A stretch of 64,000 nucleotides of DNA. Origin: Vitis vinifera (Eukaryota > Streptophyta > Magnoliopsida > Vitales > Vitaceae). Shown in pieces: positions 1 through 64,000 of the stretch. The DNA lies in the NCBI RefSeq assembly GCF_030704535.1, contig NC_081818.1:7429501-7493500 (forward strand). The letters are read 5' to 3'. The notes beneath the pieces were generated by a model. It worked only from the letters and a program-made list of their open reading frames with translations. It searched no databases and was not told the origin of the DNA. How positions within the stretch are numbered: the first letter of the stretch is position 1; the number at the start of each line of letters is the position of its first letter. Position numbers and translations under genes: made by a program.

Positions 1-1840
1 TTATGAAAAATATGATAGAAAATCAAATATAATTAAAATCAATTGTAAATTTATATATTTTAAAATTATTAAATCTTGATATAATGGAAAACAAGGGAAA
101 ATGAATTTGAAAAATATGTAAAAATAATTTATTAACTTAATTTTTTTTTCCTTTAACTTTTTCTCTTCATCCATTTTCCTTTTTATTTTTTTTTTCCTTA
201 CATAAAAATAATTATTATATTTTAATTTATATAAAAAGCTTTTATATATATATATATATATATATATAATAATAATAAAATTTATATAATACTAATATTA
301 CCTTTTAGAAATCATGACTTTTAACTAATTTTTATGTTAAAGTTTATAATAAATTTTTTACAATAACAATATTACCCTTAGAACACGTGACTTTTGATTT
401 TAAACTTCTGACTTAAGTAAAGTACTAGTATTATCCTTTAAAAATCATGAGTTTTGATGTCAAGTTTTCAGCTAAAAAAAGGGAAAGTTGTCGGACTTGA
501 AATCTTCTTAATTTCATTAAAGTTTCATCACATATAAAATTAAAATCATAAGATATAATTTCACTTACCCATGCCATTAATTAAGTGTATAAATCGGCAT
601 CCAACGCATTGTGATGTTTGTTTTTTTACTTAAGTCTCGTAACACTTAAATCTAAATAGTGTTTAATAGTATTAAGTATTAAGTTATTTATTTTTGTAGT
701 TTTTATTCTATTAAACATTAAAAAGGTAAATATTATTATTATTTTATTTAGAAAAAAGTTAAGGGTGTGTTTCATTCATGTTTTTATTATTTTTTCACTA
801 TTTAAAAAATAAATTATTTTTCGTATTTTTTTTCTGTGTTTTCTTAACTGCTTTTTGTGTTTCCACAAAGGTGAGTTCCACCCAACCACCACACCTCCAC
901 CCGTAAACTCTTTCTGTTTCCTTAAATTATTGAAATTAATATACTTTCACATGATGACAAAGTCATCATTTGTTCAAAAAAATTATAACTGGTATTAAAA
1001 AAAAATTTTAAAATGGATTTTTTTTTAATTTAAATGAATTACGCATATGAAAATTATCAACCAAACATGTTTTTTTTTTTTTTAATTTTTGAGAATAAAA
1101 TTTGTTTTCCAGAATTCAGTTCCCAAACATAATTTTTTTTTTTTTTTTGAAAACACAAGAAACTATTCTTAAAAATTGTTCTCAAAAACTATTTTTCAAA
1201 ACAATTTTCAAAAACAACAATCAAAGAAGCTCTAAATATTTTGCTGTATTTTTGTTTTTTACTTAATTCTAAATATAATTTTAATGCTTAATAGTGAGTA
1301 TAAGGTTGTTTATTTTTATAGTATTTTATTTTTATTAAGTATTAAAAAATAATTATAAATCAACTATTACTTTTTTCATTTAAAAAAAAACTAAATATTT
1401 TAATTTTTTTTCTATTAAGTAAAAAATTTATAAAAAATTATTAAAAGTAAAAAAATAAGCAATTTAAAGTCTGAAAATTAATTATTTTCAGTAAAAAAAA
1501 TTAAAAAAACAAACATCCTTTCAATTTTTTCATTGAATAAAAAATTCAAAATAAGTCATGAAAAAATAACTTAAAGTCAAAAAACAAATTACTTCTAATA
1601 AAAACTAAAAAAACAAACATATTTGATTTGTCATTTATTACTATATATAAATAAGTTAATAGAAATAATAATATGAATAAAAACATTTATTGTAAATTTT
1701 ATTCTAACGTGGCAAATACTACCTGTATGTTTAGATCGATTGAAAATAAAATAATACTATTTATACCAAAATACCTCTTTTTTCTTTAGAGTCCAATAAT
1801 TTTCAACTTTCCACAAAATACAACTTGATTAGCATTTAAG
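1..1840. other. AT-rich upstream region of the bHLH gene
   Basis: No coding sequence was found. The stretch is very AT-rich, with a (TA)n run at about 243-268. Between about 768 and 1240 the sequence has the style of an old hAT-type inverted-repeat element: a GGGTGTGTTT-like left end and a right end whose complement reads AGAGCTTCTTTGATTG, with similar T-rich arms. No target duplication was identified, so this is only a suggestion. A TATA-like stretch near 1638-1652 could serve the gene that starts at 2132, but this is inference. Confidence 0.5.
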
Positions 1841-1920
1841 CAGATGGGAGAGGGCTGTGAGCGCGTGGCAGTAGGCACACTCATCCCCAACCCACACGTA
1901 AACAATCCACTTTCCTATTC

Positions 1921-1955
1921 TCCATCTCTCTCTCCCTCTCTCTCTCTCTCTCTCA
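1921..1955 (+). repeat. CT microsatellite in the 5' leader
   Basis: A nearly pure CT run about 35 bases long lies some 180 bases before the probable start codon of the bHLH gene. CT-rich tracts are common in plant 5' leaders. Here the run is also part of an open frame that continues into the gene from an upstream ATG at 1844. Confidence 0.7.
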
Positions 1956-2131
1956 ACACAGACACCACTCACCTCAACAACACACTACAAAATCAAACAC
2001 ACCCAAGGACCCAAGGACGACAGCACGGAGCCTCTCCTCCAAATGTAAAATGTAATAACTCCTCTTCCCTCTTAACCTTAAAATTTTCTGTTGGTTCAAC
2101 CATTATTACTGCAAACAAACACGCCACTGCC

Positions 2132-5100
2132 ATGGCCAATAACAACAACAACAGCAACAACCCACATGAGGGCTTGGCTGATGACTTCTTCGAGCAAATC
2201 TTGGCCGTCCCTTCTTACTCTGACCCTGCCTTTGGAGCCCACGATGGGAATTTGGCCTTGGCCTCAGGTGGTGGTGGAGGAGGTGGTGGTGGTGGTGGTG
2301 GTGGAGGTGGTGGTGCTGCTTCTGGGTATATGAGTATGGGTATGGGTATGCCTTTGGGGTTGAATTTGGAACATGGGTTTTTGAAAGCCAGGGATCAAAG
2401 TGGTGCTACCAATAATGCTGCTGCTGCTGCTTCTTCTTCATGTGGAATCACTGTGAGTTTCTTTCTCAGCGAGTGGACTTGTTTGCCCTCCTGTCGTTTT
2501 CTTGGCATCTGCTTTTCCTTTGTCATTTTTGTGCTCCTTTGGGGGTAGAATTGTCATGTGGGAATCTCGGAACATGGGTTTTCCGGTGGAGCTGGTCCTT
2601 GTTTTGGAAAAGCTTTCTTTCGCCCTGTTTGGTTGGTGAGAAAATGTTAAAAGGCATAAAAAAAGAACAGAGAAAAATCAGAATTTCGAATATTCGGTAC
2701 TTTATTGTTTGGGACCTGGGCATGGCCTTCAATAATTACAGCCTCTTGTAAATCAAAGATTTGAAATTGTTATGATTAATTTTCCTCCTGTCAGTTGACT
2801 TGAGTGACAGGGTAAAACATTTTCCATGAAAACAAACAGAGTTTTCCTTGTTTTGGAGGTGTTTTGTTTATTTGTTTGTATTGTGTTGACAGGAGAGAGA
2901 ATCGGTGCATCTGACAAACTTGTTTCCAGCTTTTGGACAGTTGCAGCCACAGTCACTCCGCCCTTCACCACCAGCCCCTGCTCCTCCTCCCCCACACCTT
3001 CCTCAGGTTCAATTATTCTCTCTTTTCAATTTTTATGACTATGTTGCCCTTAACATCTTGTTTGGTTGCTCAGAAAAAAATAATAATAAAAAATAAAATT
3101 CCTCCATACCCATCAAAAATTTCTCCTAGAAAATGAAGTTCTGTGGAGAAAGAAACAACTCTAAAGTGGGGTTTCTTTGCCTTTTTTGTTTTTCTATCAC
3201 CATGCTTCGAATTAGGGATTCAGCAGTCCTTTGGGACAAAAATGCCCTCAGTGTGCTGGTTTATTTTCTGGGAAATTGGAGGCTTTGGTGTGAAAAAAGC
3301 TGAAAGGATGAGGGGTTGTTTGGGATTTAGAGGGAAATAGAGGGCTTTATTCAGTGCAGTGTCGTCCACGGATTTGAGAGAGCGCGTGGAAAAGCCTTTC
3401 ACTTGTGAAAAGCCGCACAACAGTTCTGACTCGCGGAATGTGCCGTGCACGTGTGGGTTTTTCAACCGTGTGGAGTATTTTGCAATTATTCCTTGAGTGA
3501 TGAACCATTTCTACTTTACCTTTCAGTATTTCTAGGATCATCTATATGAGAAAATGCTATGTATAAATACAAATTGCTTGTCCGAGGAGTTCTTCTTTTA
3601 TAATGTTCATGTGTCTGTTTGGAGAAGTAAATCAACAAAACTAATTGTAATATACAACATCGGTATTTTTTTAATGGAAAATGTTATAGGGCATGACATT
3701 AAAATTATTCATCAAATACCGACATCACCATGTCATGTGGGGATATAGAAGTATTACACTAGCTGTCTCATGACATTGGTGATGAAAAATATATTCCTAT
3801 CTGACTTGAGAAATTTGACCTCGGTCAGGAATTGAACCGACAGTTCACAACATTGTGGGACCTGGTCAATATTCTGTCTTCAGCAGATGGCTGTCATGTT
3901 TGATTGATTCATCCAAACTCATGTTTTGATTGTGGTCTTAGTTTAAACTTGTGTCGTGTCAATTGCTGCATGCCGGCCTAATTTGGAAATGCCCGAAAAT
4001 TTTGAATTGCTTTAGTAACCTGTGATTCCTAGTTGGCTCACATGCACTTTGTTTAGACTCACTTGTGTAGTCTCTGCATTTCATCAAGTTTTATGCACTC
4101 AAGACAAAATGTTCCTTGTTATAATAATACGAGGCAGCTGAGATTTCTGTCCAACCTGCATGCTACAAGCAATATATTTGACCCAATTTTAAGAAACTTG
4201 TTTCGAGATTATGATGAGATGATGCAGGGTTTCAGCAACAGAAATTGCCCAATATTGATGCAGTGTTATTTGTAGTGTATTTCAGCTAGTTTTGTAGCTA
4301 GATTGTCACGTTTTAACGGGGTTCATATCAATATGTCATTGTATTAAAATTAGAGGCTTAATTAACCCAACATGGTAAGAATGCATTAAATTTGTTTAAA
4401 TACACATGGATCAGATCATTTGTAAAAGAAAAGAAGCATTTCCATGAGTACGGAATTATATATATCTTCTATCTATTCTATGCAGTGGCTTTTATTTTAT
4501 TCTTTTGACCATGGGGAGAAAAGTGTTTCCAATTTCAAATTGTCATCCATATTGTTTGTTGAATCCTTTTTCAGCCTTTTCATGGCCAACCAACTTCTAG
4601 TGCAGTTGCTGCTCAACCACATCCTCCTGCCATCCGCCCTAGGGTGCGAGCAAGACGAGGGCAAGCCACAGATCCCCACAGTATTGCTGAGAGGGTAAAC
4701 TAGAAATATATCACTAACAAAACAAAAAATTATGTGTTTGAGAATTATGCTTAATTTCTAGTGCTTATTGTTTTATGTAAGATTTTCTGATTGTGTCATA
4801 CCATGAGGAAGAACAATTTTTTTTTTTTTGGTTTAGTATTTATCATGCCTGTTCATTTTTCGGTTTTTAAATCTATACACTAGAAAAATGGGCCAATATG
4901 TTGCTTAAACTAACCACTTGTGTCAGAGGGAAAATATTAGCCTATCTACTCTATTGCCTTGTTCCTCCCTTCTCCAAAACATCTGACAAAATGGCTATAT
5001 TTGCAAGGTGGAAGAGTTAAATCAGAAAATTAAAAAGAATGCATAACTTTACATGTACGAAGGTCAATAAAGAAAAAATTTGTGCATCAATTTGCAAACT

Positions 5101-7386
5101 TACTGATTCGAGATAGATAAACTGAGGGTAGTTGCCAACATGGTTGACTCTCTAATCATGCATTATTAACTGGAAAAATTGAGGATGCACACGCATCAAG
5201 AGGCCATGCCTCTTTGTCACTAATGTTGCTGATGGCAACATTTATTTAGACCTAAGTGAGATCTTCTATGCCAATAATATTTGGGTTTCAGCTGTCACAT
5301 TGATAACAGTTCTCTATTTCTTTCACTTCTTGTCAATATGCCATTGTTTTCTGTCCATTGCTACTGCATACCAGCATTATGCTCTCTCTTCTGATGCAGT
5401 TACGTAGAGAAAGGATAGCAGAGAGAATGAAGGCTTTGCAGGAATTGGTTCCTAGTGCCAACAAGGTCAGTGACTCTTCAGTGCAGTTGTTTTGTTCTTA
5501 GGCCCATTCTCAATCTGATTGTATTAATCTTTATTTCCTTTTCAATCATTGTCTATAATCCCGCATTTCATTTTTTAAAACTTTTATTAATGCTTTAGAT
5601 TCCTTCCTCTGGCAATTGGTTTCTGAATTATTTTGTCTGGTAGTTGTCTGGGGGATATTTTATGTCATCATTGATTTAGTACAAGTGATTTTATGGTTGC
5701 TACCTTTGTAGGTGTCATCTTCATTGCTTTACAAGATCATGCAATCAAGTAAACCAGTGTTTTTAATGAACTCAAATGCTTTGTTTTCCCCTATAGATAC
5801 AAGTTTTTCATATATTTCACGACAACTTTTCCATTTGCACATGCTCTGTGGACCGGTAAAAGAAGTCTTGACAGGAAAGGTTTGAAATATGTTCTGCTAA
5901 TAATAGATTGGCTCTTTTGCTTGGTTCCCATTTTGATTAGCAAACAATATCAACCATCCAATGACTTGTGTTTGATAATCAACATTCTTTTTCATATGGT
6001 TTACTGCTTCTTAACCATATCCTCATGGGGCAAAATCTTAGGAAAGAAAAAGTAGAGGCTGCCACATTGTGGAAAGGGGGGAAAAAGTTGAGTATTTTAA
6101 TCTGTTAAAAATACTGATATATTGCTGTTGTTTGCACAGACTGATAGAGCGGCTATGCTTGATGAAATTGTGGATTATGTGAAGTTTTTACGGCTTCAAG
6201 TCAAGGTATGCGCGTTCCAATTACCAATAGGTCTATGATCTAGGGAAGAGCAGAGGCCATTTACCTAGTGCAGGTGCAATTACAGAATTCCCGCAAGGGT
6301 GGACTGGTGACAGACCCCACCCACATCACAAAAGTGGCTGTACGTGGGAAACCCCTCATTTTCACACTTGACAGCCTGTGACAAAGGCCTAAAACCATAT
6401 GAGAAATCTTTTATATCCTGTGTTTTAATATATATAATTGCAAATCCTTCATTTTTCTCCAAATATTTGCAGAGCATTTAGTGAAATCATATTGTCACCA
6501 GCTTCTTGATAAATGTCTACCAAAGTCTTAACATTCCCCTTATTTCATTGTGGGGCCAAATCATATTGAAAATTCTAGAAATCATTGATGACTTTTAAGC
6601 AGTCTTTATATGAAATAATTACAATGTCAAATGAATAGAGTTCTGTCTGATGCTGAAACCACTGGCGTGCAATGAAGTCACATTGCCTAGGTGTAATAAT
6701 TATGCAATAGTCATATGAATAGATATGATAGTCATACAATGAAGTCATATGAGTAGGTGTAATACTTATACGATGAAACCATATGAATGGGTATAATAAT
6801 TCTACAAACGGTAATGCTATCACCACCACATTCACTTATAGTGCTTTTATTTGCATTTTTATTTGTTGTCATATTTATAAATTTTCATTGTTGAATTTAA
6901 ACAGGTTTTGAGCATGAGCAGACTTGGTGGAGCAGGTGCAGTAGCCCAGCTGGTAGCTGATGTTCCCTTGTTATCAATTGAGGTAATAAAACTCCATGTT
7001 CAACTTGTAAATTTCGGGTACTACAATTTATACCTCTTCACATTTTCTTTACCATTATAAATTAGTTCATTACTTGCTATTTTTGTTTTTCTTGCATCTG
7101 CAAGATTTTCAATTCTTTCTCCCATCCATATAAGGGTGATTTTTGTGTGAGATAGGGAGATGGCACTGAGGGTGGAAGCAATCAGCAAGCTTGGGAGAAG
7201 TGGTCAACAGATGGAACAGAACAACAAGTAGCTAAGCTGATGGAAGAAGATGTGGGAGCTGCCATGCAGTTCCTTCAGTCCAAGGCACTTTGCATCATGC
7301 CTATCTCACTGGCCTCGGCAATCTTCCGGACACACCAACCTGAACCATCAACACTAGTCAAGCCTGAATCCGATGCTCCCTCATAG
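2132..7386 (+). CDS. bHLH transcription factor, UNE12/bHLH7-like, seven coding exons
   Basis: Exons by splice sites and unbroken frame: 2132-2452, 2893-3006, 4575-4694, 5400-5465, 6140-6205, 6905-6982 and 7156-7386. They give about 331 residues, and every intron falls between codons. The N-terminus has the conserved [13 protein letters not shown] motif (about residue 17), then a 16-glycine run and a polyalanine run. The bHLH domain covers about residues 178-229, with H180, E184 and R188 in the basic region, the pattern expected for E-box/G-box binding. After it comes the family block [18 protein letters not shown]. Arabidopsis UNE12 and bHLH7 are close in size (about 300 residues). The product should be a nuclear DNA-binding dimer. 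The start at 2132 is chosen because the conserved motif follows soon after it. An in-frame ATG at 1844 would add 96 poorly conserved residues across a CT repeat. UNE12 is known from fertilisation mutants; the role here is inferred. Confidence 0.93.
2267..2314 (+). repeat. GGN triplet repeat coding for 16 glycines
   Basis: Sixteen consecutive glycine codons, mostly GGT with a few GGA, lie in exon 1 of the bHLH gene. A short GCT run coding for alanines follows at about 2418-2430. Such runs change length by replication slippage and are likely polymorphic. Confidence 0.9.
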
Positions 7387-8440
7387 ATCAGAACAAAGAG
7401 TATGTGATCACATATGCATATGCTCATCGACATACAACCCTATTATGGTGCTTCTCTTGGTCCCCCATCCTGGGAATATCTTACTCCAAATCTAGTTTCT
7501 AACTCCTTATTGGAAGAACAATCATGGAAGATGCGATGGTGACACTGTTCTATTCTTTTTTCCAGTTTTGTCAAAGGAGGAGTGATTATGATGATGCCCA
7601 GGAAAGAAAACTACAGGCACTTCATTTTTTTTTTTTTTTTTTGGGTTTTTGCCATGGTCAATTCTAAGGGAATTAGTTTGTCAAAAGCTAAATTGATGTG
7701 TTCTCCTAATATCAGTGGTGGGGTTAGTGGTGGATGACCAGAACATTGATGGGTGCACACTTTCTCTCTTTTTGGGATAGTGGGTTGTGGGGCAATTTAA
7801 AAGGGTTGGATGGGTATGTGTATGATGTATTTGAAGAAATTTTAATGCAAGATGAAATGGATATTGGTTGCTTGTCTTGAAAAGCTATGTTGGATGCTTC
7901 TGGTTTTCAGGGGAAAAAGAGAACACTTGTGCTGCTCACTCGGTTTCGGTTTTTCTATGGTGGGGTGAATCGGCTGTTTTATAAAAGTAACTTGTCCTCT
8001 TTTTCAAATTTGTTGAATAATTATTGAGATAAAAGTTATTGGAAAGAAAGTGGTGGTTGACAAGAACATGCATACTGCAGCTGAACCAGGGGTAGTTGTT
8101 ATTAATGCTAATGGCTACAATGGTTTGTTTGGGTCTTTGTCTTGCCTCAGACCATTGTAATGGTGGAAGCTGAAGCCCATTTTGTTTTTGTGCAGACTTT
8201 GGACTCTCCTAAGCATCATGTGGCACTTGGACAACTCTATGTATAACAAAAATTTAGACACTTTAATGCATGAGATAAAGTGAGAATTCCTATTTCAACT
8301 TTGCCTCTAATAATAGTAGAGCCAAAATTTTGATTATTTTTGAGTCACATCCATCACCAAACCGGTATAGGAAATAAATGAAAAGCATCCTTTCTATATG
8401 AATTATTTAGGTTTATATAAAGTAAAACTACATAATAATA
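7387..8440. other. 3' flank of the bHLH gene
   Basis: No further coding sequence is supported. The first several hundred bases are probably the 3' untranslated region of the bHLH gene. They include a T run at about 7626-7641. No other element was recognised. Confidence 0.5.
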
Positions 8441-9000
8441 GGGGTGCAATTTGGACGGGTTGATATGACTCAATTAGAACCCAATTTAAATACTCATATT
8501 GGGTTTGGGTTGATCATAACTTAATTTTGATCGAGTTCAAGCCAATGTTCAGATAACTCAAACCTAACTAGAACAAAATTTAATATTTATAATTTATATT
8601 ATGTTATATAATACAATTCATTTTGTTTTTAGATTTTAAAGGAAAAATGTTCAATTATAATTATATTATATATTTTTCATTTTTTCAAAGAAGATATATA
8701 TATTTATTTTTAATTTTTTTTATTATTTTAAAATTTTGTCTCATTTACTATTTAAATTTTGATATAAATATATGTAAAAAAAATTTAAAAAAAATTATAA
8801 TGAATTTTCAATCATACAACTCGATTAACTTGAATTTAATCCAACTAATCCAAACTCAACCTTAGTTTTAAAAAAAATGATATTGGATTGGACTTGGATT
8901 AAGTACATTGGGTTAGAAGGTGGGTTGGGTTTGACTTAAGTTGATTATTGCTTAATTTAAGTTAACCATCAACTCAACCCACGACACTCGAGTTGTACCC
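8441..9000. mobile_element. Putative non-autonomous inverted-repeat element (MITE-like)
   Basis: The left end reads GGGGTGCAATTTGGACGGG. The complement of the right end reads GGGTACAACTCGAG and then GGGTTGAGTTG. The body is rich in GGGTTGGGTTTGACTT-like motifs and their complements, as in a common class of plant inverted-repeat repeats. There is no credible coding sequence. No convincing target duplication is visible, so the exact ends and the superfamily are uncertain. Confidence 0.4.
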
Positions 9001-9811
9001 TTATTGAATATTTATCACTTATTTTACACTATTTTTAAAATAATTGATAAAATAACAAACACTAGTAAAATTGTATAAGATTTTGCATTTTTGGAGTTTC
9101 TTTTTATTGGATCACTTATTGGACATGGAAATATATCTGCATTAAATTCTTTTTTGGGTTATTTCTATTTAACTAGCATTTGAATATTGTTAAATATTAA
9201 GTTATTTATTTTTACTAATGTTCTAATACTATTAAGTGTTAAATTTATCTAATTTTACATATTAAAAATATTTATAAAATTAATTACTATATATATTTTT
9301 TTTCTTATTTTATTAGTTTCAAAATTTCAAATCTAGTAATTTGAAAAAAGAAGAAGAATAATTTGACATATTCCTAAATATTAAAAAACATCATAATTTA
9401 TTACTATAATGAAAATTTAATAAGGATTAAGTATCTAATTAATTAAGAAATTGAGAATTAGATAATAATTAAAATTTTAATTTTTGTTTGATTACTAAGA
9501 AAATGTGAAATTTTTTCTAAATTAACACTAGTTTTCATGTATTGTACCTTGGAATTTATGGTTCTATTATTGAAATTAATTCATTAATTTTTTAATTTTT
9601 AATTTAGAAAAGAGTATGAATCCTTTTTTTTAGAATTGATTGGAAGTGGGTATTTAGAAAAATAAGAATTATGTTTTGAATTTTTAATTAAAATTTTCAT
9701 CGAAGTGGAATTGTCATATGATAAGTGGTTGAAATTCATTTACAATCCAAATTTATGATTTTAATATTATTTATTTTAATTTTTTAATAAGGAATATATA
9801 AATAATTAAAT
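9001..9811. other. AT-rich spacer
   Basis: AT-rich DNA without coding potential. Around 9170-9270 it resembles AT-rich stretches near 640-720 and 1260-1340 (ATTAAGTTATTTATTTTTRT-like), suggesting dispersed decayed repeats. Confidence 0.4.
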
Positions 9812-10325
9812 GGGACAATTGTGTTTTGGACGGAATTGAGCCCAAAAATTAAGATTTGGTTCATAAAAATTGCATAATTAATATAAAGGATATAAAATAT
9901 GAAAATACCAATATACCCTTCAAAGCTATTTTGAGTATTTTCTACCACAATATTTGACAAACTTTTTTATCTTAATTTTTTTTAATAATTATTATGAAAA
10001 TTTATTATTTTTTTGCAAGATGTTTGATTTTTAAATAATAATAATAATAATTTATTTTTATTTTTTTGGAAAATGATGTATTTTTTTCCAAATTACTAAA
10101 TTAAATTAAATTTTATTGAGGTTTATAAAAGGAATAAAATTTAAATTAATGTTTTTTTACTTTTTTTTTTTCATAGTCAATAAAGGTCATTTTTGGAAAG
10201 ATAAAAAATTCATATCCTTCTTCTTAATTTTCACACTTCCTCTAGGTCTTGGGCTTAAATAGTGAACTTATATGGACCAAAAGCTTAATTTTTGGGCCCA
10301 ACTAGGTCCAAAACACAAATGTCCC
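9812..10325. mobile_element. MITE with long inverted ends and 9-bp target duplication, Mutator-like
   Basis: The left end GGGACAATTGTGTTTTGGAC is matched by the complement of the right end, GGGACATTTGTGTTTTGGAC. The match continues for about 60 bases, including GCCCAAAAATTAAG in both arms. The element is 514 bp and has no open frame. The 9-bp sequence TAATTAAAT stands directly on both sides (9803-9811 and 10326-10334). Long inverted ends with a 9-bp duplication are typical of non-autonomous Mutator-like elements; that family call is inference. Confidence 0.8.
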
Positions 10326-10334
10326 TAATTAAAT

Positions 10335-11085
10335 TTCATTAAGAATTTGATAAATTATGAAGCAAAAATAGTAGTTATATAAGGTAGAATTTTGGTTTTA
10401 GTTTTGGAATTTTGTGGTTTTATTTTAGATCAATTTCTTACCCAAATTCAGTGATTTTTATGTTGTTGATCTCATTTTTAGGCAATAATTTAAGAAAAAA
10501 ATTCAGATTTAAAGGGGTTGAGCTTAGCTAGAAAGAAGTTTTTTGAGGGTTTATTTCAATTATATTTGATTTTTATTTTTTATTTATAACTTTGCTAATT
10601 ATTAATTTTTTTTTCATTCAAATATTTATACAAAATTTTCAAAAATGACAAAAAGTGACTTTTTCGGTCAAGATAAAAGTAAAAAAAAAAAAAATCTAAC
10701 AAATGATAAGCTTAAAAACAAATAATTTTAAAAATGACTTAAATTTTAAGTTTTCAAATAACTTGCTTTAGGACATAAAGAAAAAAACTCAACTTCATAT
10801 TTAACACTAGTTTAAAATAACTTAAAAAATTAATTTAAATAATTAAGTAAATTAAGTATATTTAGTAAAATAACTTAATTGTATAACTTAAAGTTAAAAA
10901 CAAATTTAAGTAATAAGTAAAAATAATTAATTTATTTGTAAGTTTACATCTTTATTTTACCTTTTAACCCTTATTTGTCTTATTTATTTTCATGAATTCT
11001 TTTATATATGTATATCTATATATATATATTTTTTATACTTTTTCATTAAGATACAATTTTCTTAAAAAATGATAAATTTTAAAAA
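10335..11085. other. AT-rich spacer left of the first copia element
   Basis: No gene is visible. The stretch near 10712-10760 (AATAATTTTAAAAATGAC) resembles the sequence just right of the copia element (16611-16660), so the element may have landed in or near an older AT-rich repeat. Confidence 0.4.
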
Positions 11086-11383
11086 TGTTGTAAAACAAGG
11101 ACAAATACAATGCAAATCAAAGTAGTAAAGATGAAATATATTTTATTTTGATATATAATAGGGAAGAAGAAATCAGAGAAGAGAGTTGAGAAAGTTGAGA
11201 AAATGAAAAACAGAGAGAATGAGAGGAAGATAATTTCTTTCTTTTCTCGGGATGTATATTACAAGAGACGGAAAGCCCTTTTATAGGCTTTCCAAATGAC
11301 TTCCATTAATGCGTATTAATGAAAGTCATAAATAATACTTAATTAATATTAATGTGGTGACATTCATTACTACAATTATAACA
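11086..11383 (-). repeat. 3' LTR of copia element 1
   Basis: It starts TGTTGTAAAACAAGG and ends ACAATTATAACA, matching the copy at 16275-16609. Read on the minus strand it has a TATAAAAGG promoter-like box (complement near 11278-11288). It contains a short insertion after about 11250 that is absent from the other LTR. Confidence 0.93.
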
Positions 11384-11726
11384 CTCCCCCTTGGCTGTCC
11401 ACCACATTGAAAGAATATGACTCATTAAAACCTTGCTAGTAAAAAACCTTATAGGAAAAACCTAGCGAAGGAAAAAAAGTACAATATTCTTTTCTTGGTA
11501 TATTAGGACTGCCTCGTTAAAAACCTTATCAGTAAAACCCAGTAGGAGAAAACCTGGACGAAGGAAAAAAGAATACAGTACACTAACACCCTTTTACAAG
11601 CATACTCCCCCTCATGTCGATATCCTTGAATTGACGCATTCCAATCCTGTGTATTAACTTCTTGAATGTTGAGGTTGGTAATGATTTTGTGAATAAATAT
11701 GCTAGATTATCACTTAAGCATATTTA

Positions 11727-14700
11727 TTACACATCAATTTCACCACTCTTCTGGAGTTCATGTGTATAAAAGAATTTTGGTGAAATATGTTTAGTTCTAT
11801 CTCCTTTAATATAACCCCTTGTTATTTGTGCAATGCATGCAACATTATCTTCAAATAATATTGTCGGGTCACCTTTGATAGAGGAGAGTCCACATGATTC
11901 CCGAGTATGCTGGATTATAGATCTTAGCCATATACATTCATAACTTGCTTCATGAATTGCTAGTATTTTTGAATGATTTGATGATGTGGCCACCATTGTT
12001 TGTTTGATAGATCTTTATGAAATAGTAGTACCATTGCAATTAAACACATACCCTGTTTGTGACCTACCTTTATGTGGATATGAAAGATATCCTGCATCTG
12101 CATATCCAAGCAATTGTTGCTTTGATTCCCTTGAGTAAAATAAACCCATATTAGTAGTTCCACGAAGATAATGCAATATATGTTTGATACCATTCCAATG
12201 TCTTCGAGTTGGAGCGGAACTATATCTTGCTAATAAATTGACAGAAAAAGCAATGTCTGGACGTGTACAATTGGCAAGATACATAAGTGCACCAATAACA
12301 CTAAGATATGGTACTTCAGGACCAAGTAACTCTTCATCCTTTTCACAAGGACGAAATGGGTCATTTTTCACATCAAATGATCGGACAACCATTGGAGAAC
12401 TTAAAAGGTGCGCTTTATCCATGTAAAAATGCTTCAAAACTTTCTTAATATATGTTGATTGATGTACTAAGACTCCATTTGGAAAATGCTTGATCTACAG
12501 GCTGAGACAAAATTTTGTTTTTCCAATATCTTTCATCTCAAATTCCTTTTTCAAGTAATTTGTTGTTCTTGTGAGCTCTTCAGGAGTTCCGACAAGATAT
12601 AAGTCATCAACATACATTGCAAATCCGGTTTCTGATTTCTTAATGAAGATGCATGGGCATATAGGGTTATTCACATACCCTTCTTTTAGCAAGTATTCGC
12701 TAAGGCGATTGTACCACATGCGTCTAGATTGCTTTAATTCATACAAAGATCGTTGTAACTTGATTGAGTACATGCTACGAGACTTTGTATTATTTGCTTA
12801 AGGCAATTTAAATCCTTCAAGGATTTTCATGTATATATATCATTATCCATGGATCCGTATAAATATGCTGTAATAACATTCATGAGACGCATATCCAGTC
12901 CTTTTGAGACTGCCAAACTAATTAAGAAACGAAATGTGATTGCGTTCATGACGGGAGAATATGTTTCCTCATAGTCAATACTAGGTCTCTACGAGAAACC
13001 TTGTGCTACTAATCGCGCTTTATATCTTATGATCTCATTATTCTCATTGCGCTTTCGTACAAATACCCATTTGTACGCAACAAGTTTTACATCTTCAGGT
13101 GTTTGGACTATAGGTCCAAAAACTTCTCGTTTTGTTAATGAGTTTAATTCTGCCTGTATAGCTTCTTTCCATTTTGGCCAATCATTTCTATGTCGACATT
13201 CTTCCATATTTCGTGGTTTGGGATCTTCATAATTTCTTATGACTTCAGAGGCCACTTGGAAAGCAAAAATATTGTTAATAACAATATTATTTCGATCCCA
13301 TTTTTCTCCCGTGTGTACATAACTTACTGAGATCTCACAATTTTCAGGTATTTGTACCTCTTCAGGGGTTTCTCGTTCAATATGTGGATCTTTAGGGGTT
13401 TCTTGTTCAATATGTGCCTTTTCAGGGGCTTCTTGTTCAATATGTGCCTCTTTAGGGGCTTTCTGCATTATTTGTGCCTCTTCTAAGGCTATAGATTTAT
13501 CAATTTTAAACTGATCAGTCATTTTGATGGCCTCTTCTAGAGTGCCAAGTTTTTCTTGGGTTCTCTTCTTCCAGGGAGTTACATCCTTTGAGCTGACAGG
13601 TTTACCATGCTTCAGGCGTATCTTAGATTCATTTGTTAACAGTCTTATAGGGACATCAATCCGTGCTGGAGTATTTGTAGCCGGGATATGTGACTTTGTC
13701 ACTTTCTTTGTATCAATGAATGCATTTGGTAATTGATTTGCAAGATTTTGCAAATGAATGATCCTTTGAACTTCTAGTTCACATTGATTTGTATGAGGAT
13801 CAAGATGGGTCATAGTAGATGCCTTCCAACTAATTTCTCGTCGTTCTTCAGGAATCGACTTTTCTCCCCCTAATGACGGGAAAACACTCTCATTAAAATG
13901 ACAATCTGCAAAGCGGGCTGTAAAAATATCGTCTGTGAAAGGTTCAAGATATCTTATGATAGATGGAGAATCAAAACCTACATAAATCCCAAGTCTTTGT
14001 TGGGGACTCATTTTAGTGCATTATGTAGGTGCAATTGGTACATATACTACACAACCAAAGATTCGTAAGTAAGAGATATTTGGTTGTTTTCCAAGCACAA
14101 GTTGTAAAGGGGAGTATTCATGGTAAGTTGTAGGTCGAATACGGACTAAAGTTGTAGCATGCATAATAGCATGTCTCCAGGCGGAAGTAGGTAATTTGGT
14201 TTTCATTAGTAATGGTCGAGCTATTAATTAGAGACGTTTCATGAAGGATTCTGCTAAACCATTTTGGATATGAGTATGAGCAATAGGATGCTCAATATTT
14301 ATCCCTACTGACATGCAATATTCAATGAATGTTTGAGAAGTAAATTCGCCAGCATTATCAAGACGTATTATCTTAATTGGATAATCTGGAAATTGTGTTC
14401 GTAATCCTATTATTTGTGCAAGGAGTCTAGCAAAGGCAACGTTAGGTGTAGAAAGGAGACAAACATGTGACCACCTAGTAGAAGCATCTATTAAGATCAT
14501 AAAATAACGGAATGGTCCACATGGTGGATGGATAGACCCACATATGTCCTCATGTATTCTTTCTAAAAAGACTGGTGACTCAGGTATGACTTTAATAAAA
14601 GATGGTCTGATTATCAATTTACCTTGTGAGCAGGTAGCACATGAGTATTCATTGGGCGAAAGAATCTTCTGGTTCTTTAGTGGATGCCCAAGTGAGTGTT

Positions 14701-15261
14701 CGATTATTTGATGCATCATTGAAGACCTTGGGTGACCTAGTCTGTCATGCCAAAGGACAAAAACTTTTGGTCGTTGAACTTCTGGTTCATGTCAGCATAT
14801 GATTCAATAGGCTTTATAGTTGTATGATACAACCCAGATGAGAAAACCAGGAGTTTTTCCATTATAAGCTTCTAGCCAGATATAATGGAAGTAATGTAAA
14901 GATATTCTACATTATTTTCATTCATAGTTTCAATATGATATCCATTTCTGCGGATATCTTTAAAACTAAGCAAATTTCTTTTGGATTTGCTAGAATATAG
15001 AGCGTCATTTATATGGAATCTAGTTCAATTTGGCAACATTATGTTTGCTTTTCCAAAGCCTTCAACTAAGTTTGTAGTACCAGATATGGTACTTACATTA
15101 GCTTTTATTAATGTCAATTCGAGGAAATATCTTTTATCTCGAAGAATCGTGTGGGTGGTTGCACAGTCTTCGAGACATACATCATCCTCATTCATCTTGA
15201 GACCAAATAACACATAGATTTTAGATATAACTAAAAAAACAAGGCATAATGTAAATAACAA
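11727..15261 (-). pseudogene. Broken copia pol polyprotein of element 1
   Basis: Fragments in order on the minus strand. Protease (15261-15025) has DCATTHTILR in place of the usual DSGATxH-like motif. Integrase (14719-14021) shows three acidic positions, in HEDICGS, RLDNAGEF and NGLAESF. A linker region (to 12989) carries a tandem repeat and is followed by the start of reverse transcriptase (KWVFVRKRNENNEI). Further reverse transcriptase (12773-12495) has the YVDD catalytic motif. Then come the C-terminal part (12437-12015) and RNase H (11996-11727). Stop codons and frame changes separate the pieces, for example near 14010-14020, 12800-12990 and 12440-12495. No complete enzyme remains. Confidence 0.88.
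13350..13490 (-). repeat. 33-bp tandem repeat in the pol linker
   Basis: Four to five imperfect 33-base units code for an 11-residue repeat of the type APKEAHIEQE or TPKDPHIERE. They lie between integrase and reverse transcriptase of copia element 1. The unit length is a multiple of three, so copy number could change without breaking the frame. Confidence 0.75.
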
Positions 15262-15320
15262 AAGAAAATCAAATGTAAATATAAGACATAATAATATATT
15301 ATTTCATATATAAAGTAACA

Positions 15321-15662
15321 TCAGTCAATGTTAATTTTCTTATCATTTATCAAATGGTTTGTTTTTTCATTGGGACCTCCAAATAAATTAATATCATAGT
15401 AGGTTAGGTCCAATCCATCACCATCGATAAAGTTCATCTCTATCTCTTTTCCTTTTGCTTTTATTGATGCTTGGTAAAAGTCGACCAAATGTTTGGGCAT
15501 ACAACAGGTATGTGACCAATGCCCCTTAATACCACATCTATAACAATTATTCTCATGGTTCTTAGGAGGTTTATCTTGTAAACGCTTCCCATTTTCTTGT
15601 TTTGCCTCAGTATTGTTCCATTTCGTATTGTTCCACTTATGGTGGTGCAATGAGACTTTCAT
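15321..15662 (-). pseudogene. Gag zinc-knuckle fragment of copia element 1
   Basis: The frame contains CYRCGIKGHWSHTC, a C-x2-C-x4-H-x4-C nucleic-acid-binding knuckle typical of retrotransposon Gag, followed by MPKHLVDFYQASIKAKGKE. The upstream part of gag, toward 16260, is out of frame and is interrupted by a T run at about 15828-15847. Confidence 0.8.
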
Positions 15663-16274
15663 TTTCTAAGAATTATTATTATAAGAACCATGGTATCGAG
15701 GATTTCTTCCACGACCATAACCACGTTCTCATCCACGTTCACGAGTTTGGAATGATATTGTATTCACTTCAGGGAACGATTCAAATCTAGTTGGATGAGA
15801 CTAGTGATTTTTCATCAAAAACCTTTTTTTTTTTTTTTTTTTTTTTTAAACCTTCATGGAGATGATGACGAAAGAAAATCAATGTTTTTGTGTGATCCTG
15901 TAGGGATGCTTGATTTCCTTCTTTGATCATAGCTCCAAGATTATTGCATCAAGATGTATTTCAACATCAAGGATCCAAGATAGAGAGTTTTTTCTCGAAA
16001 TGTCCAGTGCCACAAATTTGAGTTTTGTGAGATTCGACATTGTCAAATAATTTCAAATATATGACAAAACAATATTATTAGAATCAATTATAATAACTTG
16101 ATAGCATTGTTATAACTTTGATTATAAACAAAATCAAATAATTTGTTTATAACTTTTAAGAATATGTAACAAAACAAATCAACAATAATATAAATATGTA
16201 AAATTTTATTTTATATAAATAACTTCAAGTTTAAGATACGAGAATTACCTTTAGAGCAATTCGTGCTGATAACG

Positions 16275-16609
16275 TGTTGTAAAACAAAGACAAATACAAT
16301 GCAAATCAAAGTAGTAAAGATGAAATATATCTTACTTTGCTATATAATGGGGAAGAAGAAATCAAAGAAGAGAGTTGAGAAAGTTGAGAAAATGAAAAAC
16401 AGAGAGAATGAGAGGAAGAGAATTTCTTTTCTCAGGATGGGAAGCCCTTTTATAGGCTTTCTAAATGGCTTCCATTAATATCCCCATTAATGAATATTAA
16501 TGAAACTCATAAATAACATTAATGACTTCCATTAATAAGTATTAATGGAAGTCATAAATAATACTTAATTAACATTAATGTGGTGACATTCATTCCTACA
16601 ATTATAACA
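16275..16609 (-). repeat. 5' LTR of copia element 1
   Basis: Direct copy of the LTR at 11086-11383, with the same TGTTGTAAAAC start and ATTATAACA end. It is longer because of an internal duplication of an ATTAATG-rich segment at about 16480-16545. The differences between the LTRs suggest an old insertion. Confidence 0.93.
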
Positions 16610-16614
16610 AAAAA

Positions 16615-17056
16615 TAAATAATTTTAAAAATGACATAAGTCTTAAAACAATTTGCATTAAAGGCTTAAGTAAAAAGAAACAAAATTATACTTAATAATAT
16701 TAAATGTGACCAATTTACTTAATAATATATTAATATCAAAGGAACAAGGTTAGGAAAAACAAACCAACCCTATCTAAATCTTAGACACCCAGCGGAAGTG
16801 GAGGTCGTCTCTTGTTCTCTGGACTTAGTTCTTGTATACGCTCTTATCAGGTAATTTCATTTTATTTTCTTTTTCATTTTCCCATTTTTTTTCTTTTTCC
16901 TCTGAGTTGCTTCCTTGCTGTGAAATTTTTTTTCTGACCTTGTTAATCTACTATGGATGATAGAGGGTATGGAATTCTTCTTAAAGATGCAAGGAGAATA
17001 GGTCTGGAATGCAATTTCGTTTAGACATTAAAACAAGCTTTTCCATTCCTACAGGC
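16615..17056. other. Spacer between copia fragments
   Basis: No gene could be supported. A GT donor-like junction at about 16852 follows a GC-richer stretch. A 23-codon open frame at 16953 (MDDRGYGILLKDAR) is too short and unsupported to call. Confidence 0.3.
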
Positions 17057-17640
17057 TCAAAGTTTCAGTATCTTGTCCTCCATTCTTAGAAGCCTTAGAT
17101 ATGGTTTCCCGAGGCTTCTAATCATCAAGTAGGGACATCTCATAGGTCTAAAGCGAACATACAAGTCATCAAACCTCATAGAGTCGATGCTCTTGCTTTC
17201 CTCTATGATCGTAACCTTGGGTCTAAATCTCTCAGGGAGAGGTCTTAGAAATTTTTTTACAGTCTTGGACTCAGGTATTATCTCCACAAGGTTAATACAA
17301 GGGTTCAATATATCACTAAGCTCAAAATGGAATGCAGAGAAAGTTTAATCCTCTTGCATCCTAATGCTCTCAAATTTGGAGGTCAGCATTTGGATTTTAG
17401 ACAACCTCACAGGTGAAGTGCCTTCATGGGTTACTTCAAGGATGTCCCAAGCTTCCTTAACGTGTTTACATGTGGCTATCCTATGAAATTTGTCAGGACT
17501 AACCCCATTAAAAATGTTGTAAGGGACCCAAGCATTTGCCTCACTTCCCTCATTGTTTAATTTGTCTCATTCTTGTTTGGACTTAAGTTCTCCTATTGAT
17601 CTTCCGATTTTATTCAATTTTAATGGCGACCCCATCTCAT
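17057..17640 (-). pseudogene. Copia gag (UBN2-like) fragment
   Basis: Minus-strand translation gives EAWDILEVTHEGTSPVRLSK near 17400 and then KKFLRPLPERFRPKVTIIEE and SKSIDSMRFDDL. These are hallmarks of plant copia Gag (UBN2-type). The frame is broken several times and no LTR of its own was found. The matching zinc-knuckle part lies just to the right but on the opposite strand. Confidence 0.75.
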
Positions 17641-17815
17641 TAGGAAACAAGACTCAAAGAAAGGAAAAAGAATTGAAAATTCATTTAAGGAAAAGGATTG
17701 GGGTAATTTAAAGGGAAAAACGGTTGAATGCTATAATTGTGGTGGGTTAGGACATGTGTCTTCAGATTGTCCTAGTCGCACAGATATTAAAAAATCTATG
17801 CAGGCTACCTAGAGT
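17641..17815 (+). pseudogene. Copia gag zinc-knuckle fragment, opposite strand to its neighbour
   Basis: Plus-strand translation gives ECYNCGGLGHVSSDCPS, a C-x2-C-x4-H-x4-C knuckle, then DIKKSMQAT and a stop where tryptophan is usual in this family (established family pattern, from memory). The segment would normally follow the Gag block at 17057-17640 on the same strand, so one of the two pieces has been inverted or they come from two insertions. Confidence 0.7.
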
Positions 17816-19330
17816 TCCTAAAGACAACAGGTATTTCCCATACTAGATCTTAAACTTTCACATGATATCAAGTTTTGATGAAGCAACCTGTATAAGAGCT
17901 AGATTCAAAAAAGTTAAAGTGGGAGAGTCATATTCAGCAAAGAGGTTTACATGGATCTTAAAGTAGTTATTGACTCAAGGTGTCATATGCTATGCATTAA
18001 AATGAAAGTTGTATACTACTTATCAAAAAAAAAATGAAAGTTGTATACCATTTTTATATCAAGAGAAGATCAGCCTATAAAGTCTGTGTGGCTGGGTGGT
18101 TGTCGAAAATTTTAGTCAAGGGATCTTTTGCAAAACTTATTGCAAAGCTTGAAATCCCTCTAATGATGAACTCCCTCACAAATTGGTTATATTTCTTGCA
18201 GCATTGTTATACTTGCTGGATGAAAGAATCCATTAAAATGATTAATGGAATGTTCTGTCAACTGTCATAAAAAGCTGTTATGCTTGATACAGAGAGAGAA
18301 AAAAAGGCACTACTCTGATTGCCCTTGTTTCCTTTATGACTTTAACTTATGAACATCTTGTTAGTATTATTTCTTAAGATAGAAAAATATTAATCCTGAG
18401 AATGTTACAGCAATATCTTAACATAGTTAGATATATGACTCCCAGTAATTGATCTCAAGATGAATGCATGATGTTTGTGAAATGCTTAAGTGTTAGAGCA
18501 ATCATAGTTGGGACTTTAAGGTGAAATATTTGGTTGTTGAAAGAAAATATAGGCATGGAAATGCATCATAGGAATAGGGAATGGCATGGGAATATATAGT
18601 CTAAGGATGGCCTTGGATGTGAGATTGTTTCTATTACATATGGAAGTTGATACAGGACAACAATGAAAATGATTGTTGGTTTAAATTTTTTTAAGATGGG
18701 TGGAATCTAATGACCTGAGATGAGAAATGGGCCATTATTGTGAAAGAAGTCAGTACAGTTCCTATCTTGTAGGTTGTGTGGCAGGCTAACTACTCTTTCT
18801 GTTGTGTCTAAATTCTAATATTGTACTAGTGTCTTATTTAGTCTTTTGCTTGGTTGCAGAGCAGTGTTGTGAGACTTTGTCAGTGAAAGTCGGTAGCTTG
18901 AAACTCCCTTAGACTTATGTAACCAGGGTAGAGAGGGAAAGCAAGAACAGGAGTGGGAGTAAGAGTCCAAGAACACTGTTTTTTAAATTGCCTTGGTTTT
19001 CAGAGTGCTTATAAAATCTTTGATGCCTGCTATATGTAATTGCTTTAGGTAAAGAAGCTCCATTTTCTTAATTTCGTTGACGTAATTTGGGGGTTCATGA
19101 TTGTCATGATTTCTTTTGGAATGTAGGTTCAGATCTCCATTAGTTAATTAAAGGTTTTTTTTCCTTTCTTATAACCTACCCTCATCTATCTTGAACATGT
19201 AATTGGGAAGTGTTTAGATGTAAGTGAATTGGATAAGATTAAACAAGTACAGTTGCACTCAATCATTCCTGTTTGGGACGACTTTAGTGCATCAGTTCGA
19301 GAATCTGCGACTGTGATCATGGATCCAGAT
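17816..19330. other. Spacer with no recognised gene
   Basis: Contains a short open frame at 18034-18270 with no recognisable motif and a tail-only LINE insertion at 18017-18030. Nothing else is supported. Confidence 0.35.
18017..18030 (+). mobile_element. Tail-only LINE insertion (14 bp) with target duplication
   Basis: The sequence TACTTATCAAAAAA is flanked on both sides by AAAATGAAAGTTGTATAC (17999-18016 and 18031-18048). TTATCAAAAA is the 3' end seen in the LINE that ends at about 47107. This is best read as an extremely 5'-truncated LINE insertion in which only the end and poly(A) were copied. The A-rich border makes the duplication length uncertain by a few bases. Confidence 0.7.
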
Positions 19331-20415
19331 CAAGCCAACTGACATATTGTATTTGCCATTGCCCGATACTCTGCCTCTGCCTCTGCCTCTGCACTAGAAT
19401 GCGCTGCAACTGATTGTATTTTGCTCCTCTAGGTTATGATATTACCTCAAAAAGGAAAAAAAAAAAAAAAATGCAATAGCCAATTGTTGATTTTCTATCA
19501 TGGGGAGATCCTGCCTTATCAGACTCAGGGTATCCTTCAATACATAGATGTCCTGAGGATTGATAGAGAAGACCACGACCAGGAGTTCCTTTGAGATATT
19601 TCAAAATTGGTATGATTGCATGCAAGTGAGAAACCCGTTGAGTGTCATAAATCAGCAAAAGGAGACATTTTTTACACGAGTTGGCAAAAGGGTCAGTCTA
19701 GATTTGCTGCCATAGGTACAATAACTTGTATTGAGTTCCATTTAGCCATAGAAGAAAAAGTCTCAATACAGTTAAGGCTGTATGCCTGAGTGACTCCTTT
19801 GGCCACCAAACAAGCCTTCAATCTATCAACAATACCATTAGGATTATCCTTTATGGTAAAGACCTAATGACAACCAACTATTCCCACATGCCCTTTAATA
19901 ATATTGTTGAACTAATCTATCACCTTGCTGGCAGGAAAAGAAATTTTGATAGAGTTCATAAATAAGAGAGACATTTTTGACAGATATTTCAGCTAATGTA
20001 TTCCAAATATCTTTAGCAGAATTGAGACGAGACATTATTAAATACCTCTAGTTCCATACTATTCCAAAGCTAAGTCAGAATTTGTGCTTTAGCTTCTTCC
20101 CTAGTATCAACTAACTTTGCTAGAAATTTTACCACATGCCTTGAAGAAAACTTCTACTACCCTAGACCATAGGAGATAAGTCCACTTAATTTGACACTAA
20201 TCACAGAGCCATAGAAAACCGAGTCTTTGGTTGGCATATGTTCACCCATGATGTATGAGAAACAATTCAAGTACCAAGATCCAAGTGAGACTTCGAAAAG
20301 AAGAAAAAAGAAATTTGCATTAAGGTAGGGAGGTTTTAAGATGAAAGTGGACAGCTAGGCATCAAGGAGAGATGGTGATGTTAGGATAACTGTGCTTTGA
20401 TACCTTGTTGAAAAG
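19330..20415 (-). pseudogene. Internally deleted copia element
   Basis: Minus-strand translation shows three pieces in order. Gag-like: TKDSVFYGSVISVKLSG and NSAKDIWNTLAEISVKNVSL (about 20240-19920). Reverse transcriptase start: RLKACLVAKGVTQAYSLN (about 19890-19740). RNase H region: HAIIPILKYLKGTPGRGLLY, ESDKAGSPHDRKSTIGYC and AHSSAEAEAEAEYRAMAN (19658-19340). Protease, integrase and most of reverse transcriptase are missing. The complement of a tRNA primer site (GGTATCAAAGC) lies at about 20398-20409. The 5' LTR probably begins at about 20411, but no matching 3' LTR was found. Confidence 0.7.
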
Positions 20416-23400
20416 AACAGAATTTATTTCATTTTCTGTAGAGTCTGAATGAAGCTACAAGGGTATTTATTAGCCTATAACAGTAAAAGAAAATGAAATA
20501 AATAAAAAATATTACCAAAATTTCTCCTGCAATCTTTCCAAAAATCTTTCCTATGATTTCTCATATAATCTCTCCTATAACCGTTTCTATAATCTTGACA
20601 GGAGATAAACAGTGTACTGGATAGTTCCATGGTTGCAATATTGGCACTGCACGTAGAAGTAAAGGAAGTTATATACTTGAGACTATGGCTGACATGGGGC
20701 ATAGAGTAGGTTATAAATTATATGTACTGATATATTTGTCTTGTAGATTTGATGGAGGATCAAATGCATTGAATGAGGATCAATGCCTTATGAAACGACA
20801 TGAAACACTGGTGATGAAACTTGTAATAGTTTGCATGAAAGACATGCCGAAGACTTTCACCTGCACACCCTCTTTGAGATCTAGTTTTGAACACCCTCTA
20901 AGGTATATATTCCAAAGGGAATCCAGCTCCTGTTAAAAAGGAGCTCATGAGTGGCTGATGAGGAAACACGGAATTGATTCTTTCTTTATCTATGGTCTCA
21001 CCTAGCACCATTCTCTCATCCTTTCAATAGTGTAGCTCAGAACAATAAGCGAGTATGTTGAATGGCTTGCTTGTTTCAAATCCATCCTTGTGACCTTGAA
21101 CCTCACAACTTTTCCTTGCTTGAAATGTTTTTTCTTTTCATTATCACTACCTGGTTTTATGGTAGAATCTGTCAAGCAATGAAGTCACAGCACTGTTCTT
21201 TTTGGTTCATTGATATGCAGCTCTGAGGCTCTATCTTTGTTCTTGGATGGGGGTTGGATCATGATAAAGAAGGTATAATGCTTTTATAATTCTCAGGCAG
21301 ACAGTCATTTACTTGCAGAGTAGATAGGATGATCAAGTGGATAGGTCCAGCTGCATAGATTTGTGCATTAGCATGAACATGAACTTAATTCCAAAACCAG
21401 TAAATATAGGATACTCATCTGCATTCGTAAAACCAGATATATATTTAAGTCGTCTACTGTTTGGGCCTGTAAATCCACCACAACATAGAGATTGTTTAGT
21501 GTTTTACATTTTATCCTCTATTTTCTATAGTGATCATTGGATCATGAAGATCTGCCACTACAATCTTCTGGCAACATCCATTACATTATTTCCTTTTTGC
21601 AATCTTCATAGAGTAACAGGGTTTTCCTTGTACAATGGAGTATTTGACAACAAGTTCAATCAAGAATTCAGTAGATGTTCTTCTGTCCACACCAAGGGGC
21701 AACACATTTGGATTCCCGTTTATATGTACCTTGAGTCATGTTGATATACATCATCAGAAAATTTGGGAATTCATTAGCGGCTTAGATGTCTTGAAAATAT
21801 TGACTCTTAAAGGACACAATATTGAAGACAAACTCTTCGTGGCATTGATAATATCAAGTAGTGCATCTCCTCTTGACTGCATCCTGCTATTTAGCTCTCC
21901 CTTTGTCATGGCTTCTCACACTCAAACCTTGGAGTCTCTAAAACTGAAAGGCCTTCACTTGCTTGTGGTTGATTTTAGTCAAATTTTCACATTTTGGGTC
22001 TTATAGGAGCATGCAGGATGGGTACTGCCTTCAGTTTACAGAAGTTACACAGTTAGGGACCCTCTAAGATCTATTAACAGAGTGTGGGTATGGATCAGAT
22101 ATGTAAACCAATGTATAAATCCTTCAAAAGCCCCTTTTTGCTTACAACAAAGGAATGAAAAGAAGAAAGTGATGGCAGAAGTGAAGTGAGCCATTATTTA
22201 ATGGTTGTAGACATCCTCTCCCACCACTAATAAATAAGTTATAGACATACTAACTAGTGTCCTCACTGAGGGGCCAGCCTAAAAAATGTTGCATGATTAG
22301 ATGAAATATCTATACCTGTAAGAGTGCACACATTACCCATCATGGAAATTGTTGATCCCTGGAGCTGCTTCTGTTGAACTTGTATAACCCTAGGGACTAG
22401 AACTGTGTATTTAGGTACCATTTTCTGAAGTACATGACAGGTGTTAAAAATTAATTTGAACCTTTCTCCCTCACTTGACCCTTTTAGCCTTCAACTTGGT
22501 TAATCCTCACATATCAAGGTGGATTCAAAAGGCCATATTTTCTCCAACTTCCTCTTCACTAGGGCTTTGTTTGGTTGTCATAAACTGCAAGTGAATGGTA
22601 AAGGGATGGAAAGAGAAAAGAAAGGAAAAAACAAAGAAAGAAAATATAAAGCACCAAATTGAGCCCTCTATTCTTTTGCCCTGTTCTTTCCCTTACTTCC
22701 CACATTTTTCTCCTAATCGCCTTCCTATTTTCCATCACAATCAAACAGCATGAATTGGTTGTGCCCTTCCATTTTTGTTTTACCTAGTTGTTTCTGAGAT
22801 CCAAATAGAGCCCATATCCTACCGTGTTTCTGAAGCCTTGGAAGATGTACTGAATTGGTGTTAGTGTGGATCTAGACCCTCTAGTAGGATTTTGGTTTGG
22901 TGGTAGGGTGCACATCTGCTGGGACTTTGTTTCATGGCTATACATGGAAATCTGTTTGTTCAATATATTGAAGATGGATAATCTTTTAACTACTTTACAA
23001 TTTTTGTTTCTTTTTCTCATTTTGTTCAATTATTATGTGCACCTGTTTGTAGGATTTTTTGGGAAATAATTCACCACATTTGCTTTATGTTGTTATTCTG
23101 GAAAATCTCCCAAAGAATTTTCAACTAGCTCTCATTTCATTTGGACTAGTTTCACATGCTGCAGTACAAGAAATTGAACATTTCTATGTGCCTGGATACA
23201 TCACATCGTATACGAGAAAATATGATTGCCTTTTTTATATTGACAGTGGGTTCCATGATTTGCCAGAAGAACAAAGAGGTCATTCTAAATTAGGTTTAGA
23301 TCTAAGTTACACCCAACTGATATGTTTTGTCCTTCCATGTTGGTAGAACTACTTTCAGAAGTATTGCAAGTATAGGGTACTTCTGAACATGGATTTTCTT

Positions 23401-23537
23401 GTTGAACTTGCATGTATTTGCAGCCGGATTTTTGTATATACCTGTCACTTGTTCCGTTATTTAAATCTAATTATCTCATCTGATTGTTGCTGTATGCTTC
23501 TGTTCATGATAGAAGTGCTGACTTACTTCATTGACAG
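20416..23537. other. Spacer; no gene that can be firmly supported
   Basis: Several open frames of 60-135 codons occur (for example 21337-21744, 21635-22006 and 23059-23346). The frame at 21635 contains LKILTLKG and TLESLKLKGLHL, faintly like leucine-rich repeats of F-box proteins, but splice structure and conserved motifs are lacking. Around 22560-22752 the ends GGGCTTTGTTTGGTTGTCAT and, in complement, CATGCTGTTTGATTGTGATG suggest a small hAT-like MITE. Confidence 0.3.
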
Positions 23538-23598
23538 CTTGTTGGCCAGTATATGTTCAAGTGAAAACTACGCATCTGAAGGATTAGAATCCTCTGAA

Positions 23599-24024
23599 AT
23601 GGATTCCAAGAAAGTGGTGCACAGTGGCGGATGCCACTGCCGGAGGGTAAGATGGAAGGTAGAAGCACCTGCCAGTGTTCTAGTTTGGAAATGTGACTGT
23701 TCTAACTGCTTCATGAGAGGCAACGCTCACTTTATTGTCCCTGCTGAAAAATTTGAGCTTTTAGGAGATTCAAAAGAGTTCCTTACAACCTATACCTTTG
23801 GCACTCATACTGCAAAGCATACTTTCTGCAAGATTTGTGGCATAACCTCGTTTTACATTCCACGATCAAATCAAGATGGGGTTGCAGTTTCATTCATGTG
23901 TGTGGACCCGGGAACGCTGACCCATGTGGAGATTAAGAATTTTGATGGAAAGAACTGGGAAAACTCTTATATTGAATCAAACATTGCTTCATGTTCAAAA
24001 GTGCAGAATGAAGAGATTGTTTGA
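23599..24024 (+). CDS. CENP-V/GFA domain zinc protein
   Basis: A single-exon frame of 141 residues fills the CENP-V/GFA domain. Zinc-ligand cysteines are in place: C12 and C14 (GGCHC), C32, C34 and C37 (CDCSNC), C77 and C80 (CKICG). The blocks FGTHTAKHTFC, ITSFYIPRSN and VDPGTL are typical of the plant proteins of this family, which are about 135 residues long. The family is named for glutathione-dependent formaldehyde-activating enzyme and centromere protein V. The substrate of the plant proteins is not settled, so the reaction is left open. The start at 23599 (MDSKKVVHSGG) is chosen because the domain begins at once. The open frame extends back to 23389, but an AG acceptor at 23536-23537 suggests an exon start at 23538. 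Any upstream leader exon was not located. Confidence 0.85.
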   Translation: MDSKKVVHSGGCHCRRVRWKVEAPASVLVWKCDCSNCFMRGNAHFIVPAEKFELLGDSKEFLTTYTFGTHTAKHTFCKICGITSFYIPRSNQDGVAVSFMCVDPGTLTHVEIKNFDGKNWENSYIESNIASCSKVQNEEIV

Positions 24025-24276
24025 GCTGCACCCAGAAAGGTTTCAACTTGGACTCCAGACAGCGGTATGAGATTTATGTTGTGTGATAAAGGTGTAGAGA
24101 GTGGTGTCTGATGAGAACAACAGAAGTTCACTAGAACCAAAACCAACCTTAGTTTTATTTCTATTTTCAATTGTATTATCAAATTCTTGGACTTCTAAGT
24201 TTTGTTTAGTATTTATTATTTGCTATTTGTGAAAAAAGTGTCTAAATATATGCTTGTGCACTTAAAAGGAGGGTGA
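24025..24276. other. 3' flank of the CENP-V/GFA gene
   Basis: Probably the 3' untranslated region followed by a short spacer that was the target of copia element 2. No other feature was seen. Confidence 0.4.
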
Positions 24277-24281
24277 ATAGG

Positions 24282-24563
24282 TAAAAGCCGTTTGGAAGAA
24301 AATTCAAAATTTTCCTTTTTTCATTTAATTTCTTAAATAGATAGTACTCTTAGCAGCCTAGAATCCTAACTAAGTGAGACTCTTAGCCGCCTAGAATTCT
24401 AATGAAGTGAGACTCCTAGCAGCCTAGAATCCTAGGTAAAGAGAAAAAAATAGTAATTGAAGAGAAAAAAATAGGAAATGTCCTATCTACGCCAAGTTTG
24501 TTATTGGATTTTATTAAAGGAAAACATAAAAAATCCTAACTAACTTCCTAACTTTCTTCAACA
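24282..24563 (-). repeat. 3' LTR of copia element 2
   Basis: Matches the LTR at 28645-28947. It contains a 2.5-copy tandem repeat of about 33 bp (AGCCTAGAATCCTAACTAAG units, about 24350-24435), also present in the partner LTR. Confidence 0.93.
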
Positions 24564-24570
24564 CTCCCTC

Positions 24571-27500
24571 TCAAGTTGGAGCATAAATGTCAATCATGCC
24601 CAACTTGCTAACAAGAAGTTCAAAGTTTGGTTGAAACAATCCCTTTGTTAAAATGTCAACAGTTTGTTGTGTTGTAGGAACAAACAACATGCAAATAAGT
24701 CTTGCTTCAAGTTTTTCTTTTATGAAGTGTCTATCAATCTCAATGTGTTTGGTCTTGTTGTGTTGCACTGGGTTGTGAGCTATGCTTATACTTGATTTGT
24801 TGTCACAATATAGCTTTATAGGCATGTTTATTGGTTGCTTCAACTCTTCAAGTACTCGTTGTAACCATATGATTTCACACACTCCATTAGCCATTGCTCT
24901 AAACTTAGCCTCTGCGCTGCATTAGGTTACTATATTTTGCTTCTTGCTTCTCCATGTAACTAGATTCCCTCAAACATACGTGCAATACCTGGATGTAGAC
25001 TTTCTATTTGTCATGGGCCCAACCCAGTTTACATCTGTGTAGGCTTCAATTGTTTGTTGTCCGCCCTTCTTGAAGAGTAAACCTTTTCTTGGAGAGCTCT
25101 TCAAGTATCTTAGTATTCGATAAGCGGCTTCAAGATGCTCTTTACTTGGAGAATGCATAAATTGACTCACCATACTAACCGCAAATGCAATGTCAAGCCG
25201 TGTATGAGACAAATAAATCAACTTCCCCACTAATCTTTGGTAATGAGCTGTATTTACAGGAGCCTTTTGTTTGCTATCTCCGAGGTTTTTGTTAGGATCA
25301 ATTGGTGTATCTACAGGTTTGTAGCCACTCATCCTAGTCTCTTTGAGTAGATCTAGAATATATTTTCATTGTGAGACCACAATCCCTTTCTTGGACCAAG
25401 CCACCTCTATTCCAAGAAAATACCTTAGGGATCCCAAGTCTTTGATCTCAAATTCTGCTGTTAGACAAGTCTTCAACCGATTCATCTCATTCTCATCATC
25501 TTCCGTAAGTATGATATCATCCACATACACTATCAAAATAGTTATCTTTCCATCTCCTAAAAGCTTGATGAACATAGTGTGATTGGTTTGAGCTTGACTA
25601 TACCCTTGCCTTTTTACACCGAGTAAATTTTTCGAACCATGTTCTCGGTGATTGTTTAAGACTATACAATGACTTTTTTAACCTACACACCTTTGATCCA
25701 AACCCTTGTTCAAAACCCGGCGGAGGATGCATATAAACTTCTTCTTCAAATCTCCATTCAAGAAAGCATTCTTGATGTCCAATTGTTGTAGAGGCCAATC
25801 TAAGGTTGTTGCAAGTGACAAGAGTATTCTTACAGTATTTAGCTTTGCCACAAGTGCAAAAGTCTCCAAATAATCGATGCCATAGGTTTGTGTGAAACCT
25901 TTGGCCACCAATCTCACTATATACCTCTCTAGAGTCCCATCTGACTTGTATGTGGTGGTGAACACCCATTTGCAACCCATTATGTTTTTTTTTTTTCTCT
26001 TGGTAAGTCTTCAATTTCCCATGTCTTATTTTTCTCAAGTGCTCTCATCTTCTCAAGTATCGCATTCCTCTACTCTGGAACTCGTAAGGCACCTTGTACA
26101 TTCTTTGGAATCTCTACATAAGAAAATTGAGAAGTGAAAGTGAAAAAAGATGATGAAATATTTTTGTAGGACACAACTCTAGACATTGGATAATTAGTAT
26201 AAAACTTGTTTCCTTTACGAACTACTATGGGTACATCTAAATCATTAGATGACTCATTTGGAGAATTGGAGCAAGGCTGAGAGATTTTATCTAACATAGT
26301 TTGAGAATTACTTGAAGACTCTTGATCTTGACTTGGATTGGATTCATGACTTGGTAGAGAAGCATTGATTTCTTTTCTTTGATTCAGATACTTCCTCTCA
26401 TAAACTATTCCAAAGATTTTTTCCAGACCTGTTTCTCCTCTATTTTTGGTACCAATAGGATTGTGATCCTGTGATGGCTTTAGAGATTGGCCAAAATTTG
26501 TTGCACTAACACATAAGTTGTTTTTTCTACTTGATTAGCATTAGATTCAGCTTTAAAATTCAAATTTGAGTTAGAATTTGTTGTTTCAAAAAACTGATTA
26601 GAAATTCCCAAATTAGAATATGACAAAGTTTGAAAAAAACCTACATCACAATTTTCTAGAAAAGTTTGAAAAAAACTTGGAAATTTCAAATCTTTTGAAT
26701 CTTCCTTTCTTTCTCTCTCCCCTTGAAGATGAGTAGTAAACAACGGTTTATTTTCAAAAAATGAAACATCCATGGTAATAATTTTTTTTTTTTTTTTGGA
26801 AATTGGATTGTAGCATTTGTACCATTTTCAAAGAATCTTGTTTAAATACTCCTTACTGTTGTCACTTTTGAAAACCTTGATTTTTTCATGAAATTTTGTT
26901 TGCACCATGGTGTAAATTTTTTGAAAATACTCTCCACTTTAGATTTTTCTCTAAGCAAATAAACCCAACTGATCTTAGTGTGATCATCAATGAACGTGAC
27001 AAACCATTTTTTTCCAGAAACTATAGAAACACGTGAAGGACCCCACACATCACTATGTATTAACAAAAATGGTGTAGAGGGTTTATAAGGTCGTGGTGGA
27101 TAAGAAGCATGATGTTATTTTGCTAAAGCACAAATCTCACATTGAAATGAAGATGGAATTTTATTTCTAAGTAATTTTGGAAATAAGTATTTCAAATATT
27201 GAAAACTTGGGTGACCTAATCTATAATGCCACAACATTATTTCAGTATTACTAGAAACAAAAATAGACTCAAAACACGTACTCTGGACTTGTTGAATTCA
27301 TTCCATCTTCAAAGAAATAGAGTCCACCGCATTCCCTAGCACTGCCAATCATGCTTCTCGAGTCCAGTTCCTGAAATTCACATCGTGATGGAAAGAAATT
27401 AGCAAAACAATTACGATCATGAGTAGTTTTGCTTATGGACAATAAATTACAGGACAAGTTCGGGACATGAAGCACATTAGAAAGAGTGAGGGAGGACGAG

Positions 27501-28585
27501 ATTTTTATTGACCCAATTCCTGCAATTGCCGAAAGGGAACCATCTGTAATTTTAATTTTCTTGTTCCCTGCACATGGACCATAGGACGAAAAAAGACTTG
27601 AATAACCTGTCATGTGATTAGTTGCTCCAGAATTGATAATCCAAGAGTATGAATGGTTAGACTTGACACTAAAAAGTGCTGCAGTTAGGTAATTACCTGT
27701 TTGTGCTAAAGAACAGGAAGGATTAATAGAGAATTGTGGAGATTGAAAGAGTTTGTACAGGTGCTCTAGTTGTTCCTTCATGAAAATAGTGGTGCTTGAG
27801 TTAACTTCTTGTCCTTGAGAACTTCCAGTCATGGTTTGAAGAGCCTGACCATCAGATCACTTTTTCAGGTGTTGTGGCTTCCCATGAATCTTCCAACAAG
27901 TCTCCCTAGTGTGCCATAGTTTCTTGCAGTGATCACACCAGGGTTTTTTTTTCTCCTATCTCCTTCTAAATCAAGACCTCGTGAAGCAAGTGCTGAGCCT
28001 TTAGGTTCAGTTTTTAGAGTCAGTTCAGGGTTGCTGAACATGATTCTCTTCCTACATTCTTCCTGCCTTACCTTTGAAAAAATCTCACGGATGGATGGGA
28101 GAGGCTTTCGACCAAGAATCCGTCCTTTTACCTCATCCAAGTTATGACTTACACCAGCCAAAAACATATAGACTTGGTCATTTTCTTCTCTCTTCATACG
28201 TCGAGCACAATCATTGGGATTCTCCTAAACATCATCATAACATTGATCCAATTCTTGCCACAAGGTTACCATTTCATTATAATAAATATTAACCTCGCAA
28301 TCTCCTGGATTGCCAAAGTTTTGATTTCAATTCAAAAATTTGGGAGGAATTCTCCAAATTAGAATAAGTTTCACGTACTGAATCCCAAACATTCTGTGCT
28401 ATAGGTAAGAACATATTAGGCTTGACAATAAATGGTTTCATGGAATTGAGAAGCCATGCTGTTACTAAGGAATTCTTTGATCTCCACGTTCTGAAATTTG
28501 GGTCTCCTCCCATAAGATATCCCAACTTGCCTCTGCCATCAATCCCTAATTCAGAATCTGGTGATGTACCCCTGGCCCTGGTCAT
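24571..28585 (-). pseudogene. Broken copia gag-pol of element 2
   Basis: Order on the minus strand. Gag (28585-27865) ends in a knuckle CDHCKKLWHTRETC that is out of frame with the rest. Protease (27832-27269) has WIINSGATNHMTG, where active copia enzymes have aspartate in place of the first asparagine. Integrase (27066-26842) has SDVWGP and FIDDHTKISWVYLL and then VFKSDNS. After that it jumps to MDVSFFENKP (26773), losing the part that carries the third catalytic acid. Reverse transcriptase (25980-25366) has KWVFTTTYKSDG and YVDDIIL. The region at 25332-24970 and RNase H (24894-24571, with LYCDNKSSISIA) complete the order. Multiple frame breaks show it is dead. Confidence 0.88.
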
Positions 28586-28644
28586 TGCCGTTTTTTTCCA
28601 TAAAGAGACTGCCTTAAGAGAATCTGTTCCCTACTCTGATACCA

Positions 28645-28947
28645 TAAAAGCTGTTTGGAAGAAAATGGAAATTCTTCCCTTTTTTTTCATTTAATTTCTT
28701 CTGGAAATACAGCAGGAAATAAATAGGACTCTTAGCAGTTTAGAATCCTAACTAAGTGAGACTCTTAGCAGCCTAGAATTCTAATGAAGTGAGACTCCTC
28801 GCAGCCTAGAATCCTAACTTATGTAAAGAGAAAAAATAGTAACTGAAGAGAAAAAATAGGAAATGTCCTATCTACTCCAAGTTTATCACTGGATTTTATT
28901 GAAGGAAAACATTAAAATCCTAACCAACTTCCTAACTTTCTTCAACA
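28645..28947 (-). repeat. 5' LTR of copia element 2
   Basis: Begins TAAAAGCTGTTTGGAAG and ends CTTTCTTCAACA on the plus strand, matching 24282-24563 with scattered differences. It carries the same internal 33-bp tandem repeat (about 28718-28818). Confidence 0.93.
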
Positions 28948-28952
28948 ATAGG

Positions 28953-29419
28953 TGTAAATTAACCATCAAAGTTAGGTTAGTCCAAGAGAATTTTAGGAAC
29001 TCCCCTGCTTCAATATGCACAAACCAATCATGCAACAACATTCTCCCAACATGATTTTAAAACAAATTCACATGCAAGATGATACTAATCAACACTCTCC
29101 AAGTTGATCTTCTCAACAATCAACATACTGAATGCTTACAACCTATGTCACATGCATCAAATGGTTTAGCCAACCCTCCCCACTCATTAGTCTCCTTGTT
29201 AACTTTTTAAATTCACCATCAAATGAAATCATCAACCTACATAAGTAAGCATAAACTAGATCAATCTTTGGCAACAACATGATTTTTTGATAAATTAAGC
29301 TCTCTGGCTTGCAAAACCTTAGTCAACACGATCAAAAGCCATTAACAACAATAATGAAGAGTGAGACCCTCAAAGAAGTTCATATTTAGAAAATTAGAAT
29401 CGATGAATATCATAATTCT
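28953..29419. other. 3' flank of the first restorer-like PPR gene
   Basis: No separate gene. From about 29245 onward it is similar to 40405-40566, downstream of the second PPR gene (ACATGATTTTTTGATAAATT in both), so the gene duplication included 3' flanking DNA. Confidence 0.6.
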
Positions 29420-31180
29420 TTACTGTAGAAACTCACTAAGAATTTGTTTTACAGATTGATCTAATCCATCATCAGACAACATTTCCACTAATACTGTGGA
29501 GGTGGATACATCAGCAGAAAATCCCCTTGCAAGCATTTCTTGAAGAAGTTGAATACCTCTTAGTGTCTCATTATTCCGTAAAAATCCTCGAGTAATCAAA
29601 TTATAAGTGCAACCATTTGGGGAGTAGCCCTTCCTCTTCATTTCCCCAAATAACTTACTTGCCTCAGCCAATAACCCTTGTTGACAAAGCCCATTTATCA
29701 TTATGGTATAAGTCCAAACATTAGGATGTAAACCTTTGGAGGAGAGATTGGAAAAGAGATCCCTTGCAGCCTCAAGTTCACCAGCCCTACACATGCCATC
29801 GATGACAATAGTATAAATTTGTATATCAGGATCCATATTACTACCTTCAATAGCTTTCAGCAAAGCTATAGCTTCATCAAGACGACGATTTTTGCATAGA
29901 TAGTCCAATAAAATACAGTAAGAGACAAAATCTGGAATTTGGCCGCGAGTTACCATCTCATGAAAAAGTGCTATTGCATCCTGGAGTCTTCCCACATGGC
30001 ATAGGCCATGCATAAGAGTGCTGTAAGTCACAGTGTTAGGAATCAATTCTTTTCGACACATTTCTTCAAAGAGATACATGGCCTTTTCTATCCTTTGAAT
30101 CTTGCAATAACCATTGATCAAGGTGCTATAACTGACAACATCAGGGGCAAATCCCTTACAAACCATTGTATCAAATACTTTAACCGCCTCATCCATTTCA
30201 GAACGCAAACAGTGTCCATCCATCAATGCATTGTAGGTGACTACATTAGGCTCCACACCTCTTTTAATCATCATATCGACTACATCATGTGCTTCCATGA
30301 CCTTTCCTTCTTTACAGAGTGCATCCACCACTGTACTAAAGATAACTACATTTGGCATTATCTTGCTATTTACCATTTCATTAAGCAGTGCTGTGACATG
30401 TTTCCACTCACATAAATTACATAGTGCGTGAATTAATGAGTTGTAAGTAAAAATGCTAGGTGAAATGCCTTGATGGATCATCTCAGAGAAAAGGTTGAAA
30501 GCTTGGGTTACTTGTCTGTCCTTACAAAGGCTATCAATGATGGAGGTATAAACAACTACATCAGGCTGACAATTTCCTTGTTCCATGCTTCTAAGCAACC
30601 TGATAGCGGCACTAGTGCTGCCCACTTTGCATAACCCATTTATCAATGTTCCATATGTAACTACGTTGGGTTGAAAACCTTCCCCAATCATTTTATCAAA
30701 CAAGTGGAGGACTTCACCGATTTTACCCTCAACACAGAGCCCCCTAATCAGAGTGTTGAAGGTTGCAATATTGGGTTGATGCCCAAGTTTGAGGATTTTG
30801 GCTAAAACGGAGAAAGCGAAACCCAACCGTTGCAAATGGCAGAAAGAGTTAATGAGGATGTTAAGAGTGTAAATGTTGGGTGGAATTCCAAAAGAATCCA
30901 TTTGGTGAGAAAGAGAAAGCACAGTGGAGTAGTGTTTCATTTTAGTGATGGAGATTAACAGTTTAGTGAAATCAGCAATAGAGGGAGGAGGATGCATATG
31001 AAGCATCCGATTAAAAGAAGAGAGGGCATCATCCAGGGTATTAAAATTCAGCGATTTGGAATGAAAGGTATTATGCGATGAAGACAAGAAATGAGGAGGA
31101 AGAGAAAGCATGCATGTACCGGAACCAGGAGAAGAAAAAGCGATGGTCGCCATTGTCGCCCTTGTCATCATCATCTTCAT
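29420..31180 (-). CDS. Restorer-of-fertility-like P-class PPR protein, copy 1
   Basis: An intronless frame of 586 residues. About 65 N-terminal residues, rich in Ser, Thr and Met with scattered basic residues, look like an organelle transit peptide. From about residue 60 there are 14-15 tandem 35-residue PPR motifs, each with the form NVVTYGTLINGLCK. The block NIYTLNILINSFCH followed by LAKILKLGHQPN is characteristic of the restorer-of-fertility-like (RFL) clade. RFL proteins bind specific organelle RNAs, usually mitochondrial, and some suppress male-sterility transcripts. The specific RNA target here is unknown. No E or DYW editing domain is present. The ATG at 31178-31180 has the same context as the homologous ATG of copy 2. 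A paralogue lies at 40567-42318. Confidence 0.92.
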   Translation of the reverse strand: MKMMMTRATMATIAFSSPGSGTCMLSLPPHFLSSSHNTFHSKSLNFNTLDDALSSFNRMLHMHPPPSIADFTKLLISITKMKHYSTVLSLSHQMDSFGIPPNIYTLNILINSFCHLQRLGFAFSVLAKILKLGHQPNIATFNTLIRGLCVEGKIGEVLHLFDKMIGEGFQPNVVTYGTLINGLCKVGSTSAAIRLLRSMEQGNCQPDVVVYTSIIDSLCKDRQVTQAFNLFSEMIHQGISPSIFTYNSLIHALCNLCEWKHVTALLNEMVNSKIMPNVVIFSTVVDALCKEGKVMEAHDVVDMMIKRGVEPNVVTYNALMDGHCLRSEMDEAVKVFDTMVCKGFAPDVVSYSTLINGYCKIQRIEKAMYLFEEMCRKELIPNTVTYSTLMHGLCHVGRLQDAIALFHEMVTRGQIPDFVSYCILLDYLCKNRRLDEAIALLKAIEGSNMDPDIQIYTIVIDGMCRAGELEAARDLFSNLSSKGLHPNVWTYTIMINGLCQQGLLAEASKLFGEMKRKGYSPNGCTYNLITRGFLRNNETLRGIQLLQEMLARGFSADVSTSTVLVEMLSDDGLDQSVKQILSEFLQ

Positions 31181-31476
31181 CGCGGGTACTTCAGTTCTAC
31201 GGCTTCAGCTTTACTCAACATTTTGCATAAAAGTATAGATGAATTTTTCTTCTTCTGCATATCGGTTTATATCAATATGTCATTTTTAGTTAAATAAAAA
31301 AAATTAAATATTTTAATTATTATTTTTATTAAACCAAAAGACAGAGTAATAACTTGACAAAAAGAGATGGATGGAAGATGCTTTTCACACCAACCTTTTT
31401 TAGGTGGACGATGTCTTTTCAGTTCGTAATTGCTATAATGGTCATTGTTGTTAGTTTTTTCGTTCTTCCACCACAA
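31181..31476. other. 5' flank of PPR copy 1
   Basis: AT-rich probable leader and promoter of the minus-strand PPR gene. Similarity with the flank of copy 2 fades within about 25-40 bases upstream of the ATG. No clear promoter motif was identified. Confidence 0.35.
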
Positions 31477-32432
31477 TGTTCATTACCTTCTTCTAAGTGT
31501 GTAACGGGAAACACATGGAAAAATAATCTCAATAAGAAAAAAATGTTCTCCTTGGATCATAAGAATTGGTATCAGAGCACAGTCTTGGAACCAATCATTA
31601 TGGAAGGGACTAGAACATAAGAACATTACAAACTTGAAGGTACTGTTAAACAACAACCACCTTATCAAAATTGTCGAAGATGGTTACAACTATAAACCTG
31701 AAATTTGAAGACATGACTTTAAGAATAGAGGAATCAGTTAATGAGGATAATGCCCAATTTGTAGGCGATTGACATAGAACATGGAAGGGAAGGAATTTTA
31801 GGCAAATTTGAGGCTTATACCTTTTGGTGGGTGCAATATGGTATTAGGAATTCAATCACTAGCTGAATTTGGACCCATATTATGAGATTTCAAGAATTTG
31901 AGAATGAAACTTATTGTTGATTGAAGAAAATTTGTGTTGAGAGGTACGACTATAGGTCACAACTCACAAGAAATTTGTTTCAACATATCACATTCAAAAG
32001 AATTCAAGGCATATGTCTCAAGCATCTATGGTGCAAATTTTCTCTATACAAGGGGATGAGAAAAATAAAGTTGAAAATGAACAATAAGGTAGCTGTTTAA
32101 CTTGTTTCCGAAAGACATAACATGAGAAGATGCTTACAAGATTCAACAAAAGTTTCCATAGTTTCAGCCTTGAGGACAAAGCTTCTTTTGATGGGAGAGG
32201 GAATGTTACAACTTGAATAAAGGATCCCTAGGATCCCTCAATATTTAGTTTCTACTTCTATTTAGTTTCTATTTAGATTAGGTAATAATCCCTTAGATCC
32301 CTCAATCTTTAGTTTTCATTTAGCTTCTTATATAAAATAAGGAAAGTGTTATGGGGAAAGACACGGAAAAATAATCTCAATAAGAAAAACGTGTTTTCTC
32401 AATTTTGGATCTTCGCTTTGGGTTATAAGACA
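31477..32432 (+). mobile_element. Small non-coding LTR element
   Basis: A tRNA primer site TGGTATCAGAGC lies at 31567-31578 and a purine tract GGGAGAGGGAA at 32193-32203. The 3' LTR appears to start TGTTACAACTTG at 32204 and to end near 32432. The 5' LTR (about 31477-31566) shares GGAAAAATAATCTCAATAAG with the 3' copy (about 32367-32386) but has lost its middle. The roughly 625-base interior has stops in all frames. This fits a non-autonomous or internally deleted LTR element. The outer ends are approximate and no target duplication was seen. Confidence 0.6.
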
Positions 32433-33638
32433 GTGGTGATCTTCATTATCCAAATCCCCACTCTCTTTATTCTAACTTCAACATTGATGAGAAATCACAC
32501 ATTTTGATGTTTCTTCAGTAATGTCTTATGAGTTTGTTTGAATGTCTAGGAAATAAGTGAAAATAAGATAAACCAGAAGTTTTCATCATTTACTTGTCAT
32601 CGAGTATTTTTGTTTGGTTTCTTCACTATTTTGAGAGCAAAAAGATTCACAATTTTGATTGGTTTTGTTCTTTTTTTTTTTTCATAATTTCTCAAGAGTC
32701 AAATTAGGTTTCAATGTTAATGAACTTAAAACAAAAATTAGTCACTCAATTGCGAGGATTGGAAGTGACCAAAGTTGAATAAATGAAGAGGTGGGAGGCA
32801 AATTGGGAGTTGGCATGCAAGTGGGGATTTCGCCTTTCATTGTTCACCTAAATAAAGTCATGCCTCCTCTTTCAAAATTATCAAAGATTTTTGGTTTCAC
32901 TGTGACCAAATTGCTTTCAACATAGCTTGCATCTGAACGCTCCACGCTAGCATCTCCTGCCTCTTAACCACAAATTGGCTCCAACAATTTTTCTTCCTAT
33001 AAGTTTCAAGCTTGGCCTCTACATCCCGCGTACTCAGCCTGCGCCTCCACCATTCTCAGGTCATCATGACTGTTTTCAACAGCAGCTGATAAACAAGTAG
33101 GAGACAATTCACCAAGGATTGAGATAATGGAGCAAACAATTGTTGAGTTGCTCCAGATCAAGCTGTTGGGTTCAAACTCAACCAGCTTACAGCATAACAT
33201 TATCCAACCAGCAAGATCAGACATGCAAGAGCAATGTTTCAACTGAAAATATTTGTATTGGTGCCTGCCAATGCAATGACAATCAACAAACAAAAACTAG
33301 AGATTCGGACAACATAACATTCATCAAGCCCCAAGTGCCTAAATTTAATAAAAAATAGAGAAAAAAAAAATACAAGCATCTTCCTGTTTTTAATGATTTA
33401 TAGTAATGCACTAAAGAAACTATGGCAACAGCAGTCTTTTATCTTTGATAAGCAATAGAAAATTGATAAAAGTAAACAGCACACAGCATGTCTTGAAGTG
33501 GGAAACTCTGTAATAGACATTAATCCTAAGGAGCCTCTGCATGCTGAACTATGAAATGTTGTTGTCTCATGACCTTGTTAGCTTTTATTATTTATAAGGC
33601 CAGTGGGTTGTGGCCTGGGATGGAGATTTGATTAGTTG
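32433..33638. other. Spacer with no recognised gene
   Basis: A minus-strand frame at 33006-33293 has no motif that could be recognised. Nothing else is supported. Confidence 0.3.
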
Positions 33639-33651
33639 AGCAGCTCTATTT
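33639..33651. repeat. Target-site duplication of the LINE, left copy
   Basis: AGCAGCTCTATTT is repeated exactly at 39649-39661. The left copy runs into the T run that is the complement of the LINE poly(A) tail. Confidence 0.9.
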
Positions 33652-33785
33652 TTTTTGATAGACAAAGAGAACCATTAGATTAAAAAACGCCAGAAAACAG
33701 GGGGCGCTCCCTAAGTACACAGGCTGTATACAAAGAAGGCCCAAAACAAGGCAACAAGAGAAAAATAAAGTCTAATAAGGATTAG

Positions 33786-36700
33786 CTAAACAACAACCCT
33801 ATCACCCAACAAATTCCGAAAAGAGAGATAGTCCAAGTCCAAGTCCATAAATTGTTGAGACCATTCAAGCAGGGACCGAAGAAAAAGTTTCCTCAATCTC
33901 GTATTTGTCATCTCTTCCTCTAGGAAGGTTCTTCGATTTCGCTCTCCCCAAATACACCAAAACAGACAAATAGGCGCCATTTTCCAAACTACACTCCTTT
34001 TCTTCCCCATGCCTTTCATTTTCCACTCAAGAAGCAAATTTCTCACGGAATCCGGGAGCACCCACACTACCCCAAACGAAGAAAACAACAAGTTCCAAAG
34101 ATCCCTTGTCTTACCACAATGAATTAGGATGTGGTTTGCCGTTTCCTCATTTTCTTTGCACAGGTTGCATCTATTAGCCATAGACCAACCCCTTCTCATT
34201 AGCATATCTATAGTGGAAATTTTACCCCAAACTACTTCCCAAGCAAAAAAACAAGTTCTTAAAGGGGCATACGAACCCCAAGCCTCATTTTCTGGAAATA
34301 AAGGGTTATTGTCTTCCTTCAAAGACCTATAATAAGAATTTACCTTAAACGTTCCTTTTCTCTCAATTTTCCAAACCAGAAAATCCTCCCCTTCTTGCAC
34401 CCTTACTGCAGAAATGTAACCCAAAAAGCGGTTCACCTCCTCTAACTCCCAATCTTGAAAGGGTCTTCTAAAGTGCACCTCCCAACCCCCACCTCCACCT
34501 TCTTGTCTTCCCCACAGATCAGCCACTATTGCAGAATTATTAGTTGCAATTCTAAACAGCAAAGGGAAGAGATCCTTTAGCTTAGAATCTCCTACCCACA
34601 TGTCCCACCAAAATTTGGTTCGTCTCCCATTTCCAATATGAATCCTAGTTCTGAGAAAGAATTCCTCCCAACCCTTCCTAATGTCTTTCCAAAGGCCCAT
34701 CCCATAAGACTCTCTCACCTCTCTAGTGGTCCACCCACCTTGTACCTCCCCAAATTTACCAACAATGACTCTTCTCCAAAAACTTTCCCTTTCTATAGGA
34801 AATCTCCATAGCCATTTTCCTAGCAAAGCATGATTGAAATCCTTCAAGTACCTTAACCCCAACCCTCCATGCCTCTTATCTTTACAAATAACCTCCCATC
34901 TCACCAAGTGGATCTTCCTTCTTTCCTCCATATCTCCCCACAAGAACTCCTTTTGAATTTTTTCCAATCTGAGTCTCACTTTCCTTGGGATAACAAAAAG
35001 AGACATGAAGTAGATAGGGAGATTTGAGAGTGTGCTCTTTATGAGGGTAAGACGACCTCCCTTAGAGAGATATTGTTTTTTCCACATAGCCAACTTTCTC
35101 TTGAATCTTTCTTCTACCCCATCCCAAACTCTACACGACTTGTGGGATGCTCCAAGAGGTAGGCCTAGATAATTCGTAGGGAGATTCCCCACTTTACACC
35201 CGAAAACTGCACCAACTCTATCCACCTCTTCCACTCCCCCAATTGGAATAATTTCGCTTTTCTGCAAATTAATTTTTAGACCTGAAACTACTTCAAAGCA
35301 GATTACAACCCACTTCCAAAAAATCAGTTGATCCCTATCATCCTCACAAAAAAGGAGAGTATCATCAGCAAACAATAGGTGGGAGACTAACACCCCTTCT
35401 CCCCGTCTTCCTGTTGCCTTGAAGCCCCTAATAAAACCATTCTCTTCAGCTCTTGAAATTAAACTACTGAGCCCTTCCATGATCAGCACAAACAAATAAG
35501 GTGAGAGTGGATCACCTTGCCTTAGGCCCCTAAACGTTGAGAAGAAATCTGTGGGAGTACCATTCACTAACACTGCCATTCTCACAGTCGATATGCAATA
35601 AAAAATCCATTTACGCCATTTTGGACCAAAACTTATCTTCTCCAAGACTGACATGAGAAACCTCCAGTTTACGTGGTCATAAGCCTTCTCAATGTCCAAT
35701 TTGCACACTAAGTCTGTCCCAACACTTCTCTTCCTTAAGTCTATCGCCTCATTAGCCACCAAAACAGCGTCCAAAATCTGCCTCCCTTCTACAAAAGCAT
35801 TCTGACTATTCGAAACCAATTTTCCCATTACTCCTTTCAATCTATTTGCTAGAACTTTAGCAATAATTTTATAAAGACTCCTCACTAGACTAATTGATCT
35901 ATAATCCTGCACATCACTAGCCCCCTCTTTCTTCGGGATCAGTACTAAGAAGGTTGCATTATGGCTTCGAAAGATCACATTCTACGAGTGGAGCTCCTCA
36001 AAGACCTGCATCACTTCCCCCCTAACAACAGGCCAGCAGGTCTTCCAGAAAGCCAGCGTAAAGCCATTCGGCCCTGGCGCCTTGTCTCCCCCCAGATCAG
36101 AGAGAGCTCTGAGCACCTCCTCGATCGAGAATTGCCTCTCCAAAATATCATTATCCAAGGAATCAAGAGTATTAAATAGACCAGACTCCACTTCTGGTCT
36201 TCTCACTATGGGGTCCTCAAACATAGACTTAAAGTAAGACCCAATCCATTCTTTAAGCTCCTCCTCTTTACTCAGCCTAATACCCATAACTGTTAGGCTA
36301 CTGATAAAGTTTTCCCTTCTCCTAGCATTAGCCATCCGATGGAAAAACTTGGTGTTGCTATCTCCCTCCTTCAACCAAAGGGCCCTTGACTTCTGCCTCC
36401 AAGAGATTTCTTCGAGGATTGCACAATGATTAAATTCGTCTCTGGCTGCCCCTTGACTCCTCCTATCTTCCTCAGAGAGAGAGCTAAGACTTTCTAAATT
36501 GTCCTAATATTTTAACTTCTCCCAGGCTGCATTCTTCTTAACTGAAACATCGTCAAGGGATTCTTTATTCCACAACTTCAGGTCGTGTTTCAAAGCCTGA
36601 AGCTTCTTCGCTATCACAAAGCTTGGACTCCCCCTAAAAATGTAAGACTGCCACCATTCTTTAAACTTATCCATAAATCCTTCCACCCTTAGTCACATGT

Positions 36701-37442
36701 TCTCAAACCTAAACGGGCTTTTACCTTTTCTCACCCCACCACAGTCCAACAGAATTAGACAATGGTCAGAAACAGGTCTAGTCAGAAGACATTGCATTGC
36801 CCCGGTCACTTGTTCCTCCCAGTCTCCTGAGAACAGAAAACGATCTAACCGAGCCTTAAGGGCCCCTCATTCCCCTCCTATCCAAGTGAAAGCTCCACCC
36901 CCCAGAGGTGGGTCAACTAGTTCAAACTCTTCGATAAAGCTTGAAAACTCTCTCATTGCAGTTGACATCTGCCTTCCATTGCTCGTTTCAGCTGGGAACC
37001 GCACTACATTAAAATCCCCTACTATGCACCAGGGATCATTCCACAGCCCCTTGATTACGACTAACTCCTCCCACAACTCCCTCCTCCCCCTTCCTTTGCT
37101 CGAACCATATAACCCAGAGAAAACCCACACAAAGCCCTCTTCACAATTTCTAAAATGACAAGAGATAGAAAAAGACCCCACTTCGAACTCCAACCCTTCC
37201 AAAACTCTTTTATCCCACATTACTAGCACCCCACCTGCAGCACCCCTAGCATCTAAAGACACTCAACCTAAATTCCTCCCAATTCCCACACTCTTGGCAA
37301 CCCTATCAGACATTTCCTTCATCTTTGTCTCCTGAAGACAAACTAGATCTGGCTTGTGTTTTCTCACCATTGACTTGATGACCATCCTTTTATCTGGGTC
37401 ATGCATGCCTCTAACATTCCAGGATAGTAATCTAAGCTTCAT
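33786..37442 (-). pseudogene. LINE ORF2: endonuclease-reverse transcriptase with five nonsense codons
   Basis: One reading frame of 1218 codons. The apurinic-type endonuclease starts MKLRLLSWNVRG and has LVCLQETK and IVGDFNVVRF. Reverse transcriptase follows with FLVLIPKKEGASDVQDYRS, RGLRQGDPLSPYLF and the catalytic FADD near 35358-35372. The C-terminal domain (zf-RVT type) has a CNLC...H...HC zinc pattern near 34090-34170 and CIWGERNRRTF. Internal stops are at 37263, 36867, 36693, 36504 and 35982 (lowest coordinate of each codon). At least two (36693, 37263) fall where this family usually has tryptophan, as expected from TGG to TGA or TAG change. No frameshift is present, since all segments are in register. 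Confidence 0.9.
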
Positions 37443-37510
37443 AAGGAACCACGGTCATTTGCCTTCCCAACTCCCCTTCCTTTGTCTCTTTTCCAGCCAC
37501 TCCATCATAG

Positions 37511-39643
37511 TTAATGGTGCTGACGAGCTTCTTCAACTCTCTTTCCTTTCTTGAACCCGACAATGTGCCTCTTTTTTTTCTCATTAAACTTCCTGATGAA
37601 GCATCTCCTATTCTCAATCTCCTTGAGAATTCTCAAAATATCCTCTTCAAAACCTTCAATCGAGACCCCCACCGACTTGCAGAAGCCTAGGAATTTCTTA
37701 TTTATCCAAGGGGATTTGTCGTTTTCCTTTTCTCTTACTCCAATAATCTGAAGATGTGGCGTCTGGACCTCACCTTCTCGAGACCAAAGGGATACCGCCC
37801 CTATCCCTCCCTCTTGGCAACTGACCCCTTCATTACCTGGCAGAGAGAAGGAACATCCATCCTTGAGAACCATGCAAAGCGGCAGTTCGGTCTCCAGGGG
37901 GTCTTCAATCGTCTCCTCAAGCTGCCTTGACTGCGAGATCCCCATGGAATTCCCCATCCCGGGAAGATAAGGAGAAGAAGAAGAAGGGCCAGACGATTCC
38001 CCTGAGACCCCCCCAAGAATAGTCGAGATGGGGTACATACCTGATGTATAGCTCTTCCACGGCGGGGCGTTTCGATCTTGACCCAGCGCCGACGCCTCCT
38101 GCATCGAGAAATCCCTGGTACACCTTGGCGTCGGGAGCTCCTCCTTGTTCTCCCCAACAGTAGAGGAAGGGAGCCCTAGGACTGATACATGGGCTGACCC
38201 CTTTATAACTTCTTTTGATCTATTGGGCCTAGTTGACCCAACCCATCTCCCCTCCTTTTTAAAGCAGCCCATACCCATTCTCTTAAAAAGACTTTTGGCC
38301 CTGTGGGTGCTGGGCTCCCGAGAACTATTGGGCCTAAATGACCCAGCCCATCTCCCCTCCCTTTTAAGGCGGCCCAAAACCACTTTCTTAAAAGGACTTT
38401 TGGCCCTGTGGGAGCTGGGCATCTGAGAGCAGGCAGGCCCTCCCAGCTGGTTCACTAACTCAGCCCGCTTGGAGCTTGGCCCATCCTTTCCAGCCTCAAT
38501 ACTTCTACCTTTTTCAAAAAGCTTCATTTTGTCCTTCCTAATCACTTCAACCGCCCCACCTTTTACTGCGTCAGGCGTCTCCTTCACCAACCCGATCACC
38601 TCTTGCAGGGAAACAAGGCCTCCACCGTCTTTTTTCCCAGCTTTATCCTCGGGAATCCGGATCTCCCAGCCTGTCACTCTATCGCCAACACTTGCAGCGG
38701 GATTTCCTCCTCCATAGTGCATCTCTTTCACTCGCTCCTTAGAACGTGGGTCACACCCTCCTTCTCCCTGTTCGGGTGAAGCATTACTCGTCTTGCTCAC
38801 TGGTTCATCTGCAACCTAAAGTGCCGAGAACCACACTGAGTCCTCCCACCACAACGGAATAGAGAATAAGGCAAATCCAGCTATCACCTCTAATCTTCCA
38901 GGCACCTCCTTCCCATTGTTTTTAACTAAAATTTTAGCTCCCCTTCTATAGCGAGACTTTTTGGTCTCCTCATCCACATCAACAAAACCCCCACAGGCAT
39001 CCCCCACCCTTCTAAAGAACTCCATGCACCAAAACTGAAGAGGCAGCCTTGGGATTCTCACCCAGGAAACATCCCTCTGAAACTCCACTCTTGAACACCC
39101 CATAGTTGGAGCTCACCAGTCTAGGGATAAGCGAACCCCCTTGAGCAGGCGACTCCCCTCCTGAAGCACTCTTTGAGCATCACCCTTATTGGAAAATTCA
39201 AAAAGGAACAATGCATCTCTTAATGCAGCTACCCTCACTTTACCACAGAAGCTCCACTGGGTGTTAGCCCAAATCTCCACCACCCTTAAGTCGGGTCCCT
39301 TCTCATCCTCCGCATCCCATCTTCCCACCAAAAAACGGCTGAGATCTTTCAGCTTCGAGGTGTAGGCCTCATTTCCAACTTCAATCCACACTTCTTCACT
39401 CCTTTTTCTTTCCCCTGTTGCCATTCTCTTAGTTGCATTCACATTGCTTAAATCAGGTCTAACAAGAGAAAGTCCATGCCCTCCTCCCAAAGGCCGAGAG
39501 GCCTTTGTTCCACTCTTAGAGACCTCACCAATTTTAGCTAACTCCTTCAACTTACATCTCATAAATTCCCAACCCAAAAGGTCAAAACCCTCTGGAATAA
39601 AAATGAAGTACCTCCTATCATCCTCTGAAAGGACAGAGAGCAT
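37511..39643 (-). pseudogene. LINE ORF1 (DUF4283-like nucleic-acid-binding protein), two nonsense codons
   Basis: A single frame of 710 codons with internal stops at 39113 (TGA directly after a TGG codon) and 38816 (TAG). The N-terminal part (DLRVVEIWANTQWSFCGKVR, then WVRIPRLPLQFWCMEFFRRV) fits the DUF4283 domain of plant LINE ORF1 proteins, thought to bind the element's RNA. The C-terminal part is low-complexity and hydrophilic. ORF2 follows after 68 bp. Confidence 0.82.
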
Positions 39644-39648
39644 AAGGA

Positions 39649-39661
39649 AGCAGCTCTATTT
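39649..39661. repeat. Target-site duplication of the LINE, right copy
   Basis: AGCAGCTCTATTT, identical to 33639-33651, directly outside the truncated 5' end of the LINE. Confidence 0.9.
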
Positions 39662-40566
39662 GAAGCAACTAATTAGAGAAAAAAAAAAAGAGTGATGTTC
39701 ATCCGATGCTCAGATGGCATAGATGTCTTTTGGCTTCGTAAATATTTATCACATGTACTATACTAGAGCTAATGTTGGATAAGCATGTTCAGGAAGAACA
39801 GGGTTTCTCTTAAAAGTAACATTGGCAGCACCCTTAGGATGGAAGGTTTGGAAAAATGCATTTGCCTTTGAAATTAGCAAGCTGTGGACTCCGCTGCCTA
39901 AAATTGAGATCTTTTAATACCTATGATCAAACCATATATAAAAAAGAAGCTAGGAAATCAACATCTATGCCTTTCCTGAACATTTCTAAACATCAGTCTT
40001 AGCACACTGCCACATTGGAACCCACGTACTCTGGTCTTCAATTGCTACCAAAAAACTGCTAATCATAGGTACTAATCACAACTAACCTATCAACCATCCC
40101 TCATACCACTTGCCTAAAAGATAAATCATTTTAAGCTCAACCACAAGTAAATAATTGGCTGAATGTTTTATAATTTCTACTATACATATACAATATACAA
40201 AAACTTGTAAAATCTCATGGGCATTCTAGTGCAACCAAGTGAGCTCAAACCTAAGAACAAGCTGCTTCAAGTAACACCAGTGGCAGTAACCAATGAATCA
40301 TTGCTCATATCATTTCTACAAGACAATCAGTTTAAGGTCCAATAAGTGAAATCCACATGTAAGGACACCAATGGCAAGTAAACATACAAAAATAACAGAA
40401 ATTGGAATGAACTAGATTACTCTCTTGCAGCAACATGATTTTTTGATAAATTAAACTTGCTTGCTTGCAAAAACTTGTTGATACAATCAAAAGTCATTTA
40501 CAACAACAGAGATAAGTAAGACCCTCCAAGAATTCCATATCTAGAGTTGATGAATATCATAACTCT
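39662..40566. other. Spacer and 3' flank of PPR copy 2
   Basis: No gene. From about 40405 to 40566 it resembles the 3' flank of PPR copy 1. Confidence 0.5.
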
Positions 40567-42318
40567 TTAATTAAAAAATCCACGTAGAATTTGTTTTACA
40601 GATTGATCTAATCCATCATCAGATAACATTTCCACTAACAATGTGGTGGTGGATACATCAGCGGAAAATCCCCTTGCAAGCATTTCCTCAAGAAGTTGAA
40701 TAGCTCTCAATGTCTCATTATTTTGTAAAAATCCTCGGGCAATTGTATTGTAAGTGCAACCATCTGGTGAGCAATCATTCCCATCCATTTCCATAAATAA
40801 CTTATTTGCCTCATTTAATAAACCTCTCTTACAGAGTCCATGGATCATAATATTATAAGTCCAAACACTAGGATGCAAACCTTTGGAGGAGAGATTGGAA
40901 AAGAGATCCCTTGCAGCCTCAAGTTCACCAGCCCTACACATGCCATCAATGATGATATTATAAACTTGTATATCAGGATTCAAATTACTAGCTTCAATAG
41001 CTTTAAGCAAAGCCATAGCTTCTTCAAGATGACAATTTTTGCATAGAGAGTCCAATAAAATGCTATAAGTGACAAGATCTGGCATTTGGCCACGAGCTAC
41101 CATCTCATGAAAAAGTGCTATTGCATCTTGGAGTCTTCCCACATGGCACAAGCCATGCATAAGAGTGTTGTAAGTCTTGGTGTCAGGAATCCATTCTTTT
41201 CGACACATTTCTTCAAAGAGATACATGGCCTTATCTATCTTATGAATCTTGCAATAACCATTGATCAAAGTTGTATAGCTGATAACATCAGGGGCAAATC
41301 CCTTACGAACCATCATATCAAATACTTTAACTGCCTCATCCATTTCAGATTGCAAACAGTGTCCATCCATCAAGGTAGTGTAGGTGACTACATCAGGCTC
41401 CACACCTCTTTGAATCATCATGTCGACTATCTCATGTGCTTCCGTGACCTTTCCTTCTTTACAGAGTGCATCCACCACCGTACTAAAGATAACTACATCT
41501 GGCAGTATCTTGCTATTTACCATTTGATTAAGCAGTGTTGTAACATGTTTCCACTCACACAAATTACATAGCGCATGAACTAGTGAGGTGTAAGTAAAAA
41601 TATCAGGTGAAATGCCTTGACCGACCATCTGTGAGAAAAGGTTGAAAGCCTCGGTTACTTGTCTGTCCTTACAAAGGCTATCAATGATGGAGGTATAGAT
41701 AACTACATCAGGCTGACAATTTCCTTGTTCCATACTTCTAAGTAACCTGATAGCGGCACTAGTGTTGCCCACTTTGCATAACCCATTTATCAATGTTCCA
41801 TATGTAACCACGTTGGGCTGAAAACCTTCATCAATCATTTTATCAAACAAGTGGAGGGCTTCACCAATTTTACCCTCAACACACAGCCCCCTAATCAGAG
41901 TGGTGAAGGTCGTAGGGTCGGGTTGATGCCCAAGTTTGAGGATTTTGGCTAAAACGGAGAAAGCAAAACCCACTCGATTCAAATGGCAGAAAGAGTTAAT
42001 GAGGATGTTAAGAGTGTAAACATTGGGGGGAACTCCAAAAGAATCCATTTGGGTAGAAAGAGAAAGCACAGTGGAGTAGTGTTTCATTTTAGCGATGGAG
42101 GTTAAAAGTTTAGCGAAATCAACAATGGAGGGAGGAGGATGCATATGAAGCAGTCGATTGAAAGAAGAGAGGGCATCATCGAGGGTATTAAAATGAAGGG
42201 ATTTGGAATGAAAGTTATTTTGTGATGAAGAGAAGAATGGAAGAGGAGGAGAAAGCATGCATGCACCGGAACCAGGAGAAGAAAAAGCCATCGTCGCCCT
42301 TGTCATCATCATCTTCAT
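40567..42318 (-). CDS. Restorer-of-fertility-like P-class PPR protein, copy 2
   Basis: An intronless frame of 583 residues from the ATG at 42316-42318. The frame extends upstream to 42366 but without another ATG, and the chosen ATG matches that of copy 1. A Ser/Met-rich probable transit peptide is followed by 14-15 PPR motifs. RFL-clade hallmarks are NVYTLNILINSFCHLNRVGF and LAKILKLGHQPD. It is about 83% identical to copy 1 across motifs 2-14 by hand count. Differences are concentrated at the RNA-reading residues (fifth and last of each motif), where copy 2 mostly has Thr/Ser/Asn paired with Asp. It is expected to bind organelle RNA; the target is unknown. A Mutator-like element ends about 127 bp upstream of the start codon, so its promoter is probably partly new. 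Confidence 0.92.
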   Translation of the reverse strand: MKMMMTRATMAFSSPGSGACMLSPPLPFFSSSQNNFHSKSLHFNTLDDALSSFNRLLHMHPPPSIVDFAKLLTSIAKMKHYSTVLSLSTQMDSFGVPPNVYTLNILINSFCHLNRVGFAFSVLAKILKLGHQPDPTTFTTLIRGLCVEGKIGEALHLFDKMIDEGFQPNVVTYGTLINGLCKVGNTSAAIRLLRSMEQGNCQPDVVIYTSIIDSLCKDRQVTEAFNLFSQMVGQGISPDIFTYTSLVHALCNLCEWKHVTTLLNQMVNSKILPDVVIFSTVVDALCKEGKVTEAHEIVDMMIQRGVEPDVVTYTTLMDGHCLQSEMDEAVKVFDMMVRKGFAPDVISYTTLINGYCKIHKIDKAMYLFEEMCRKEWIPDTKTYNTLMHGLCHVGRLQDAIALFHEMVARGQMPDLVTYSILLDSLCKNCHLEEAMALLKAIEASNLNPDIQVYNIIIDGMCRAGELEAARDLFSNLSSKGLHPSVWTYNIMIHGLCKRGLLNEANKLFMEMDGNDCSPDGCTYNTIARGFLQNNETLRAIQLLEEMLARGFSADVSTTTLLVEMLSDDGLDQSVKQILRGFFN

Positions 42319-42444
42319 CGCGGGTACTTCAATTCTAAATTCACAATATTTTTCAGATAAAAGCAAGTAATTATAATTAAATAAAAGATTTTTTAAAATT
42401 CTTTACAAATAATATATAGGGAGAGAGATTAGAGAAATAAGTTT

Positions 42445-44166
42445 GGAGAATTACCCAAAAGGGTGGGTTAGAAAAAATAATGACCATGAAGGCTCACTCT
42501 TTTAGAAGACAATTTTGCCCTTTAATATGTTTTTAATATTATTTATAAATAAATTGAGATTGTCAATGATGTGGGGCCTATACATGATGATAAGTACAAG
42601 TTGATAAATGATGTGGGACCCATACATGATGATAAGTACATGTTGATAGGCAATCAACGGTACATTTTTCAACTTAAAAAAATTGTTATCACTTTTGAAC
42701 AATTAACTATTTAAAAATTTGTTATTTTTTTTAAAATTGAGATTTTTTAAAGAACCTTGTAAAAAAAATAATTTTTAATATTTCATAAATAAAAATCATA
42801 TCTTAAAGTTATTATATCGTTTTATATATAAAACATACAATTAAAAACTTTGTTATCATACTATAATAAATAATTATTTTTTACAAGCACTCATCAATTG
42901 AATAATATATAAATATTCAATTGACTAACACACACCTATTAAATGGAATAACTCACAATTATTCATTAGGTAATATAGCAAGTAAAAAAATTAAATAAAA
43001 TTAAATTAAATTAAATTATGTTATAATATATTGTAATGATAGTGTATTTATATTGTAAGTATAATGCATTTATGTCGTACCTATATTTCATTATAAAAGT
43101 AATAATTTTAAAAATGTTTATTCATACCCTATTGGTATTAACACATCGTATTAATATATTAACAACATTTATTTAGTGTTTTGAAATTATTTAATAATTT
43201 TTGTATATATATATAAACTACGTGAATTCAAATTAGTATTTTATTTTATTTCAGAAATTATTTATGATATAGGTATGTTGTGAAATATGATATGATCATA
43301 CAAAATTACCATTTTTATAAAAAAATTCATAAATTTCTTAATTAAGTTTTATTGTAATGTATTGTAATGTAAGTGTATTTATATTGTAATTATAACATAT
43401 TTTTGTTGTGCTTGTATTGTATAATAAAAGTAATAATATTAAAGATCACCTTTTATACCTTATTAATATTCAACATATCAAATATATTAACATCATTCAT
43501 TCGATACATTGAGAAAAAAAAATTATATGAAAATTAAAAAAAAAAATATTATGCAAAGGAAAAAAAATCATATAAATTTTTTAAAATTATTTTATTATAA
43601 AAATAAAAAATGATTAAACATTTTCTATCATTTTCTTATTATTTTTAGAGAATTTGAATGAAAAATTAAACATTTTATCTTCCTTAAATTTAATACAAAA
43701 ACATAATTTATCAATTTAAAATTATAATATATATATATATATATGAAAAAATCATCATTTTTATTATATAATTATAAAACTTATTTTTTTCTTCATAAAA
43801 TTAAAAATTAGAATAAAAATAAAAAAGGTAAAAAAACAATAAATGATATTTTGAAAATATTTTTTAAAAGTATTTTTGTTTTAAAGAGTAAATTTAAATA
43901 ACAAATTATATATAATTGTAAGGGTTAAACCCAAAATTTTGATTTAAAATTTAAATATCAATAATTATAATAAATATGGGACCCATGTACCATAAATGTA
44001 TTGACAAATAAAGTGAAGTGCTTTAAATGCTTTGAATTTTAAAAGTTTTAGTTAAAGGGCAGTTTTGGTATATTAAGCTTACTAAAGTCCTCCCCACTAA
44101 TTATTAAAAGATACCACCCTTTCTAGTAATTGTTTTACTCAGCCTACCCTTTTGGGTAATTCTCCC
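42445..44166. mobile_element. Mutator-like non-autonomous inverted-repeat element, 1.7 kb
   Basis: The left end GGAGAATTACCCAAAAGGGT and the complement of the right end GGGAGAATTACCCAAAAGGG form inverted repeats. They continue less exactly for about 70-130 bases (TCTTTTA and then TTTTGCCCTTTAA-like in the left arm, ACTGCCCTTTAA in the right). The 9-bp AATAAGTTT lies on both sides (42436-42444 and 44167-44175). The interior is extremely AT-rich, has no transposase frame and includes a tandem repeat. The family call rests on the 9-bp duplication and long inverted ends. Confidence 0.82.
42558..42640. repeat. Two-copy 41-bp tandem repeat inside the Mutator-like element
   Basis: Two near-identical units share AATGATGTGGG and CATGATGATAAGTACA. 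A partly inverted match (GGGACCCATGTACCATAAATG) occurs near the other arm at about 43978-43998, so these units belong to the extended inverted repeats. Confidence 0.6.
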
Positions 44167-44322
44167 AATAAGTTTAAAGTTTTTAAGTGTATAAAAAATG
44201 GAGTGGATTCGGGTCGGATTCAACATAAACCGCCCATGTTGCGGCCTTTATTATACGTTGGGCTGACCAGATTGGAAAACTAAACTGGACCTGGGCCGAC
44301 CTGAACTCGAATCGGGTCAAAA

Positions 44323-44425
44323 ATGCCCAGCCACACCGCAGTCTCCTTCAGCTTTCACTCCGGCCAATCCATCCAAGCCCTTCAGCTAGGGTTTCATCAA
44401 TCATCATTTCTTCGTTTCACAACTG
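44323..44425 (+). promoter_or_regulatory. Candidate 5' leader exon of the E-class PPR gene
   Basis: A GC-richer stretch with AGGGTTT, common in leaders of plant housekeeping genes, ends at a strong donor (CTG then GTAAG at 44426). The next good acceptor before the PPR frame is TTGTTTACAG at 47311-47320. A 5' leader intron of about 2.9 kb is therefore plausible. The ATG at 44323 is not in frame with the PPR protein. This is inference from splice signals only; a separate gene cannot be excluded. Confidence 0.35.
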
Positions 44426-45279
44426 GTAAGATTATCATAGTCTCTAAAACCTTACCCGAATGGCATCTTCATCGAAACTGTAGTTGTTTTTATGGTTTAC
44501 TTTTCTCTGTGATTAAACTGTTTGGTTGCTGGGAAAGAGAAGTTGAAATTTTTTTGAAGTTACTCTTTTGCATTCTGTGTGACTCCAAAACAACATAAAA
44601 CCAAAAGGTTCTTGACTTGTATTTTTTTTTTCCTTCTGCTCCATTTTCTCAACCACTAAACAGTGATGCGGTTTATTAGTGATATTTGGTCAAGTGTTAA
44701 GAAAGATGTTTGGGAATTTGGAACCTTAACTTGCTCATGTTGGCACCTACTTCCACTTTGTTTATATGATTTTTGTATACATAATTGAATTTGATTTGTA
44801 TAATCTGTTTGATTCCTTCAAACCCAAGGAATAAAATAGATGCAGACAATTTGAAATTTTGAAAATAAGAAATTATCTATGGACTCTGCTTCAAAGCTTA
44901 CTTCCTCTTTTTTCTTTATTTTTTGTGTTTTTACTTTTGGAGAAGTTTGTCTTTTGTGCACTTGAGGTGAAACTTTGGAAATAAGATGTTTGATGGTGGA
45001 ACTTTGAAATCTGATAGAAATGGGAAATGAGGAAATTTCAAAGGAAGCACTGAATGAGTTGCAGAGGACCGATACCACGATACCATTCACTTTATTGGAT
45101 GGTTAAGAAAAAGACTTGGTGTATGATTCTTGGGGTTACATGTTTCCAATTGAACAGTGCCATCCTTACTGAATTAAGATGTGGTATATGGATTGTATAC
45201 AAATTGCTTAACATATGCAAGTCAGGGAGTGATTTACATTCACTAACAAACACATGCCAAAACAAAGTGACTCAGGGCA
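44426..45279. other. Probable intron, left part
   Basis: AT-rich DNA without a recognised gene, between the candidate leader exon and a solo LTR. Short open frames here have no motifs. Confidence 0.35.
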
Positions 45280-45765
45280 TGATGTAGGACAACCCTAGGA
45301 TGGTTGCCTACACTCAAGGGTAGGTGGGCTAGGGTTTTACTTTTAGGGTGTAAGGAGAGGAACAAAGAATAAATTTGATGGTAGAGAAAATTATAAGATA
45401 AGAAATAGAGAGAAAGAAGAAACAATGAAGAAAAGATGGAAAAACCTTAGAGTCTCACTAAGGCCTTCTCCTAGGGTTGCAACCTTGCAATGAAAGAAAG
45501 TATAATATTATTCATTAAATTCATTCCTTTGATTTACATTGATTGGTCTATTTATAGGCTTCTCTAAGAAATCCAAAGTCTACTAGGACTCTAATAACCT
45601 ATCATGACTCAAATTCTAATTATATTATAACTCAACTAACTAATCCTAATTAGACTCCAACAAATACCAATCTCAATTCAATTCTAATTAATATTAATTA
45701 TACTTAAAGTTTACTTAGGTCTTCACTTTCTTCCTTGAATAAACTTTAAAAGGCTTTCCCCATCA
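45280..45765 (-). mobile_element. Solo LTR with 5-bp target duplication
   Basis: A 486-bp block starts TGATGTAGGACAACC and ends GGCTTTCCCCATCA. GGGCA stands directly on both sides (45275-45279 and 45766-45770). On the minus strand it carries a TATAAATA box (complement near 45550). There is no internal retrotransposon sequence, so it fits a solo LTR left by recombination between two LTRs. The superfamily is not determined. Confidence 0.8.
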
Positions 45766-46160
45766 GGGCATCTAATTGGCAACGTTGGGAGAGCTCACCC
45801 CCTGGGTCAACATGTGGAGTTTGCTGGCAAAGTTCTTGCCCTTCCCTGTCCTGTCCCTGCAGGAACTCTGGCGGAAGTCTCAGGCTCTTCCCAACTACCA
45901 GGGCTGTTAAAACTGTCTGTGCCAGATCATGGAACTTCAAATACAAAGTAAGAATCTTTGAAAAGGCATATGGAGCCCTTCCATCCCACTCTGTAGAGAG
46001 TTAAGTACCAATCTTTCCAGCCTCTCTTTAGTTTGGTTGGTCTTCAATTACAATGGCTCAACAATTCATTGCCATCTTTTTTCTCTTTGTCCAAAACATT
46101 GGTCAATAAGCGAAAGCTTTTCAACCTCATCCCAGCTAACTACTTTTCCATAATAATCTT

Positions 46161-46179
46161 TTTTTTTTTTTGATAAGTA
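46161..46179 (-). mobile_element. Tail-only LINE insertion (19 bp) with 19-bp target duplication
   Basis: A T run followed by GATAAGTA (minus strand: TACTTATC and poly(A)) is flanked by ACTTTTCCATAATAATCTT at 46142-46160 and 46180-46198. The inserted bases are the same LINE 3' end as at 18017 and near 47100. It is best read as a LINE insertion truncated to its last few bases. Confidence 0.75.
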
Positions 46180-46352
46180 ACTTTTCCATAATAATCTTGG
46201 ATGCTCTAGTTCTCTTGGTGGGCGAAACAATTATCAAGAAAGACAGAAGAATGAAAGTTCTGGTTTAAAATACTTGCAAGAATTGGAATCTAAATTTTTT
46301 GAGGGATTTCAATGATTGGGAATTGGGGTTGGTTGGGGATTTTCTTTAGATT

Positions 46353-47000
46353 TTGAGGGGTCACAAACCCTCTGGGGAAGAAGACTCAGTCCTGTGGAGA
46401 AAAGGAAGAAGGGGGCAATTCAGGGTAAAGGAAGCGTATAACTTACTGGCGAGATCTGGTGATACAGGCTTTCCCTCAAGAAGCATTTGGGTGACAAGGG
46501 TGCCAACTAAAGTTTGTTTTTTTGCATGGGAGGCGACGTGGGGGAGGGTGCTAACTTTGGATAGACTTCAAAGAAGAGGATTACAACTTCCAAATCGCTG
46601 CTTTCTGTGTGGTTGTGAGGAAGAAAGTGTAAATCATATACTCATACACTGTACAGTGGTTAGAGTTCTATGGGATATAGTGTTTGGTTTAGTTGACGTG
46701 AAATGGGTTTTCCCAGAAACTGTAAAGGAAGTCTTAGTTAGTTGGAGGGGTTCGTTTGTGGGTAAGAAAAGGAAAAAGATTTGGGATGCCATTCCGTTGT
46801 GTATTTTTTGGACGGTGTGGAAGGAAAGGAATAGATTAGCCTTTAAGGAGGGGGGGGGGGGGGGGGGGGTGGGGGGGGTGTTGAACGTTCAGAAGTTAAA
46901 GAATTTTTTTGTTTGTAATTTGTGGAGTTGGGCCAAACTGTATGTAAGTGAGGAGGCGTTCTCCCTTATAGGATTCCTTGAGTGGATGGCTTCCCCTTAA
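46353..47000 (+). pseudogene. LINE ORF2 C-terminal fragment (zf-RVT type)
   Basis: An open frame of 215 residues with KVCFFAWEATWGRVLTLDRL, the zinc pattern CFLCGCEEESVNHILIHC and IFWTVWKERNRLAF. These match the C-terminal domain of the larger LINE at 33652-39648. It has no reverse transcriptase and is non-functional. It includes a long G run coding for glycines. Confidence 0.85.
46847..46879 (+). repeat. Long G homopolymer
   Basis: About 30 G bases, broken once by a T (at about 46870), lie in the LINE fragment. The run could fold as a G-quadruplex. Its length may be inexact because such runs are hard to sequence. Confidence 0.8.
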
Positions 47001-47107
47001 AGGGAGGTGTTTCTGTTCTTGTTGTTTTTAAGGCTTAGCTGCCTTGTATACCCCTTGTATACTTTGTGGCGTCTTGCCTTTTGATTGAATATACTTTACT
47101 TATCAAA

Positions 47108-47999
47108 AAAATACTTGCAAGAATGCAAACTTCTGCATAAATTACAGTTGATGGCAAAACTGAGATAACAAGGTTTAACTTAAACGTTTTGAAGCAAGGT
47201 GGAAAAAGATTTTCACAATCCAAATATAAATTATTTTGTAGTTAATATTATCTTAATTTCTGCTGCCGTATGTACCAATTTAATCTGCTAGACTGTAATA
47301 AATATCTTTGTTGTTTACAGAGGGACCTTAGATTCCCACATTTTAAGCCTTAAGGATCCTGGTGTCTGAAGAAAGCTTTGTGAACTGAAAGCATCTTGAA
47401 TGTATGGAACTGAATGGTGATAGTGAACTTGGGGATACAGTAGCTTTATCCTCATGAAGCGGGTATCCAGTTTCTTTCTAGGTTGTTGATGATTTTGCTG
47501 AATATTGATATTCATGCACAAGATGATTTTTTTTTTATTTTTTTTTATAGTACTTTTGCATTTGCTTCTGGTTTCTCTTTGAAATAGATCTTTTCTGAGT
47601 TCCCCAAACTTTTGTTGCATATCTTGGGTTTTGGTTAATATATTCTGTACTGCGGAGGTTGCCTTGTTTATGTCCATTGGCTCATGGAAACTTTGGCATT
47701 TGACCTGTTCTGATTATTATTATTATAAGGTGATTTATGCATCGGTGTCTAAAATCTGAAAGTACTTCAATTTGTTGATTCAACGGAGAGTATGACTTCA
47801 GATAGTGCTGAATGGTGAAAAAGGGTTTAAATCCTTGTTGATTTTGAGAATAATTCAATTTATTGGAAATTGATGGAAAATCAATGGTTATTTTAGATGC
47901 TACTATGTTGTATTTATGACAGTAGTACTCTGCTTATGAAGATCATTGAAGCAGATTTTTTCACATGAGCTGCTTTAAGAATCATCTATATTTTCATCT
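47108..47999. other. Probable leader exon and 5' untranslated region before the PPR frame
   Basis: After the LINE target duplication comes a probable acceptor at 47311-47320 and then untranslated sequence up to the ATG at 48000. A T run lies at about 47527-47546. No conserved peptide was found. Confidence 0.35.
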
Positions 48000-49964
48000 A
48001 TGCAACGTTTTGGGCGTGGTTTCCGCTTTCTTAGTTCAGCTTCAGCAAGCCAGAGGGTGGAGTGGGATCCAACTGTGTCCCTTGCTCTTAAGCATGCCAC
48101 CCTTATTCTTCTTGAGAAGTGCAGTACAAGGGATCATTTCAAACAGATCTTGGCTCAAATAATGAGGATAAATCTTATTGGTCAAACATTTCCAATGAGC
48201 AGGCTTATTTTGTTCTCAGCAATTACACACCCTGAGAATTTAGACATGGCTGTCCTCCTCTTCCGTCATCATACTCCTCATCCCAATCTCTACATTTATA
48301 ACACCATGATCTCAGCCTTGTCCCTATCATTGAATCAGTCATTTGCCTTCTATAATTCCTTGCTCAGCTCTTGCATTTACCCCAATAGAAGTACCTTCCT
48401 TTTCTTACTCCAAGCCTCCAAATTTTTATCACAAGTGATGCAAATCCACTGCCATGCGATTATTACAGGTTCCTTCTACTATGGTTACTTGCAAAACACC
48501 CTCATGAAGATTTATTTGGAGAATGAGAAAATGGGGCTTGCTTATCAGGTGTTCCAACAGATGGCTGCACCAGATGCTGTATCATTCAATATTATGATTT
48601 TTGGATATGCCAAGAAGGGGCACAATATAGAAGCACTTAAATTTCTCCATGAGATGGTGGGTTTGGGCCTTAAACCTGATGAATTTACCATGTTGGGTCT
48701 ACTTATTTGCTGTGGGCGGTTAGGAGATGCACAATTAGGCAAGTCAGTTCATGCATGGATTGAGCGCAGAGGGTTGATCAAGTCTTCGAATTTGATCTTG
48801 AATAATGCTCTTCTGGATATGTATGTCAAGTGCAAGGAGTTGAGGATTGCCCAAAGTATTTTTAATGTCATAGTGAGGAAGGATACCATTTCTTGGAACA
48901 CAATGATTGCTGGATATGCTAAGGTTGGAAATTTAGAAATTGCCCACAATTTCTTTGAAGATATGCCTTGCAGAGACCTTGTTTCTTGGAACTCGATAAT
49001 TGCTGGGTATGCCCAGAAGGGGGATTGTTTGATGGTACAAAGATTATTTGAAAACATGGTTGCTGAGAATATTTGGCCTGATTTTGTCACAATTATTAAT
49101 TTAGTTTCTGCTGCTGCGGAGATTGGAGCTCTGCACCATGGTAGATGGATCCATGGTTGGGTGGTCAGGATGCAAATGAAAATAGATGCTTTTTTGGGTT
49201 CGGCTTTCATAGACATGTATTGGAAGTGTGGGAGCATCAAAAGAGCTTGCATGGTTTTCAGGGAGGTTACTGAAAAAGATGTAACTGTGTGGACAACAAT
49301 GATCACAGGATTTGCATTCCATGGTTATGGAAGCAAAGCTTTACAACTATTCTATGAGATGCAGGAATACGTAATGCCAAATCAGGTGACTTTTGTTGCT
49401 GTTCTCACTGCTTGTAGTCATAGTGGATTTGTGAGTCAAGGCCTTAGAATTTTCAATAGTATGAAGGAAAGATATGGTATTGAACCAGGAGTTGAGCACT
49501 ATGGCTGTCTGGTGGATCTTCTAGGCCGTTCAGGGAGGTTTTCCGAAGTCAAAGATGTGATTGAGATGATGCCAATGAAACCAAGTCGGTCCATCTGGGG
49601 AGCAGTACTGAGTGCTTGTAGAGCCTATGGAAATATAGAAATAGCAGAGATAGCTGGGAAAGAGCTGCTAAAATTGGAGCCTGAGAAAGAGGGTGGATAT
49701 GTTTTGTTGTCCAATATATATGCTACTAGTGGGAGGTGGAAACATTCAGACAAGATCAGAGAAATTATGGAAAGTCGAGGAGTGAAGAAGACTGCTGGTT
49801 GCAGTAGTGTTGTTGTTGATGGAATTATTCATGAGTTTGTGGCTGCAGATAAGCGGCATCCAAGATGGATAGAGATTCAATCCATTTTGTTCTGTCTGAA
49901 AAGTGAAATGAAGTTAGGAACTGATTTTTTGTTGGAGTACTTACAACCATGGTGCTCATGTTGA
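48000..49964 (+). CDS. PLS-class PPR protein, E subgroup
   Basis: An intronless frame of 654 residues. A basic, Ser-rich N-terminus (MQRFGRGFRFLSSASASQR) suggests import into mitochondria or plastids. The PPR motifs vary in length (P, L and S types), with blocks such as VSFNIMIFGYAKKGH, NALLDMYVKCKEL, ISWNTMIAGYAKVGN and VTFVAVLTACSHSGF. The C-terminus has the E region (SIWGAVLSACRAYGNIEIAE, then YVLLSNIYATSGRW and GVKKTAGCSSVVVDGIIHEF). No DYW deaminase follows; the protein ends about 35 residues later. E-class proteins usually act in C-to-U RNA editing by recruiting a DYW partner; that role is inferred. The nearest known type may be Arabidopsis At3g04750, from memory. Confidence 0.92.
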   Translation: MQRFGRGFRFLSSASASQRVEWDPTVSLALKHATLILLEKCSTRDHFKQILAQIMRINLIGQTFPMSRLILFSAITHPENLDMAVLLFRHHTPHPNLYIYNTMISALSLSLNQSFAFYNSLLSSCIYPNRSTFLFLLQASKFLSQVMQIHCHAIITGSFYYGYLQNTLMKIYLENEKMGLAYQVFQQMAAPDAVSFNIMIFGYAKKGHNIEALKFLHEMVGLGLKPDEFTMLGLLICCGRLGDAQLGKSVHAWIERRGLIKSSNLILNNALLDMYVKCKELRIAQSIFNVIVRKDTISWNTMIAGYAKVGNLEIAHNFFEDMPCRDLVSWNSIIAGYAQKGDCLMVQRLFENMVAENIWPDFVTIINLVSAAAEIGALHHGRWIHGWVVRMQMKIDAFLGSAFIDMYWKCGSIKRACMVFREVTEKDVTVWTTMITGFAFHGYGSKALQLFYEMQEYVMPNQVTFVAVLTACSHSGFVSQGLRIFNSMKERYGIEPGVEHYGCLVDLLGRSGRFSEVKDVIEMMPMKPSRSIWGAVLSACRAYGNIEIAEIAGKELLKLEPEKEGGYVLLSNIYATSGRWKHSDKIREIMESRGVKKTAGCSSVVVDGIIHEFVAADKRHPRWIEIQSILFCLKSEMKLGTDFLLEYLQPWCSC

Positions 49965-52940
49965 CTGAGGTTTGTTCTTTGGAAATTCCCCATTTTCGGT
50001 AAAATAAATGTTGGAGATGTATCATGCATAGGTATCTGGGTTTTACATGAATTCTAAGTTCTCATTTCTTTAATAGATTTGATGTACCTGCCTGTGATAC
50101 GACTATAGATGTCCATAGTCTTCATGTGGATCCTGTTCCTGTTTTATATATGACCATACATGTTAATGAAAACTGTTCTACATGGGTTCAGTTGTGGATC
50201 TCAGGTGTGGATGTGTGTCTTGGCATGCAATTCTTCAAATCCCCAAATTTTAGAATACAACGTCTCTGACCAAAAAGGATATGACAATTATGTAGACACA
50301 CTATGAGTATGGCCTAAGCATTTGGCTATTTAGTCGACTGTCTGGTCACTAAATATCCTCCTTGAACAAGAAGATTTTATTTTACTCTCTTCTGATATAA
50401 GTTTACTGTACAAAGTGATAAGTGCATATAACTTTCCAACTCCCCAGTGTACTTTCCTGTAGAAACTGATTCTTATTAAAGGCAAGGCTGCAATGATGCT
50501 CAGAAAGGGAAAAAAATGTTCTCTTTTATCACAGATCAAAAGCATAACCAAGACATGGGTCATAGAGGAATTGTGAGCCTCCACCATTGATTGCCCTTTA
50601 TGATGAATTGACCATATCATCTATTTGTGTTCTTAGAATATGGTGAGAATAAGTTTTGCAAACTGAGCAGAAGAGGAAAGGTGCAGATTTTAATGCTTAA
50701 TTCCTCAAAATTTCACATACTGCATGTACACTGCTCTTCTGGCTCGTGTTTGAAGATCATTTTTATGATCTTCATATGCTGTTCTCAGATTATTCCGTGT
50801 GGGCAAGATAGCATATGGTTAATGTATTGGAAAACTTGTGATGGTTGAGCATATTTTCAAGATGGAACACTAGTTTTCATATGAGATTTCTTTCCATGGA
50901 ATATCACAATCCATATGGGAGCGTTAGTGGTAAATATGTAGATTGGAATGTCTGATAGAGAGTTTAGTTGAGTGCATATCGAATTTGAAGAGTTCTTTTT
51001 TAATCTGATTTTTATGAGGTTCATATTATTAATCTTTCTGTTTTCTTATTTGAGTTTCTATTTTTGAGTTTAATTAGGTGTCTTCTTCCCAGGTTGGGAA
51101 ACATCCAGCTGGTTGTTTTAAGAAAGTTTCACTTTGGAGAATCTGAGTCATATCTGGTTGCTATTGGTTACTTTTGCTTCTAAACGTTTTGGTCAAACAA
51201 GTCTTTTGAAGTTCATAAATGAGGTTAGAGTTTGGATGAATGGAAGGTGTTTCTTTCCGTAATAAACAGTCACTGTTTCTTCAATTCTAGTTACTGTTAG
51301 AATCACAGCCCACTATTAGACATGTGGGTGATGCATTATACAAGTTTCAAGAGTAGTCCTGTCAAAATCTGGCTGTCAATTGTTGACTAATTTGTGGTGG
51401 TGCTAGTGCAAAGTTTAAGGGGTATCCTCCTGAATGTGGACTATTCTAGGGGTGACTTAGACCAGTCAGTTGATACTCAAATTGGGATCGTTTCAGCATA
51501 TATGGAACAACCAATGATGGGCTGTTTCTTCCTAAAGCCCCAAAATTAGGCCCTAAATCACCCATATAACCCTCTTTTCCAATCATGAATGAACTTTGAA
51601 GACCCGTGGAACTGTCAACATATTGCCAACTTAATTAAGTTTTTGTTTTTGGGTGATTGATCTGACTGTTAAAAATTGAGATGGTGTTCTGTTGCCTTCC
51701 ATAGATGCTACCCATCTAATGATTGTTAAGAGTCCTTGTGAGATTTATCATTTTTGTGGCTTCTCGTGTTCATACAGTGCTTTTGCTAGGAGGGGACTCT
51801 ACTGAAATGATTGTTGAGATAGATCCTCTTCCGTGGAGCAGTCTTCTTAATTGCTGGAGCAAGTTGGCATGGTGCCTCAAGTCTAAATTGAATGAATGAA
51901 TCCGCGGATCAAGAAGTAGCTGCCTAAATTAAGATCGATAAAGTGTTTCTCATTAAGGACGATGTTCACAATTGTGTTTGACTCTTCTTTTTGGGTTTTC
52001 CTCCGTTTGGCAGTTCATAGAGATTCCAAGTGAGGATTGAATTCAGTGGGAACTGATTTTCTAGTTTTCTTCACGTAAAGAGGACAAGTAGTTGATTTGG
52101 TTGTTGGCTTTTCCTGCCGTTGTTAGTAAGGTGAACTGTAATGATAAGAAATTGGCGATTGTCAATATAAATTCTAGAAACAGCAATGAAAGTATTTGTG
52201 GAAATCTAGTTGTAAATGGCCAAAACCAAGAGACGTGTAAGAATTCATTATAGGGATAGCATTTGTTTGGGGTTTGGTTTGCTCCAACTTGATCAACTCA
52301 CTGGTTGTGATCTCCACTTACAAATTTGTTGTGCCTTGGGCACTGGTTTGTAGGCAGGTGGAATGGTGGAAATGCCAGTCCCAACAAAATGTCAAAATCT
52401 TGTGCCCATGCAAAAGGGTAGGTGGCCTTTCACATGATCCAGCAACTTGTACAAAAGTCAATACTACCAAAAAAAAGAAAAAAAAGTAAGAAATAAAGAG
52501 AGCTTCTAAGTATGTAACATTTTGGCCATCCTGCCAGCGACCAGTGGGGGTATACAACAACTGCAGCAGAACAATCTTTTTTACAAACTTCTTGTCCAAT
52601 CAGTAAGCATGATCTGTACAAGAAAGAAAACCGACCACACCATCCCAAATTTCACCAAAACACATCATCCCCTCTCTATTTAACCTATCTTACAACCCTT
52701 TCCCTGATTATCAAGCTATAAAAAACCTTTCCAAAAGGCACAAACCGAATCTCCCTGCCCTGCCAACTCTGCTAATCATTTCTAACTGTACCTCTGTGAT
52801 CAGATTAACCCTCATTCCCCCATCACTGTAATTTCCTCTTCACAACATGGCAGAAGAATCTACCATCTAAAAACACCAGCATTCACATCTCCTAATTCCG
52901 GGTGGTTCAAAATTATGTTTTTGGATGATAAACTAACCAA
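49965..52940. other. Intergenic region with the 3' flanks of two converging genes
   Basis: The left part is the 3' flank of the PPR gene, and the right part (about 52490-52940) is likely the 3' untranslated region of the MED14 gene on the minus strand. No further gene or repeat was recognised. The A-rich stretch at about 52466-52489 has no flanking duplication that could be seen. Confidence 0.45.
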
Positions 52941-55900
52941 TCATGTTGCCCCCGAGTTTGAGGCTACCCCACTGCCATCCCTTAATCCCTGTAGGTTCAC
53001 ATGTAACGCCCTTTGCACATTGTCTGCAACTATTTTCAACCTCCCTTGAGACATGTCTCCTGGTGAACATCCACTCATTTCCACAGTTCGAACCACCCTA
53101 TGTTTACACTTCTCCCAGTCATCGATTCGCAGCCAGCATGCTCGGCCTCCATGGCTACCTTCCATTCCAAGAAAGGACACAGTTGAGTTCTCACCAAAAG
53201 AATATCTCAACCGCACCGAAACACAATAGGGCAACCAAGCAGCACCACCGGCTGCATTTATGTGAGGTATGTGAGCAGGATCAAGAACTACTGTCAGCCC
53301 AAAATCAACAGAGTTATGGGACCGATCATAATGGATATTGCTTTTTGATGTAGATGAGTTCTCCGAGCTCTCATCCATTTTCAAGCCAGCATGATTTTCA
53401 AGACATAATTCAATTCGTGGCTTCTGCGCAGGTGCTGTATCTCCACCTTGTGCCTGGGCCAATCCCTTTTTCCATGCTATAAGTTTCAAAAATTCTCTTA
53501 GGACAGAAATAGGTAGGGTGAGAAGAGTAATGAATGATGCAACACGGGAAGCATCATATGGCTCTGAAGCAACACGACGGCTGAAGTAGTCACATATCTC
53601 GCCTATCTCAGATTGAGTCAATTCCTCTTGAGCAGTGGCTGAGTTCGGCTGCTGCTGCGGCTGCTGTTGATGATGGAAGCGCTTTACACTGAGAACTTGA
53701 AGAAGAAGTTGAACTCTGTGGACACTAACAGCAAAGACATAGCCCCTAATAGAAAGACATGTAATCAGAAAACAGGAGTAGGAAGATCTTTTTGGGAATC
53801 AAGAGATCAGAAGAATATGATGCACATGTATCAATAACCATGGAAAACATAAGCCTCTCAAGAGTGTAAGAACATATTTTAGTGCATGTCTGTTCAGATC
53901 TGTATCCAGGGCAACTAATAGATAAACCAACACAAAATTATTTTGCCTGATTGTTTTAAATAGAATAATCGAAGGTATGAATGAGCAGTGCAGAAACTGC
54001 TTAGAAGATGATGATAACACAACAGCAATAATGACCATAATGACAACAAACATCAATTTGAGGACAAATATGAAGATAAAAGTTCAAAAACACAAACATC
54101 GTGAAGGGAAGCAGCTACTCATAATCATGATTATAATCCTACCTATTGAAATACTAAAAATAGTTTATTTGCAAGATGTTGTTTATATGCAATAACAGCA
54201 ATAAGACTATGGCAGAACAAAAATGATAGGTGCACATACCCCACAAAAAATCGCAAGGCAGGCTGTTCCTGGTCCAAATTCAAGAGAGCACCTTCATTGT
54301 CCTTTAAAATTGACCCCAGGATCTCTTTTAGAAGATCGGGTAATTGGGCAAAGAGCCATAGCACTCCAAGGTACTTGAGAATACCTCTTAGAACCTTCTT
54401 AAGGGCAACGAGGGGAACCCATCCACCCCCATACCCTCCATCATCCCCAAGGCCAATAATGGCCGTATTCAGTTCTCCTCTTACATGTGCAGGGACACCT
54501 GCCCCTGGTGATCTCCGTAAAGGCAATCCTGAATTCACCATAGCCAAATTTTGAGATGCGGAAAGGGCACTTCCCACGCGGTTCATGCCAGTTGCTTGGT
54601 TTCCTGGCCTAGAAATCCCAGCAGAATTTGGGAGGCCAACTCTATTGCCATTGGCAGCAGAAAGCTGTGAACCAGAACTGGGATTTGGATTATTTGAATT
54701 CGCCAATCCAATGGTCTGTTGACCACCAGCAAAATTAGGCTCTAAGCCATTCAATTCCTGAGCAACATGCTCCATAATGAAAGGCCTAAACTGTGGGCAC
54801 GGCAATGACCCTCCAACTGAAGGGCCACCCTTTGGTGGTGTTGCTGGTTGCAACCAAACCTGATCTCCAGCAAAGCACCGCATGTCAACCGCAAAATATT
54901 TACGATAAATAATCCGTATCCAATATGGCCCCCGCAAAACAACTGAGACATCAATGGGCAACAGAGAGCTAGGAACAATGCCAGGACCACCTCGCCCTGC
55001 AGCAGCCAACATAGCTGCACCATGTAGGCTATGATTTCCAAGAGGGCCTGAAGCAGCAGATGCAGGTGGGGTTACTCCCGGCCCAGATGTAGCTTGACTA
55101 ACATTTGTGGTTGAACTGCTCGGCAAAAGTCCCTGTGATGGAATATACCCACTCTGTTTTGGGATTGAAGAGTTGGCTGCTGTTACGCCAGGGACACCTG
55201 CAGCAGGACCTGCTCGTGCAGGCCGAGTTGCAGCTGCAAGAGCATGTAGAGGTCCTGCTGTGAGGCGAATGCAATCCAAAAGGGATGCAACTTCTGCTCC
55301 ATTTATGAAATCTTCAAGGAACTGCACACGATAGAAAAAAATTAAATGCATACAATTTATAGGATACATACTGGAAACTAATGGAACCATATATATAACG
55401 TAACAGATCTATAATGAAGGCCAATTTATGCTACAGAGATCAGCTATAAAGCAATCAACAATAAATCAAAAGAAAACATAATATATTGAAGTTCCCTCTT
55501 TCCCAGTTAAAATCACATTGCCATCTGAAATAGTTGCCCTTTTAAACTCTGTTAAGTGCTTTAGGGGTAACTATACTCAGCAGAAACTCCATCCAGCTTA
55601 TTTACATGACCCATCAGCTAACAGCAAAAATATGATATCAAGAACCACCATTTGAAATTTTATTAGGACATTATGAACATCTAATAACAAAATATTTTAA
55701 GCAACGGTAGATGATAGTATCAGGATGCTGTTTATGGCAAAAAGGATGCTTACACTAAATAAAAGACAGAAAACCAATAAATTAGCAACATTGGGCTGCA
55801 ATTTGGATCTCCTTTTACATGACAAATTTTTTTAAAAAGTAAAAAAGAAAATAGATGATGTGTATATATATATATATATATCTTACAAGTGATATCCCAA

Positions 55901-58900
55901 TAACACACAATATTGACAGGCTACGGCAGTGGGCATATGCATAATGCAGCAACTAATTCAAGCTTTAATATTATAATCAGCAGCACCAAAAACTTGCAAG
56001 TATTGAAGGTTGAAATTGAAAAACAAGTCTCAATGATTTGTACCATTAAAACCAACAGAAAAAGGGAAAAGAAAGGAGAACAAAAATGAAACAAACTAAG
56101 GAGGAATACAAACCTTTGTATGAGGCCAAAGTTGGTCAGGAGAAACATGCATTGTGCAGCCCTCTTTACCTGATTCCCACTCAACTACAAAGCGTGCTAG
56201 GACCCCAGAGCCAAAACTAAACCACAAACTCATTAGTCCAACCGCCTCAATTCTAAATGCCCGCCTCATCTGTTCTGATAACTTATCAGAAACCTCAACA
56301 CCTTTTACTCCAACTGGTGCTTTACCATCACAATTAGCACTGATTTCTTCTGGTTTCTCATCCATTCTCACTCCCAGAAGTTTCCGCATTCCAAGTGCAA
56401 ACATTCTAGCATTAGAGAGCCTCTGGATATCTGCCACTAACTTTTTAATGCTATCAGCCTCAACAGACTGATAGCTCAGTACAACACCTTCTGGATCATA
56501 ACGGATATGAGAGTCTATATCAGATGTATTGGCAATGCGTACACCAGAACCCCATGTTGTATTACTGCTTCCCTTTTGAAGTTCCCACAAGTCCCGAAAA
56601 TGTTGATCAATTATTTTAACATCCCAATACATGCTTCCAGGTCTGCCAAGCCGCAAGCATATGTGTTGCCAAGAATCACCACTGGAAAATGGGAGTCGGA
56701 ACCATAAGTTTGAGGATGCATTTCTTAAACCTACTTCTTCAACATATGGAATGTCAAGTGCCTCCATCTGGCTAGTTAGTCTGGCATGCTTGATACAAAG
56801 AGAACAGTGCCTAACCACATGAAGAAGAGCTGAAACATAGACACTAGAAGGTGCATTCCCTTTATTTGCTTCAGCTATAAGATTACCGTAACTATATCCT
56901 TCAGTTTTACAAGCAATTTCTGATGAAATGAGTGCCTGTGACAAAGGCTGTAGAGTGTGAGCTGACTCTGAGATTTTCCTTCTCTTATAAAATCTTGTAT
57001 TGGCTTCTAAATTTTGAAGAGATGGGATCAAATCCAACATATCAGAAACACTACGTTTTCGCGAGTGTGTATCCTGTTTGGAAACAACATCATGACTTGA
57101 GCCATGAAAATTTGCTGAATCTGGAGCTTGGGCTGAAAAAAAGCCACTTTCCAGTCAAATATTGTTAACCAAAAAGAAAAATATGTCTAGTAGAAAACAC
57201 ATACATCCCAATTACTACAGATAAACTCAGAGTAGTTATCTTACATGTGGGACTTGTAACCCATGAGCTAGATCCAGCAGCTCTCAAAGATCCTGGTAGA
57301 GGACCAGTAGGTGAGCTTCTTGGTCCATTAGGTTTTGAACTTGAAGCAGGGACTCGAGGACCAGTTGGTCGGGGTGGAGATAGTAGTCGAGATGACCGAC
57401 TGCCAGAAACTGCTTCCTTTGAAGAATCACTCAGCAATCTAAGATGATCTTCATCCATTGTGGTACCAGAACCAATCTCAAGAGAGTGAGGAGATCTAAG
57501 AGAAGCCAAATCCTGATCAGACTTTGAAGCTGAGAGTTTCTTTCCAGCTGCACTCCTTACTGGGGCAGAAGATTGTAAACTCACTGAACTGGACTGCATT
57601 GAGCCCTTCATATTGCCTGAAGAATATAGAGAACCACCATAATGGGGTGCTACACTTGAAACCTTAGTGGCATTAATCTGTGATATCTGCATGCCTCCCT
57701 CCCACTTAGGAGAGGAGGCTCCAGCTTTCATACCAGGAAGATTCATTGGACCAGCACCAAAATGAGAACCAGGTGAGCTGTATGATGAAGAGAGATTCGG
57801 AACAGAGAAAGGGGGCAGAGATGCCCCTTTCTCAAGCTCAAATACTTCATCAACAATAGATGAAAAACTTGTTGGAGGACATCCAGGATTGTGCATGGAA
57901 CTTTCAAGGCTGAACTCAGAAAGAAGACCATGTTCAGAAGTCTGATTAGGAACCCCAGCATTTGGCAAGAAGGATAGTAGCTTTCCCCAGTCAACAAGGC
58001 TCAAATTCAGTTCATCTTCAAACATCTGCATCTGACCAATGTCAATTTTCTTGATGCGTATCACATGATTCATGTCACCAAAAGAACTAGATTTTCCAGA
58101 TGGATCTGGCTGAGTCTCTAGTAATTTAAAGAGGGGCTTGAAATCCTTATCAAGTTGCATCAGCAAAAAATAAGAACTTCCACAGTCAGGGAACCCCATG
58201 AGCAATAAATTTGAACCATTCAAAATGTGCTTGGGCAACTTTACTGCAGCAAAACCATGTTCATACACCTGCAAAAATAAAATCCTGCTTTGTTATGATT
58301 CTATAAAAGACAGTCTGCTCTTCTCATACAAAGGCAACACTGCACAATTTTAAACAGATAACTTGATTTGATCAGTTCCAATTTACAAGAATAGTTTGCT
58401 AAATCTAAGTTCATGGCAGAAAAAATTTATTTATTTATTTTTTTTTTGATTGGAAACGACACAAAGATATATATGGCAGAAAAAATTTATCTAACTTGAA
58501 AATTGGCAAAATCCCATCTAGAACTGAAAATATGAAGCACTTAAGAATATGTAACAAGGAGACTCCTATTTACAATTATTTCCATGCTACAAACCACAAT
58601 CTGCAAGTTCAACACTGTTCTTAATACAAATGCATCTTAGGTGTAGCTACAGCCTTGGCTGTTTTCAGTTTTTTCCCTGCTGTATCTCCCCTCTCTCCCT
58701 TTCTCCTTCCTCTGAGATTCTTGTAACAAATGTGATGATCATTACATAGTGCTTAAACATGAAACTGTTCTAACCCATCCAGATAACTTTTAGGGCTGGT
58801 AAAGTGAATGCTAAAATGGCTTTCTTGTTCTACCACATTACAAGTATTCTATTTATTCTTAAGTTAATTCTAATAGCTTAGTATTTGTGGTGGATTTTAA

Positions 58901-61900
58901 TGCCCGGTACATGTTTCCCCTTCAACAAAAATATTACAAAATGAGCACCAAAAAGGGGCGAATGCAACCTATGTAGAAGGGATGCATACAAGGGTCCTCT
59001 CAAACAAAAAGAAGACTCCTTACACCTTAAGGAAAACTTACATCATCAATAAAATCTAGAAAGAAAAGCCTTCATCTCCATAGAACTATCAGTCCCCACA
59101 AAAAACGAGTACAAAAAAACAATTTTTACCTTCAATTCATACTGGTCTATACTATAAAAAAATTCTTCTACCATGTCCTAGTATACCAAAACAAGTACAG
59201 TAGAGTTGCATGCCATCTTTATTTGTCTCCTTACAAAAAAACTCCCCTTCCAACTGTTTGATGTATCCACCATCCACAGTTGACTTAGAAACCACCCATG
59301 GAATACCAAAACTTGAAAACCAAAAGGACCACAAAATCCTTCTCACCCCTTGCAGATAAGTACATGGCTGATTCATCATCTTGCTTACACAAACAACACC
59401 AATTTGCTAATATCTTTTCTTTTTGCTAAATGCAAAGTAAGAAAATTCTCCAAGTTACCTATCAAAAAGGAAAGAAGAAGAAAAGAATCCTCTCCCAAAT
59501 TGCTACCAAGTAAAAAATAAATAAAAGAAAAAAAATTGGAGCAGCAAGTGATCACCAGATCTATCTACATGGAAAAGAGATTCTACCATCCAAGTTCAGA
59601 GCCTTATAGTATATCTGCACAGAGAATCTTCCATTATGCATACTAGGAGAAACAACTAGCATTCGTTCGGTAGCCATATTAGGTTCCCCCAGGACATAAT
59701 TATAATTAGTGATTTTAGGTTTTTATGATAGTGCCATATGATGTTGTTAATAACATACTATATATGCAATTACATTGGGTGGTGACCTAGGCAATTTGCC
59801 TATTGCATGACTGCAGTGCTAGTCTTGAACCTAGTGTGCATATCAGCAAGGTTGGTTAAGATACTCCCCACATGGATGCTCCTTTAATGGGAAGCATCAA
59901 GTTGAATTTTGATGGGTTGCATGGGTGACGCAGAAGAGTTATGAATTGGGGGGAAGGTTCATGGAGCATCATGGAATCAAGGTTCAAAGAATCGACCCAA
60001 TGTAGCACAACTCAGCTGAGTTGTATCCACCTCGGATCTTTCCGTGACAAGTCTGATACCCAATACCATCTTAATCATAAACTCGGCTAAGAATTGATTA
60101 AACTAGATTGACTGGTCGAGATTCCAAGTTAAGTTGGTTGAATCATCTAAGTTATCCAAGCATTCCCTTGTTTTACCCAAGAATCATTTTTTCCCCTTTC
60201 AAATCACAAGGAGTAATCAAAATTGAGAGATCTCTAAAAAATCAAAGATTTTCTTCAAAAGGAAGAGTTTTAAAATCCATGACCTAAACCATGAAGAAAG
60301 AAGACATCCCTTCCTGTCAACACATTGCTGTGGTGATTGTCTAACCAATGAGAAACATCAAATTCTTCCATCAAAAATGACCTCAGCATGTTGGCTCCCT
60401 CTTTGCTCTGGCTTCGTGATGTCACTGGTGTGGTGTGGGCATGGACTTCAAAGGAGGTTCTCTACCTCTACCGAACTAGGTATGCTTTCTATTTGTGGTG
60501 TGGGATTGAGAATTTGAAGATAAAAGGGGTAAATGTATTATTTTATATAAAAATGATTTATGACTACAAATGGTCATGTGTGTCATGAATGGGAATTTGA
60601 AGATTATTATTTTATATACTAAGCTATGGTTTGAATTGCTTCAATTTGGTTAATGCATTATTTCATATGGTAATTGTATCATATATATATATATATATAT
60701 ATATCATATATGGTGTATTATTTTATATGCTAACTTATTGTTAATAATACATTGAAACCATTCCCTTTATTATTATATTAGTATGTCTTTAAGTTTATCG
60801 ATTTCTAAAGTTTATTTAATTATATTTATTTTTTAAAACAATTTTCATAATATTTTTATAAATTTTTTAACTTCTTAATCTATCTTATTATGTGTATCAC
60901 CCGATACCAAACCAAGACACCAAGACTGATGTGCCTTGGAACCCTCCAAGTCAATAACTAATAACACAACGTTGAGCCATGCATGAAATATCAATAAGAG
61001 CATCCTCAAGAAATATAGGAGTGGGTCTACCCATTAAGGTAGAGCTTTTCGGCGCAAATGCATACTTACTGTATGTTTTGTGTGGCCTTTTTTGGCTCCT
61101 TAATCCATACTGCTCTTTTGCCTATCAAAAATAAAATAAAAAAATGATGCAGGGCTTTTAGCCTTGTTCGAAGGCCTAAAGCTTGCTAAGGCTAAGGGTT
61201 TATCCAACCTTTCTAGTAGAGGGGGATTCTATGATAGTCTTATATTAGGTAAATAAGGAGAATATCATAGAGGTTTTGATGAATGGTTGCACCAACGGAA
61301 ATTTAAGTCTAAATACAATTAAAACCATTTGATAAGTAAAACTTAAATTCTTAAACCTGTTTATAAATTTTCCCATACACCCTATGATGACATTTTAAAA
61401 AATTCTCTAAATAGTATTATCTCCATAAAATTTATGACTATCTATCCTTCATGAAGAAATCTATGTACAGAAGGGTGTGGAGATTTCATCATTAGAGAGA
61501 GGTGGAGCTGTAAGGAGGTAGGGGTCCTAGATGCAAGGGGCCATGGGCTGCTATCAAGAAGGGGTGGAATGTCTTCCATAGATCAACTGCCATTTTGGTC
61601 CCCTCAGAGGACCATCTTCCACTCTGATGTGTGTGGGAAATGAGCGCTTAAGTTCCTATTCCTAGTTCTTCTCCTCGATGTGGATAGGAATCTTATTAGT
61701 GTGTGGGCATTGGAATTCAAGTTTTGCTATAAATTTTTATAATTAGGAACTCAAGCTCGTACCAACCTTCTTAGTCACTATCCACAATTACAACATCAGA
61801 TAGGATATGGAGGACTCTTTATTCTAGAATTGCTCTAGCAAGGATGTTTTTCAGTAAATCCTTCTTCAAGGTGCTCTCCTCTAGGAGCATTTCTCCTTTT

Positions 61901-63130
61901 TCTTGGCGTGGGAATCTTGTGTGCCTTGTAAGGTGGATTTCTTCACTTGCCAAGTGGCGTGGGGGGAGGATTCTCCATGGAACATTCAATTCTAAGTTTA
62001 AAAGCTCTATGCATGAACTCTTTATTTATGTGCTCTAAGGCTTGGATCCCATTGATTGGCTGTAGTCAGCTTAGATCATGTTTGTGGCTGCTTTTTTCCT
62101 TTATTTGTATTTTTTTTGGAGTTCCTTTATTTGTTTCACCCTTCATGGCACCTTTAATATATCATTGTTGCCTATTGGAAAGGGTTTCATCATTCCACTA
62201 TAACAGCCACTTTCTGTGCAGACCTAATTACAGATGAATCAAACAGAGATATGAGAAGAAAATTGTGACATTGGAACCACTCTCATTTACATGACAAAGA
62301 AAATTCAGTCTTTGAGAATATCCTTAGCTTAGCAAATAAATCAATAGAGGCTAGAGCAGCCTTTTAACACAGAACCTGGACCTATAAAAAAGAACACAAA
62401 AGAGATAGAGATGATAATTCCCTGTAATCAAACTGTTTTCTCAAGATAAGACAACTCTTTAGCACCATCAAAATCGAAAAGTGAATAATAGTCAGTAGAG
62501 CATGGAGATGCCTGTTACCAGTGAGATTCAATGTGTGAAAGACCTGAGGACTAACAGGGCTTGGTTTAAGAAAAGGGTAAAATTAGCATCTAAAAGTTAT
62601 GAAACATTAAAAACCACCAATCATTACTATGCTTAAATTAAGTCAAGTCTCTGAAAATTTCGAGTCAGCTGTAGGAGAATTAGTTTTACTTTGTAACTGC
62701 TTTACATTATTAGATGCACTAAATTACAAAGACCGCTTACTTTCTTAGTTTTTAGGACTTAACATTGATTAGCAAACAACCCCTAAGTCTTCTACAAGTT
62801 ATGCCAAGGAATAATGACATCAAAACATTTCTGAATTTCCAATGTGCCCTCCCCTGCTGCAGACCACTAATAAATAAGAACATTTTAAGCCAAACTGCAA
62901 AGTTCAATCCATGAAACTTCTTTAGGTAAGGGGAAAAAAAAGGGGCATTGTTTACCTCAAGGCCTAAAAAACTGCCAATTGATGCAAACAAATGCAGAAT
63001 ACTTTTGCTTCTCAAGCTTATAAAGACTTCAGCTGCAGTCATACTCCCCTGATTTAAAGCTTCTTCACAATCTGACAATGTTGAAGGTGTAAGAATATTC
63101 CTGGATGACTGAAGAAGAAAGCGCCCATTC
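52941..63130 (-). CDS. MED14: Mediator complex subunit 14 (MED14/SWP), C-terminal three quarters
   Basis: Five exons on the minus strand: 63130-62956, 58268-57245, 57132-56114, 55321-54240 and 53745-52941. Together they give 1368 codons including the stop, with splice phases that agree at each junction. The first exon here starts one base into a codon, so upstream exons with the conserved N-terminal MED14 domain lie beyond the window. Arabidopsis SWP is about 1700 residues. Conserved blocks include LSLVDWGKLLSFLPNAG, RPGSMYWDVKIIDQHFRDLW, FLEDFINGAEVASLLDCIRL, YWIRIIYRKYFAVDMRCFAG and, at the last junction, FFVGGYVFAVSVHRVQLLLQ. A Ser/Pro/Gly-rich disordered stretch and a short Gln run are present. 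MED14 is the backbone linking the Mediator head, middle and tail, and is needed for RNA polymerase II transcription. The first intron seen (58269-62955) is long and TE-rich. Confidence 0.93.
55860..55881. repeat. TA microsatellite in a MED14 intron
   Basis: About ten TA units lie in the intron between exons 56114-57132 and 54240-55321. A similar AT run is at 60680-60704 and a shorter one near 43727-43744. Confidence 0.8.
58431..58472 (-). mobile_element. Tail-only LINE-like insertion (42 bp) with 18-bp target duplication
   Basis: A T-rich stretch followed by GATTGGAAACGACACAAAG is flanked by ATGGCAGAAAAAATTTAT at 58413-58430 and 58473-58490. On the minus strand it reads as unique sequence ending in CCAATC and poly(A), so it fits a strongly truncated LINE or SINE tail. 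It lies in the long MED14 intron, in the sense direction of the gene. Confidence 0.72.
58900..59400 (-). mobile_element. Degenerate LINE remnant in the MED14 intron
   Basis: The minus-strand frame at 59152-59379 has LWSFWFSSFGIPWVVSKSTV, resembling the zf-RVT region of plant LINEs (compare LWNLLFSSFGVVWVLPDSV in the large LINE). The frame is broken and the ends are not defined. Confidence 0.45.
59401..62955. other. MED14 intron, remaining part
   Basis: No exon was recognised. The stretch ending CTTTTGCCTATCAAAAAT at about 61110-61127 looks like a plus-strand LINE 3' end. Open frames at 61844-62237 have no clear motif. An 18-bp perfect palindrome lies at 60007-60024. Confidence 0.35.
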
Positions 63131-64000
63131 CTGCAAGTCAGAGAAGAAACTAAGAAAATCCTTAGAAGAAAAAGAAAATAAAGTTAGGTTCTTGAATAGA
63201 ACCAGGTATAATCGTCAGCAACCCATTTTGCTCAGTTTTGGTTGCTTTATTCTCAGTAACAGAAACTTAGATGAAGACGACGATACATAACAATTGTTAG
63301 GAAGAAACAAAAACAGAAGAAACACATCTGATGAACCAAATTTTTTAATCCCACTTACAGAAAGCACCTTTTGCTGCTGAGCTTGTTAATCCAAGCATGT
63401 TTTTGATTCAAGCTTCTTTCTCTTTTGACCTCAAAGTAACTTTTAAAGAATAGTGAAATAATCTTTTAAGACGAGGTTTAAAATTGATCGTTCTTAGAAA
63501 TTACCCAAAAAAATAAAATTTGCTTTTATTGTAAGAATTGCATATCATATATATCATGAATTATATAAGTGTCATAAGATAGTGAAGATGCAATACATAT
63601 TAGTGGCATGCTTTGATTAACTAGTTTTTGGGCCACTTTGGTGCCTTTGCATGCATTGTGTATACTTTTTTGCACCTGCTTAGGTGCTATTAATACAACT
63701 ATTTTTTTACCTATCCAAAAAAAAAAAAAAATTATTCCCTAAGGCCTGACCAATGTGGCCTAGAGACTGGGATAGACTCAGTGAGCTTGATTGGGTTCTA
63801 CCTAGAAGTGCAAAGGAGATGTTTATAATTTGCTTTATGGGTTTTGGGGCACTGGTAAGAGTTATATTGAGCATTGTTATAGCTTTACTTTCCTTAGGAC
63901 TATCTACTGGGAAAGAGATGCATGAATTGTTTAGGATAAGTGGAGACTAAAGGATACAATATAGAATTTGTATTATTTCTCCTCCTTTCTTGGCTTCCAC
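63131..64000. other. Right edge: MED14 intron with LINE remnants
   Basis: No further MED14 exon was recognised. The stretch TTTTTTTACCTATCC plus an A run (about 63703-63731) looks like a plus-strand LINE 3' end. The frame at 63753-63950 (SELDWVLPRSAKEMF) faintly resembles the zf-RVT region of another LINE. Both calls are weak. Confidence 0.35.

Follow-up and report, generated by a model that had tools for sequence, protein, structure and literature searches.

The window, a 64,000-nucleotide stretch of Vitis vinifera DNA, holds two related PPR genes on the minus strand (copy 1 and copy 2), with retroelement pieces between them and a third PPR gene on the plus strand:

29420..31180, minus strand: copy 1, P-class PPR gene, intact in one frame, 586 aa
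29510..30979, minus strand: copy 1 motif array, 14 gapless 35-aa PPR motifs, with a partial 15th on the stop side
29251..31199, minus strand: stretch common to both copies, copy 1 side, 88.0% identical over 1,949 aligned positions
40567..42318, minus strand: copy 2, P-class PPR gene, intact in one frame, 583 aa
40657..42126, minus strand: copy 2 motif array, 14 gapless 35-aa PPR motifs
40407..42337, minus strand: matching stretch, copy 2 side, from the nucleotide alignment to copy 1
33786..39643, minus strand: LINE-type retroelement pieces (RVT_1 and zf-RVT at 33786-35978, DUF4283 at 39113-39643)
48000-49964, plus strand: PLS-class E-type PPR gene with an E motif

Both copies are P-class PPR genes, built of tandem canonical 35-residue motifs without L or S motifs or an E/DYW tail. 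They match the PPR consensus strongly, PF13041 scores 554 and 557 bits for copies 1 and 2 (Pfam), and E_motif is absent from the Pfam matches of either copy. The E-type gene shares PPR repeats with them but carries the E motif and is 23-24% identical to them; it is of another PPR class and lies outside the cluster of restorer-like (RFL) genes described below. The LINE-type pieces play no role in the mechanism that we propose. The shared stretch starts 19 nt before the ATG of copy 1 and ends 169 nt past its stop, and the protein alignment of the two copies has a single gap of 3 residues, at the N-terminal end. Listed as residues 5 and 35 of each motif, the code pairs of motifs 1-14 are TN NN NN GD TS NN SN ND SN SD CD TN TN ND in copy 1 and AN ND TN GD TD TD SD TD TD ND SD NS ND ND in copy 2; all 28 agree with the pairs read by eye in the initial annotation.

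Over motifs 2-14, 76 of 455 residues differ between the copies (the partial motif 15 was excluded from the code-position counts and motif 1 from most counts). Differences fall at 15 of the 26 code positions (8/13 at position 5 and 7/13 at position 35) against 61 of 429 elsewhere (one-sided Fisher P=1.0e-6), so that the excess at RNA-reading residues claimed from the initial inspection is upheld by a proper alignment. The claim that the copies differ mainly at these residues goes too far, as the code positions hold 20% of all differences and 61 of the 76 sit elsewhere. Nor are they the sole variable positions: position 29, which is not part of the code, is equally variable (7/13), and out of 595 combinations of two motif positions, 5+35 and 5+29 alone reach 15 differences. 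The code/non-code difference ratio of the two copies, 4.06, is the second highest among 45 paralog pairs (median 2.31), and the copy pair is thus an upper-end sample of a pattern found across the family.

This family comprises at least 10 close paralogs, copies 1 and 2 included, with 73-100% identity; the next matches stand at 47-48%. Ten is a lower bound, since 75 out of 973 candidates were scored. Rows that repeated a gene were removed (L006, the same as L009; L016, the same as L004; L028, the same as L003), and L024, 41-45% identical, served to root the tree and for nothing else. Eight of the paralogs lie on contig C14 within 0.56 Mb (7.459-8.018 Mb), with one each on C2 and C12, and all ten are free of internal stops. 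Positions 5, 29 and 35 rank first to third of the 35 in variability over the family. The ten genes have ten different predicted RNA addresses; that of copy 1 is A-C/U-C/U-G-A-C/U-A-U-A-G-N-A-A-U and that of copy 2 is A-U-A-G-G-G-G-G-G-U-G-C-U-U. Among their 140 motifs, purine codes are spread over TN (16), TD (16), SN (10) and SD (7), C-reading codes are rare (NS 3, NT 0), and code residues outside the liberal alphabet occur in 8, seven of these being the same arginine in motif 11.

The initial annotation had called the two genes duplicates. They are close relatives, but not a simple duplicate pair, because a third gene is as close to one copy as to the other, and the genes recombine (in a simplified PHI test none of 500 permutations gave so low a value). 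When the nearest third gene is taken as the reference, the 16 code differences of motifs 1-14 divide into 7 placed on the side of copy 1, 6 placed on that of copy 2 and 3 assigned to neither; copy 2 is not plainly the derived copy, and recombination blurs polarity. The lean towards G and U suggested for copy 2 is real (D at position 35 in 11 of 14 motifs, against 5 of 14 in copy 1), though counts across the family span 5 to 11.

Ordinary codon models set the code positions apart from the remainder of the motifs. In the pair, dN/dS reaches 1.49 at the code residues and 0.38 over the other sites (P=4e-5), in line with the expectation of the initial annotation that code sites would exceed the rest, while the two genes taken whole evolve under purifying selection (0.42). 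Plain two-class dN/dS was rejected as proof of positive selection, being raised at the code sites and not above 1: omega there is compatible with 1 (P=0.22), and the test therefore cannot separate positive selection from relaxed constraint. Across the ten paralogs omega is 0.91 at the code positions (95% interval 0.75-1.11) and 0.72 at position 35 by itself, below 1 at P=0.04. Position 29 has an ordinary omega of 2.02 in the pair and 1.19 in the family. Nei-Gojobori counting returns a code-position dN/dS of only 0.585, with a synonymous estimate that rests on 12 sites.

We then restricted the count to changes between residues that occur at the given position in other PPR motifs (in-alphabet changes). 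Independent alphabets were drawn from 183 motifs at 16 loci of other PPR genes in the same genome, which had been located by a model that was itself derived from the ten genes; all 35 positions were treated alike in a grid search, with kappa and tree length held fixed. In the ten paralogs, in-alphabet omega reaches 5.27 at position 5 (P=2e-11) and 3.17 at position 35 (P=3e-6), and no other position is significantly above 1 (3 of 35 uninformative). In the pair, the signal at position 35 by itself is modest (P=0.008, uncorrected for 35 positions), and position 29 gives 4.1 (P=0.02). Every one of the 15 code sites that changed between the two copies keeps to NTSGAC/DNST, against a neutral expectation of 6.0 (P=1e-6), and 14 of 15 keep to a strict set, NTSG/DNS (4.9 expected, P=1.2e-6); in-alphabet omega at the code sites of the pair is 5.6 (P=1.2e-5). 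The joint estimate for positions 5 and 35 over ten genes is 4.5 under the global rate and 4.7 when the local rate is left free; recombination among the paralogs violates the single-tree assumption of these fits, and the joint value ranges from 4.3 to 6.0 over 8 trees with permuted tips. Once the restricted residue alphabet is allowed for, positions 5 and 35 exceed neutrality, which supports the positive selection first suggested from the two genes.

Gene conversion acting alone, in which tracts pasted from other paralogs cause the code differences without selection, would account for the recombination signal and for the 11 of 15 code differences of the pair whose two residues both recur in the corresponding motif of other paralogs. 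Such tracts would drag their neighbours along, yet the flanking positions 4, 6, 34 and 1 differ at 0, 2, 0 and 3 of 13 motifs in the pair, and on the same tree the significant in-alphabet excess is confined to the code positions. Conversion can relocate code residues; on its own it does not generate the in-alphabet excess, and we consider it very unlikely as a full explanation. Relaxed constraint is slightly less probable still: one or both copies would be redundant and the code residues would drift because folding does not need them, as the failure to reject omega of 1 would allow. The purifying selection on the pair and the intact frames of both copies speak against such drift, and the in-alphabet excess argues strongly against it. 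Over ten genes in-alphabet change at the code sites runs at about 3-5 times the neutral rate, whereas out-of-alphabet change is suppressed to 0.07 (liberal alphabet) or 0.21 (independent alphabet), although at position 5 with the independent alphabet the suppression is only partial (0.37 in the family). A further rival, in which the two code positions mutate readily or can vary without restraint in PPR proteins generally, inside and outside the RFL group, is about as improbable as relaxed constraint: simple counting does give high synonymous change at the code codons of the pair (4.5 of 12.0 sites), but the local rate fitted freely over ten genes is 0.97 of the gene-wide rate and so does not point to a mutational hot spot.

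We therefore regard it as very probable that copies 1 and 2 belong to an RFL cluster in which the scaffold is conserved while the code residues are switched faster than neutral and shuffled between paralogs, so that the members should read different RNAs. Each protein would form a scaffold of 14 PPR motifs on single-stranded organelle RNA, held by purifying selection, with each motif predicted to read one base through residues 5 and 35. These two residues would be toggled among a few base-reading states (N, S or T at 5; D or N at 35) faster than neutral, exchange between paralogs would shuffle them further, and cluster members would come to read different RNA sequences. Published work on the family suggests that the proteins bind RNA and are located in mitochondria, and that the driver may be an arms race with mitochondrial transcripts that cause male sterility. 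We lean slightly towards a more specific reading, in which selection acts as a switch between canonical base-reading states at two of 35 positions and is missed by ordinary dN/dS because switching stays among these states and exits are rare. Combined with paralog exchange, the cluster would then be a combinatorial library of RNA addresses, with copy 1 (D at position 35 in 5/14 motifs, most of them predicted to read A or C) and copy 2 (D in 11/14, most motifs predicted to read G or U) at its two ends.

The code-based target prediction proposed in the initial annotation gave scores at chance level. The scan covered 17 of the 77 ten-kilobase stretches of a 770-kb mitochondrial contig (one stretch with 2,500 masked bases) and used hand-assigned base weights, drawn in part from the published code. 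In these stretches neither copy had a target site above chance: the best scores, 9.14 for copy 1 and 10.97 for copy 2, fall inside the spans of ten simulated sets, 8.77-11.80 and 9.61-11.55.

The in-alphabet test separates selection from relaxed constraint, so that one genome supports a restorer-like cluster changing what its proteins read while the scaffold is kept; it also hints at the reason for which ordinary dN/dS gives too low a reading of selection where few residues are permitted. The ten predicted addresses could be tried against one mitochondrial genome. Searches for known relatives returned 52 PDB matches, among them synthetic, chloroplast, mitoribosomal and other PPR proteins and no named restorer sequence, and the ten stretches in viral contigs that fitted the search pattern do not encode a relative. 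Judged by title and the opening of the abstract, none of the papers listed by literature searches in a limited set of journals seems to treat grapevine RFL genes.

PMC5138203 and PMC5075784 attribute the general pattern in restorer-like genes to Fujii et al. 2011. As described there, RFL genes resemble the grape family in their P-class arrays of well-matched 35-residue motifs, their clustering, fast change at RNA-reading positions, recombination between paralogs and rarity of NS and NT. The grape genes likewise form many close paralogs at few places, with eight of at least ten in the one C14 cluster, and show diversifying selection at the RNA-reading positions by the in-alphabet test, though not as a plain omega above 1. 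RFL proteins are quoted with 15-20 motifs close to the PPR consensus, against 14 complete motifs and one partial in copies 1 and 2. According to PMC5075784, SD and SN are the commonest purine codes of RFLs, ahead of TD and TN, whereas TN and TD lead in the ten grape genes; the order reported there is a frequency trend and no strict definition. In barley RFL clusters (PMC7380019) selection was reported at positions 5 and 35 and also at 2, 7, 8 and 29. Grape agrees at 5 and 35 and in the prominence of position 29, while positions 2, 7 and 8 are not above neutral in the grape family; the barley study used many accessions and site models, ours ten paralogs of one genome and the in-alphabet test. 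From these sources, diversification of code positions by faster-than-neutral switching is already established in principle for the restorer-like clade, and the grape genes are a clear further case.

Copies 1 and 2, two neighbouring P-class PPR genes, probably of the restorer-of-fertility-like (RFL) type, both give strong PPR family matches (PF13041, 554 and 557 bits; TIGR00756). Their motifs 1–14 align without gaps as 35-residue units, the 15th being partial, and with this cut all 28 pairs of fifth and last residues read in the initial annotation proved correct. Homology between the copies ends 19 nt 5' of the ATG and 169 nt 3' of the stop; in copy 2 the open frame extends upstream as far as a TTG at 42366, the ATG common to both copies being the one at 42318. 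The genes and the elements around them are:

29420-31180, minus strand: copy 1, uninterrupted frame of 586 aa
33786-39643, minus strand: LINE-type retroelement pieces (RVT_1, zf-RVT, DUF4283) between copies 1 and 2
40567-42318, minus strand: copy 2, uninterrupted frame of 583 aa
46353-47000, plus strand: another LINE-type fragment, with a zf-RVT match, lying between copy 2 and the next PPR gene
48000-49964, plus strand: PLS-class PPR gene with an E motif, uninterrupted, 654 aa

Because of its PPR class, the E-motif gene is perhaps an organelle RNA editing factor. Weak reverse transcriptase (RVT_2) and integrase matches at 12989-14719 (minus), each under the Pfam cut-off, look like a Copia-type remnant; a GFA-domain frame lies at 23389-24024 (plus).

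Over motifs 2–14, 76 of 455 residues differ between the copies, 15 of 26 at the code positions (residues 5 and 35) versus 61 of 429 elsewhere (one-sided Fisher P = 1.0e-6). The disproportion described in the initial annotation thus stands, but not its statement that the copies differ mainly at these sites. By position, 5 differs in 8 of 13 motifs, 35 in 7 and 29 in 7, and all others in at most 4. Position 29, which is not base-reading, varies as much as the code positions do and ranks second of 35 in variability across the family.

A protein query of the genome (495.6 Mb, 21 contigs) returned at least ten closely related genes with 73–100% identity to copy 2, a lower bound since 75 of 973 candidates were scored. 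Eight lie at 7.459–8.018 Mb on contig C14, whose positions 7429501-7493500 (G000) form the window, one on C2 and one on C12, and none has an internal stop. The next matches fall to 47–48% identity, and two of these are the nearest relatives outside the group:

G000:C7:258663-260273: relative used as outgroup (L024)
G000:C5:6954909-6956579: second relative

Copy 1, copy 2 and the paralog L011 are 83% identical each way; in the tree, copy 1 pairs with L011 (support 62), and copy 2 branches next to this pair (support 99). The closest paralog of either copy shifts from place to place along the gene, and our own simplified implementation of the PHI test gave 0.434 compared with 0.519 (sd 0.009), a value that none of 500 permutations reached. 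Copies 1 and 2 therefore do not form a clean duplicate pair of recent origin.

In a codon model with shared kappa and time, omega for the pair was 1.49 at positions 5 and 35 and 0.38 elsewhere (2dl = 16.8, P = 4e-5); single positions gave 2.10 (5), 1.12 (35), 2.02 (29) and 0.80 (2). Across the ten paralogs the values were 0.91 (0.75–1.11) versus 0.43 (difference P = 3e-8), with 1.20, 0.72 and 1.19 at positions 5, 35 and 29. The code sites therefore lie above the rest, but omega above 1 is not established by this ordinary test (omega = 1 at the pair's code positions not rejected, P = 0.22), by which alone positive selection would be unproven.

Few residues are usable at a base-reading site, which makes a neutral rate computed over the full residue set the wrong reference. 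Within alphabets of our choosing (NTSGAC at 5, DNST at 35), all 15 changed code sites of the pair stay inside the alphabet against a neutral expectation of 6.0 (P = 1e-6; 14 of 15 with a strict residue set, P = 1.2e-6), and in-alphabet omega is 5.6 (P = 1.2e-5 against 1). Because these alphabets were analyst-chosen, the test was repeated with residues reaching at least 5% among 183 motifs that a model built from the ten genes located in other PPR genes of this genome, at 16 searched loci, and run identically on all 35 motif positions, with kappa and tree length fixed. One tree was assumed despite recombination, the other positions on it serving as control. On the ten-gene tree, only position 5 (NST; 5.27, 4.1–8.8, P = 2e-11) and position 35 (DN; 3.17, 2.5–5.3, P = 3e-6) were significantly above neutral. 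The remaining 33 had best values of at most 1, though several intervals extend above 1, and 12, 31 and 34 were uninformative (single-residue alphabet or an interval spanning the whole grid). Equally small alphabets (AG, KR, GR, ILV, AGS, STV) showed no excess on this tree, and position 29 gave 1.00 within its alphabet and 1.54 outside. For the pair alone, uncorrected, the values were 18.7 at position 5 (P = 7e-5), the grid's upper edge at 35 (lower bound 1.9, P = 0.008) and 4.1 at 29 (P = 0.02).

Freeing the local rate, which was then fitted at 0.97, left the joint ten-gene result unchanged (4.68, P = 2e-8), and on eight permuted-tip trees the value was 4.3–6.0. The in-alphabet results favour diversifying selection at the code positions, speak against both relaxed constraint and a mutational hot spot, and support the positive selection proposed initially.

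Aspartate at position 35 occupies 5 of 14 motifs in copy 1, 11 in copy 2 and 6–11 in the other eight genes; the expected preference of copy 2 for more G and U thus holds as a code prediction, but the copies lie at the two extremes of what the family shows. When L011 is taken as the reference, the 16 differences at code sites in motifs 1–14 fall 7 to copy 1 and 6 to copy 2, with 3 undecided. At 11 of the 15 in motifs 2–14 both residues occur in other paralogs at the same motif; some of this variation may have been reshuffled instead of arising anew. In motif 11, position 5 is C in copy 1, S in copy 2 and L010, and in seven of the ten paralogs (L009, L011–L014, L020, L021) arginine, which is outside the usual PPR code.

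PPR motifs and RNA bases pair 1:1 through residues 5 and 35, according to the excerpted text of PMC11094755. Most likely, the helical scaffold of copies 1 and 2 is kept while the RNA address changes, a change that a passage of PMC5138203 ascribes, for RFL genes, to conflict with mitochondrial male-sterility transcripts; for these copies we infer RNA binding, organelle and conflict alike. Contig C20 (770 kb) was taken as the mitochondrial genome because it contains frames for cox2, nad6 and ribosomal proteins (seven of ten tested frames had Pfam matches, two of which were to transposon families); C21 holds a plastid element. The suggested search for binding sites yielded chance level, with no code-based target of either copy above it in the 17 of 77 C20 stretches scanned. 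A ribosomal protein L22 frame on this contig (L036:8730-9464) lies where GC is somewhat reduced (0.41), in a region that is possibly plastid-derived.

Searches of the literature found no paper on these genes in Vitis vinifera. Elsewhere, Fujii et al. (2011), as cited in a passage of PMC5138203, found diversifying selection 5–15 times likelier at motif residues 1, 3 and 6 (that paper's numbering), afterwards implicated in RNA recognition, and rice Rf-1C orthologs vary at positions 5 and 35 (excerpt of PMC5075784). The code-position excess reported here is well supported as a further instance of this known pattern. Compared with barley RFL genes, for which PMC7380019 describes selection at positions 5 and 35 as well as at 2, 7, 8 and 29, position 29 is likewise prominent in copies 1 and 2 and their family, whereas positions 2, 7 and 8, unlike in barley, are not above neutral.
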